Assembly: GCA_037043015.1 (NCBI GenBank)
Contig: CM073321.1
Coordinates: 26,859,510-26,923,509 of the forward strand
Direction of reading: 5' to 3'
Length of the DNA: 64,000 bases
Origin: Bryum argenteum
Taxonomy: Eukaryota; Streptophyta; Bryopsida; Bryales; Bryaceae
The position numbers and the translations under genes are program-made. The notes under the pieces are model-generated. The model had not been told where the DNA came from and did not search any database. It saw only the letters and a list, made by a program, of their open reading frames with translations. Below, one piece after another: positions 1-64,000 of this stretch (the stretch's first letter is position 1; each line of letters begins with the position of its first letter).

Positions 1-364
1 ATGGTAATACATGCCTTAGGCTTGGAAACCCAAAAACAAGAGTTCTCTTCCCTTAAATGCATACCATTAATTTATACTTTATTTTATGCAGTTCCAAATT
101 TTACAACACGAACTAGACCTGATTAATAACCAAATCAGGTATAAATGTAATTTCTTAGTTAGTAATTAGAAACAGTTATCTTTGACTAAAATCACATATT
201 ATATGATAAATTCGTAATAAAGTAGAAGTAAATAATGGGAACCTATAATATTTACGTCGAATATTGTTACAATGAGAAAACTTTGTCGTGTTTGTTATTG
301 AAGGCTAATTCGGAACAATCTATCAAATCAATTAGAGTTTACTGAATTGAATGGCGTTTATAAC
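1..364. other. AT-rich flank, no gene seen
   Basis: No coding frame or repeat that I can support is visible here. The composition is AT-rich and intergenic in character. Confidence 0.5.
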
Positions 365-631
365 TTAACCCCTAAAGATCCAAGAAAGCCGAAATGGCTT
401 TTTGGGGTTTCCGCAGGGAAAAAAGTCAGCCCACTTTGACCATTATAATCTCAAAACCGGAAAAAATTAACGGTTCAAATTTGACATATGAGTATAGGGT
501 AAAGTTAACTTCAAGATCCTATGATTGGATCTTCTAATTAATGCTTAGATTGAGTTTTTTCAAGCCCGAAGTAGAAGAGGGTCCTTTGTGATAATTTAGA
601 TAATTTTGTATTAAGGATCTTTAGGGGTTAA
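365..631. mobile_element. MITE copy 1 (TTAACCCC family), 267 bp
   Basis: The element begins with TTAACCCCTAAAGATCC (365-381) and ends with its exact reverse complement (615-631), giving a perfect 17-bp terminal inverted repeat. No coding capacity is visible. The inside shares long stretches with two further copies in this window, near 12673-12931 (opposite orientation) and 19047-19987, for example the phrase TTAATGCTTAGATTGAG. I could not identify a convincing target site duplication, so the superfamily is open. It is a non-autonomous element that needs a transposase from elsewhere. Confidence 0.8.
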
Positions 632-927
632 CAAACTTTGAATATGTTACAAAATAAATAAAAAAGTAACTTTTATAATTTGATGATTGCTCTTCAAAAT
701 TGAGTTTCGATCATAATCTGCTTGATTAAAATCTTTGAGGTTAAATATATTACAAAAAGTGCAGTAATGTGGTCTAGAGAATATTCTAAGAATTAGAAAA
801 TTAATAAGTCTGGACATTTTGTAAGTAATGAAAGTGCAAAACAAAAACATACAAAAATAGATATTGTGAATTAGAGTGTTTGAATTTAACAAATTGTAGC
901 AATATAGTAAAAAAAACATTCACAATA
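632..927. other. AT-rich spacer
   Basis: Short open frames occur on the minus strand, but they are AT-rich and low in complexity with no recognisable domain. I regard this as non-coding. Confidence 0.5.
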
Positions 928-1640
928 CTACGACAGCGGGCACCCCGGGCAGCGCTACCCCATCACGCACGGACAGCGAGCACCCAAAGGCAGCCGGGGC
1001 AGCCAGTGCACCCCGAGCAGCGGACACCCAGGGGCAGCCGGGGCAGCCCGGGCAGCAGCCTAGCGCCGCCTAATGCCCGTGGGGCAGCCTGCGCTGCCGC
1101 CACGCGGCCATTTCCCTGAGCAGCCGGCGGTGTCGCCGACATCTTCCGCGCGAGCGCCCCGCCAATACTCCCCGCTCTCTCATTTTGCTGTTCGCCGTTT
1201 GCCGCAGCTCCTCCCACCTTCGCTTACCTTCGCGCCGATCGTCACCGTCTTTCTGCTGCTCTTCATCGTTGCTCTCCTCCCGCGTCGCTTTCCTCCCGCG
1301 TTGTGCGCGCTCCTCCTCGTCGCGGTCCTGCTGTTCCGCAGTTTCTCGTCGCGCTCTTGCTTGATCGACTCCCTCCTCCTCGTTCGCGCGCTCTTCCTGC
1401 GCACTTTGTGCTGCTGCTCTTGTGCTTTGTGCTGCTGCGCTTGAGCTGGGGTTTCGGCAAATACAGATTTGAGGCCTCATTTTCGAATTTCCGCTTGAGC
1501 TGGGGTTTTCCGCATTCAGCTTTTCGATTAGGTCATGCTTGTTTCGACCCTGATTTGCGGCTAGGGTCTCAGCGTTTCGTGACCGCGCGCTTGTTTTTGC
1601 TCTCTCCATTTAGCAGGTACGCAATTTGCATACGCGATTC
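928..1640. promoter_or_regulatory. GC-rich leader upstream of element I
   Basis: The base composition changes abruptly near 928 from AT-rich to strongly GC-rich. The first part holds short repeats of GGCAGCCGGGGCAGCC type (about 980-1065), followed by C/T-rich sequence (about 1180-1440) and two repeats of CTTGAGCTGGGGTTT (near 1440 and 1495). Overlapping open frames exist on both strands, but they are products of composition and disagree with each other. The position directly ahead of the tandem array and of the element I gene suggests a CpG-rich promoter or terminal region; that function is inferred. Confidence 0.4.
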
Positions 1641-1736
1641 CAATATCTTACGCATTTGCATTTCAATTCCAACTTGATCTTGCATTTTTCGACCTCTGCG
1701 CGCTCTTCACTTTACATAACTAGAATAACATTGTGC

Positions 1737-2535
1737 ATTTAGGTCGATGGGTGTGCATTTAGGTCAATGGGTGTGCACTTAGGTCGCAAAATTAGGTATT
1801 TCCTATTTCACGAGCTAAACGCACATCTTTTAGGTCGCAAAAACTGGTATCTCCAATTTCACGAGCTAAACGCACACTTTTTAGGTAGCTGCCTCCTAAA
1901 CGCACAGCTCTTACGTAGCTGCCTGCTTAACCCACTGCTTTTAGATAGCTGCTTTCTAAACGCACAGCTTGAAGGTAGCTGCTTGCTAAACGCACACCTT
2001 TGATGTAGCTGCTTTCTAAACGAACAGATTAGGTAGCACCCTGCTAAATGCACATTTTTTAGGTAGCTGCCTCCTTAACGCACAGCTCGTACGTAGCTGC
2101 CTCCTTAACGCACAGATGTTAGATACATGCCTTATCAACGCATATCTTTTAGGTAGCTTCCGGCTAAACGCACATCTTTTAGGTAGCAGCGTGCTAAACC
2201 CAGATTTTTTAGGTAGCTCTCTGCTAAATGCACACTTTTTAGGGAGCTGCCCTCTGATCGCACACCTCTTACGTAGCTACCTCCTTAACACACTGCTGTT
2301 AGGTAGCTGCCTTCCAAACGCACAGATGTTAGGTAGATGCCTTCTTAACGCACATCTTTTAGGTAGCTGCCTGCGAAACGCACATTTTTTAGGTAGCTGC
2401 CTGCTAAACGCACATCTTTTAGGTAGCTGCCTGCTAAACGCACAGCTGTTAGGTAGATGCCTCCAAAACGCACAGCTGTTAGGTAGATGCCTGATATCGC
2501 TTAGCTTTTAGGTAGCTGCCCGCTAAACGCACAGT
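1737..2535 (+). repeat. 30-bp minisatellite array, about 25 units
   Basis: Tandem units close to TTTTAGGTAGCTGCCTGCTA followed by AACGCACA repeat with a period of about 30 bp. The first units (1737-1870) are longer variants carrying TTTAGGTCG or TTAGGTCGCAAAA. Each typical unit contains a 21-nt block that starts TTTAGG and ends CTAAA, an imperfect palindrome of the same design as the hairpins in the introns of the gene downstream. Because the period is a multiple of three, the array reads open as a repeated decapeptide (LLGSCLLNAH-like), which I treat as accidental. The array ends about 20 bases before the predicted start codon of the element I gene. Confidence 0.85.
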
Positions 2536-2555
2536 TATTGCGCTGAATTGCAGAC

Positions 2556-2648
2556 ATGGCTCGCACCAAGCAGACTCCTACAATTGTTCCCGCTCCCGCA
2601 GAGAGGGACATCCGTTCTGGTAGTCAGGATGAATCTCTAAACAATCAG
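2556..2648 (+). CDS. Exon 1 of the element I gene with histone H3-like N-terminus
   Basis: The exon encodes 31 residues starting MARTKQTPTIVPAPAE and ends at a GTATGA donor. The start lies in a reasonable plant context (GACATGGC), and the frame continues in phase into the next exon at 2751 (VPFDLSTIEGYLEP). The first seven residues are identical to histone H3 including Lys4; homology stops at residue 8, so this is not a histone gene. Whether it is convergent mimicry or chance cannot be decided from one copy. Confidence 0.6.
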
Positions 2649-3654
2649 GTATGAATTTTTCTTGTACTTTCATGGTTTGTTTTTGAAGATTCTGAATTCA
2701 TATCCAGGACATGCATTTCGAGCTAATTCTCGTTGCTTTTTTTAAATCAGGTACCGTTTGACTTGAGTACTATTGAAGGATACCTGGAGCCCCTAGTTGT
2801 CGAGCCCACTGATGTTCTTGCCTCTGCTGTCGCGGACGTCCAGCAATACGGCATGTTTTGGACTTCTATGCCGAATTCCATTTTGTCGTGGTCCTTATAC
2901 CCGAAGGAGAAAGGAATTTTCCACCTGTTTCAACAATCTGGAACTAATCCTGCCCATCTCCCATTCTGCAACGACACTTTCATTTACGCGGTGAACTATG
3001 AGGAGTCACACCTTTTCATCCGCTCAAGGTGACCTACGTTCGTGGATTCGTCTTCACCATCGTCTTTCCCTCGAATGAAGTGCGATACTCGCACGACACT
3101 ATCAAGGGCTACATGGTCGGGAAGACGGAGGCGGGGCTCGTAGACCACATCGTGGGTGGCATACTGAATGTGAGCTCTCCGAAGAAATTTGTGCAGACCT
3201 ACCAGCAGTATTGCATGCATATCTGGAGTGCTCTGAACGACTACGAGAGAAGCAAGGCGAAAGGCAAAGCACCCGCAAGAAAGGCACTCATCCTGCTTTT
3301 GAGGAGGGTACTGGATCAGAAACAGCGCGGTCTGGTATGGCCTCCATTGAGGTAACTCCTACGCCTTCGCGGAAACGCCGCAACTCGAACTCCTCGCCAG
3401 TTCAGCAGGCCAAGAGAATCCAGAGTAATTTGGCAGGCAATACAATTACGTACATGAATCCTTCAATCAAGCATGCCACAGCCGAGAAGGACATCGACTA
3501 CGAAGCTGCAAGGAAGACTCTGAAGGACTTCTGGGAAAAGTGCAAGCCTTGTTACGTTTTTGGCAAGGACTCGGCTCCTGTCAATGTGGACATCGATCTC
3601 CTCTAGAAAGCTGATGCGCGATTCATCGTCCGAAAGCTTGAGCCCGCTGGAGTT

Positions 3655-4104
3655 GTGCATTACAAGAATATCCTGACGAATTCGATCGATTTGAATTCAA
3701 GGCAGACCATCATCATCATGCCCATCATCACTGTGGCTCCTGCGACTTGGGACTGGGATGCATTACTCGAGTCAAAGTGCAACTTCCGTGTGATCGATGG
3801 GCAGCATTACGTCGAAGCTGCGAAGGAGCTTATGAAGGAGGCTAGAATCTCCGCGGATAAGATTACCGCCTTGAAGACTTGGCGGGCTCATATTGTTTGG
3901 CATTCATACGCGAAGATGATCATGGATGTGTCTATCATAGCGAACAAGACTAACAACGCGGGAACATTCACACCATCGTGGGCCACAAACATATTGGCCG
4001 CGAGAAGTGTTTGGATAGAATACGGGTCGCGTGCGAAGTGTGGTGCAAAACCCAAGTCTGGTTGGGAAACAATCGAGCAAGCTATCGCTCGAAAGAACTA
4101 TGAG
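3655..4104 (+). CDS. Element I exon with ParB-like domain
   Basis: This open segment reads on from an in-frame TAG at 3604-3606. It carries the ParB/sulfiredoxin-fold signature VIDGQHYVEAAKEL (a GQH in the place of GHHR) about 45 residues in, followed by a helix-rich stretch with IIANKTNNA, similar to the N..N pattern that follows the ParB core in element III. It ends at a GTAAGT donor at 4105. In ParB-like proteins this core binds or cleaves nucleotides or DNA; the activity here is unknown. Confidence 0.6.
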
Positions 4105-4148
4105 GTAAGTCATGCATTTTCTTATAATTTTATCTTCTTGATTTGTGG

Positions 4149-4262
4149 CGTTTAGGTCGACGCGACCTAAATTTCAGGTGTTTAGGTCGATGCGAGCTAA
4201 ATTCCGTGCGTTTAGCTAGACTCGACCTAAATTCCGTGCGTTTAGCTGGACTCGAGCTTAAT
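4149..4262. repeat. Four palindromic 30-bp units inside an intron
   Basis: Four units of about 30 bp occur one after another. The first (4151-4171) is a perfect hairpin: TTTAGGTCG, a three-base loop, then CGACCTAAA. The others (4181, 4211, 4241) are variants with one to four mismatches. They lie in the intron of the element I gene and share the 21-nt design with the array at 1737-2535. Confidence 0.85.
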
Positions 4263-5668
4263 GATCATCCCGTCATGTTCTTGAATTGATGTCGCTCTTT
4301 CTTCTTCAAGATTTTGAAGAGGCCATGGTGAAACGCTTCATGAGTATCAACACGAAATCCCTCGACAAGCTCTTGAAGCCATCGGACCTCCTCAACAAAT
4401 TAGAAATCATCACCGCTTCTGAGGAGGTATACCAGCTGTGGTCCGAAGTTATCATCGCAGTTGAGATGGGAGAGTTGATCGACGCCAACACTTGCGAGGC
4501 TTTCAACCGGGCTCCTGACTGGGAGTCAAAATCTAAGGACATCGTCTTAACTCGCGATACCTTCAGGCAAATGTCTGGATTTGAGGAGCACGACTTCAAG
4601 ACACTAGCGCTTCATCTTCTGAATAGGACTCCGGACCGGGACCTACCGTATCCGAAGGTGTCCTTGAAGAAACCGAAGCTGAACTACTGGGAGTGCGTTT
4701 CGATAAAGGTGTGGCTGGAGAAGCGCAAGAGGAAGAAATGCGTTGCAAGAGAGTTCCACAACATCAAGCCAGCATTGTGGTTATTCGACAGTGCCGACAA
4801 GTTTGTGGTTAAAAAGTGGAAGCTTTTCAAGTTCGATTACAACGTCAATTGGCAGACAATGTCGATGCTCCTTTCCGTGCCCGGGGACGTGTTCTTCAGC
4901 GACTACCGCCAGAAGAGGACGAAGAACAAGAGTTCTGAAGAGATCTCCGAGTACGCTACGGAGTTCTTTAAGAAGTTTTTGGAAGTGAAAGGGGATTTTT
5001 CGCTGCCAACCCCGGAACTTCACACAAGAATGTTTGATGCTGAGACGTTTCTATTCACTGGCTGGGATAATGGGTATACTTGGGACGATGGAAGATGCGC
5101 GTTGTGCGTTATCGACCTCAGATGCGTCGCGGGCCATAGTAGCAGAGTGGACGATATTTCGAATGTCTACTTCAATGACTTCCTGAATGCTTGGAAGGAT
5201 TCTGTGTATGACCCTTCTATCAGGAATCCTGAAGTCTGGCTTATTATTACGGAGACTACAGATCGTCATTGCCAGGCCGTCGTATATTTCAACGCTTTCA
5301 AGGATTTGTACAAGTCGAAGGCAGTTCACTACGCTCCTACAAACAATGAGCGTCTCAACGGTATCTTGGAGGGGAAGGTCGTGGTCAAACACCGCATTCC
5401 ACTCTTGTTTCTTCTGAAGAGAACCCACCAGGTATCCGAGGTATTCGATGAAATTCCAGAGACATTCTATGCCCCGGAGTTGCCCCTGTATCAGAAACCA
5501 GGAGCTTACAGGGAGTTTGATTTTTGCATCAATGACAACGAGTTGCGCTTGGAGTTTTACATTCGCGTACTGCGAATGTTTACAGTTCCAAAAAACAGAT
5601 TTCTGTCGATCATGAGTGGAACAAAGCCCATGCTTGCAGGAATTGTAAGTTTGTCATTCCTTTGGGCG

Positions 5669-5689
5669 TTTAGGTCAATGCCACCTAAA
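5669..5689. repeat. Palindromic 21-mer in the first half of an intron
   Basis: TTTAGGT, seven bases, ACCTAAA lies shortly after the splice donor at 5645 of the element I gene. It is followed by a phrase (TGTTTTTGTCAAGTTC) repeated after the second palindrome at 5808. Confidence 0.85.
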
Positions 5690-5807
5690 TGTCTGTTTTT
5701 GTCAAGTTCGCATCTTCTCTTCCGTTTTACTTGTCAATTTATTTCCGCTAAATCTAAAGTACACTAGATTTACTTGGCGTTCTTCACACTTGACATTGAT
5801 TTGGGCG

Positions 5808-5828
5808 TTTAGGTTGATGCCACCTAAA
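5808..5828. repeat. Second palindromic 21-mer in the same intron
   Basis: TTTAGGT, TGATGCC, ACCTAAA. The flanks TTGGGCG and TGNTTGTTTTGTCAAGTTC match those of the palindrome at 5669, so this intron holds a local duplication of about 140 bp. Confidence 0.85.
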
Positions 5829-6543
5829 TGCTTGTTTTGTCAAGTTCCCATCTGCTCTTCTGTTCTTCTTAGTTGACTAACTTTGTGTTTTCATTTCGCA
5901 GATGCTTAATCTTCAGACTCATATTGTCTACGAGGACAAAGATGAGTTGGATAAGTACATAGCCTTCCAAGAAAGTAGTTTTAATCTCGATCCGAACGAC
6001 TTCTGTGTGGACGCTTATGTAAATCCAGATTGGGTTCATGGTCCAAAGCCTGGGTGCTCGCCTCAGGCTGGGTTTACCGGATCTGCTCGTCGTGGTCGTG
6101 GGGAGGCATCGTCATCTGGTGGTCGTGATTGTCGTGGTGAGGCATCCTCTCCTGCTGTGGCTCCTGGTGGCGAACCATCGTGTGCTGGTGGTGGGGATCC
6201 GTCGTCTACTGGTGGTGGCGATCCGTCGTCTGCTGGTCTTGCTCGTGGTGGTCGTCCATCGTCTGGTGGCCGTGCTCGTGGTAGTAATCCGTCGTCTCGT
6301 GGCCGTGAAGGCGTTCCTGCATCCGCTGTTCCTGCTCTTGGTGGCGCTCGTTCATCCGGTGGTCGTGGTGGGTGTGGTCGTGGTCGTGCATCTAGTGGGC
6401 CTTCTGGCGTGCGAACTCTAAGCATTGAGCCCATACAGAGCATCGATCTTGTTTACAGGAACCTGATGATAAATCTTCCCGACAATGACAACATTGATGA
6501 AGTTCTTCCATTGGTCGAGCGTCGCGGCTCCTTGGCCCGCGGT

Positions 6544-6574
6544 GGGGGTTTAGGTCGTATTGACCTAAATCCCC
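6544..6574. repeat. 31-nt hairpin interrupting an exon
   Basis: GGGGGTTTAGGTC, five bases, GACCTAAATCCCC form a hairpin with 12 of 13 arm pairs. It lies within the coding exon that starts at 5902. Before it the frame reads VLPLVERRGSLA; after it the acidic continuation (ETLSDDDNEEDNSDHRRE, then DSSDEENSEEG) is in another frame. The hairpin is therefore a plausible late insertion that broke the frame. Confidence 0.8.
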
Positions 6575-7960
6575 TACACTCCTTGAGGAGACACTCGCCT
6601 CCACGGGCCTCCCCGAAACTCTTAGCGACGATGATAATGAAGAAGACAACTCTGATCATCGTCGAGAGACCCGCACCAAGGCTGCAAATGATGTTTTCGG
6701 GTCTATTTCGGAGGAGGACCTCGTTCTCGGGCAAGAGAGGTTGCCCAGAGATGCGCCTACTTCCGATAGTTCTGACGAAGAGAACTCCGAAGAGGGTGCC
6801 GAGGAGGGTATTGCAAGGTCTGACGAGGATAACAATATCGATCCCTCTCCTATGAATTTGGGAGATGATGTCGTATCCTCCCCGGCTCCTATGCAAGCCC
6901 CATTGTCGGATCTAGCAGTACAAAGGGGATCAACGCCGCCTCCGACACTTGCAAGAGAGCCATCCCCACCTGTGCCACCTTCAAGAGAATCATCCCCGCC
7001 TCCGCCGTCTTTTGTGCTTGCATTACCTGCTCATGCCCCTGTACGCGGACGGTACCTCCCTTTGTTGAAGAAGGGTGTTTGGAATACTCACGCTGATCAA
7101 TCTTGGTTTCGGACTGCAAGAGAAGGGTGAACCTTCACAACCGCGAGTCAAGATTGAGTCGAACATTCCCGTTCCACTCTCGAAGGATGCCAAGCGTGCC
7201 CTGCGTCAGAAGGAAAAGGAAGAGAGAAGGGCTGCCAAACGAGCTGAAGAAGAAGCCGCAAATGCAAGACGGGAGGCGCAAAGACTTGCAGATCTTGCGA
7301 GGTTGGACGAGCAACGGCGAGAGGATTAACTCAAAGTCGAGTCGAAGTTGTCGAATTTGGAGAAATCAAATTCCAGAGTTCTTGGCGATTTGAGCAATTT
7401 GAGGGTCTTGTTGACGCAGATAGCACAGGTGGCTCTTCCCCTTGCCTCCTACAACCCCGTCAATCAGCCTACTTTGGCTATCTGTGGGCCTTCGACTTCC
7501 ACCACCCAAACTCCACCCGAACTCGTAGCACCTCCAAATCCTGCAGTTCCAGCCTGCATTCTTCCTGCTCTGGCTACCTCAGTACCCGACGTTGTTATTG
7601 AGGAGATCATCAGTTTCGCATCTCGTTCGGAAGCTGATATCGCCAGGCAGGGGGAGAACAATGGCATTCATCCGCTCGCGACACCAGACCACCGAAACGA
7701 CAACGTGGATTACGAAGCAAGTGACCACGGACGAGCAGATGAAGATCTTCTTGACTGTGCTTCCTCACTCTTGGTGACCTCCGTTTCGATTGATGCTACC
7801 TCCGTGCATGAGGTTCCCGAGGTTAGTCAAGACTTGCAGGAAGATGCACAAAGAGCGGTTCAGGGTGCCCCAATCTCCCTTGACTCTGGGAACAACGAAC
7901 TCGACTCAGTACCTGCCACTAATCCCACGGTGAGCTTCTTATCAATTGTAGCAAATCTTG

Positions 7961-7981
7961 TTTAGGTCGGGTCGGCCTAAA
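7961..7981. repeat. Palindromic 21-mer in the last intron
   Basis: TTTAGG, nine bases, CCTAAA lies about 30 bases after the GTGAGC donor at 7930 of the element I gene. It is the same family as the hairpins at 4151, 5669, 5808 and 6544. Confidence 0.8.
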
Positions 7982-8187
7982 TTTCTGTTTATCTGGTTGA
8001 TGAGCATCTGCTCATATTATTGCTGTGCTTGTATGATTTTTCATTTTATAATAATTCTTAAAGCCAGCGCTCCTTGTTTTACAGGAGTCCGGCATTGAAG
8101 ACGGCGAGTAGGTCTTGCGAGTTAGTCTTCGAATCATTGGATGGTGTGCCACGATTGTAGATAGTACCATGTAGTGACTCCCCATTC

Positions 8188-8193
8188 AATAAA
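8188..8193 (+). terminator. Likely polyadenylation signal of the element I gene
   Basis: AATAAA lies 77 bases after the predicted stop codon of the last exon (8109-8111), preceded by a TTGTAG/TGTAG-rich stretch as in plant 3' ends. Confidence 0.5.
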
Positions 8194-8838
8194 ATGAAGA
8201 CTTTTTATTTTATCACTTGCGTCTGCACTGCGTCCGCGTCATTCTCCCTCATTCTTGGCGCTAAATATCGTCATTTCTCTATCAGGCCGCGCCTCTGAGT
8301 ACTTTATTCCGTCCGCTTGCCACTAGAACCCCCACCGACATCTTGGAAGTTGTCTTTAATGACATGAAATTAGTATTCCAAAATGTCTGAGGTGATGTTT
8401 CAAGATGTTTATAATCGTCTGCCGGAACATCCTTTCGGACATGCAAGTCCTCAGATTGTGTTTCGATAGATGTTTTAAACCATGAAAACTTCCATACGTG
8501 GTGTTTATAACTTTACACATAGCCTCTTCCATTTCAGAGGTTTCACGAACGCATACGTATGTCAGATCACACACAAATCCAAATGTCATATACACTTATA
8601 ACTGGATGTCCAAAATTTGTAGTGGAATATTAAAAACATTACATATGATCACATCACAATTTCCATAGCATAAGTGTAAATGTTTGTGACCTAAAAAAAC
8701 CAAAAATATGCAATTCAATAACATCTTCTATACAAAACACCATAGTAGTGACCTCCAAACCTTTCTTTGTAGACAATATCTTCATTTCTTCTTTGCTGAC
8801 TCCGATCTTGTTCCGGCGCCTTTCTTTAGTTTGGATGC

Positions 8839-11800
8839 TCATGTTCCCTTTGATGTGTCGGCCTTTGCCGGTTTGGACAATCCTGCACACTTTGGCAGTG
8901 TGGACGGTGTTGTCGATTTGTTTCCGGACTTCCAGTGGCGCCTGACATATTCCAGAGGTGGAGCGGGTGTTTGAAAAGAGTCCTGATCATAAAATAATTT
9001 GATAATGAAGCAACATCACAATATAAAACATTAGTATATATAACATGATTCCACCATAAAACAAGGTCAATTATCTGCTCACAGGATATCTTATACTAAC
9101 AAAATATACTTGTATTGTTAAATACTTAACATCCCGTTCACCTATCATAGATACTCACAATATATCTACTCTAGTATTACCTGCTCAGAGAGCACAGGAT
9201 CAGGCGACCCCGCTGCAGACACTGGAGTTATGGCATCCTGAAACTCTTGCACTACTTCAGCGGCTGTTGTGATGAGTGCCACTCCATCTCCCTCTCTAGA
9301 GCCCCCTCCTTTTGTCTGCTGCACCGGCATGCCTCCTTCCTTAGGCTTCATAGCGCATATGTTGACATTGTCTCTATCGCTATGATTGGACACGCTAGAT
9401 GCTCCATGGTTTGGAGATGGTGGCCTAGTGTTCTCCGTGGTACCTGTCGGTGTTGGATTGACCTGCAATAACACAGGTATTGTATGAACCGACATATCCA
9501 TCACCTGCTGCACAGTCGAGTCAGTCAGTGAGGCCTTCACAGCTATCAGCTGTCGAAACATCGCCTCCAACCGCTGGTTTGAGTCATCAATCTTTGACTC
9601 CAGACGTGTGTTGGATGCTTCGATCTTCTCCTCCAAACGCTCATTCGATGCCTCCATCTTCGCCTCCAGGTCGTCCATCCTTGTGTCTAAATCCCCGAGA
9701 TCATCGCCATCACTGTCATTCTCCGCTTCCAGTCGCTTGTACTGCTCCTGTATCTCCTCGTTGATCTCAGTCTCGAAAGGTTCACGGTGAAGTTTCATAC
9801 ACTGCAACAATACAATCTAACATCACTTAAGAAGATACATACATTTTCAAAAACATTTGTACAAACATTTCGAAAGACATTGAATTATACTTTTTGTAAG
9901 ACACCTGTCGATACATTAGCCAAGACATCTGTTCAGACATCTCCATAGATGTCTGCAAAGACATACAGAAAGACATTTCCGAAGACGTCCTCATAGTCAA
10001 CTTCGTAGACGTTTGTTAAGACATTTGAATTCGCATAAATAACATCTACAAAGACATTGGCAAAAACATAAAAACTTACTAGTTTCATTAACGCTGCGTC
10101 CCTGATTAATTGTTTTGTTGATGCCTTCAGTCTCTTTCCCTTCGACACCAACCTCATTCTCTCAGACATACCCTTCGAATGTCCAATTCTCCTATTCTTC
10201 GCAAGTCTGCTCCACTCTTCATCTGTCAATTCAGCTGGTTTATGTTCTCTTTTGTCTATCATTTGGCCATACAGATATCGGCGGTTGGTAAGAGTCTTGT
10301 TTGCCCTGGGTGTTATCCAACCTCGGTCCACTATCTGCATAGAGCCGGCCCCCCTCACATCCCACCCTACAAACAAATGTCATCATATTTGAGTCACGAA
10401 AACATTTAATAGAACAACGTTTTATCCATTTTCATCATGTACTAAGAATTCATAGTTTTATTCAGAAACAAATGTATGTACCTTCCAACAAGCGCGTAAA
10501 GAACTGTTCCCTCAATTCGTAAGGCTGGTCACGCATGTTGTAGCAGGGATCCAAGGCCCTAGTCATCAATCGTAGATCCTGCTCAAACGCCATTACAAGT
10601 GCTCCGTACGGGCGGCCCTTCTCATCTACAGTGAGAGGCTTCTTCATAGCCGCAGTAACAGGAACTTTTGCACGGTCAGTTTTCCGTTCTACTGATTTCG
10701 CACGTTGCACCGAAACCTGAATCTCTCTAACGTCGTCAGAGCTGTCACTTGTGTGTTCATCATCATTGTTCTCATCGTCCTCTTCATCTTCCGATGTTTC
10801 ATTTCTGCGGCTGAACAAAAAAAAATCATTGTCTCAGTAATCGTTAGAAAGAAAAATCATTGTCTTAGTAAATGTTAGAGAGGACTAAATTTTTTACTTA
10901 CCGAGAGTCTTGCACCTCCTTGATGCGCTTACTGGAGGTAGGTTGCACAACTTGTAGCTTTGCTTTACCTTTAGCATATGTCGATGCCTTCAAGTCTTGG
11001 CGATGCTTCGACCTACGCTCATGAATTTGCCAACGAGATGCATCATCTCCGTCGCTGCTCTGCTCAGCCCTGCGTGGCGACCGTTTGCGCTTAGGTGCAC
11101 TCTTCTTTGTCATCCTGAGACGCCGTGCTGGCCACACCACAAAAGCCTCCAAGTTCTTACCCTGAAACCACACACATTGATTAAGACATAAACTTAGACA
11201 TATCTAATGACATCTTAGACATCATATTAGATATCTCTGATGACATCTTAGACAAGGTTTTTAGAAATTTGTGATGACATCTAAGACATTCTTTTAGACA
11301 TCTCTGATGACATCTTAGACAATTTTTTTAGACATCTGTGATGACATCTTAGACATTCTTTTAGACATCTCTGAGGACATCTTAGACAAGGTTTTTAAAT
11401 ATCTGTGATGACATCTAAGACATTCTCTTAGACATCTAAGACATTCTTTTAGACATCTCTGATGTCATCTTAGACATCATATTAGATATCTCTGATGACA
11501 TCTTAGACATCATATTAGATATCTCTGATGACATCTTAGACAAGGTTTTTAGACATTTGTGATGACATCTTAGACATTCTTTTAGACATCTCTGATAACA
11601 TCTTAGACAAGGTTTTTAGATATCTGTGATGACATCTAAGACATTCTTTTAGACATCTCTAATCACATCTTAGACAGTTTTTTTAGACATCTGTGATGAC
11701 ATCTTAGACATTCTTTTAGACATCTCTGATGACATCTTAGACAAGGTTTTTAGATATCTGTGATGACATCTAAGACATTCTTTTAGACATCTCTGATGAC

Positions 11801-14758
11801 ATCTTAGACAATTTTTTTAGACATCTGTGATGACATCTTAGACATTCTTTTAGACATCTCTTATGACATCTTAGACAAGGTTTTTAGATATCCGTGATGA
11901 CATCTAAGACATTCTTTTAGACATCTAAGACATTCTTTTAGACATCTCTGATGACATCTTAGACAATGTTTTTAGACGTCTGTGATGACATCTAAGACAT
12001 TATTTTAGACATCTCTGATGACATCTTAGACAAGGTTTTTAGACATCTGTTATGACATCTTAGACATTCTTTTAGACATCTCTGATGACATTTTAAACAG
12101 CCTTTTAGATATTCGTGATTAGACATCATAAAACACATTTTAGACAAACTTGTAGACATGCTTTCAAACATCTAGAAAGTAAACAAAGTACTTGTATCAA
12201 ACATCTAAATAATGAGCTACAAATATAGATAGCAATCATGCAAATAACTTGAACAATATTACAAATTGCAACACACTGAAAATCATCAAATACCTCAAAA
12301 TTACATTCAACTCATTTAAAAAAACCAACATCATTAAACACCTTAGAAGCTGTACTTTATCTAAAAAATGAACACTAGACAATTTTTAGACATCTCTGAT
12401 GACATCTTAAAGATCCTTTTCAAAATCATTTAAGTCATTTTGACATGATTGTACACATCCTTTCAAACATCTAGAAAGTGAACAACGTACTTGAACCAAA
12501 CATCTAAATAACGAGCAACAAATATAGATAGCATTTAAGCAAATAACTTGAACAAAATTACAAACTTGAACAAAATTAAAAAGTGCAATACACTTTTACA
12601 AATTGCAAGACACTGAAAAGCATAACGAACCTCATTCGTACATTGGACTCAATTAAGCAAAACCTACATCAGTAACCTTTAAATTTTTGTTGTTCCAAAA
12701 CTGTCTAAGTCACAAATTTTGACCTTCGAAGCTCAAAAAACCTCAATCTAAGCATTATTTAAAGATTCAACCGTAAGATCTCAAACTTCACTTGACATTA
12801 TTCTCACATACCAAATTTGAACCGTTCATTTTTCTTCATTTGTGATATTATAATGTTCAAAGTTGGCTGAGTTTTTCTTATACTCGAACCTCCAAAACCC
12901 GTTTTGAGTTTTAATGAAATTTTGGGGTTAACCAGCTCAGCAGCCGTACTTTATCTAAAAACTGAAAATTAGACATCCTTTTAGACATCTCTGACGACAT
13001 CTTAGACATCCCTTTTAGACATCATTTAAGTCATTTTAGACATTATTTCAAATAATTATAAAGTAGACTTCTAGACTTCTAGACTTCTAGACATTCTAAA
13101 CATTCTTTCAAACAATTAGAAAGTAAATAAAGTACTTGTATCAAACATCTAAATAATGAGTTACAAATATAGATAGCAATCAAGCAAATAAATTGAAGAA
13201 AATTACAAATTGCAACAAAGTATCAGAAATTGCAACACACTTAAAAGCATCACCTACCTCTGAATTACATTGAAGTCATTTAATCAAAATCGACATCATT
13301 AAACAGCGGAGAAGCCGTATTGTATCTAAAGAATGAAAATTATACAGTTTTTTAGACATCTCTAATGACATCTTAGACATCATTTTGAACATCATTTAAG
13401 TCATTTTAGACCAACTAGTAGACATCCTTTCAAACATCTAGAAAGTAAACAAAGTACTTGAATCAAACATCTACGTAATGAGCAACAATTCTGATAGCAA
13501 CAATTTTGATAGCAATGAAGCAAATAACTTGAAAAAAATTACAAACTTGAAGCAAATTACAAATTTCATCACACTATTACAAATTGCAAGACAATATTAC
13601 AAATTGCAACACATTATTACAAATTCTAACAAAAATTGCAACACACTATTACAAATTACAAATTACAAATCAAACATTGCAACACACACGGCAGCAAGTG
13701 GGGAAAGATTATAGCAGCAGGAGGGTGAGGCGTCAGCACCGCAGCAGGAGGGAGAAGGCAGCAGAAGGGTGAGGCGGCAAAAATGCAGCAGGAGGTAGGA
13801 CGGCAGCACGAGGGGGACGGCAGCACTTCGACAGCAGGTTCACGAGGGGGAGGACCACAGCTTCACAAGGGGAGGACCGTAGCTTGAGGAGGGGGAGGAC
13901 GACCGCACGAGCTGCGAAGGAGCTGCACTGGGAGGGGGACCCCATTACGAACCCCACCTACCCCAAGGCCGCACGCCCCGCCCCATTGAAGCCCCCGGAT
14001 GTCGGGCTGACAGCGCCGCCGGAGTTGCGGCTGCAGTAAAGGCGCGCAGGACCCTGGCCCCCATAGCCGGCCGCCCGCACCCATCAGTGACCGAGCTGAC
14101 ACCGCGTGGCAGAAGGCCGGTAAGCCCCCCCCCATAGCTTCCCCGGCTGACAGGTCATTGACCGAGCTGACACCGCCTGGCAGAAGGCCGGTAAGCCCGC
14201 CCCCATAGCTTCCCCGGCTGACAGGGCCGGTAAGGTGCTTGCCAGCTGTTAATACCCTGGCTGCCGCCGTGGTGGAGGCCGTCCCCTCGCGACCCCTTTG
14301 CCGCCCGCTCGCCCGCCCCATGCCCGCAGCCCGCCCCATACCCGCCTGCGCGCCCGCTCCATTCCTGTGCGGCGGACCCCATTACCGCCCGCTTGCAGAA
14401 TGCTGCAGATTCCACAAAGTTTGAAGTTTACACGAAATGTAGTGATCCAGATGCATACCTTCTGAGCATTTCCTGTAGTAGCAAGAGTTGTCGATAATGT
14501 GAGGGAAGGTACTTGAGTTTTGTGAAGTGCCTCCACGTGTTGCAAAAACCTAGAGCTGCGTCGCAATTGGGTAGTGCAACTTGCACTTTTCTTCTTCATT
14601 GTTGGTGGAGGAGGAGTGACTCTTGATATTTGATCAACAAAGTTTGTGAAAACGTGGAGAGCTGCGTGCGTAACATCGGCTCCTCGCACTATCTCCGGTA
14701 CACAATCTCTACAAACTATACCTCTATCATGATCAAAGAATTGTGTAGTGCCTCCCAT
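8839..14758 (-). CDS. CACTA TnpA-like protein (Transposase_24 / Ptta-En-Spm type)
   Basis: Six exons can be joined on the minus strand at canonical borders: 14758-14463 (MGGTTQFFDH start, GTATGC donor), 11162-10902 (basic, KKSAPKRKRSPRR), 10810-10482 (acidic, then the conserved DPCYNMRDQPYELREQFF), 10367-about 10085 (GWDVRGAGSMQIVDRG and the basic MRLVSKGKRLKAS block), 9805-9181 (CMKLHREPFETEINEEI, then a coiled coil with repeats of EASN.RLE.KI) and about 8984-8839 (stop). The central region matches the plant TnpA-like family, whose members bind subterminal repeats and assist excision. The 3.3-kb first intron holds the satellite and 300-bp repeats. The exon 1 link and the last exon are less certain than exons 2-5. 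Confidence 0.7.
11180..12125. repeat. AGACATC satellite, 33-34 bp monomers in 67-bp dimers
   Basis: Alternating monomers such as GATGACATCTTAGACATTCT.. and GATGACATCTTAGACAAGGT.. repeat almost without interruption for about 0.95 kb. Each holds two or three AGACATC/GATGTCT heptamers. The array lies in the first intron of the TnpA-like gene. Shorter runs of the same heptamer occur at 9840-10075, 14930-15010, 18240-18370, 20700-20830, 21840-21960 and 22540-22740, so it marks the whole CACTA element. Confidence 0.9.
12100..13690. repeat. Four direct repeats of about 300 bp in the CACTA element
   Basis: The anchor phrase CTAGAAAGTAAACAAAGTAC and its variants recur near 12172, 12472, 13117 and 13438, each followed by CAAACATCTAAATAATGAGC-like sequence, then ACAAATTGCAA, then a block ending GCCGTACTTTATCTAAA. 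Spacing is 300, 645 and 321 bp; the longer interval contains MITE copy 2. The fourth unit decays into ACAAATT repeats. Confidence 0.85.
12673..12931. mobile_element. MITE copy 2 (TTAACCCC family), diverged
   Basis: The interval runs from TAACCTTTAAATTTTT to TTTTGGGGTTA and carries, in opposite orientation, the same inner phrases as MITE copy 1 (CTCAATCTAAGCATTATTT, AAATTTGAACCGTTCATTTT). The terminal inverted repeat has decayed. The neighbouring 300-bp repeat units lack it and act as empty-site references, placing the insertion between ATCAGTAA and CCAGCTCAG. Confidence 0.7.
13690..14420. other. GC-rich block inside the CACTA element, with a 70-bp tandem duplication
   Basis: An island rich in GGCAGCA/GGAGGG and then CCGCCC runs through otherwise AT-rich sequence. 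ACCGAGCTGACACCGC followed by GTGGCAGAAGGCCGGTAAG occurs twice (about 14091 and 14160). Open frames here run on several strands because of composition and show no domain. The position, between the divergent TnpA-like and Tnp2 genes, would suit a bidirectional promoter (inference). Confidence 0.5.
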
Positions 14759-15415
14759 GTTTGAATGTAATGAAGTGCACTAGTTTAAGGTTTCATACTA
14801 CCCTAAGAAGAAAGTGGGGGCCTAACGTACAGAAAAAATATCTATCTACAGTGGTAGAGTGTGACCTAAAAATTTTGAGCCACGTCAACTACGAGTTTGT
14901 GTAACTTAACATCAGAACATATAGTTCATAGACATTCATGCAGACATCTACTAAGACATTATCTTATACATTTTTTAAACATCTTCGAAGACATTTGTTT
15001 AGACATCCCGGTTACTGTAGAGGTGAAGAATGGTAACAACAAGATGTTGTTACTGAAATGTACGAATATTCAGTAAAGGGCAGGTAAACCCCTATAGTTG
15101 AGTACCCTCAGAATTTCCGAGAAGTTCGGAAGTATCAAAATATTGACCATTAGATTCTTTAATTTTAAGGATCACCTTCGACAAATAAAATATTATGGTG
15201 TTCAATCCGATTAAAATTTTGAAGCGTAGAAATTAATATATTATGTTTTAATGGCTTAGAATTTGATTGAAGAGCAAGGCCATGTTGACAATTGAGTTTA
15301 GTATTCACAATGAAAATCTTGTAAGAAATAATCCCATACTGATTTACTTTTGTTTTTAGATCTTTACTTATGTGTTGTGTGTACATGGCCTCTTAGTCGT
15401 GACTCTTACATGTAC

Positions 15416-15745
15416 ATGGCGTTACACGGGGAAGCATGGTCAGATTCGGAATCCGTGGGAGAGTGTGATCATCCATATGAGCCGTATCCATTCGAAGAGT
15501 ATGAGGTACAACACGCAAATTTCTTGGAGTGCCTCGTGTTCAAACATCTTGAAAATATGTATTTATTTGAACGTGGTCTGTTGAACACCGAAGCTTTTAT
15601 TCCAGATCCTGAAGATGATTTTTACCACAAGAACATGTACACTATCTCATGGTTCTATGACGGATGTTATCCGTTTGAGAATTGGGAGGACAACTATGAG
15701 CAGTTCCTATATGAGACAGTATGTATTGCGATGACAGAGGAATAA
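15416..15745 (+). CDS. Small acidic ORF of the CACTA element, unknown function
   Basis: An open frame of about 110 residues starts MALHGEAWSDSESVGECD and is rich in Glu, Asp, Tyr and Phe (YEPYPFEEYE; WEDNYEQFLYE). It ends at TAA and is followed by a possible AATAAA near 15790. It lies between the TnpA-like gene (minus) and the Tnp2 gene (plus). I do not recognise a domain. An exon of another CACTA accessory gene or a captured host fragment are both possible. Confidence 0.4.
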   Translation: MALHGEAWSDSESVGECDHPYEPYPFEEYEVQHANFLECLVFKHLENMYLFERGLLNTEAFIPDPEDDFYHKNMYTISWFYDGCYPFENWEDNYEQFLYETVCIAMTEE

Positions 15746-16434
15746 TATTAAGTTTCAGCTTACAAGAGTACTATGTGTTATACAATACAATAAATAAAAT
15801 TACTGAAAGCTTGTGCTTATAGATTTCTATGAACGAACAATATGTATGAAGGATGATTATGTCCATTGGCCAATTGATCATGTATATGTGTGTATGTTAG
15901 AAATTTTTGATACTTGAGTTTTCCTTATTAGTAGAGATGTTTACTTAATATTTGATTGCACGCATTTACATGTACACGCTTAATAAATGTATGGGGTGTC
16001 TTGTAGTGTTACGGAATGCATAAGTTAAATAGTGTTTACGTATTATCGGCAGAGACAGCTACATTTAGCGCTGGGGTTCTGATTATTATTTTTGCAGAAT
16101 GTTTTAGAGATTTTAAGGAGAAAAATTTGCTGATTACGGAGAACAGTATTCATCCAACTGCTTTGCTATCGACGGCTGTACAGAACAAGACAATTCATAG
16201 TGGTTAGTGACCTACACATGCACATGAGGATATATGTCTGTAGAGATGTCATAAACGATGTCTGTAGAAACGTTTGTGCGTCCGCATGGATATAGTCATG
16301 GACATTTAAGAAAGGCATGAAGAAATCTGACATTTTTCAATCATGTGAACATAATCCTTGTGGTATTTCATTAAGATGAGAATTGCTCACGTTCTGATTT
16401 CCGTTTGACGATTTCTGTCAGCGAAGTTGTTTCA

Positions 16435-19400
16435 ATGAGTACTCACCGGATTCGCAATGGCGCAAGACTCCGAATCGATGCTGATGGACGAACTATGCGT
16501 CACATACCACTTGGTGACCTTATCCTCCAGACAAAGCTACGTGTGGCTACAACGAAGAACATTACATCATACTACTGTCCATGTCGCAATTGTCATGGAG
16601 GTCGACGACAAAGAATTGCAGTAATTTGAGAGCATCACGCGTCTGTTGGCAGGGACCCATATCTCATGAAATCAATCATAGGAGGCGATCCACCTGACGG
16701 ATATGCACCGGACGGTATTTGGGTGGAGGATATTGTATACGACAACGACGTAGTAGATGATGCTCATGAGCTTCCCGCTAGTGATGTCCACGAAGACGTC
16801 CGTGAAGACATCCCAAGTCATGAAGATGTCAGTGAAGACGCAACTCCACTAGATGAGTTTCACGACGTCCAACGCCAGGTCATGGAAGCTTTTGATCGTG
16901 CTGATGCACTCCACATGGATGCAGCAGGGCAACCGATTGTGCTTGAGAACGATGAGGTGGACAACGATACAGTGGATGCCATGCGGCGCTTGTATGCGGA
17001 AGCCACAACACCATTGTATCCGGGATCAAAAACTAGCGTTGTATCAGCTACAATCGTTCTAATGAACATGTGCATTGTCTTTGGAGTGAGCAACAATTTC
17101 AGAAGTGAACTGTTGCGTTACTTGGCTGAAGACTTACCACAGGAGGGCAACAAGTTGCCAAGAAGTCATTATGCTGCTGCGAAGAGCATCCGACAATTGG
17201 GGTTGGAGTACAACAACATACATGCATGTCTTGATGGATGTGTATTGTACAACGATGATCATGCGGAGTTGCAGAGTTGCCCAAAGTGTTCGATGTCCAG
17301 ATGGTTGGACGGCACGAATTCCATTCCAGCAAAGGTGATACGTCACTTTCCTCAAATTCCGCGCCTAAAATGGATGTGGAGATCGCCTGAAATTGCCAGC
17401 ATGTTGACGGGTCACACTAATAATATCACTGAGGACGGCATCATGCGATCAGTGGTTGATAGTCCAGCATGGAAGCACATCAACACAGACGCTGTGTTTG
17501 ACAGCTTCGGACGTGAGGACCGAAACATGCGGTTGGCTTTAGCACTGGATGGAGTGAATCCCTTCAAGTTGAGCAACACGAATTGGTCGACATGGCCAGT
17601 GCTGGTATTGATATACAATTTGGAGCCGTGGTTTGTCACAAAGAAGTTTTTTATTTCATTGTCCATATTGATATCAGGGAAGAAGTCGCCAACTGCAATA
17701 TACATTGATGTATATCTACGTGTACTCGTGAACGAGCTACATCAACTTTGGCGAGGTGTACCAGCACAAGATTTTAGCCAACCAGTGGGGTCACGAGGAT
17801 TCTTACTACGCGGATTGCTCATGTGGACTATTTCAGATTATCCAGCATATGGCCTAATCTCTGGCCTCTCATGTAAGGGATATAAAGGTTGTCCATGTTG
17901 TGGTCCTGAGTCGGATGCTCGTATGGCAAAGACCGGGGATTTGCGTGCGGACCGTACGACGAGGGGTTCGAAGATTGTGTATGGTAAAGTACGTCGATAT
18001 CTCGGTCGTCAACATCCATATTGGAGATATACTCGGTTTAATGGCAAGCGTGAGACTCGGACGGCGCGTGCAACTGTCTCTGGACTAGACGTTATCCGTT
18101 ATGCTGCGTGGCGCCAATTGTACCTAGACCTTGGTAGCCGTGAAGGGGCTGCGGGTGACCCTGTCCACAGCACGGGGGTGAAGCGTTTGAGTGTTTTCTT
18201 CGAACTACCGTATTGGTAGGTAGAAATGTGATTTATATGATGTTTTCACAGTTGTCTTATGCACTATGAAGACGTCTTCGAAGACATGCAGATAATTACA
18301 ATTCAAACTTTGGATGTCTTTTTAAACATGGAAAATGTCTTTGTAGACGTTCCTGTAGACATTAATGCAAACATATAAAAATTACTATTACGAAATGAAT
18401 TTTTTTTGCCATATTGACCATTCATTATTTCATACAGTAAGTCTAATATTTTGGAGTGGTATATTGTAACAGCATCTGAAGGTTCGACACGTCTTGGACG
18501 TCATGCACTACGAGAAAAATTTGTGCGAAAACATTCTAAAGACTTTATTTGGAATGAACGACAGCCCAGGAAGTCGTCAAGATGTGCAGGACTTAAACAT
18601 ACGGCAGGAGCTCTGGTTGCAGCCCGCACGGCGCCGAGGTAACGAATACTACATGCCGCAGGCTCCATACATTCTGAAGCCTGAAGAGAAACAAGAGTTT
18701 GTTCGCATAATTTCCAGTATACGCACTCCAACAAAGTATGTGGGGGCAATTCACAAGCGGCTGCAAGACGGGAAATTGCAATACATGAAGACGCACGACT
18801 ACCATGTCCTCATGCAGCAAGTACGCATTAGATGCAACGATGCACTATGATTTAGAAGAAGTCCTTTCAAGACTTGTTTTTGATAATTCAAACTGAATGT
18901 CTTGCATGCAAGAACTTCGATGTCTACAAAGACATCTTCATGTGAACTCAGACATGATAGATGTCTTTGTAGAAACCTAAAGACAAAAATTAAAATGCTC
19001 TTCCTATTTTCGAGTTCTCCTGTTTCCAATGTCATAAGTTTCTCAATTTTAACCCCTAAAAATCCAGGGGTTTCCTCGACCTCCAGAACCAAAAACTGCC
19101 ATTTTTCACCTTCGTTGGGAAATGGGGAAATGGAGAAACTTTTTTTTCTGGTTTTAGACTTTGAACCGTAAGATCTTGCACCTAACTTGTATACAAAGGA
19201 CTGGTCAAAATTTCAACCGTTGGATGTTTGTCATTTGTGAGATCATAACAATCAAAGTTTGACCAACACTTTTTTTTGCCGTTGCGTGAGAGGCATTGTC
19301 TAAATGGTGCCAAGGGCAACTTGATGATTGTTATTCCAAATATTTTTCCCTCATTTTTTTTCATGTAGGTAATCAAGTTGGGTATGCTCATGAAAAATTT

Positions 19401-21790
19401 TAGAGACCAATTCCACTTTTTGACCTTAATGTAAAATATTTTATGAAAGAAGGTCTAAAAACAACCATATAGTAAAACAAGCACCACGTATGATATATTT
19501 AGTTTGAGAAAAATCTCGACGGTGAGAAGGTGCATTTATGATAATGTGAATTTTGAAAAAAAAAAATCTTGGAAAAAATCCAAAATCTCGAATTTTGGCA
19601 ATTTTTGAAAGAAAAAATTGCAAAATTACTAGAAATTGTGAAGATTGTTTTTGAAAGTTTTGGAGGCTGCCCTTGTAAAATTGGTAAACTTTTTGACTTT
19701 GGATACTTTGGAATTTGAATAGTAATTTGTTAATGAACATGATTCTAAAAAAAAAAAAAATTAAAAAAAATTATTTTAACCTGCCCGTTTAGGACTTGAA
19801 ACCTAAAATTTCTAGGTGAAGGTTATAAAATTAAAATTTGACTTTGAAAATTTTACCACATACACATTACTGTATGAGGAGCACCCAATAAAAATCTTAG
19901 GCAAAAATATCAATTTAAATGCTTAAAATGAGCTGCCCGAAATCTCAGAAAACCGAATCGGTTTTCCTGGATTTTTAGGGGTTAAAAGTGAAATTCATGA
20001 TTGTATTTTCTGCTCTAGATACTCCCGGTCGCCATCCGGAACGTGCTCGACGAAGAAGTGCGGGCTGCAATCATTAAAATGTGCAGAGTTTTCCAGCGTA
20101 TATGTGCTAAGGACGTACGAGAAGACACCCGTGAATGTCTTATGCGGGACGTGGTGATGGCAACATGTGTGCTGGAGAAGGAGTTTCCACCAACGTTCTT
20201 GAACGTGATGACGCACCTCCCGGTGCATCTTGTGGAGCAACTGTACATATGTGGACCAGTCCACTGCAGATGGATGTATCCGATCGAAAGGTACATGAAG
20301 ATTTTGAAAGATTACGTCCGCACATACGCACATCTTGAAGGGAGCATAGCGGAAGGGTATCGCCTGGATGAAATGCTTGGGTTCTGTACTGAGTACATGA
20401 AACGACATAGGTCAACAACATACCGTGTATGGGATGCGAACGAAGATGCCACCATGAATGACGAGATCTTGGGGCACAATGACTTGAGTAAGCGCAAGAT
20501 GACCGATGAGCTACGAGGCTACGCACATGCATTCGTCCTCGACAACGCACCATGCTTGGAACCATGGCGAGAGTGAGTTTCTATACATTATTTTGGATTG
20601 TGAGGCTGCCATTTTAATTATCACCTGTAATAGCGGGCATTGCCGCATTGTAAATATGAATGATTCATTAAAACTTGGCGACAACAGCAAATAATATTAG
20701 ATGTCCTTAAAGACATCTCTTTAAACATTCAAAAATTTCCGTAGATGTCTTCGTGACGTAATTGCAGATGTCTTACACATTGTCCAGATGGACAGTATAA
20801 TGTCTTCATAGATGTCTCAGAACAGAAGTCAACAAGTAACGAGTCAGCACTACATTATTATTATGCTTTTGATTTGTCTAACGACAAAAGGTGGGACTGT
20901 TGTACAGAGAATACATCATTGCAAACGGACGTCGATGGCAAGAGAGAGAGGCATTTCGAGTACAGTCAAGACGTCATCGAGCGTCTGCACATGTGACGTA
21001 CCCACCCGAGTTGAGGGATTTGCCATGCTTTGCAGATTGGCTGAAGGCACGAGTTCTGCAAGCAGAACATGCTGGTGATCATTTGGATGAGGACGTGGTA
21101 CAGTACTCATGTCCTCCGGAGCGATTTGCGAACTCACATCGGCAAATGAATGCATTCGGGATGCATTTGCGTGTCCGGACGTCTGAGGGGGGTCTTGTTA
21201 CACAAGACTCATGTGTAGAGGCCACGTATACACAACAACTGCGTTGGGGGATTCGAAATGGGAGGCCCATCGACCATACCGCTGAGCATGTGGGATATAT
21301 CCAAGAGATACTGGAGTTGGATTACCGTAATCACTGCACCACGGTTTTGCTATGCGATTGGGTAAGAGCCTCACGGGATGTGCGAGTGCCCAGCATTGAG
21401 CGTAACAAGTATGGATTCAGCGTGGCAAATTTCAACTACATGGACAATAGGGTGCATCCAGATTCATTTGCATTCCCTTTGCACTGTCAACAGGTGTTTT
21501 TTGCAGATGACACCACGAGACGCGGATGGAAGATCATTTGCCGAACAGACGTCAGAGGTAGGCGTACAGCATTACAACATCAGCACCCTATGCCGAATGG
21601 GATTGCAATCGGTAATGACGAGGACTTTCGAGGCTTACAACCGGAGATATTGGAGACAGAGCCAATTCGGAGAGCAGAGGCGACGGGGGGGTCTATGTTA
21701 CGGCCGCAACAGACACAATCAATGATGGTCAAATGGAAGAGGAGTAGTGACCGATGTACTTTGTATTATAGTCAGTATTTTAATGTATAG
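16435..21790 (+). pseudogene. CACTA Tnp2-type transposase gene
   Basis: The first exon (16435-18215) starts with a transposase-associated domain (YYCPCRNCHGGR), continues over a TGA at 16627 and holds the Tnp2 core (LEYNNIHACLDGCVLY, SCPKCSMSRW, PVLVLIYNLEPWFVTKKFF, GYKGCPCCG). The second exon runs to 18830 and contains RHVLDVMHYEKNLCENIL and KTHDYHVLMQQ, with a TAA near 18468. The third, 20019-20572, starts ILPVAIRNVL and is the DUF4218 region (THLPVHLVEQLYICGPVHCR, RWMYPIERYMKILK). The fourth, 20891-21790, is a DUF4216 region (VFFADDTTRRGWKIICRT). In this family the Tnp2 protein cuts at the CACTA ends with TnpA. The two stops make it a pseudogene. The third intron contains MITE copy 3. Confidence 0.85.
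19047..19987. mobile_element. MITE copy 3 (TTAACCCC family), 941 bp
   Basis: The element opens TTTTAACCCCTAAAAATC (19047) and closes with the exact reverse complement ending at 19987; the perfect inverted repeat is 22 bp long. The left part shares phrases with copies 1 and 2 (TTTCAACCGTTGGATG, ATCAAAGTTTGACCAACAC). It is longer than copies 1 and 2 and rich in poly-A/poly-T. It lies in an intron of the Tnp2 gene. Confidence 0.85.
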
Positions 21791-21959
21791 GCGCTTTGCA
21801 ATAGCACACGTACAGAAAGATGATTTTGCAAGACGTTTTTGCGTACATCTCTTTGGATGTCTTTCGAGACATCTCAGCATTTTTATGTAGACATTCATTT
21901 GGATGTCTACAGTGACATTAAACTAGACATGGTATGACACTATGACGTGTTGGATAGTC

Positions 21960-22440
21960 TGACGTGTAGTTTTATTTTGCATGTACATAAATAGCTGTAA
22001 ATTCTTAAATTACTTATATGTCCACCTGTATTTTCAAATTAAAATATAATAAAATTGCATTTATGTTACAAAAATGCTATTTTCTTCAATACTGCTATTT
22101 TATTTACGTAATATTATTTAAATAATATTATATTACTAAATCAGATTTTTTAGTTAATTAAAATTTAAAATTGTAATTTTTTAATTATATTTTATATATA
22201 AAATATATATTTACTCATATAAATATATTTGCAAATTAAATTAAATTCAGATTAATATACTTTAATTAAATTTTAAGAATTCGACCAATGAAAAAAGCTT
22301 AGAATACAAAATAAATCTTTAAAAATAAATATTTCAAAAAAATCTGTTTTAGAAAATTAGATTACAATGGAATACAAATAAAATATATTTAAAAGGATGA
22401 AGCTTTTTTTCTTTTGATATTGCAAACTGCTGCCCATTAA
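21960..22440. other. AT-rich 3' region of the CACTA element
   Basis: Very AT-rich sequence (TATATA and AAATTT runs) with no coding frame. It lies between the end of the Tnp2 gene and the right subterminal AGACATC motifs. Confidence 0.5.
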
Positions 22441-22896
22441 GTTTTTTTCTTACCTCCGGGCTGCATTCTACCCCACATCTTAGTAACTTTCATACTTTTA
22501 TCCTTAGTGAAAACGGAATCCCTTGCCAACGTGGCATTTTGATGTCTATCGGGATGTCTTAAGGACATCTGCACAGACATCCATGTCTCCAAAAACATCT
22601 TCTCGTTTGGTGATGTCTTCATGCCCCTCCAATCCAAATGTACCCGTTAGACGTACAGACATCCTCCCGTCTTCAAAAACATCTTTTAAGACAGTAAGAC
22701 ATCACAAAATACATTAGACATTACACAAGACATCACAAAAAACACGGTTTTCTTATAGTGCGACCACTTTGAGCTGTGCGTCGGTGTGGTGGTCCGGTCC
22801 TCAATCACTCCGACCAGTCATTTGCATGCTTCAGCATTTCACAAGGTAACACTCTTGTTTTAATATCATCCACTATTGTCATTTGTCGTGCTGCAG

Positions 22897-23099
22897 GCTA
22901 GATTGTCCAAATCTTCAAGCAAGACTTTCCCTACAACCCTTGGTCAACTCCTACCGCCTGTGCCATCATTCAATGGACACCGGTCCATGCCCAAGTGGTT
23001 GAATGTGGTGTTGGAGTTGAACGGCGTCCTTTGTTCCACTACCCCTATGTCTCAAGCCCCATCTCAGTACCTTATTTGTCCCGATCCCAAACACCCTCC
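22897..23099 (+). pseudogene. HAD/NIF (FCP1-like) phosphatase-like gene, 5' part
   Basis: After a GTGCTGCAG acceptor the exon reads ARLSKSSSKTFPTTLGQLLP, then WLNVVLELNGVLCSTTPM, which matches motif I of the NIF/FCP1 branch of HAD phosphatases (hydrophobic strand, D-x-[DN]-x-[TV]) with Glu in place of the first Asp. It ends at PDPKHPP, where copy A of element II is inserted. The same frame resumes after the element at 31217. The first Asp is the catalytic nucleophile in active members, so the product was probably inactive or is decayed. Upstream exons should lie towards or beyond the CACTA element. Confidence 0.6.
23090..23099. repeat. Target site duplication of element II copy A, left
   Basis: AACACCCTCC here is identical to 31217-31226. 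Removing the element and one duplicate joins the HAD-like reading frame exactly. Confidence 0.85.
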
Positions 23100-23611
23100 G
23101 GACGTTGCTACCGTGTGAGCGTTGAGCGGTAAGATTTTTGATTTTTTAGGGCTGACTTTGTATTTTTAGTAAGGAAATTCTAAAAATAGCATAATATGTT
23201 TTGTTGGGGAATTATTCTAGAATATTCTCGGGAATATTAGAATATTCTAGACTTATTACCGTGGATTTAGTGACCCAAACCCGTGAAAATAAGGTTTAAA
23301 TTCTTTGAAATTGGTTAGACTTGAGCTCAAAACTTGACTGTAAATGACAATTTCTTAATATTAATGAAGGGCCGTCGAGGTCGAGCCGCAGAAGCAAACG
23401 AAGCCGCAGCACCTCCGGCTCGGATGACATTCCCAGATGAAAGGACTTCAAACTCTTCATTTGAACTTCAGAGCATGGAGTCAAGCAGTCTAACACGGTC
23501 CTCGGCAATGCCGAAGTCTGTAATTTGTATTAAAAAATTTCATCACATTCAATGCCAACTCTCATTTCAAATGTGAGTCGTGGCCATACAACTTCTATAA
23601 CTATCCATCAG

Positions 23612-24049
23612 CTAGTCATAGTTCGAGTCAGTCCCTGTATCACTGCTGCTGCGATCATCAACTGCTGAAGTGAATTCTAAAAAATCCTCCCAAATCGTCT
23701 GTAGTGGCAGTATTTCATACACATTGCAGCTGAAGCACCCCCAATTCTTGCCCGTCATGTCCTTCAGGTAGTCGTCTCCCTTGTTCCGTGCTATACACGC
23801 TGAACACCACGCCTTGTGACAATAATCACAGGGGATCACAAACTCGTCTCCTCCACACCAATTGCATTGCTCATCATCATACTGGACGTTCTTCGTAAAT
23901 ACAACGTCTTCCAACAAAAGTTTGCACGAAATGCAAATTCCAACACCGAGACGCGGATGCTCCATCAAACAAGCACGGATTTTTCTCTCTCCACATGCAG
24001 TGCAGGAATACAAATACAAAGGATCGACATCGGCTGCATGCCCCGCCAT
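23612..24049 (-). CDS. ATRX-type ADD-domain protein carried by element II copy A
   Basis: A 145-residue frame starts MAGHAADVDPLYLYSCTACG. Cysteine pairs are spaced as in an ADD domain: CTAC and CISC form the GATA-like finger (CTACGERKIRACLMEHP, then GVGICISCKLLLE), and CNWC, CDYC, CSAC and CFSC form the PHD-like part (DEQCNWCGGDEFVIPCDYC, then HKAWCSACIARNKG). The pattern DEQC.WC...IPCDYCH is very close to animal and plant ATRX. ADD domains read histone H3 tails unmethylated at Lys4. The C-terminus is short and acidic (SSSDTGTDSNYD). The gene is read away from the small gene at 24557, so both could share one promoter. It is absent from copy B. I see no helicase or methyltransferase attached. 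Confidence 0.8.
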   Translation of the reverse strand: MAGHAADVDPLYLYSCTACGERKIRACLMEHPRLGVGICISCKLLLEDVVFTKNVQYDDEQCNWCGGDEFVIPCDYCHKAWCSACIARNKGDDYLKDMTGKNWGCFSCNVYEILPLQTIWEDFLEFTSAVDDRSSSDTGTDSNYD

Positions 24050-24556
24050 TTTATCGACTTCACCTCTGCAAGACTAACAAACTTCGAATGAGAGATGGCC
24101 CAAAAGTCCGAGCTTTGAGATGCTGGCTATCCTCCCGAACCGTTCTTCTATAACACGAGAGCAAACCGGATTGCCATGATTTTACCTTGAAGGCCCATTC
24201 AACTGCACCTATCCATCGACCCATCAACGGCACCGCCAACAGCACCGGCAGCAGCGGCAGCAGCAGCAGCTTTTTTGCTGGACTGTAAGGCACCGACATT
24301 TCTGCGAATTACAAACCGACACTTCGGCACCGACACGAATTCCCATGACAATCGACCTGATTTTTTCTTACATTTTCACGAGAAATCACCGACATTGCAT
24401 CCTCTTACATTTTCATAAGAAATCTATTCACTTGAGCATCATTTCCTCACATCTGTACCAGCACATCACAATGAGGACCGACATGGCACAACTACATGGG
24501 ACGTTAAAACCGACACTCTGACACTCTGTGTCAAGATATTGGAGGAAGAAGAAATC

Positions 24557-26450
24557 ATGGCGGATCTTGTAGAGAAAGAGGTGGCAGTGGAAGGAGGCAA
24601 TGAGCACGTCGAAGAAGCTTCAGAAAATGTGAGTTCTCAGTCCTCAGAATCAAGTATTTTCGACGAATTTTACAAGGAATTTTACAAGTCGCATGCTCCT
24701 GCTGAAGCAATGAAAACGAGGGCGGAGTTGGAGGTGTGGTACTCCAAGAAATTCCTGGTATGTACTGAACAAAGCTTGTTGCTACATCAGATTGAGTAAA
24801 CCCTAACTTTTGCATTCTGCACCAGATCGATTGTGCACTAAACCTTGTTCAACAGGTATGACATAGAATCCGGTAGGAGAGAAAGTAAACGTCATGAACA
24901 CACTCAAATATGTGAATTCGGGTAGTGCAGGTTGCTGACTCCTCTTCCCTCGGTGCTGTACCTCTTTGTTGTTGCCGATGAGGGCAAAGCGTCGGTGCTT
25001 TCCTTCTTTGCTGTTGCCGATGAGGGTAAAGTCTCGGTGCTGTCCGTCTGTTGTTCCCGATGAGGGCTGCTTTGTGAGTAGGCTCGAAGCAGAGCAGGTT
25101 CAGGGCTTGGATTTGCATGGATGTCTGGACGGAGGCTGCCGTTTTTCCCTTTTATGTGCCCGAATTTGGCTTTTTTTTTCCTCGCTGAACTGCATTTTCT
25201 TCTCCTTCTTCGCTGGACTCGTGATGTATTTCGGGGACTACAGGTGCTGCCTTCTCTTCCCTCGCTATGGCCCATCCGATGAATGCCGATGAAGGCCGAT
25301 GAAGGCTGCTGAGAGCTTCAAGGCGGGCCTGAGGCTGTTTGCAAACTAGTATTCCCCTGCTCAAATGGAAGCTTGATGGCTGGCCATTTCGGTGGCGTGG
25401 ATTTGGTGTGGCACTGGTTGTGGGAAGAGCCGGGAAGCACCCAGACATTCGTGGACGAAAGTCTGGAGGGAGGTGCCCGAATTTGTCATGTTTTTTCTGC
25501 CTTATCTACTTTTTCTTCTTTTTGCTCGCTGGATCTCGTGATGTATTTCGGGGATGCAGGTGCCGCCTTCTCTTCCCTCGCTGTGGCCACCCAACATGAA
25601 TGCCGATGAAGGCCGATGAAGGCTCCTAAGAGCTTCATGGCGGGCCTGAGGCTGTTTGCAAACGGGTATTCCCTTGCTCAAATTCATGCTTGATGGCTGG
25701 CCATTTCGGTGGCGTGGTTTTGGTGTGGTACTGGTTGTGGGAAGAGCCGGGAAGCACCCAGACATTCGTGGACGAAAGTCTGGAGGGAGGTGCCCGAATT
25801 TGTCAATTTTTTCTGCCTTATTTGCATTTTGGCTCTTCATCGCTCGCTGTTGCACATCCTTGTTGTGTCTATGAAGGCACGTGTCTTCTTCATGGCGGGC
25901 CTGAGGTTTTTCGTTACTGCTATTCTCCAGCATGCATCCGAGAAGCTTGATGGCTGGACACAATGGTTGCTGGTCGACGCTTCCTTGGTTTATTTGCTTA
26001 TGCTGGTTTATTTGTGAATGAATTTCTTAAAGTGTGAATGAATTTGCTTAATATTAGTTTTATAACAATGCCTGATTTTTTATTCGGAGTGTTTGATAAT
26101 TGACTTAGCATTGGTTTGGTGTGATTTTGCAGGTTCCAAAAATGCGGAAAAAAATTGAAAGAGAAGAGGAATCTGATGCAGATAGTGACCTTTCCGCATT
26201 GAGAGACAATGTGTTAGCTTACGTGGAGTCTCGTCGATTAAACATATCATTGACTTCGGTTCCGGAAACCCCACCCCCTGCCTCACCTGTCCGTCACACC
26301 TCGCGTGATGTCGTTGATCGGGTTGCACGAGCTGTTAACATGCAAATCAAAAAGAATGAGGCTAAAGCTAGACGTATCGAAGAGAAAGCATTAGCTAGAG
26401 TCAAACCCAGACGTTCTCCGCGACTTGCTAGAAAGTTGCAGTCATCTTGA
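24557..26450 (+). CDS. Element II copy A small charged protein, two exons
   Basis: Exon 1 (24557-24757) encodes MADLVEKEVAVEGG and an acidic 67-residue region ending YSKKFL at a GTATGT donor. Exon 2 (26133-26450) follows a TTTTGCAG acceptor in phase and encodes KIEREEESDADSDLS, a proline-rich link (ETPPPASP) and a basic tail with KARRIEEKALARVKPRRSPR. The product is 172 residues with no recognised domain; the tail could bind nucleic acid or act as a nuclear signal. Copy B has the same two-exon structure, which supports the model. The 1.4-kb intron contains direct repeats. Confidence 0.7.
24900..26010. repeat. Direct repeats in the intron of the small gene, copy A
   Basis: Two units of about 320 bp (from about 25285 and 25605) share GAGCTTCA.GGCGGGCCTGAGG, ATGGCTGGCCATTTCGGTGG and CCAGACATTCGTGGACGAAA. 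Short GTTGCCGATGAGGG repeats precede them. Open frames across the repeats are incidental. Copy B has an expanded version. Confidence 0.75.
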
Positions 26451-26590
26451 TTGTATCGTCGGATGATATGTTGAGTTTATCATACACTTGATTATAAAGC
26501 CGATGTTTTTTATTAATTTTATCGCATTGGTTATTTGACACATTCTTATTCAGTCTGTGGTGTGTTATATTTGGTTTCTGGATTGCTAGA

Positions 26591-29500
26591 TGACCTTAGC
26601 TCAAGTTCGTACCGATTAAGATGACGAATCTAGCCGACAACTTCTTGCTTCTCCACCACTTCGTTCGACTGATGGAGACGTACAATTACATGATAGTGTC
26701 GCAAATGTTGAAAACATTTGCACCGGAGTCCCGGAAGAAAGTCCTTGTGAAAGTGAGCGTCATCCTGAAGCCGTGCACGATCATGATCGACTCGACGCGC
26801 TTTCAAAGGATGAAGATACTCCTTTGCCTGGGAGTGTCAACGTTGGAATCGTTCATATGCCAATGCATCTGCATAACAAGGACCCCGACTGGAGTGCAAA
26901 CGAGATGCGAATGCTTCACAAGAGTGATTCGATTGCAATCATCAACAGGTTACGCTACAAACCTGTTAAGAAATCTCGTATGTTCATTCCACTCTGTCGT
27001 CTCGTTTGTTATCCGAAGGTTCGCCCGATTTCAGAACAAGACGTCAGGAAACTAGAGAATGAATTCAACAAAGGATACCGGGAAGGCGATCGGGTGATGT
27101 ACGTGTCACCCTTTGATAAAAAAGGCCGAGAGAAATTGGTTGATGCTGAAGATGCTGTCTGGACGAATCCTCTATGGAAATCCTTTGTGTTATACAGAGG
27201 AGATTAGCGAAGGCATCTGATGACGCAGAAACGAATTACTACGCCACCGTACCGAAAGGGAAACAAACAGGACCTGGAGTATGGAGTGCCATGGATAATG
27301 CGATCAAAGTAGAGATTAGGGCCATACGTGGCAAAAACTTCGACAAGATGGTCGCTGTGGCCAACAACAAACTTGGGAAAATATTTGCGAAGGAGGTAAA
27401 CACCCCTTTCATGTTTTATATGACTCGTAATCATGTTTTATAACCTGATTCCTACTTATGATCTTCATGTGCAGATTTATTCTCATTAAAGTAAGAACTT
27501 GAAACCCGATATGACAATCGATCGCTTACAAATGGTAGCCACTACCAATGTTCATTGCGATTTCAAGGGTAAGTGGCTCCAATGGTGGAACTCATCGGAC
27601 GAAGTTCAACGTTCTTTTCGCTTCCCAGAAGAACAACCAATGAAAGATAAAACTTTGATGGCATTCCTACATCGCGCTTCTCTATGGGCACAGGTATCTT
27701 AATGTTTCGTTACGTGTTTTCAAACTTAGACTACATATGCTATTTTGATATTTAACATGTTCTCTTTTTTCACAGCTCGAGCATTCACTTCAAAGTGAAT
27801 TGCAAAACCTGATTGACAACGAAAACCTCAACATTGAGTGGTCTACTGTTGTCCTAAAGCCATCTGAGTATGTGGAGAAGTGGAGGTTGCTCTTATGGGA
27901 CAAGGCATTCAACAACTATCTTGGTCCTAATGCCAGCCCAAAGTTCAGCAAAGGCTCAGATCTTCAAAAGATTACCGGGGGCAAAGTTACAATTAAGCGG
28001 CTTTTATTCCGGTAAGTTTCTAGTTTTTTATTCAATATTAATTAAATCGGTACAACTTGTTCAATTTTCACAATGTAATTTGTTTTCTTTTTTGAAGGTA
28101 CTTAAAATAAGAGCTCGTTGCCAAGGGAGCTTTAGCTTCGTTCTCTATTCCAATGGAGTTCGAGGACGTCTCAGTCACAAATGATCCCCGCAGTTTTTTC
28201 TCCTCAGCCCAACAAGAGCGGTTTCCAAACTCTCAATTGTCGACCGGTGGATGGTTCTTTGAGTGCAATGACAACTACGTGCACAAGGAAGAGAAGCATC
28301 TTCTTCAGAATCCCGCTTTAAATCCAGCTGACTCTGCACCGATGGAGATTGACGACGATGACGATGACGACCTATCTATTCTACCAGTCGCGTCTGATCC
28401 AATCTCTTCTCCTTCTTCACCAGTTGCAGTGCCCAAGTCTCGTGCAAACAGGAAGCGACGCAACGCTGTTGCGGAGCCTGTTGTTGCACTTGACGAGGAT
28501 TCCGAAGATATTGCTCGTCGTCAAGAAGACATTGCCGGGCCAGAGGATGCTGATCTGACTCAAGCGTCGGTGGAAGCGACAAACAAGGCAATTCGACGCG
28601 GTGCAAGACTGACTCAACTTTCTGCGGGTGGACTTACAAATGTTGAGTCTCCTCCTCAATCCTTCACCGTTGACCACAACTCCCAACAGTCCCCCCGTCG
28701 CCTCAGCCAGCCGGTATTTGCCAAACGCCCTCTTCCGAAACCCACTCACATTGGTAGCAGCTCGTCGTCTAAAATATCGATGACTCTACCTATGTATCTC
28801 GAGAAGGGGAACATTCGAGATTTGGTCCATCACTCATCGAAGACAGGAAACTGGGATTCGCAAATCCTTGATATCGTTGAGCACATCAAGAAGGTATTAT
28901 TTCATACATTTCTCATTTATAATCTCTCTAATTACGTTTTGTACTTTAGAATCTATTAGCGACTATCTAATTTTTCATTGTCTCCTAGATTGGCAAAGAC
29001 CGTAAGTACCCATGTTTGGCGATGGAGTATCAGCCCAAGCATCCAGGGATTGATCTCATTTTTGCAGATGCTCCCGAGAACTTGCATGTACTGGGTGTGT
29101 CTCCAACAGAAGTTCCATCCTGGAACCGGCGAGACAAAACCTACTTTGAGAGCCTCTTCGTGTTTGCCGCGTATCATTTGACAGACGTTGGAGCCATTCT
29201 TCTGATGCATCCAAAATGTCGTAAAATCGAGCGTACTCTTGATTCTGAGTCGTATAAATATAGTTTTCGTCTGGTTCGAGACTGGTGGGGGTATAATCCC
29301 CTCCCTATGGCCTCTACCGTGCCCAAACCGAAAGAGGTACGGACCAGATTCTAGTTTCCAATTTCATATTACATGATTATTGTCTTCTATGCTTCTATGT
29401 TAACCTATGTATACTTCTGTTTTGTAGACTCACTGCTTCCATATCAAAGTGTATGTTCGGAAAGATTTTTTTCCGAAGTTCCAAACTCGGGAAGTGGCAC

Positions 29501-30287
29501 ACGCATACGCGGATGTGTCAATCGTACCTGATGAGGAAGACCACCTCTGTAACTTTGCAGACAAAGGGACATTGCGTTATCGTCCGGATGGTACGCCATG
29601 GCAAGGCTCACGAGAGAAGGACCCCTCCTTCATTCAATGTTTCGTCGATTGTTTCACAGACGACGGGGGTACAGTCTTCGATTGGAGCGCAAGTATAGGT
29701 AATATTTCCGTAAACTCTACATTAAAATTTGTTTATACAGTTTGCATTTTTAACGTGGGCATCTGATTTTTTAGGTGCATCTGTGATAGCTTGCGCGCGC
29801 TCCAACGGACACCTCATTGCTATGGAGCCAGACGAAGAAATCTTTGATGGTGTTCTAGCAGATTACAAGAATGGTCCTCCCGGTGATGAAGAAAGTGGAG
29901 AATCAATCCCTCCCGCTGATTATGACTCTGACGAACCGGTCGTGAAGAAGCCGCGAAAGTTCATTGGTGCGTAATACCATCTTGTATATTACTTCTAGAT
30001 TTTAAAATACATATTTACAAATCGGTAATATTGACTTTCTTTGTACTTTTAGGATCGCAGGTCTGAAAGAGCGATTGACTCGCAACGCTCATCTCTACAA
30101 GAGCCCTCCATCAAAATTCACCCTACCATCGTAGGCTGAGCGTCTTGCTCAAGAGTTTGTTCAAGCTCCATCTCCCATTTTGACTGACACTCCACGTCGA
30201 CGCTATAGCAATAGTGTGCTTAAGTTTATAGACTTTGAGGCTGATCAATGTGATCAGCACTTTAATGGTACTACACCGTCTGCCTAG
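26591..30287 (+). pseudogene. Element II copy A ParB-methyltransferase-like gene, decayed
   Basis: This copy aligns exon by exon with the intact gene in copy B. Disabling changes are TAA at 26618 (codon 10), a deletion near 27182 that removes the end of exon 1, exon 2 and most of intron 2, TAA at 27487, TAA at 28108 where copy B has CAG, and TAG at 30132. The deletion removes the ParB core. The later exons still show LIFADAPENL, the PDGTPW block and IGASVIACARSNGHLIAMEP. Splice borders are mostly kept. The gene cannot make the full protein. Confidence 0.8.
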
Positions 30288-31099
30288 TTTGTGATTTGCT
30301 TTCTGATAGGTACTGGACATGGTAGCGCCATACATTTGTAGTTCACCATGATCTATTACTTATATTAGTCTCTATATGTGTTTTTCAATATATATGGTTT
30401 TATATTTTTATTTATCGTGATTATTGTTTATAGCTTAACCTACACTATGTGCTTCAAGTATTACTCTAAGTATCTCAATACAATGTAATCTGAGCCATGA
30501 TTGCCTTTAATGGTGATGTCAGCCCTAATTTGATGTAAATTCTTTAACTCCAATTTCAATGCATCTGTGTATCTAAATGTTTAAGTTTAAAACTCAATGC
30601 AGACTAAAAGTTCTAGAAGTTTTTTTTCTTTTTTCCATTGGAGTGATTGAATCTTGCCAATGTTAGTAGGGGCTACAGTCTGGTATTTGTATAGCTCAGG
30701 GTAGCGGCTTTAAGATGCAATGCAACGCTCCAACGAGGCGGAGGAGAATCGAACTCGGACCACTACAATGCCACGTATTGACATATATTTCTGACAAGTG
30801 TAATAGGAAATTGATGACTTCAGCCCTAATTAGTCTCCAAATATTAAAATATATAAATTAAACTTATTGATTACTTAAAGGCAATCCACAAGTGGGGGTT
30901 TAGATTTTGTATATGATTTCAATTGTATTGGTTACACATGATGATGCCAGCCCATAATTTAATTAACTTTTATTTTCTCTTGCAAATGTGGATTATTTAT
31001 GAAATATTGTATGACCTCAACACTATGAAAATAATTGGATTTAGGACCATATCCACGGTTTTGGGTACTATTATGTCTATAAAAAAACAATTTCGAAAT
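30288..31099. other. 3' non-coding part of element II copy A, with tRNA-like B box
   Basis: AT-rich sequence that is also found, inverted, at about 49370-50212 in copy B. It includes GAGTTCGATTCTCC on the minus strand (about 30743-30758), a good match to a pol III B box, next to GTGGCATTGTAGTGG. No complete tRNA fold is visible. It may be the head of an old SINE. Confidence 0.4.
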
Positions 31100-31216
31100 T
31101 TCAGAACCACCCATTCCATGGTAATAGGGCCATTAACTTTCAAATTCATTTCTTCTTACCGCTAAAACTTTACCGCTCACCGCTCACCGCTCAACGCTCA
31201 CACCCGTGGTTTCCCC

Positions 31217-32411
31217 AACACCCTCCTGTTCTTTCGTCAACTATCCCCACCTTAGTTGCTGACACGGTAGTATACTGTCGTCCTGGACTTACACCATTCC
31301 TCAATGTGTTAGACCGTTTCTGCCACATCCACGTTTGGAGTACCCTTCAACCTGAAGTAGTCGACGGTCTCTGCACCTTCCTTTTCTCTAGAACTGTTGC
31401 CGTTCCGCAAATTATATTGGCCTCAAACTCATGCGATGGTCTCTTGCTGAAGAATTATAGGAGGGCCATGTACCCTGGCACGACTAATCCTATCTTACTT
31501 AAATATCCACGTCGACGTCTCTTCTCTAGAAGGGATGCTCATTTCAACGCCCAAAACTTTATTATGGTCGATAGCAATCCGGCGGCTTGAATGGCTGTTC
31601 CTCCACTGAACACTCTCTTTCCTGATCCTTGGGTCCATTCACATCTGGGTCCACCCTCAGACTCTTATCCACTGAAATTAATCCACGAGTTTTGTTTTGC
31701 CGTACATTTGAGAGGTCCGCAGAACTTCCGTCAAGTTATGACTAGTAGACCCTCTCACAATGACTTGTCCAAGGACTCGGAGTTGTACGGCATTATGTCT
31801 CGGAATTTGCCCTATGTGTGGAACCAGCTCCTACTAAATGGAAGAACTATGTCGTGATTACTTTCATTTACGGTATTGGTTAAAATTTGTTTTTTTGCTT
31901 TCTCCTTGACTTAGTATTGTAATGCTTGGTCAGATCATCACCATTTTGTAGTCATGGATTTGTGAATTGCCACTTTCGATTGTTCTAGTGAGTCTACCAT
32001 TAGAATGCCTTTTAAAGATTTAGTGTTTGTTTTTATGATATTCAGGTTTTCAGCGATGGACAACGAAGTGCCTCTCTGGATGATATTCCCCCAATGGGTC
32101 CCTCTACGATGTCAGATCCCTCTTACAATAGTGAGGGGTCGAGGACACTCTCGGAGTTGGAGCGAGGGCGGTACATATATCTTGCTCAAGATGACGCATC
32201 TGTTGTGGACTACACCAAAGACGTCATGGATGATGATGATGATGATGATGATGTCGTTGATAGTTACGTCAATGTACCGAATCAAATTGTGGTTGCTCAC
32301 GCGATAACATCCCGGCTACGACGAGAGGCACCGTGGCACGGATTACCGATACCTCAATTCATTCTACGGACCTGGTGTACCCTGCAATTTAGCTCTCGTG
32401 AAGCTAAATGA
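31217..32411 (+). pseudogene. HAD/NIF (FCP1-like) phosphatase-like gene, 3' part
   Basis: Directly after the right target duplication the frame of 22897-23099 resumes: VVYCRPGLTPFLNVLDRF and HIHVWSTLQPEVVDGL match the NIF pattern RPG..eFL......i.vWT. Later QNFIMVDSNPAA and NTLFPDPW resemble the second Asp motif and its following strand. A single TGA at 31588 interrupts the frame. After an intron, an exon from 32046 (VFSDGQRSASLDDIPPMG) ends at 32411 and includes a poly-Asp run. NIF proteins dephosphorylate Ser/Thr, for example in the RNA polymerase II tail; the activity is not testable here. The gene is disrupted by copy A and by the TGA. Confidence 0.6.
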
Positions 32412-32880
32412 TCCTTTGCGAACTACAATCGCCCGTGTGGGACTATCCTTTGAAGGAGACTATCCCTGAGTTGTTGGAAAGCGTGACAGAAATGAGGCTT
32501 TTGGTGATGCACGTCCACGTAGTACTATTTAGATTTTTTTGGGCTTTACTTTAGGAGGTCTACAATTACACCAATAATTTGTTTTCTGGATTTTTCAATC
32601 AATAAACCTTTCTCCTTTAGTAAATTTATGTTAATCATTGTTTGTATTATGAATGAATTCTTCTTTTTGATTAAGTATAGTTTGTTTATTCATTACTCCG
32701 TCTTTTTATTTTGAGAATATTCTGTTATAATGATAAAACGTGCTTTTTATTTTGAGAATACTTCTCTCTATATTGATAAACTTACATTATTTGGTAATGT
32801 ATTTGGCTTGGTGCAATCTAAGTGCGATTGTATTACTCTAAGCTGTATTTACCATTTTGTGTATATATTCCCATTATAAT
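32412..32880. other. Intergenic, nothing recognised
   Basis: AT-rich sequence downstream of the HAD-like fragment. I see no gene or repeat. Confidence 0.5.
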
Positions 32881-32900
32881 GAATTACGTGTTCAAGGTGT

Positions 32901-32913
32901 CAGCTGGCAGCCG
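32901..32913. repeat. Small palindrome at the 3' end of the element III gene
   Basis: CAGCTGGCAGCCG is one mismatch from the perfect palindrome CGGCTGGCAGCCG at 34314 and shares its core with the hairpin at 35918. Confidence 0.6.
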
Positions 32914-34313
32914 AAAAAAGTGAAGGAGAAGATGCCATATCAGTCCGAGCTTGGTGACGTTACTACCACCCCAAATGTTAATTAAGGTGACCGACTTCAA
33001 AGTGAGAGTAGGCTTAAGAAGCCTATCTAAAGTCTCGTCGTCGACGCTGCGTAATCCCCCATTCCAATCTACAGCACCTTCCGGACAAGCCTGCAACCAG
33101 TCGAGTGGCTTTGCAATTCCAATGTGCTTTCTGAAAGTTGTCCATCGATCAACATTCCTGCGTACTTTTGGGTAAGTGATAGATAGGGTAACAAGCGGCA
33201 AGGATACCAGCACCGACTTCTTGAATCCCGCGCGAATACACAACTTGTAAAATACAGTCTGTGCCGATCAAGCATATTCTTCAATCGTCTTGACGGCAAA
33301 AAGAAGATCTCGTTGCTTCGCACTCGTCATGATCAGCATCTAGACTGGAAATTTAGTCCGACTCGGAGTCGCCTCGTCATCGTTGCTGGCGAGGTTGTCA
33401 TGAGGTAGTCCGACCTTAGAACGTTCCGCGAGCGACCGAAGATCCGCTCTACTAATAGGGACCGGGTCTCCAACCGCACTGTATCCGAAAAAGACCATAA
33501 GAAGTGGGTTCTTGGAAATGGCGGCGTGGCCAACAGCAACGTTGATCTCTTGCACGACATCAGCAATCGTGTCCGCGAACCTCCAATGGAAGTAAGCCTT
33601 CTCAACATCGACCTCCTCCGTTGCGACCTCGACCTTCGTATACGTATTCAAGATTGTGCTAAATAAGGGCGGCGCAACCCCGTTCTTCGACTTGTCCGTC
33701 GTTGGATTCATTGGGTTGACACAACCATTGAGCCACTCATTCCCGTCCGTGTATTTCTTAAGGTCAGTCCCGATGTTGCGCACAACATTGGCCGTGAAAT
33801 GGTGCTCCTTCGCCAACGCGTCCCATCCAGCATTTGGGTATGGCGACGAGCTTGCATCCTTGCACAGAAGCGGATACCTCTTCACCTTGTAAATAAGCTC
33901 GTTCATAATGACCTCATCGAGCTTCTTGTCGCGGCACCAGTCCTGCAGCGTGAGTTTGTCTTTCGTCTTGCTGTTGGACTTGATGCAGACGCGATTCGCA
34001 ATGATCTTTGCTGGAAGCTCTTCAAGATTGCAATCACGGAGTCCGAGTGTCGAGACGAGGTGAGTCTTCGTGATGTTGGAGATGGGGGGCCGCTTGATCA
34101 GTCGGGGCTCTTTTCGGTCGACCCCGATGATCTCACCTGCTTCCCAGACATTGAAAAATTCAAGCCACGTATTCTAGGCCTTGTCTCCGACGAAGACCAA
34201 TGGGAGCTTGCTGGACACCTTCTTGTTCACGAAGTGCACCATGACTTGAGCCTTTGCAGCGTGAAGAACAAGTATAATGGTTCAGAAGTCAGAAAGGCAA
34301 GAAAAAGAACTGT

Positions 34314-34326
34314 CGGCTGGCAGCCG
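34314..34326. repeat. Palindrome CGGCTG-G-CAGCCG in an intron of element III
   Basis: A perfect 13-bp palindrome in the intron just upstream (in gene sense) of the long exon that begins at 34251. Confidence 0.7.
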
Positions 34327-35917
34327 TTAGTTGCCACAAAGTAGACGACATCAAATAATGTAGCTCTAAAACTAGTACCAAGTAAACAAGAAATAAACAA
34401 GGAGATTGATCATATGTGGCAGCGCTTTATGTCACCTCGAAGGCCGGTGATGGCTTCCCGCCTCCTTTGTGGGGCTCAGGGCACCCGAGACGCTTCCATG
34501 CAGCCCTCCTGAGCTTTGCGCATGATCGGAAGGATTCCTTCGCGACCTTCTTTGCGATATTGAGGTTAATCGCGTTTGAAACCCTCACAAGGACGTTGGC
34601 GTCCTTCGAGAAGACTGGAAAAACTTCGAATTCGAGAAGCTCTTTCTTGGCTTCCGATCCGTCGGGATACTTGTCTTCAAGCTCACGGCATGCTGTAACT
34701 GTATGCTATCCACCAATGATGTACCAGTGGACGCTAGGGTGTTGCCACCACAGCACCTTTGTGCAGTCGCCGAGGTTCCAGAGTTTGGATTCCCCTGGCA
34801 TGAAGTCCATCACTGCCATCATCCTTTTATCGTCGGGAAGTGGCTCCCGTTTTAAAGGGATACCATGGATCTCGGGCTTCTTGCAAAACGCATCGTAGTC
34901 CTTGTATATGGCCTTTACGAGCGCAGAACATGAGATACATGAACAAATTGAGCGAGTAGATGTATCGGCTGCTGGTCGATACCTATAGCAATATTTCAAA
35001 TGAGAAGGTGAGAAAAATTAAATACGTGGCCAAGACGTTTCTTTGTAATCCGTCTATACTTGAGCTCGTCCGGAGCAATGTGCAGCGTGTCGCTCAAAAT
35101 AATTCCCGAGAGCCTCCGCTTTTTGTAAGGAAAAGCGTGACCAAGACCAGTCTCCAATGCCTTGTAAATGGCATCGATCTCAACATCCTTTGTCTTTGAC
35201 GGCATTGAATTTTCCTTATTCAGGGCCTCGTCAAGAGTGTACTTTACCACCACATCCTTGGGCGTCTTCGCCCGTCTCTTCGGCTTGCTGGTCTCTAGAG
35301 TCCCCTGGACGTAGTCATCGTCGTCATCACCGAGATCAAACGTCACCGCTGCAGGTCGCTTCTTCTTTGACTATAATGGATTTGCTGCCGTTGTTGCATC
35401 AATACTATTGTTGATGGCAATCCTTGCGTAATCCATTGCAGACCACGCATCCATGAACTCCTCTAAGCTCGCAGGCGAGGTTCCGTTGAAGGTCATTCCC
35501 TACCTAATTGGCGCCTCTTCGCAAACCGACTCTGTGCAATTGGACCACGACAGTGATACCGCAATGTAGTTGGTCGGGGCAGAGGGATCCTTGGGTGGTG
35601 GAAGGCTGATCAGTATATCAACATGCTCTACGTTCTCTGCAATGTCGAGCACACAACCATGCTCAGGCTTCATATTACCCTTGAGCATGATTGAGCATGC
35701 TATCTCAATCCGTTGGCAGAAGAGGACCCTCGAGCATAATCTCCACTCCTTGATCGCTGGATTAGCCGCCCATACGGCACACCGAATGATGTCACCATGC
35801 ATGACATCTGTGTGAGCCAGTTCGACTCCTAGCAACCTAGCTAGGATTAGTGGTTTTCTGCACGACCAATTCAAGTGAAAGCATATTAGTAACATCTAAG
35901 TCACCGCGATTACCGTG

Positions 35918-35961
35918 TTGGCTGCCAGTTGATAGCAATCAAGCTATCGGATGCCAGCCAA
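35918..35961. repeat. 44-nt hairpin at the 5' side of element III
   Basis: TTGGCTGCCA (35918-35927) pairs with TGCCAGCCAA (35952-35961) at 9 of 10 positions. Inside it GATAGC pairs perfectly with GCTATC. It lies just upstream of the element III gene and could mark an element end. Confidence 0.7.
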
Positions 35962-36004
35962 TATCATAGGAGCTAAGGTCTAGATGATCTACATCACGAC
36001 TTTC

Positions 36005-36125
36005 CCCGAAATTGTTGCAGTACTGCCGCAGTACTCTTGCAGTACTGCCGCAGTACTCTTGCAGTACTGCCGCAGTACTCTTGCAGTACTGCCGCAGTAC
36101 TCTTGCAGTGCTGCGGCCAACCCTT
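36005..36125. repeat. 22-bp tandem repeat of GCAGTACTGC palindromes
   Basis: TTGCAGTACTGCCGCAGTAC with CTC repeats about four to five times. Looser copies of CAGTACTGC/CAATACTGC continue to 36360 and recur at 43815-43830 and 49125-49250. Confidence 0.85.
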
Positions 36126-36698
36126 AACAGTATAGTACGCACGTTGTACAACGGCAGTACTGCAGCAAATACGTCAATCGCAGTGTAATTGCAGTACTGA
36201 AATTGATTTAAATTTTGTGTAGGTTACTATGCTTTCTTTGTATTGTTGCAGTACTGTAATTATACTGATAATCTATTGTTGCGATTCCGTTCAACAATAC
36301 TGACTTTGAACTGTTTCTGAAGGGATGCAGTATTGCAACAGTATTGAAACAATTAAATGTAATGTTCAGAATAGTGGATTGAATAATATCTAAATTATCC
36401 CACTGAGTAGATATTGGACAATTCAAAATGTTCTTATGCATTAGATTTTGAGATCATTCACATGTTTCGCATAAATACATGCCACATAACTCAAATTGTG
36501 TCAAAAACAATACATTTATTGGTATTTCCGTTGACTACTATCTTTCACAACCCGCTAGATCTACAAGATTCATTCTCCTGGTTTGAACGCTACTCGCATC
36601 TTCTGCTGCACTTTGCACAAGTATTATGGCATGGCATTACACAAGATGTCCATCAAGAGTAGTGTATCAAGGATGGATCATGAGGTTAATGAACCAAC

Positions 36699-36794
36699 CT
36701 TCGAGCGAGATTCAATGACAAATGTGAAGACGCTATGCGAACGGGAACTCTCACTGTTCATAGTTGTGGAGCTAACTCTTCTGTTTGCAAGACC
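36699..36794 (-). pseudogene. Kinesin-12-like motor exon fragment
   Basis: A 32-codon exon after an AATAG acceptor encodes GLANRRVSSTTMNSESSRSH and then SVFTFVIESRSK. This is the switch I region (N...SSRSH) of a kinesin motor, with the wording typical of plant kinesin-12 (phragmoplast orienting/associated) proteins. The frame ends at a GTTGGT donor. No other motor exon is visible near it, so it is a fragment, perhaps captured. Confidence 0.75.
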
Positions 36795-36992
36795 CTATTG
36801 ATAAGATAACAATGTCAGGATCTAACAAAAAACCATCAGCACATGTACTAACCTACACAACGTCACTAATAAACGCCCATGATTCCCAAAACACTAATTA
36901 CACTGAATGCCCCGTCATGTGACCATTCAAACTGCAATAAGACGATCTCCCAACCCTCAGTTGAACCAATCCGACAATAAAAAAGTACTCAC

Positions 36993-37054
36993 CTGCCCCT
37001 CAAAAAGTACATCAGTATGTATCCAAGAGACTCCAAATCGTCTCTTCTGCTTTG
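36993..37054 (-). pseudogene. Casein kinase 1-like exon fragment (QSRRDDLESLGY)
   Basis: Between an ACACAG acceptor and a GTGAGT donor lies QSRRDDLESLGYILMYFLRG, the conserved segment after the activation loop of casein kinase 1. It lies in the correct order after the exon at 37405-37482 on the same strand, but the exon expected between them (NLTGTARYAS) is not recognisable. Confidence 0.75.
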
Positions 37055-37404
37055 CTGTGTTCATCACACGCATTCCACATCCAGCCATCAGCATTCCGCG
37101 AACTGCGCTACAGAATTCTACACGTTTGACAGAACCCATACGACGATAAAAAACTCTTTCAGCACGAACTACTTACCAATGCCAAGATGAGTGTTGATAC
37201 TTGCCTATCGTGCAGTCCGTGTCAGATTCTTGTTCTCCCTGGTCATCCACACACACGCAGGGTTAAAATCTCACCCGCCCAGCACTCGACATCATTCAAC
37301 CCACCCAATACAAACAGCACGGTTCTTGCATTCCTCATCCATGAATATGCACACCCGAGTAGGTTTCCCAAGCTTACAGCATGTCCTATCAGTTTCCAGC
37401 AGTA

Positions 37405-37482
37405 CCTGTATGGAATATGCTGATGGGTTGAAGGGTCCCGATACTTCTTCGCAAGACCAAAGTTGATGACGTACACCTACGC
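37405..37482 (-). pseudogene. Casein kinase 1-like exon fragment (DFG region)
   Basis: [20 protein letters not shown] and IPYR match the casein kinase 1 segment around the DFG motif, with Asn in place of the metal-binding Asp (INFG). A GCGTAG acceptor precedes it. The acceptor and start of this exon lie within a perfect 30-bp tandem duplication (37464-37523). Loss of the DFG aspartate and missing exons mark it as non-functional. Confidence 0.75.
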
Positions 37483-37523
37483 ATACCAATCACCGATGAC
37501 GTACACCTACGCATACCAATCAC
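37464..37523. repeat. 30-bp tandem duplication
   Basis: GATGACGTACACCTACGCAT and ACCAATCACC occur twice in direct succession, duplicating the splice acceptor region of the casein kinase 1-like exon. Confidence 0.9.
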
Positions 37524-38956
37524 CTCACGAGCAAGAGCCACTTCAAAAAAATTCTCAAACCAAAAGATCGAGTATCAGACGTCCTCCAATGTGGCGAGCC
37601 ATCAATGCAGCAGCAATTTTTCAACCATCAGTCCCCAAGGATTTCAATGGTACCACCATCATGGCTGCCAGCGTACCCAAAATCGTAGCCACTGCCAATC
37701 CATGGAATTACCACCAGCATCTGCGACTGCCTGCAACAAAAGATGCACACTCTTTCACACCGAATCTAAAGTGAGTACGTTGCGTTGGATCTGAGGTGAG
37801 TAATGGTACCTGATCCGATGCAAAAGACGGAGAGGAGACGGCCAGTGGAGACCAACACTCGTCGCATGTCAGCTGCAAACAGGAGGAGCGGGACTGCTAG
37901 AGGTAGCAAAATCTCTTCACGATGGAGTACATTGGTAAATTGGCTGCTTTCAGGCCCATGTTGCTTGCTGCCAACCCCACTAGTGTACTCACTAGTGCTC
38001 CACTCAGCGCGCTCTTCCATTGCGTCTTCTCTGACCTTCACATGCACCATATGTCAATACCAAAACTGCATCTACACGACCCCTATATTCGCTACAGTTT
38101 GATCCGGCTGCTGTGATTTGATAAATCAACGTGCTTCCAGTAAGCTCTAGTCTAATGCACATTTGAGGACATTATCGTACTGCAGTAATTACTCGGTGAT
38201 CATCCATTTAGACCTTCTTATTAGTTGAACCTCTCCAATTTTCACCGCCTCGGACATGATTGAACCTAAATTGCTGTGTAACACAGTTGATTTTATCTTG
38301 TGAGGAAAGGAGGTGCATAGCTGCTTAGAACTTTCACGCCACAACAAATTCGATGAATTCGTAGTCGCTCTAAACTAAAAAGTAACGCATTCGACCACAT
38401 TTGCAGGAGGAAGGGGACTTAGCATTCTTGATTTAGGGTTAGGGTCAGACATCTAGCTTTGATTCATTTGAGTGGCAGGTGTAACGCAGATATCACAAGG
38501 ATTCACTGAAAGGATCTTGCATAATTCATGCTTTTGCTGACTCAGAAGGAATACTGATATAGATGGACACTAATTTGGTGCAACATTGATGCTGTTGTTG
38601 ATTGAAAGCGATTCCTGCCATAGCCATGAACACCAAATTGATGCAGAACTCACCAGAGTCCGAAAGCACCGGCAGCCGCCGGAGACCTGATCCTGACCTT
38701 GCACGGACCCCTTATTGAAAAACAGCTCATTGTTTTACACAGCAACCTGGCTCAAAATCCGCGGCCGCTGTAGTGATATTTGAATGCAAAGTGAGTTGTA
38801 CTTTGTTACTTTTTCAGCAAATTGACAAGTTCCTCACCTGCATCGTCGCCAGAGCCTTTGTCGCCAGAGGAAGCTAGGTTAATGACTTCGCCAGAGCCTT
38901 CGTCGCCAAAGCCTTCGTCGCCATAAAATACACTTGCATAACTCAAGAAATTTAAC
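37524..38956. other. Mixed region without recognised gene
   Basis: Open frames at 37534-37774 and 37803-38102 (both strands) have no domain that I recognise. Near 38857-38925 the phrase CGCCAGAGCCTTCGTCGCC repeats about four times with variation. The rest may hold further fragments of captured genes. Confidence 0.4.
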
Positions 38957-39922
38957 TTAATCTCCATCATCATCTCCTAAGGCCTCATTAAATAAGCCTT
39001 GAAAATCCCCTTCAGTTACTAATTCAATTTTTTTGATATGCTCTAGATTATCCATAATGTATTCTTCACACCTAACTAATTCTTGCATATGAAATCCATT
39101 GTTTTTCAAATTTAAATCCCCCTGCATTGCGAGATCTAATACGTAAGTAAACCATGCTAATTGAGATGGCAAAAGTCTCAATTTTGTTGTCGAAATTGAG
39201 AAATTTATTCCAAACTTTATACAGCCAATCGCACCGTAGAAAGCGTCTGATCCAAAAGGGTCATCTCCTTCTCGCCGCCAGCTGCAATCTTCATACAAAG
39301 GTGTCATACTCGCTTTCCACATGGCGATCTCGTTGGGGGTACCATTGATTGGCTTTGGAATGCCTAAAAGCCGCCACAAGGCATTGCGCGCGGTTGTCGA
39401 AAATCGCCCCCGACGATTGCTAATGGAAAGCAAAACTCGCTTTTTCAACTCTGCCGCCCAACTCCTGTCGAACTGCCTTCTTGTGATAACATCATCCGCG
39501 CCAATGTCAGAAGCATTTAAAATACTTTCTTTTACCAACTTCTCGTCTGGATACATAGTATTTTTCTCCTTATACGGACCAAGTATTAATTGTTTTGGAT
39601 TCTTCCTCATCTGTGGACGAATAGAACTCCACGTACAAACCTCAGGTAGAGTATTAAGTTGTTGTCGATCAACGAGGACTTGCAACAGCTCGTTTTGCGC
39701 CCTCAAGTCTTGCACTTGCTGTTGAAGCATCCTCACCATTACGTGCGAATTGTTGACTGACGTCCGTTGACCCGTGTTGCGGTTGCCACATCCTCCATTC
39801 CCATTGCCTTGTGCTGGAATGTCCGTAGTACCTCCGGCTGTGGCTCCGCTTCCATGCTGGCCTTCAACCGTACTTAAAGCTGGAGCATTGCCTCCTCCTA
39901 CAATCATCAAACAAGAAGTCAC
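38957..39922 (-). CDS. Hypothetical 321-residue protein, possibly element-encoded
   Basis: The frame is open from MTSCLMIVGGGNAPALS to LFNEALGDDDGD. The N-terminus is Gly/Thr-rich, followed by a likely coiled coil (RMLQQQVQDLRAQNELLQVL) and a compact region with KKRVLLSISNRRGRFSTTAR and NALWRLLGIPKPINGTPNEI. I do not recognise a family. Basic residues next to a small helical region and the repeat-rich setting suggest a DNA-binding protein of a transposon, but this is a guess. No intron is needed. Confidence 0.5.
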   Translation of the reverse strand: MTSCLMIVGGGNAPALSTVEGQHGSGATAGGTTDIPAQGNGNGGCGNRNTGQRTSVNNSHVMVRMLQQQVQDLRAQNELLQVLVDRQQLNTLPEVCTWSSIRPQMRKNPKQLILGPYKEKNTMYPDEKLVKESILNASDIGADDVITRRQFDRSWAAELKKRVLLSISNRRGRFSTTARNALWRLLGIPKPINGTPNEIAMWKASMTPLYEDCSWRREGDDPFGSDAFYGAIGCIKFGINFSISTTKLRLLPSQLAWFTYVLDLAMQGDLNLKNNGFHMQELVRCEEYIMDNLEHIKKIELVTEGDFQGLFNEALGDDDGD

Positions 39923-40439
39923 ACATAATACTATAATTCATTATGTTGCAAAATCTGTTTATCTCCAATAGCTTAATCGCCATCATTGAACATCTCGTGA
40001 GCTTTTTCTTCGAAGAACAATGATGGCTTTGGCTGTCTTGCACCTGTAGATTCAATTAGCGATTCATGAGTATCACGAATGTACCACATGTAGAGTGCTT
40101 GGATTCAGATGATCTTCCTAAGGACACTCTAAAATTCATCAGCATAAATGTGCTCACAAGCTTTTTGAAACATTAAAAAGTGTGCCCACAAGTTTTTTAC
40201 GGCTGCTCTTGGAATTCAAATAGCGGAAATCTACCTGCACAGAGACAAAATATCAATAAGCATAGAATAGAGGACAGGTGGAAGTATACTCAGCTCTATC
40301 CTGTCAGATGAAATGAAAGCGACGCCAACACGACAGAGAGATGGACTGCTCCGAGACTTGTGAACCACTCAAAACAGCAAGGATCTTGACAGAAATACCG
40401 TGAGTTGGTCGAGTTGGGCATGATTGTGATACATAAGGG

Positions 40440-41501
40440 AGAATTAACATAGAAGCACATACATGTGCTAAACCGTGTATCCTTCTCGTCTTTCCAAGGC
40501 CAGGAAGCTCGGAGGTGATCACTCGCATTTTGGAGCACTCGGCAGGAAGCTGATCGCAGACTTCAACACCGTTTAAGGTTCCCATGTGGAAAACGCGAAC
40601 ATTCAAGTGGTGAGAAACTGCAAGGAGAGCCTGGTTCTTGGAGCAACAAACAGCAGCAAGGCATTCGCGAAATTCGCAAGGCTCTCCACGATAAAGTTCG
40701 TCCCATTCCTGTACCATTTCTTGGAGCTCAACGAGGAACTGAGCCTGGCACTCATGGCGCAACTTTTCAATGTATGCAATGCAGAAAACCCCCCTTTTTG
40801 CTCCGTACTTTGAAAGCTGCGAAGCAGAAGCAGATGAATCTCCTCCCATATCGTGAGGAGCTGCACAGAAGTACATTTCGTGGGACACTCCGCAAGCTAA
40901 TATACCTTTTGTGAAACAAGCTCACTTGAGCTTCATATTCCATGTGAGACTCTTCCACGAGCGCCAGCACCAGAGCTCAGTTGTGTTGCCCACCAGCTTT
41001 CATAGACCATGACTTTTTCAGGGTTGATGAGGCTATTCAAACAGACTGTTCCTCAAAGAGATTCTCAAGAGACAGAGCAATTAGCTGCAGGCTATCACCT
41101 AAGGAAGTGGGCACATCAATCGTGTTTTCTCTCAGCAATACTTTCGCTGTTTCTTTGACCTGCTGCAGGGCCCACATGGGATCCTGAATGCCAGCCGACT
41201 AGAGAAGCTCAACACACATGGTGTCTTCTTTGCACAATTGCGAAGCGGACTTGATCGAAGTTTCAGTCAGGACTTCCAGAAGGAGACGTAATTCCATAGA
41301 CCGGAAGTGGTTGAGATAGTAATAGCTACTGCGGGCCTGCTTTACAGCTGCACACCACTCTCGCAGCTCTTCGTCCACAGTCAGAGCTAGTGCTTGAAGT
41401 TGCTGCAGCCCCGACACCGTGTGCTCAAATCGTGCATAACGGAAGTGGCCTGATGCACAAAGCTCGGTAATTGAAATCACTTGGCGCTCCACTATGTCCA
41501 C
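40440..41501 (-). pseudogene. RNF213-like AAA+/E3 ligase gene fragment
   Basis: Pieces in order on the minus strand read YYYLNHFRSMELRLLLEVL, then SLQLIALSLENLFEEQS, VFCIAYIEKLRHECQAQFL and VITSELPGLGKTRRIHGL. The last is a P-loop (GLGKT) in the wording found in RNF213 (mysterin)-type giant E3 ligases; the IEKL..ECQAQF phrase precedes it there. The segment WEEIHLLLLRSFQSTEQKGG is in a different frame from its neighbours, so at least two frame changes are present. RNF213-like proteins are several thousand residues long, so this is a small part. The assignment rests on motif memory only. Confidence 0.45.
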
Positions 41502-42149
41502 TTGCTCGAATCACAATGCTGTCCACAAAAAAAACACAGAACCCTTGTCAATTTCATTAAAACTCTCATCCTATGTAATATTAGACAAGCGTGTTCAAGT
41601 ATCAGATCATAAAGAAGCACTTAGAAAAGCAGAAACTAGGAAATGCGCCTCATAGATAGGAGTTTTCCTATAAGAAGATTTCGAACAACAACAAATACAA
41701 GTCTTCTATTCAAGGAATCTCTCTGATTTGGAGCAAGATGGGAAGTCGTATCACCTGTACTGGTGAAGATCGTCCCGTAATGTCTCTCGCAGAAGTACAC
41801 CATCAGTCATATACTGCATGATGAGATACTAAGGATTATATACATTCGTCTATTTTCTGTTCTCTATTTTCTACACTAGCTTCCATTCTGAACACAAAGA
41901 CGAGTAAGGTGGTAGTTGAAGGACCACATTCCACAATGCTGCCCATTGCTGGAACTGAAATTGTGATAGTCCTCATCATTCTCAGCAATGATGTTTCACT
42001 AAAAATGTGAAAAAATGGAAAGTGAGACTGACGTTTTTCATTTTTCTCTCCTCTGATCTTAGGCACGAGCTTCTATTCTGAACACAAAAACGAGGAAGAA
42101 GGTGGTCGTGGTGGTGGTGGTGTGGTTGAGGGTGGGATTAAAAGCGAGT

Positions 42150-43650
42150 CTAGTCTCCTGGTGAGCCGGTGAAGGTGGTGGTGGAGGCTTGCACGCACTG
42201 GTCGCCGGGTCTGACAGCCGGCATGTCGACGTTGGGCGGGCACAACGACTGCGGCGGAGGCACCATGCAGTTGTATTGCAAACACACCGCCACACTCGGT
42301 GGCAGAGACGCCTCTCCCAGCGCCCCACTGTTTGTCAGGTAGTTGTGTTGCAGGTACAGCGATTGCAACGTCGATTCCTGCATTTTGTTCGCAAAATCCT
42401 GCATCCACCACTTGCCATTATCATCTGCTCTGAACAAGAATGAAGCATCTAATAACCACAAAGTGACCATTTTATGAAAACCTAGAGTACGAGTGAGAAA
42501 TTATGTTGCACAAAAACTTTCGCTCTGATGCTCTCTCTACGATGAGAAAGTGAACTAGCTCGTGATTATGTGCACATGTAACGTGCAAAGAACTATAGAG
42601 AAGCATATACTAAACAAATATCAGCATAGATTCACCATTCTGTGAATAAAACCGACAGTACGAGTAAGAAATTATATAACACTCATTATGATTCTGTTTC
42701 AAATGAGGAAGAGATTGTGTGAGCATGTAATGTGCGAAGTAGGGTTGGTAAGATGTGAGATAGATTCACAGAAACACTTGAAATGATGAAATGAAACAGG
42801 AGAATGTGGATGTGGATCGGTACCTGAGGCACAGTGCCGATGAACAAGTTGTGGTTCAAGAACAAGTTCTGGGCACCAGCCAAGTACGGCGAGATGCTAC
42901 CCTGGAGATGATTATGGCTCAAATCCATGACAGAAATTGTAACCAACCCCGGCACACTGACAGCGCCACGAAACTCGTTGTGATTCAGCAACAGAAACGA
43001 GAGTGGTAGCTCAAAGAACACACTCGGAATACCTCCAGAAAATGCATTGAAACTGAGATCCAAGTACGTCAATTCACGCATATTCTCCAGCTCCTTCACT
43101 TCCCCGGACAGTCGATTCTTCGTCACCGACAAGTACTGCACGGAGACTGGCAGCTCCGGCAACACCCCGGACAATTCATTGTTGTGCACGTCCAAGTGAA
43201 TCAGCGAGGTTTCTTTCAAATTCAGAAGGGGCCCATACAACCAATTTTCGGATAGTATCAGCACTCTTAACGCCCGCAGGCTCCCAATCCCTTCCGGTAT
43301 CTGCCCCCTCAGCTGATTGCTCCTGTCGCGCAAAAAACCGAACTGTCAGAGATTATACTAATTGCAATTCAAAACTTACAACTCTGCTTTTCTATAACAT
43401 GAAATGTGGCAGGAGCTCGAGCTTGATTGCTTACCTGAGCTGCAGGGTTTCCAGCTTTGTCGTTGTTTGTCGTTGTTTGTCGTCGCCCACTCCAAAAACC
43501 CTAAAACCACAAAGCTCAACAGGGAGGAAAAACATAAAAATGAAAAAAATACCTTGAGATTCATGGCCGTGAATTGAGGAATGTCTTCGTGTTTGTGCAG
43601 GTGAGTGATACGGATGCGGCCGATATTCACGAAGCGGTGTGCGGCCACTT
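42150..43650 (-). CDS. Leucine-rich repeat protein, 5' end unclear
   Basis: The best exon (43322-42824) follows a CGCGACAG acceptor: SNQLRGQIPEGIGSLRALRV, LIHLDVHNNELSGVLPEL, LTYLDLSFNAFSGGIPSVFF and DLSHNHLQGSISPYLAGA are plant-type LRRs (about seven). A preceding short exon ends KLETLQLR at 43435. The last exon (about 42436-42150) encodes QESTLQSLYLQHNYLTN and the Cys/Pro tail VCLQYNCMVPPPQSLC, ending GSPGD. There is no kinase or clear membrane segment, so it resembles secreted or receptor-like LRR proteins. Upstream of 43560 the sequence turns repetitive, and the signal peptide exon is not clear. Coding frames are intact in the visible exons. Confidence 0.65.
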
Positions 43651-43709
43651 CCTTCTCCTTGAGCCATAATTCTTAGAGTCGGGAATAAACCGAAAGCAGG
43701 ACCGGATGC

Positions 43710-43992
43710 CAAAGACTCCCGAGTCGGAGGAAGCAGGGAGAGTCGGTGTGAAGTGGGGCCGAAGCAGGGAGAGTCGGTGTGAAGTGGGGCCGAAGCAGGG
43801 AGCAGTGAAGCAAAACAGTACTGCAATAGTGAAGCAAAACAGTGACGTAGCAAAGCGAGTCGGGCGGAACCTGAGTGGAGCCGCGGGGATGGGAGGGATA
43901 CCCGCCTATTTGGGATACCCGGGGTGGGCGGGATACCCGCCTATTCGGAATACCCGGGTTGGGCAGGATACCCGGACTACTCGGGGTGGGCG
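43710..43992. repeat. Short tandem repeats between the LRR gene and rRNA fragment
   Basis: GGGAGAGTCGGTGTGAAGTG (33-bp unit) occurs twice at 43736-43800. From 43890 GGGATACCCG-type units repeat about five times and run into the 18S rRNA fragment. Confidence 0.8.
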
Positions 43993-44175
43993 GGATAATC
44001 GTAGTAATTCTAGAGCTAATACGTGCACAAACTCCCGACTCTAGCAATGGGGAAGGGATGCATTTATTAGATAAAAGGCCGATTAGAGTTTGTCCGGTGT
44101 TACGGTGAATCATGATAACTTTGTCGAATTGCATGGCCTTGGCGGTGGCGATGTTTTATTGAAATTTGCGGATGT
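43976..44175 (+). rRNA. Degenerate 18S rRNA fragment
   Basis: GTAGTAATTCTAGAGCTAAT, GGGATGCATTTATTAGATAA and the block from TCATGATAACTTTGTCGAAT to GCGATGTTTTATTG match the 5' domain of eukaryotic 18S rRNA in order. Differences (TCGAATTGCATGGCC, an altered variable segment, a GGGTGGGCG insertion near 43984) show a pseudogene. About 200 of about 1800 bases are present. Confidence 0.85.
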
Positions 44176-44179
44176 ACTG

Positions 44180-44800
44180 ACAATTTTTATGAAATCATAT
44201 ATTTTTCGTACGCTCATATAATATTAGATGTATTTGTGGAAATATTGAAATTATGACGAGGTTTCGGGGGAAAAATAAACTATGTAGTACCTGATAATAT
44301 TATTAATTTTACATTTTGGATATTTTTAGAAGAAGAGATACTTTTGAATTGTCCTTGAAATAAGTCATTTTGGGAAAAGATTCTTGAACAGAATCCTTGA
44401 AGAGGACTTCCCACTGGCTAATAAAATTCTATTTTTTGTGCCAATGGATGTGGTTTAATTAAATTTAAACTACGAGGCCTTTAAGGCTTACTATTGACTT
44501 ATTTCTTCATTTTTTCTTAAAGTTTAAATAATTTTTTTTAATTTACAATGTAACAAATCTAAAAATCAAAACAAAAGTAGAACTTCCTCATTGAATTTAA
44601 AAAAGGATGTAATGTTTAATTTTAAAAATAGAATTCACTTCATCTTAAATATTTTTAAGCTCAAGATAATCACATTTATATTAGAAATCAGAGGTCATAT
44701 ATATATTTATTTGATTTTTCATTTATGATCTTTTCAAAAATCAATTATATGTCCAAAAATTTATCATTTATCATTTAAAATCTATTTCTTTCCAAGTTGT
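44180..44800. other. AT-rich spacer
   Basis: No gene is visible. The AT-rich sequence probably includes the left end of the Plavaka-like element, but I found no inverted repeat I could trust. Confidence 0.4.
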
Positions 44801-44804
44801 CGTT

Positions 44805-47800
44805 ATGAACTCTTATATCTGTAACATATGTAGGGGCTCGTTTAGATCAAGCAGAGCTCTTGCCACAGACAGAGCTACTTGTTTATCAGAAGATATTCCA
44901 CGTGCAAGACCTCTTGCGAGTCGAAGAAATATTGTAGAAACAAGGCCGGCTACACCAAGAGTCTTCACTTCAGAAAAAGTTTATTCACCAAGTAAACATT
45001 CTGTGCCTAACCTGGATGAAATAAATATTGAAGATATGAGTGATTGTATTGATGAAGATCTTTTTGATTTGCCTTATACCCGATCATTTACTGATGCGTA
45101 TGATTCAACTTACAGTCTTGTACAATAGATTAGGATGGTAAAAAATACAGCTGGTTTGTCTAATAGTGATATAGACAAGTTGTTCAAAAACATATTACTT
45201 CATCATCAATTCAAAATGGAAAATGTTACCGTGAAATTCGCAGTGGACATTCAAAACTATGAAAAATTGTACTATCGTAAGGATGATGGATGGAAATCTG
45301 AAGAAATTCAAGGCTATATGTTACATCATCGCAATTCACTTTTAGCTTTGGAGACTCTGTTTTCATCACCTATGAATGCTGAAAATTTTGAAATCAAGCC
45401 TATTGCCAAATCTGATGCAAGTGGAGAAGTTATATATTCCACACCTGCAACAGGACAGTGGTGGCATTTGATGGAAGTAAGTGTTAAAGTTTTTGTTTGT
45501 GTTTGTTAGGACATTATTATCATATAATCTTCTAATTATTTCATTTTATTTATCAAGTTATAAATATGAATGTGTTTCTTTTTATAGGAACACGTGAATT
45601 CTGAACATGGTGACGGAGTTATAGCACCATTGATTATTTACAGTGATCAAACATCACTCTCTAAAGATGGAAAAGTTAGTGGCCATCCTATCTACTTATC
45701 GCTTGCAAATATAGCTTGTGAACAAAGATACGAACCAGAAGGTCATTGTCTGCTTGCTGTACTACCTAATTTTTCAACTCAAAATCTAAACTCTGTTCAA
45801 AAATTGGAAGCATTTCAAAGATGTCTTGACCATATCTTGAAGCCATTCAAAGAAGCCAGTTTCAGGTAAATTTATTGTACTTTTACATTAATAATACTTA
45901 TTATTATCCTTTTCATATTAAAAAAACCAACCAACTCTTACATATCTTTTACAAGAATTTCTTTTTTTATAGATACCCTATCTTAACATAGATATCCTAT
46001 TCTATTGTTTAGTATTTTGAATTTTGAAACTCCATATTTATACATGATTTTCAACTCTATGATAAGTACATGTGAACTAAAAGTTTTTAATTTTTTTCTT
46101 ATTTTTTGTTGTATTCATTACAGGGGTTTAGATCTTATAGATCCTTTCGGAAATGAGCACAAGGTTTATCCAAGGTTATACTTTTATGTGGTTGATCATC
46201 CAGAAGGTTGCAAGGTAAGTAAAATTTTTAATTTTAGACAATTAACCTTATGCTTTATTTATTTACTTCATTTAGGTTGTATGTTCAGGTTCATGTTCAC
46301 GTTCGCGTTCGCGTTCATGTTCATGTTCGTGTTCACTTTCATGTTCATGTTCATGTTCACGTTCATGTTCATGTTCATGTTCATGTTCATGTTCTTGTTC
46401 TTGTTCTTGTTCTTGTTCATGTTCATGTTACTGTTTATCTTTCTATTGATATTCATGTTGATGTTCATGTTCGTGTTCGTGTTCGTGTTTCGTGTTCGTA
46501 TTCCGCGTTCGTGTTCCGCGTTCGTATTCCGCGTTCGTGTTCCGCGTTCGTGTTCCGCGTTCTTGTTCCGCGTTCGTGTTCTGTGTTCATGTTCCGCGTT
46601 CGTGTTCCGCGTTCGGGTTGCGCGTTCGCGTTCGGGTTTGTGTTCATGTTCATGTTCATGTTCATGTTTATTCATTAAAAAAGTAAAAATTAAGTAAATT
46701 TTACCTCCTCAGGTCACATGTACTTTTGACACCAATAAATCGCAACATCCTTGTAGTACTTGTATAGTGCCTACAAATGAGTTGGCAAATGTTGAGAGGA
46801 TAATAGAATATCGGACAGAAACTTCAATGAAAGAAATTTATGAAGACCTAACTAGACTACAAGGCAGAGCTACAGATATATTGTCCTGAGGTCATTCTCT
46901 ACATCTGGCTGAGGTAAATAATTCATCTCAAAATTGCAAAAAATGTATATCATTGAAACAGTTTGTTACTTCAACTTAAATATCTACAAAACTTTTTTCT
47001 TTAATATCTACTTTTTTTAAAGAACATTTTTTGAAGACATTGTTGTGTTTTGTTGTGTAGTGTGCATTGTGGGGTTTTGCTGGAGGGTGGACGGAATTTG
47101 GAAATCCCTACCTTGCTATCAATGTTGATATACTCCATCAAGCCGATCTTGGAATATTCAAGACACTGATAGACATTGTGATCAGTGTCTCTAAAGAGCT
47201 TGAAGAAGATCCGCTTCCAATCTTAGACAAAAGACTTGCTACGATTAAACGTTGTAGCCGATTTTTTCAATTTCGAGTGTCAGGCAATGACAAGGGTGGA
47301 TATTTTTGCTCGAATGCAAACTTTGCCGCCTTCGAACACCGTTCCATTATGCAGGTATGTTTCTTTTACATAGTAATACATTAATACTTATTAAAAAAAT
47401 CATAACTTTGTTCATTATTTTCCTGCAAAAAATTAAAATGGAAACAAGTATTCAAAATATGAAATGATAAATGATAATTATAAATCTTTTACTAACAAAC
47501 ATCTACTCTTCAGGTGATAGTGTATTGTTTAGTGGGATTATTGCCAACTTTTGTAATCGAAAGCATTGTGAATTTTTTACAATGGTATGAAATTGTGTTT
47601 CGTTCTAAGGAGTTCACAGAGAAGATTCTAGAAGAAATGGAAGGATTAATGAAAAGGTATGTTCATGAATTTCACATCTTGAATGTAATAGTGTTGATTT
47701 TAATAGATTTTAAAATTCTTAATCTGAAAGATTGCAAAGTTGAAGGCATAAGTTACTTTTTTAATTTTAATTTTCTTTATTTTTCAGGGCGGTAAGTTCA

Positions 47801-48923
47801 TTTACAACAAATTTGCATAGGTGGCAGAAGTCCGGTTTTAAGATTATCAAGGTGCACAATATGATACATTATTCGACTTCAATTCGACGCTCTGAAGCTC
47901 TCGTGGAATATAGCTCTAATATGTACGAACATCTTCATATAGCACTAATGAAAATTCCATATCGCGCTAGCAATAAAAGAGAGTATATAAATTACATCAT
48001 AAAACACAACACACGGTTGGAAGCTTTAAGACGCAATGCTGTGGAGATGGATGGATTTTTCCCTCCTATTGGAAATAATAAAGCATTGGACAAGGTAGGT
48101 TTATCTAACTATATTCAAAAACTATCTATAACATTGATTTTCTATGGATAAGCAAGTAAAGTATTTTCTATTCATTCAAATTGTAAGTGTCAAACTAACC
48201 TTTTGGTTTCCTTTAATTAACAGGCTTTGGAAAGTGGAACTCATATCTTATCCGGGTTCCAAGGAAATTTATCTACAACAATTTTAAATACTCAATTTAA
48301 TGTGAATTATCTTTTGGATAAACCAAAGTTACATGTTATCCTAACGGTTCAAGAAGAGATCTTTATTCATTTGAAGCGGTGCTTAGATATTTATACAAAC
48401 TACCATGGATTGAAGGAAGCTCTGGTATGTTTACAATGTCGAAAACTATTCTCATTTTTTCCTATAAATAAATTAGCATTTATGAATGGTTGTTATTTTG
48501 TAATTGCAGACTATGCAAATTTTTAGGTCTTTGGCGTTATGTCCGGGTATAGTTCCAAAGTATGGAGATATCCCTATGTTCACCCGTGCAACGCCAAACT
48601 TTTTAGGGAGAGAATGGTTTGGTAGTGTTTCCATTCAAAGTGAAGACGATGTTGACGGTGAATATTACGGACAACTAAGCCTCCTTTTTAGATGCAACAT
48701 GGTTGGAGAACATGACGAAACTCCAAGCAAAGGCTTGTGTTTGATACGTTTATACGAGTATGTTCAATTTGAAAGGTTATTGAATAGCAAAGAAGTAAAA
48801 TGGCGTGGAAATAACGATGCTTCATACGCAGTTGTAGAGATAGGGTCAATTCTAAAGGCTGTTCAAATTTTGCCAAATTTTCAAAGAAATGATCATTTCT
48901 TTGTAAATGCTTATAAATTTTAA
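44805..48923 (+). pseudogene. Plavaka-like (KDZ group) transposase gene, nine exons
   Basis: Exons at GT..AG borders: 44805-45476, 45588-45865, 46124-46214, about 46713-46915, 47061-47354, 47514-47656, 47788-48094, 48224-48424 and 48510-48923. The start has a Cys finger (YICNICRGSFRSSRAL). The core shows APLIIYSDQTSLSKDGKVSG and YLSLANIACEQR, the first catalytic-Asp region of Plavaka transposases, then YPRLYFYVVDHPEGCK and GNPYLAINVDILHQADLGIF, HNMIHYSTSIRRSEAL and EHLHIALMKIPYRASNKREY, the C-terminal helical region. In-frame TAG at 45126 and TGA near 46887 make this copy inactive. Plavaka elements are best known from basidiomycete fungi; the intron-rich form here suits a plant genome. Confidence 0.7.
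46285..46675. repeat. Hexanucleotide array (TTCATG/TTCGTG/TTCCGCG) in an intron
   Basis: Runs of TTCATG and TTCGTG units, later mixed with TTCCGCGTTCGTG 12-mers, fill most of the intron between 46214 and about 46713 of the Plavaka-like gene. Several frames stay open through it, which is an effect of the period. Confidence 0.9.
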
Positions 48924-49267
48924 ATAAACATGTTCACTTTGCATCTTTGTCATCGATCATACAATAATAAGAAATCCAAAAAAAACAAAAAACGTTTATG
49001 GTATTTTGAACCAAATATTTATTATGCACCATTGTATCCACCGAACATCATCAAACATAAATTCACTAAATAATATTCGTTTAAAAGAATCCTTAGAACA
49101 ATAATCACACAACACTAATTGAAACAGTACTGCATCTATTGTAATTACGACAATACTGCAACGGTAGCAGCCAAATCAATACTGCTGCAGTATTTTGTAT
49201 AGCTTTCATATTGAAAAAATATAGCTCAGTGAAACAATACTGCAATCCATTTAACTGCCCTTGTACT
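48924..49267. other. Spacer with AATACTGCA/CAGTACTGC motifs
   Basis: Between the Plavaka-like gene and element II copy B. CAGTACTGC, CAATACTGCAAC and AATACTGCTGCAGTATT occur at 49125-49250, the same motif as the array at 36005. Confidence 0.5.
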
Positions 49268-50212
49268 GGGGAAACCACCGGTGTGAGCGTTGAGCGGTGA
49301 GCGGTAAAGTTTGAGCGGTAAGAAGAAAAAAAATTAAAAGATAATGGCCCTATTACCATGGAATAGGTGGTTTAGAAAATTTGTAATAGTTATTTTTAGG
49401 CATAAAAGTACCCTAGACCGTGGATATAGGTCCTGTATCCATTTATTTTCATGGTATTGAGGTCCTACATTATTTCATTTGGAATCCAAAAATTGGAAGT
49501 TTAAATAAAAGTTAATTAAGTTATGGGCTTGCATCAACATGTGTAACCAATACAATTCAAATCATATACAAAATCTAAACCATAATTTGGGATGGCCCTT
49601 TAGGTAATCAATAAGTTTAATTTATCAATATTAAGATTTAGAGACTAATTAGGGCTGACGTCATCAATTTCCTAATAGACGTATCAGAATTATATGTAAT
49701 CGCTTCGGTTTATATAATCTGAAATTTATAACTACAAGTCGTCTTCCGTCTCTCCTTGTAAGGTGTAGAGAAAGACATTCACGTGGCATTGTAGTGGTCC
49801 GAGTTCGATTCTCCTCGGCCTCGTTTGAGCGTTGCACCGCGTCTTAAAGTCGCTATCCTGAGCTATACAAATTCAGGACTATAGCCCCTACCAACATTGG
49901 CAAAATTCAATCACTCCAATGGAAAACAAAAAAACCCTCTAAAACTTTTAGTCTGCATTGAGTTTAAAACTTATACATTTACATACATTGGTGCGTTGAA
50001 ATTAGAGTTTAAGAAGTTATATTAAATTAGGGCTGACGTCACAATTAAAGGCAAGCTTGGCTTTAGATTACATTGTATTGAGATTCTTAGAGTAATACTT
50101 GAAGCACTTGGCGTAGGTTAAGCTATCAACGATTATCACAATAAATAAATATATCAAACCGTATATATTGAAAAACACATATAGATAGAACCTATAGAAA
50201 GCAAATCACACA
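49268..50212. other. 3' non-coding region of element II copy B, with tRNA-like B box
   Basis: The sequence matches 30288-31216 in inverted orientation. GAGTTCGATTCTCC (49801-49814) is a pol III B-box match preceded by GTGGCATTGTAGTGG. No full tRNA can be folded by eye. Confidence 0.45.
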
Positions 50213-53200
50213 CTAGGCTGAAGGTGTAGTACCATTAAAGTGCTGATCACACTCATCAGCCTCAAAGTCTATAAACTTAAGCACACTCTTGCTATAACGT
50301 CGACGTGGAGTGTTTGACAAAATGGGCGATGGAGCTTGAACAAACTCTTGAGCAAGACGCTCAGCATACGATGGTAGGGTAAATTTTGATGGAGGGCTCT
50401 TGTAGAGATGAGCGTTGCGAGTCAATCGCTCCTTCAGACCTGCGATCCTAAAATTGCAAAGAAAGTCAGTCCTATAGATTTGTAAGTGCTAAATAAAAAA
50501 TCGAGAAAGAGAATATAAGATGGAATTACGCACCAATGAACTTTCGTGGCTTCTTCACGACCGGTTCGTCAGAGTCATAGTCTGCGGGAGGGGGCGATTC
50601 TCCACTTTCTTCATCTCCGGGAGGACCATTCTTGTAATCCGCTAACACACCATCAAAGATTTCTTCGTCAGGTTCCATGGCGATGAGGTGTCGGTTGGAG
50701 CGCGCGCAAGCAATCACAGATGCACCTAAAAAATCAGAGGCCCACGTCAAAAATGCGAAATGTAGAAACGAATTGTAATGTAGAGTCTACGGAAACATTA
50801 CCTGTACTTGCGCTCCAGTCGAAGACTATACCCCCCTCGTCCGTGAGACAATCGACGAAACATTGTATGAAGGAGGGGTCCTTCTCTCGTGAGCCTCGCC
50901 ACGGCGTACCGTCCGGACGATAACGCAAGGTTTCTTTCTCTGCAAAGTTACAGAGGTGGTCTTCCTCATCGGGTACGATTGCCACACCCGCGTATGCGTG
51001 TGCCACTTGCCTAGTTTGGAACTTCGAAACAAACTCTTTGCGAACATATACTTTGATATGGAAGCAGTGAGTCTGCAAAACACAAGTATAGATAGATTAA
51101 TATAGATGCATGGAAGGCCATAACCATGAATTGTGAAATTGGAAAGTAGAATATGATTCGTACCTCTTTCGGTTTGGGTACGGTAGAGGCCATAGGGAGG
51201 GGATTATATCCCCACCAGTCTCGAAAAAGACGAAAACTATATATATGGGACTCGGAATCGAGAGTACGCTCGATTCTACGACATTTTGGATGCATAAAAT
51301 GAATGGCTCCAACGTCTGTCAAATGATATGCGGCAAACACGAAGAGGCTCTCCAAGTAGGTTTTGTCACGCCGGTTCCAGGAGGGAACTTCTGTTGGAGA
51401 GACACCCGGTACAGGCAAGTTCTCGGGAGCATCTGCAAAAATGAGATCAATCCCTGGATGCTTGGGCTGATACTCCATCGCCGAACACGGGTACTTACGG
51501 TCTTTGCCAATCTGGGAGACAAGTAAGATATTAGCTAGTGGCTAATAGATTTACCAGTACTATACGTAATTAAGGAGATTATGAATGACAAATTTATGAA
51601 ATAATACCTTCTTGATGTGCTCGACGATATCGAGAATTTGCGAATCCCATTTTGCAGACTTCGACGACTGATGAACCAAATCTCCAATGTTCCCCTTCTC
51701 GAGATACATAGGTAGAGTCATCGATATTTTAGACGACGAGCTGCTACCAATGTGAGTGGGTTTCGGAAGAGGGCGTTTGGCAAATACCGGCTGGCTGAGG
51801 CGACGTGGGGACTGCTGGGAGTTGTGGTCAACAGTGAATGATTGGGGAGGAGACCCAACATTCGTAAGTCCACCTGTAGAAAGTTGAGTCAGTCTTGCCC
51901 CGCGTCGAATTGCATTGTTTGTCGCTCCCTCTGACGCCTGAGTCAAATCAGCATCTTCTGGCCCTGCAATGTCTTCTGGAGGAGGAGCAACATCTTCAGA
52001 ATCCTCGTCTAGTTCAACAACGGGCTCCGCAACAGCGTTGCGTCGCCTCCTATTTGCACGAGACCTGGGCACTGCAACTGGTGAAGAAGGAGAAGAGATT
52101 GGATCAGATGCGACTGGTAAAATAGAGTGGTCGTCATCGTCATCGTCGTCAATCTCCATTGGAGCAGAGTCAGCTGGGTTTGATGCAAGATTCCGAAGAA
52201 GATGCTTCTCCTCCTTGTGCACGTAGTTGTCGTCGCACTCAAGGAACCATCCACCGGTCGACAACTGGGAGTTCGTAAACCGCTCTTGCTGGGCTGTTGA
52301 AAAAAAACTGCGGAGATCATTCGTGACTGAATTGTCCTCGAACTCCATTGGAATAGAGAAGGAAGCTAATGCTCCCTTGGCAACGAGCTCCTGTTTTAAG
52401 TACCTACAAAAAATTAAACAAATCAGATAGTGAAGATTGAACAAGTTGTACGGATTTTATTAATATTGAATACAAAACTGGAAACTTACCGGAATAAAAG
52501 CAGCTTAATTGTAACTTTGCCCCCGGTAATCTTTTGAATATTCGAGCCTTTGCTGAACTTAGGGCTTGCATTAGGACCAAGATAGTTGTTGAACGCCTTG
52601 TCCCATAAGAGCAACCTCCACTTTTCCACATACGCTGTTGGCTTTAGGACAACACTAGACCACTCGATGTTGAGGTTTTCGTTGTCGATCAGGTTTTGCA
52701 ATTCACTTTGAAGTGATTGCTCAAGCTGTGAAAAAAGAAAACATGTTAAACATCAAAATAGCATATGAACTCTAACTTTGACAACACGTAACGAAACATT
52801 AAGTTACCTGTGCCCAAAGAGAAGCGCGATGTAGGAATGCCATTAGAGTTTTATCTTTCATAGGGCGTTCTTCTGGGAAACGAAAAGATCGTCGAACTTC
52901 GTCCGATGAATTCCACCATTGGAGCCACTTACCCTTGAAATCGCAATGAACATTGGTAGTGGCTACCATTTGTAAGCGATCGATTGTCATATCGGGTTTC
53001 AAGTTCTTGCTGTAATGAGAATAAATCTGCAGAGTAAAATCATAAGTAAGAAAAAGGTTATAATACATGATTATGAGGCATATAAAATATGATAGTGATA
53101 TTTCCTTTACCTCATTTGCAAATAATTTCCTGAGTTTGTTATTCGCCACAGCGACCATCTTGTCGAAGTTTTTGCCACGTATAGCCTTAATTTCTGCTTT

Positions 53201-54871
53201 GATCGCATTATCCATGGCACTCCATACCCCAGGTCCCGTTTGTTTCTCCTTCGGGACGGTGGCGTAGTAATTCGTTTCAGCGTCATCAGATGCCTTCGCT
53301 AATCTCCTCTGTATAAAAAATAAAAAGAATGAATAAGGTGTAAAAAACCAAATACGAACAATCACATTTGAAACACGTTCCACTCAACTTACCGCATATA
53401 AGAACTTCACGAAAACGTCAACTGTTACCGGATACCAAGTATCTTTTTTCGCCTTAGCGTTCTTGCAAATTCTGTAATCCTCCGGGGATATCAGATCCTT
53501 GAAATCCTCTAGTTTCAATTTTCCGAACTGCCTCATTCGCTGCAATTTGGCACACAATCCGTCTTTGACATGGTCATGTTCAGTGGACCTGCAGTTAGGC
53601 ACCACAAGCCTTGGCTTGGTGGTTGGGGCTCATGGCCCCCATTGAGGAGGTTGTGGGTTCCATTCCCCATGCCGGCGTGGTGCTCACCACTATAGTCCAC
53701 CCAACTATTGTGGGGGGTCCTTGGACCTTGTTGTATGGGTACCTCAAAGTCCTTTGGGGGGATACTATGTCAAGTATCCTCAAGGCACTAGTAACTAGGC
53801 TAGAAACTAGCGTAGTTATAGTGTCCACCCTCGAGAGGGGGAAGTAGTATTGTTCCAATTTCCCCTTGTCCGGTGGCCATCGGGATATTAGCATTACGAA
53901 CGGACACTTCATTCACGCCGGCCCCTTAGAAAGGGACCGGAGTTTCTATCTATCTTTCTATCTATCTGGACCTGCAGTGCGAGATCACACATGAAAAACA
54001 TATAACTTAAACAAAAAAGAGCGGTCTTAATAAATCATTGAAATACTCACCAATTTATGTCGTTCATAGCGTCGAGCAAGAGATTGCTCTCTCCTCGTGC
54101 ATCAAGAACGATACAATCCACGGAGATGTACCACGAAGGATCCATCTTATGGTACCTCTCTATGTGACGCATCCACGCTGTCACACGGTGGTTACCCTCG
54201 TAAACGTAGAAATACTTCTCACTGAGGTGTTGTAGATCAGAGTCAGACTGCAGCGTCTTCTCAAACTCATCATTGGCTGACTTCCAGAGAGGGTTCGTCC
54301 AGACAGCATCTTCGGCAGCAACCAATTTTTCTCGGCCTTTCCGATCAAAGGGTGACACGTACATCACCCGATCGCCTTCCCGGTATCCTTTGTTGAATTC
54401 ATTCTCTAATTTTCTGACGTCCTGTTCTGAAATCGGGCGAACCTTCGGATAACAAACGAGACGGCAGAGTGGAATGAACATACGAGATTTCTTAACAGGT
54501 TTGTAGCGTAACATGTTGATGATTGCAATCGAATCACTCTTGTGAAGCATTCGCATCTCGTTCGCACTCCAGTCGGGGTCTTTGTTTTGCAGGTGCGTTA
54601 GCATATGGACGATTCCAACGTTGACACTTCCAGGCAAAGGAGTCTCTTCATCCTCTGAATGCGCGTCGAGACGATCATGATCGTGCACGGCTTCAGGATG
54701 ACGCTGAGATTCAGAAGGACTTCCTTCCGAGTCTCCGGTGCAAATGTTTTCAACATTTGCGACACTTTCATGTAATTGTTCATCTCCATCGATCGAACGA
54801 ATTGGTGAAGAAGCAAAAAGTTGTCGGGTGGTGTCGTCATCTTCATGGGTAGGGACATGAGCTAAGGTCAT
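50213..54871 (-). CDS. Element II copy B ParB-like / DNA-methyltransferase-like protein, intact, ten exons
   Basis: Exons 54871-54051, 53588-53393, 53308-53111, 53026-52808, 52725-52490, 52403-51608, 51511-51164, 51072-50802, 50725-50534 and 50439-50213 join at GT..AG borders with matching phase into 1167 codons without a stop. Residues about 130-275 resemble a ParB N-domain (FIPLCRLVCYPKVRPISEQD, then YVYEGNHRVTAW at 222-233). The middle is acidic and Ser/Pro-rich (EIDDDDDDDHSILP). The C-terminal third has IDLIFADAPENL (ADAPE at 848-852) in the place of motif IV, AYHLTDVGAIHFMHP like the strand of motif VI, VFDWSASTG (1021-1029) as motif I and HLIAMEPDEEIF after it. This is the order of permuted beta-class N4/N6 methyltransferases. 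ADAPE is not a canonical DPPY/SPPY, so activity is doubtful. Confidence 0.8.
53584..53978 (+). mobile_element. tRNA-derived SINE with 12-bp target duplication
   Basis: TGGACCTGCAGT occurs at 53584-53595 and 53967-53978. Between them lies a 371-bp unit with A-box-like TTGGCTTGGTGGTTGGGGC, B-box-like GTGGGTTCCATTCCCC about 35 bases later, and a CTATCTATCTTTCTATCTAT tail. These are hallmarks of a plant SINE moved by LINE enzymes. It sits in the first intron of the copy B gene, in antisense, and the duplicated bases include that intron's splice acceptor. Confidence 0.9.
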
Positions 54872-55010
54872 CTAACAATTTAGAAACCAAATACAACACC
54901 CCACAAAGTGAATAAGAATGTGTCAAATAAACATTGCGATAAAATTAATAAAAAACAACGGCTTTATAATTAAGTGTATGATAACCTCATCATATCATCT
55001 GACAAAACAA

Positions 55011-57718
55011 TTAACAGCACTGCAACTTTCTAGCAAGTCGCGGAGAACGTCTGGGTTTAAGTCTAGCTAATGCTTTCTCTTCGAAACGTCTAGCTTTAGC
55101 CTCATTCTTTTTGATTCGCATGTTAACCGCTTGTTCAACACGATCAACGTCATCACGCAAAGTGTGACGGAAAGGTGAGGCGGGAGGTGGAGTTCCAGGA
55201 ACCGAAGTTTGTGGTATGTTTAATCGACAAGACTCCAGGTAAGTTAACACATTCACTCTCAATGTGGAAAGGTCACTATCTGCATCGGATTCCTCTTGTC
55301 TTTCCTTTTTTCTTTGCTTTTTTGGATCCTGCAAAATCACACGAAACCAATAGTAAGTCAATTATCAAACAGTAGGAAAATGATGCGATTAGCCATTGTT
55401 ATAAAAGTAATATAAATGAAATTCATTCACACTTACTTCAATTCCCATGCGCAGTACATCAAGATACAGGAAAGCAAATGATAAACCAAAACAAAGTCAC
55501 CCTCAAAATCAAAAGCGACCCAAGTAGTCCAACACATCAGTGATGACAAAAAAAATCAAAGGATAAAATACATATGGGAAAAAAAATGCAAAATCCTCCA
55601 TGAGGTGCCAGACATTCGTGGACGAAGCTCTGGGCTCCTTCCCAGCTCTCACATGCAATCGGGGCCAGCTAAACACACAGCTGCCCTCATCGGCATGGCA
55701 CAAGCAGGAGGTGTAGCTCGAGCATAGCCTCAGGCCCAGCCATTCACACACAGGAGCCCTCATCGGCACAAGCAGGAGGGTACCTCGAGCGATGCCTCAG
55801 GCCCAGCCATGCACACACAGCAGCCCTTATCGGCACAAGCAGGAGAGAACAGGAGTTTTGCCAACACCGCACTCGGGAATTGACACCACGATGACAAAGA
55901 AAATCACAGGATCAAAACGCAGATGGCAACAAAAAACGCAAAATCCCCCACGAGGTGCCAGACATTCGTGGACGAAGCTTTAGGCTCCTTCCCGGCTCTC
56001 ACACCCAATCAGGGCCATCCAAAAAGAATCTACATCAGGCCCGGCCATGAGACACACAGCTGACCTCATAGCACGGTACAAGCAGGACGTGTAGCTCGAG
56101 CATAGCCTCAGGCCCAGCCATACACACACAGCAGCCCTCATCGGCACAAGCAGGAGAGAACAGGAGTTTTGCCAACACCCTGCACTCCGGGAATTGACAC
56201 CACGATGACAAAGAACATCACAGGATCAAAACGCAAATGGCAACAAAAAACGCAAAATCCTCCACGAGGTGCCAGACATTCGTGGACGAAGCTCTGGGCT
56301 CCTTCCCGGCTCTCACACGCAATCGGGGCCAGCCAAAAAGAATCTACATCAGGCCCGGCCATGAGACACACAGCTGCCCTCATCGGCATGGCACAAGTAG
56401 GAGGTGTACCTCGAGCAAAGCCTCAGGCCCAGCCAATCACACACAGGATCCCTCAGCGGCACAAGCAGGAGGGTACCTCGAGCGATGCCTCAGGCCCAGC
56501 CATGCATACACAGGAGCCCTCATCAGCACAAGCAGGAGGGTAGCTCGAGCAAAGCCTCAGGCCCAGCCATGCACTCACAGGAGCCCTCATCGGCACAAGC
56601 AGGAGAGTAGCTCGAGCGATGCCTCAAGCGCGGCCATGCACACACAGCAGCCGTCAAAGGCACAAGCAGGAGGGACAGCAGGAGATTGGCCGACACCCTC
56701 CACTCCGGGAATTCACACCACGATGACAAAGAAAATCACAGGATCAAAACGCAGATGGCAACAAGAAATGCAAAATCCTCCACGAGGTGCCAGACATTCG
56801 TGGACGAAGCTCTGGGCTCCTTCCCAGCTCTCACACGCAATCGGCCATGAGACACACAGCTGCCCTCATCGGCATGGTACAAGCAGGAGGTGTACCTCGA
56901 GCAAAGCCTCAGGCCCAGCCATTCACACACAGGATCCCTCAGCGGCACAAGCAGGAGGGTACCTTGAACGATGCCTCAGGCCCAGTGATGCACACACAGT
57001 TGCCTCATCGGCACAAGCAGGAGGGTAGCTCGAGCGAAGCCTCAGCCCAACCATGCACACACAGCTGCACGAATAGCCTCAGGCCCGGCCATGAAGGACA
57101 CAGCACCACTCATCGGCACATGCTAGAGGAGCAAACACAGTGTGCAGGAATCAAATTCCCCACTCAGTCAAGCCATCAAGGTGCTCTGCTTCGAGCCTAG
57201 CAGTCACCTGCATTCATCGGCAACAGGGAAGATGGACAAAACAAAGCGAAAAAGTAGCCAGCAACCTCCACTCCCCGAATTCACAGAATCGATGACCAAA
57301 ATTATCACGGTAGACTCAACACGACGATGCCCACAGGCGGCCATCTTTCAAATTACCTTCAACCTTGTTATTAAGTACAACGGTATCTGCATCAGGCCGG
57401 CCATGAAGCAACAGAAGAGCCTATTCATGACGAAGAAGTTCTCTCCCACCCAAATTCTGACAACAATTAGGGTTTACATTCAATTAGATGAAGCAAGGAG
57501 CTATGTCCAGTACATACCAGGAATTTCTTGGAGTACCACGCCTTCAACTCCGGCCTGGTTTTCATTGCTTCACCAGGAGCATGCGCCTTGTAAAATTCCC
57601 TGTAGAATTCGTCGAATATACTCGAATCAGAGGACTGGGAACTCACATTTTCTAAACCTTCTTCGACGTGCTCACTGCCTCCTTCAACAGCCACCTCTTG
57701 CTCTACAAGATCCGCCAT
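55011..57718 (-). CDS. Element II copy B small charged protein, two exons
   Basis: Exon 1 (57718-57518) encodes MADLVEQEVAVEGGSEHVEE and ends YSKKFL at a GTATGT donor. Exon 2 starts at 55328 after a TTTTGCAG acceptor (DPKKQRKKERQEESDADSDL) and ends KPRRSPRLARKLQCC at 55011. The product is 172-173 residues, acidic first and basic at the end, as in copy A. Both copies keep open frames although the large gene of copy A has decayed. No domain is recognised. It is read ahead of the ParB-methyltransferase-like gene on the same strand, about 140 bases apart. Confidence 0.7.
55590..57130. repeat. Expanded repeat array in the intron of the copy B small gene
   Basis: GTGCCAGACATTCGTGGACG occurs near 55607, 55957, 56269 and 56788. 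Between these, 60-70 bp units with GGCACAAGCAGGAGGGTAGC and CTCAGGCCCAGCCATGCACA repeat more than ten times. The intron is 2.2 kb here against 1.4 kb in copy A. Long frames (for example 56237-57028) are repeat products. Confidence 0.85.
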
Positions 57719-57937
57719 GAGTTCTTCTTCCTGCAACATCTTGACAGCAATGGTGTGCAAATTCATCAAATAACTCCCTCCCACAACTTGACAGTGTCAA
57801 ATGTACTCCTCCCATCTTGCCAGTACACTTTCTGTTACTTCTACTAAAATTAGCTGCCTCCGAGCCCATCGGCGGTTCCTGCTTTGTCCTATTCTAAATT
57901 AGCACAAACTTTTATTGTAATCGAATCTCGCAATTGA

Positions 57938-58440
57938 TTAGCCCGACTTTGGAATGAGCCAGATTGAATGAGCGGCGACCCCTGGCTCACTCAAGAGCTG
58001 GCGCCGAAAAGGAATGGCGCGTCCCACGCGATGGACATCGGCGCTCTGCGACTTCGGTAGCAACATCGGAGTACCTGGCCTCCCCGAACGAACCAAAAGA
58101 TATCGGCCGGTGCCCGCCCGCCGTACCCGGCCGCGCTTCTGAGCTTTGCGGTACCCGGCCTCGCCGTGCACCGGGCCTACATATCTGAGGAGGGTTCGGC
58201 GGCCCATGCCGCGTGGGGGGGGGTAACGGGAACCGTGGGGTATGGGAGACCGAGGGGGGGTAACGGGGACCGTGAGGGGGGGGGGGTAGCGGGGACCGTG
58301 GGGGGTAACAGGGACCGGTTCTCAACTATTCTGGTAGTAGCTTGTGAGCTCAAACATCGGGCTCATCAACTTGAGCATCAAGGTCATGACCTAGGGCATC
58401 AAGCTCATGACGTCGGGCATCGTGTGATGCCATAGACTAG
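57938..58440. other. GC-rich sequence with poly-G tract
   Basis: 58200-58320 holds units like GGGGGTAACGGGGACCGTG with runs of up to ten G. The frames across it have no domain. GGGCTCATCAACTTGAGCAT-type short repeats follow to about 58430. Confidence 0.6.
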
Positions 58441-58715
58441 TATTATGGTTCGTTTGCGATATTTTCACAAACCCTATATATGGTATTCATTATCTCCGTA
58501 CTTAGACAATGGAATGGCCATGAATATGATTTATATGTACGACAATTGAACATACATATACTTAATAGTTGTTTACATTTTTCTTACCGAAATACTTCTA
58601 AATCGTAATCTAAAATATGCCCATACTCTTTCATGCCACTGATTAGTATGATTATACGATGAAACAGTCATGGGTCCATCTATATCATGAAAATCTAAAA
58701 TGTCAAAAGTTCTAA
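58441..58715. other. AT-rich spacer
   Basis: No gene or repeat seen; 3' of the acidic gene of the MULE-like element. Confidence 0.4.
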
Positions 58716-59450
58716 CTACCTCATATTGAAGAATGGACTATCGTTGATTGTATACTTAATCAACCCTAGGTCCTCCCAATAAACCAGGAAGTAGGGTTTC
58801 TCATGTACCTCCTCTAATTCTTCAGGACTTGTTTCAAATCCATCCGCTACATCATTTTGTGTTTCCTGATCACTGGAAGCTTCTGCTCTCTGAGCCATAT
58901 CTGTGACTCTTTTCTCCTCAAACATTCCAGCTTCTTCTCCAGATTGATCGTCTTCCTCTTCCGATTCTCTGCGACCCTGAAGACAACACATGTTGATGTT
59001 ACTTCATAAACGAATGCGGTAATATTTTGATACTTAGAAATATCAACATATTTGTAACATAGATTACATCATTACCTCATTTGTAGAGTCTACACCTCCA
59101 TCGTCATCTCGATCCACGCATACAGTCTCGCTAGACGTCCTGAACTGCCCTCTACGCCCTTCCTCCTCCTCGGCTTCAGCTGCGTCTGTCCCCACACTCT
59201 CCGGGACACTATCAAGGTTGAGCGATCGCATTTTGATAGTCCGCCTGAATGGCGGTAGCACATCATCGTCAATCAATATGTCATATCCGTCTGGCTCCTG
59301 ATCATCGCCGCTACAACTCCTCCCATCGCGCTTCCGCAAAGCACTCCGCCTTTGCGCTTTAGAATTAGTAAACTTCGTACCCCCCCTACGCTTCTTCTTT
59401 CTCTGGCCTACCTCCTTTCTTCTCTCACTACCGCTAGCGTTTTCGTCCAT
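58716..59450 (-). CDS. Acidic accessory protein of the MULE-like element
   Basis: Exon 1 begins MDENASGSERRKEVGQRKKK (59450) with a nuclear-type basic run, then EPDGYDILIDDDVLPPFRRT and an acidic tract, ending at a GTAATG donor near 59075. Exon 2 follows a CTTCAG acceptor near 58978 (GRRESEEEDDQSGEE) and reads to KYTINDSPFFNMR, where TAG or a GTAGTT donor follows. No domain is recognised. It is divergent from the transposase gene, with about 520 bases between the starts. Confidence 0.5.
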
Positions 59451-59974
59451 ACTGCTTCCAATGATATAACTTATCACAGGTACAACCTAACGAGTCCAAG
59501 TGTTCCCACTGCAAATGAAGAGGTCGAACTATGAGTTTGAACTCCATTATATAGGTTCCCCACGCGGCTAAAAAACCCTAATCAGACACCGCGTATTCCC
59601 TAACATCCCGCTATGACCGTGTCTGACAATCCAATATAAGTTAGCGTTTAATCGCATCTATTATCTAACTAAATCTCTGACAATGACTGCCGCCGTCACT
59701 TTACATCTTACAACTACTTATTTTATCGACGGATCTAATATTTTGAATCCTAACTACTTAATGGCATTTTGTCAGGCCAGATAATTTAAATCATCATGCT
59801 CACAATTCAGAGTATCGGTATCTGTATGTTTTATTTTAAGTAATTACGTCTAATAGGTATTCTATACCTATGCCAACACCCTACACCAAATTCAAGTATT
59901 TGAACATTTGAAATGCACATCTGACTCTCTTTCTCTGCGCACTTGTGATGTTGTCTTCTTCGCCTACGTCTATC

Positions 59975-62900
59975 ATGGCATCCTCCACTCCCTTACCTCC
60001 CGCTGCAAACGTCATTGCAATTAGGTCTGAAGACTTAAGTCCTCCCATCTGCATTCCTCCGGGGATGGGTGGAGTGGCTGAAGTCACTCCGTCTTGGCTA
60101 GCAACTCGTTTCGGGTTTGATGAGTCCTCTCTTTGGTTAGAGAAACATGTCTTAGATCCAAACACTAATCTTGTCCAGTACTCCGTGCTTGTCGAACCTG
60201 TCGACCTAGAGAAGAATTGTAGAATGTATAAGCTACGGCCGGACAATATCGACTCTTCGGCATGACAGAGTCCGCATGAACGCCCACCGTCCTCCTCACT
60301 CCTCGTAGTTCTTCTACCATCTCCTTTGTTGTTCCGATTCTTGCTCGTGTCAAGGTCGAACGGACTCAAGTCCGAATCGATATTTTGATTCATCCGACGA
60401 TGAAAGAAAAGCGTCCATGCGGTCCGTCGCCTATCATCGAACTGCATCCACCTAAATGCAGTTCTCAACACGGTCTCGGAACCACCCCGTTCCTCTTCTT
60501 CGCGTCCAAAGTCGTAAAACCCAAAAACATTCTTTCCTCGCTTCGTAGACTTGGTAGTATGTCTCGCAACAAAACTATCCTCAAAAAAATAGATTTCCAT
60601 TCCATTCGTACTCACAACGTCTCTTTCCTGCCTCCCACTTTCAACGGTGATGTCCTCTATGTTCTCCCTCCCGTTGTACCAACCACTGCTGTCAAGGTAG
60701 CCAAATCTATGGAAGGGATGGACAAAAGATACGACGGTCATGTTTGGACCAGGACAATGACTACTAACATTAGTAACAACCTCGATTTGTCTTTCCGCTA
60801 CTCTAACTGTGTAGGTCATCTTCGATGCCACAATCGAAATTGCGGCTACTTACTACGACCTGACCGCAGAACAGAGGTGAATGAGGTGGAGTTCGAGGGC
60901 TTTACCAAGGACCCCTTCCCGGTCGGCCACGCGCCTCCCCCTTCTTCAATATTGGTCTGTAAGATCTGCAAAGAACCTCCCGTTTGTGTTGCTCTATGCC
61001 CTTCTAAAATATTCTACGTATTCGGAGAGGAGAGTCAAGAGCGAGCGTGTGTGCATATCGGTACCCACGAACATCCTATCAAAGTCGGAGACTACAGATG
61101 TGCACGTAAAATAATTGATGAGTTAATAGAGGAGCACGTAGAACATAACCCACAAGCTACCACGTCCAAAATAGTCATGGAGGCTAGCAAGGACTTACTC
61201 GGAAACTTCCTTCTCCGTGAAGAAGGTGACCCTGTAACCTCCAAGCTCACCCTCGAGGAGCTAGAACCTATATTCGATCAGTGTAAAGAGCTGAACTTTC
61301 CAAGCGTGAGGAATCGTATTACCACTTTTAAGCACTTGCGCAGATACGGTGTTCTCGATGGGATCACCAAGCTTCGAGGCCTCAGCAACTGGGCTTACAT
61401 CCAACGTAACCAATTCCCGGGGCAAGGAGATGAAAGTGACAAAGTGTTCATTTTCAAGATGTCCGAGGTCGGCCCCGAAGGCGGTGTTGACCTTGTTCGT
61501 CGTGATGCGACCCCAGGCGACTGTCCCATGGGTGGATGATGTTCGACCACGTCAAGGGTGTCAAGAACTGGACCACCATGGCGTGCCACGTTTATGACTC
61601 AAAAATATGCCGCATTCTAACTATTGCATCTTTGTGATTTCCGATCAAGACGGGAGAAGCTCAAATCGACTTATGGAAGAACCTAAACCACGTCATGGGC
61701 AGGAACGGAGTGGAAGCGCCTCAGTTTCAAGGGTTCATGGCCGACAGTGCGCAAGCCAACTGGAACGCCGTGCGGATCATTTACGGCTCCGGTGACCCTA
61801 AAGTCCCTATGGAAGGCCGCGAACGTACTTGCTACTTCCATTGGACTCAATCCCTAGAGAAACACACCAAACAATACATCGTGCACGAGCTGCAAGATCA
61901 ACATCGACATCTTTGTAAGCAATACAAAGATGCACGCACCATGGCTGAGGCGGAGACAAGATACTGGGCGATCCGAGCGTGGTGGGCGTCGGCGCAGGCC
62001 ACCTCCGAAGTTGGATTAGGTCCTCTCGAACACTGGCTTGCATTCTGGCACTTCCGATACAGGCAATGGGGTGGGTTCATGGAACTGGTGAGTCCGCAGC
62101 GACTGTAGCAATTATGTACCGTGCTTTTATGTCAAGTAAATCCGTAAATTTTATTTACTTTTTTGTCGAGAATTTTTGTTATAGATTACATTAACAACAT
62201 TTTAAAATATTTGAAATTTTAAAAAATCTATTTTTAGATCAGACATTCGGTGACGAAAGTCTAACCCGCTCTGGATATCGTGATCAAGTTTTTTGGTTAC
62301 TAAGTCAAATGTCTTTGCACCTTGCAGGAAAATAAATATTCTGCGGAGGAGCTGGCGGAGATGCCTTCATGTAACCTTGCGGAATCTATCCATAACAAAT
62401 GGTTGCAAGCATCCGGCAACAAGGGTGGGGACTTGTTCGTTGCACCTGTTGATGATTATGTTCGTGCTTTCCTTCAAGTAGTGGGTTACCATGACTTCAA
62501 CGGAGGTGGCAAGGGTGGTAGTGGACCAACATCCCAAGAACTATTACTTCGTGTTGCCCATAAAGCTCAACGAACCGGCGATCCATCAGGCCTCACAAAG
62601 GCAATTTCTGACTATCCAGGAGCTGAAAAGATTTGTACCCGCGACGCCCACCTTGAGGGGGCAGAGGTGTTCGGATCCAAGAAACGTAAGGCTGATGTTC
62701 CAATTGGAGCTAATGATGAAACGCACAGACCTGACACCGTGAGCTACTCACGTCCTCGAATTGGGAGAAGGGTTACCCGAGCATGTGCTGAAAATCTGAG
62801 TACTATCCATGAAGAGGATGAACTTCAGGAACCACCGACATTACCATCAACTTTTGCTGGACCTAGTATTGAACGTGTGACCGCTGTTCAGGAGACTAAA

Positions 62901-63767
62901 GTAGACGAGAGGTTGTGGCACATTGCCCGTTTGAGGGAGAACTCTGCCAAGGCTTGTTGGGGTATCATGCGAAAGAGTAAAAAAAGATGTGACTCACGAA
63001 TTATTCAGAAGGGGAAGGCGACCGCAGCTCCAACTTACATCGAAGTATGGCAACGCCCTCAAGAGGGGCCAAGAAAAATTGATCAGTTCTTTTTTTGTGC
63101 AGATGATATTGATAGGTGTGTGAAGGGTCATTGTTGCAAGTGGATTGAGCCATTCTCTCAAAGCAAGGATAGACCCCCTATTCCTTCAATATGGCCTGTT
63201 AAGATAGGGACTAATCTTACACGTGATGAGATGGAGGCGTTAGAGAATGCGGGCTTTCGACTACCACAAAAAGAACAGCTTCCTACGCACCGCACTTTCA
63301 ATAATGTTGCCCCACCAAGAGACTTGTCCCATATTCCAGTCCCGGAGAAGCCAGACATGTATTCGAGGTCAAGAAGATCGAAGAACATGAAACGCATTCC
63401 AGCTGTGACTTCAAAGCACATGAAGAATATTGAGTCTGCCACCTCAATGCAGGCCAGAATTCTGAGGGTGACCATGATCCCGCAGCCTGGTTTTGGGTGT
63501 ATCGTAGACTTGGAGTCGGATTCGGATGCAGTTTATAGACTCTCAATTAGTAAATTCCCAGATTGCTCAGGCCCAGTGTTCAAGAAAACCATTTCTACGT
63601 TAGGAAGAAGAGATCCATATCGACCGTGCAAGCACCTATATTTCATCACGGTATTGGTTTGCAAATTTGATCCGGATGCTGACCAATTCATCCACGCGGC
63701 CACTCTTAGTTTCAACGAGGTGAAGAAGATTCTGGAGGAAGGAATCCTAGACCATGCTATAGATTAG
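59975..63767 (+). pseudogene. MULE-like transposase gene, frame-shifted
   Basis: The N-terminal part (59975-60265) starts MASSTPLPPAANVIAIRSED and is followed by frame changes. 60385-61539 contains a WRKY-GCM1-like finger: FRYSNCVGHLRCHNRNCGYL and a later RACVHIGTHEHPIKVGDYRC. The catalytic core lies in 61545-62090 over two frames: FDHVKGVKNWTTMACHVYDS, then GFMADSAQANWNAVRIIYG (second Asp) and ERTCYFHWTQSLEKHTKQYI. An exon from 62329 reads MPSCNLAESIHNKWLQASGN and, near the end, a SWIM-like FPDCSGPVFKK...YRPCKHLYFI with one Cys lacking. It stops at 63765-63767. Mutator-like enzymes cut at TIRs and make 8-10 bp duplications, like the one of element II copy A. Confidence 0.7.
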
Positions 63768-64000
63768 AATGCCGTATATCTACTCATCTACGTACGCTAT
63801 GTGTTAGTCTTATGATTGTGTGCTTCACAATGTATGTAATATTTTTTCACAACTGATTAAAATAATTATACCAGTACCTACATGTACAGCAAACCTTGCC
63901 AATTTGTCTAACTCGGAGTACTATTCACTTAGTATATTACCTTAAAAAACGGTTGACATTTAAAAATTTGTGATTTATTGTCAAGCTTTGTAGCTCAAGT
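63768..64000. other. AT-rich 3' flank
   Basis: Nothing recognised downstream of the MULE-like gene within the window. Confidence 0.5.

Follow-up and report, generated by a model that had tools for sequence, protein, structure and literature searches.

A predicted ParB-type fold and a methyltransferase-like region in one protein of a terminal-inverted-repeat element family in the moss Bryum argenteum

Introduction

What is a protein that appears to combine a ParB-type domain with methyltransferase motifs doing in a plant transposon? The locus that raises this question lies in a stretch of 64,000 nucleotides from the moss Bryum argenteum, referred to here as the window (Table 1). An earlier note had read its gene as such a fusion, with the methyltransferase motifs in permuted order, and as a family trait of a plant terminal-inverted-repeat (TIR) element. 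Fusions of ParB and methyltransferase domains are already known in phages and in Bacillus, where Bce_0392, a protein with nicking activity, has been described (PMC5512222). In the literature searched, which was mostly free of subscription papers, no report of a ParB-methyltransferase protein in a plant transposon was found; PMC3459991 names "ParB-methyltransferase" once, and PMC13317346 is a review of gene capture.

The gene and protein of copy B

Splicing of ten exons reproduces the 1167-codon protein that had been proposed for this copy (copy B), with YEGNHR at residue 224, ADAPE at 848 and VFDWSASTG at 1021. From about residue 370 onward the splice model is largely backed by three annotated proteins of Ceratodon purpureus, two of which lack one stretch of it. 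The insert in intron 1 is missing in the close copies L069 and L070.

In a search space of about 5.8 billion proteins, the whole protein matched three of 7144 candidates at E ≤0.01, all of them hypothetical proteins of Ceratodon purpureus (758-803 aa, 51-54% identity). Residues 80-339 as query matched 69 of 351 candidates at E up to 1, all annotated just as "hypothetical protein", and the methyltransferase part matched 22 of 2359 at the same limit. Against Pfam, NCBIfam and PDB sequences the whole protein reached no family above its cut-off, and PF01555 was all that a Pfam scan with a limit of E 10 returned. The top PDB rows, to dynein light chain with E no better than 0.04, were rejected as a short unrelated match.

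Table 1. Features of the window (positions are those of the window)
Feature	Position	Strand	Remarks
Element A, 8,117 bp	23100..31216	+	AACACCCTCC flanks both sides
ADD-like zinc-finger ORF in element A	23612..24049	-	Pfam ADD_ATRX E 6.1e-4, 20.0 bits against a cut-off of 25.7
Element B, part inside the window	49268..64000	-	Terminus patterns paired; end base shared with two close copies and copy A
Element terminus GGGGAAACCACCGGTGTGAGCGTTGAGCGG, then GAGCGGT heptad repeats	49268..49305	+	
ParB/methyltransferase-like gene	50213..54871	-	Ten exons, GT..AG boundaries, 1167 codons and stop
Exons of this gene, first five	54871-54051, 53588-53393, 53308-53111, 53026-52808, 52725-52490	-	
Exons of this gene, last five	52403-51608, 51511-51164, 51072-50802, 50725-50534, 50439-50213	-	
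Motif I-like VFDWSASTG, residue 1021	50800..50826	-	Extends into intron boundary
Motif IV-like ADAPE (degenerate DPPY), residue 848	51422..51436	-	Relatives compared
Insert in intron 1, about 384 bp	53593..53973		Direct repeats CTGCAGGTCCA at both edges
ParB/Srx-fold domain, residues 128-273, with EGNHR	54053..54490	-	
Possible small second gene	57718..55012; exons about 57718-57518, 55328-55012	-	By reading only
Possible third small acidic/basic gene	58725..59449	-	By reading only
Transposase-like gene	60385..63767	+	Broken in B

The ParB-type N-terminal part

Residues 128-273 have a predicted structure of the ParB/Srx type, with pLDDT mostly above 90. Structure comparison places ParB and Noc at the top, followed by PadC, KorB and pNOB8 ParB. 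The segment contains EGNHR, which we take to be the GxHR-type motif of the ParB/sulfiredoxin superfamily and which is kept at 90% or more across 70 sequences. The ParB-type domain with YEGNHRVTAW described in the earlier note is therefore borne out by predicted structure but not by Pfam, where the search of this part gave no row for PF02195. The PHROGs family phrog_1033 ParB was matched in 13 of the 70 sequences (best E 0.0021). Comparison with phage ParB by hhalign gave a probability of 0.4, several shuffles outscoring the real alignment, and hmmsearch of the PDB with the ParB alignment returned two ribosomal-protein rows and nothing else. The ParB part found no relative in IMG/VR, and searching phages by tblastn with exon 1 yielded a single match at E 1. 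The structural model supports a ParB-type fold for the N-terminus of the copy B protein.

The methyltransferase-like C-terminal part

ADAPE precedes VFDWSASTG at a normal spacing, in agreement with the permuted order claimed at the outset. Near motif I, all four sequences compared match PF01555 (best E 0.0024, 18.3 bits against a cut-off of 26.7) and phage DNA-methyltransferase families of PHROGs (best E 2.5e-5). Comparison of the motif-I region with phage methyltransferases by hhalign gave a probability of 92.5, or 93 with a richer set at a score of 52.9, against a top-hit score of at most 22.5 in the 58 of 60 column shuffles that were scored; the reversed query and the ParB alignment, used as controls, gave probabilities of 0.6 and 0.4. 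The earlier note had let its reading stand or fall with a profile or structural match for both parts of the protein. For the C-terminus a profile match is present at motif I, but PF01555 stays below its cut-off.

The matched length around motif I is only about 50 residues. In a PDB profile search, motif IV and motif I of the adenine methyltransferase 5hfj were aligned in order and in register, at E 0.39 and with -3.0 bits for the motif-IV piece; with the larger alignment A6, hmmsearch of the PDB returned nothing and the 5hfj match was gone. The short match, together with the PDB result, would suit a methyltransferase call due to chance resemblance of motifs, the ParB-fold part alone being real. 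However, the Pfam, PHROGs and hhalign matches coincide in place and motif IV lies at the expected distance upstream of motif I, and a chance resemblance is improbable. The adenine methyltransferases 5hfj and 5hek likewise have motif IV before motif I with similar spacing, whereas the aligned stretch of 5hfj, for a match of E 0.39 only, has DPPY and DPFMGSG.

Apart from a few exceptions, motif IV reads D-[AVT]-P-[E/D/S] in the members seen; their motif I is DWSxSTG-like, and catalytic DPPY and FxGxG occur in none of them. The only locus found in IMG/VR with the methyltransferase part is an ordinary phage-type methyltransferase. An active methyltransferase is not supported, because both catalytic motifs are degenerate. 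A functional N6-adenine or N4-cytosine DNA methyltransferase with which the element labels its own DNA is distinctly unlikely: the permuted order and the agreement of all four members with DNA-methyltransferase families at motif I are in its favor, as is the Asp and second Pro retained by most of the motif IV copies examined, but DPPY and FxGxG are absent from every member seen and PF01555 is below its cut-off. Judged from its sequence, the C-terminal part looks like a methyltransferase whose chemistry has been lost or changed.

The element and its other genes

The interval from 50213 to 54871, which the earlier note gave for a mobile element, delimits the gene but not the element. Element B begins at 49268 and ends about 232 bp past the window, where its left end lies (C1:26908777-26923741, 14,965 bp in all). 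Its description as a plant TIR element holds, since ends, inverted termini and 10-bp duplications were read in family members, and the conclusion that it is a TIR mobile element is supported. As read from the flanks, the target duplication is 10 bp in all three elements of which both ends were read, namely A, L069/L071 (16.0 kb) and L072/L070 (14.5 kb), and the terminal core GTGTGAGCGTTGAGCGG is common to them. A target duplication of 8-11 bp together with terminal inverted repeats is one trait of Mutator-like elements. The duplication length and a by-eye pattern are the basis on which we infer that the family is Mutator-like.

The transposase-like gene of B has open stretches at 60385-61539, about 61534-62107 (with an internal stop) and 62322-63767, and it occurs at 144 places in the genome. 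Its pieces have no significant match, Mutator or other, in Pfam or the PDB, the one row being Smr at E 0.11. By eye only, a D..D..CxxH pattern can be seen in them. Of the possible second gene, the first exon alone was located in copy A, where it is open (24557-24757), and 67-bp/314-bp tandem repeats (55542-57068) would sit inside the intron of this gene.

Distribution and selection

The genome searched comprises 258.8 Mb in 25 contigs. Exon 1 is present at no fewer than 141 places (141 of 1223 candidates scored), and exons 7-9 as query gave at least 271 matches (150 of 2083 candidates scored), so that the gene is indeed the family trait it had been proposed to be. With up to three mismatches allowed, the genome has 259 occurrences of the right terminus and 297 of the left, compared with 0 for reversed control patterns. 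Pairing of termini on contigs C1-C4, with 99 of 100 listed left and 78 of 100 listed right termini, gave 52 pairs within 60 kb, of which 40 span at most 22 kb. Among these 40 elements, at least 30 contain the ParB/methyltransferase-like gene (counted as a hit to exon 1 or exons 7-9), at least 26 the transposase-like gene and at least 18 both, with neither listed in 2; these shares are lower bounds, because only matches listed for C1-C4 are counted and those of second exons are partly omitted. Gene hits in the other orientation number 0 in the 40 elements. When the pairs were shifted by 50-200 kb as a control, the ParB/methyltransferase-like gene was found in 0-4 of 40 and the transposase-like gene in 0-2 of 40.

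Across up to 34 copies, dN/dS (sum ratio) is 0.106 in the ParB part, 0.10 in exon 2, 0.122 in the first part of exon 6, 0.171 and 0.15 in exons 7 and 8, 0.207 and 0.208 in exons 9 and 10, and, in the disordered parts of the protein, 0.311 in the exon-6 linker and 0.503 at the N-terminus; these values are biased down because the copies were picked by protein similarity to B, and the contrast between protein parts is the safer result. Stops occur in 8 of 29 copies of the ParB piece, 4 of 34 of the exon 7 piece and 4 of 31 of the exon 8 piece. Comparison of B with its two closest copies gives 97.9% identity in introns vs. 97.4% in exons, and 99.2 vs. 98.2%; exon constraint is seen only between A and B (exons 92.2%, introns 86.1%).

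This lack of exon constraint relative to introns among close copies would be expected if the gene were a captured passenger that does nothing for the element, and Mutator-like elements frequently pick up fragments of host genes (PMC6446971). However, dN/dS is low among the more distant copies, the gene is present family-wide in a fixed orientation, and it has relatives in Ceratodon and other protein collections. Selection and fixed linkage therefore disfavor a passenger, which is very improbable.

The same linkage bears on a second role. The protein could be a transposition cofactor that binds the terminal repeats and aids cutting or insertion by the transposase, leaving silencing unaffected. 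Such a cofactor role has been suggested for mudrB of MuDR. The presence of the moss gene in those 30 of 40 paired elements, in 18 together with the transposase-like gene, is consistent with such a role, as are the heptad repeats at the element termini and the DNA-binding role assigned to yeast MutB in PMC6446971. Nevertheless, a cofactor would leave the methyltransferase-like domain unexplained, and in 8 of the 40 elements, from incomplete lists, the transposase-like gene has no listed partner gene; this role is rather unlikely.

Element A and other elements

The gene copy of element A (26590-30287) lacks residues 199-339 and therefore YEGNHR. The transposase region of B has no match in element A, which carries an ADD-like zinc-finger ORF. 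Strong and weak matches to this ORF in the genome number 150 together. The 62 strong hits on C1-C4 fall in 6 of the 12 paired elements for which the ParB gene alone is listed. None falls in the 18 elements with both genes, in the 8 for which just the transposase-like gene is listed or in the 2 with neither.

The recurrence of the domain pairing in element I, which the earlier note had also claimed, was not borne out. Probabilities from hhalign were 0.1-0.8 for its 493-aa ORF, whether by itself or together with four relatives of 55-57%, and for the upstream IDGQH stretch; element I as a second ParB-methyltransferase fusion was rejected at the profile level.

Comparison with known systems and proposed role

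Like Bce_0392, two phage proteins, from Faecalibacterium phage FP_Lagaffe and Ruminococcus phage NatCom_2329, consist of a ParB-type N-terminal part followed by a methyltransferase part in one chain. Unlike the moss protein of 1167 aa, they keep DPPY and measure 445 and 416 aa, and the ParB parts of phage fusions and moss protein have no significant profile similarity. MuDR with mudrB and Mutyl with mutB (the latter in PMC6446971) resemble the moss element in having a second gene in a Mutator-like element; in the text consulted on them, a methyltransferase-like domain is not mentioned.

The VANDAL elements of Arabidopsis, which are Mutator-like plant DNA elements with noncoding tandem repeats, likewise pair their transposase with an accessory protein, the anti-silencing protein VANC. 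According to PMC5735166, the short motifs bound by VANC have accumulated in tandem arrays within noncoding DNA, introns among it, and VANC makes the members of its own VANDAL family lose DNA methylation. The tandem repeats of the moss element parallel the targets of VANC21, some of which are in introns (PMC5735166). In contrast to VANC, which has DUF1985/DUF287 (same source), the moss protein consists of a ParB fold and a methyltransferase-like part, and no similarity to DUF1985/DUF287 was found in the Pfam scan with its limit of E 10.

By analogy, the moss protein may help its elements evade silencing. Tentatively, and with a likelihood somewhat short of even, it would be a conserved accessory protein of a putatively Mutator-like TIR family, in which a ParB-type domain and a degenerate permuted methyltransferase-like domain keep the element open. 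The ParB-like domain would recognize repeats of the element, either the terminal GAGCGGT heptads or the tandem repeats of 67/314 bp that lie upstream of the gene or both, and would perhaps spread out from them. The methyltransferase-like domain would then act on the repeat DNA, either as a module that binds bases or SAM or as an altered methyltransferase. As a result, the element would stay open for expression and transposition, much as VANDAL elements do through VANC. The DNA target, nucleotide use and anti-silencing effect of the protein are what we infer here. A more far-reaching version, rather unlikely as it stands, is an epigenetic self-protection factor that the transposon has built from parts of bacterial or phage origin. 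A clamp of the ParB type, possibly gated by CTP, would load on the element's own repeats, spread and deliver a methyltransferase-derived module for marking or shielding, and partner elements lacking the transposase would add a chromatin-reading ADD-like protein.

Gene targeting is routine in mosses. If the proposed role is true, plants other than Arabidopsis would have evolved an unrelated protein for the job of VANC, assembled from a ParB-type domain and the relic of a methyltransferase; the escape of transposons from silencing would become testable in mosses, and ParB-type DNA binding would enter eukaryotic transposon biology.

Organization of the elements

The number of GAGCGGT heptads at the element termini varies by copy: element B, the TIR element with the ParB/methyltransferase-like gene, has few, its close copy L070 has more and a second, L069, has about 14. 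An ADD-like zinc-finger ORF, represented in the window within element A, occurs in elements that have no transposase among the matches listed. In other copies this ORF lies directly 3' of the ParB gene, and weaker relatives (33-41%) occur about 2 kb from many of its matches. The ~140-bp inverted repeats of element I, which belongs to a second family, are 80% alike. The earlier note had placed the same ParB-methyltransferase pairing in element I; its 493-aa ORF matched neither a ParB nor a methyltransferase profile in the profile comparison. In the CACTA-type remains, Transposase_21 scores 182 bits and DUF4216 slightly under its cut-off.

Features in the window
Feature	Position	Strand	Description
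Element I	about 420-12876		inverted repeats; 493-aa ORF
493-aa ORF	4286-5764
CACTA-type element remains	16666-21790	+	Transposase_21 and DUF4216 matches
ADD-like ORF	23612-24049	-
Part of the terminus of element B	49285-49305		GAGCGGT heptads
Insertion, intron 1 of copy B	53593-53973		~384 bp; direct repeats CTGCAGGTCCA

Genomic distribution

The element I ORF has at least 89 matches in the genome (87 of 1130 candidates scored), and most of those listed lie on a single 44-Mb contig, C1. Both element families are much commoner there than on any other contig among the matches listed; C1 is perhaps a sex chromosome or a repeat-rich contig.
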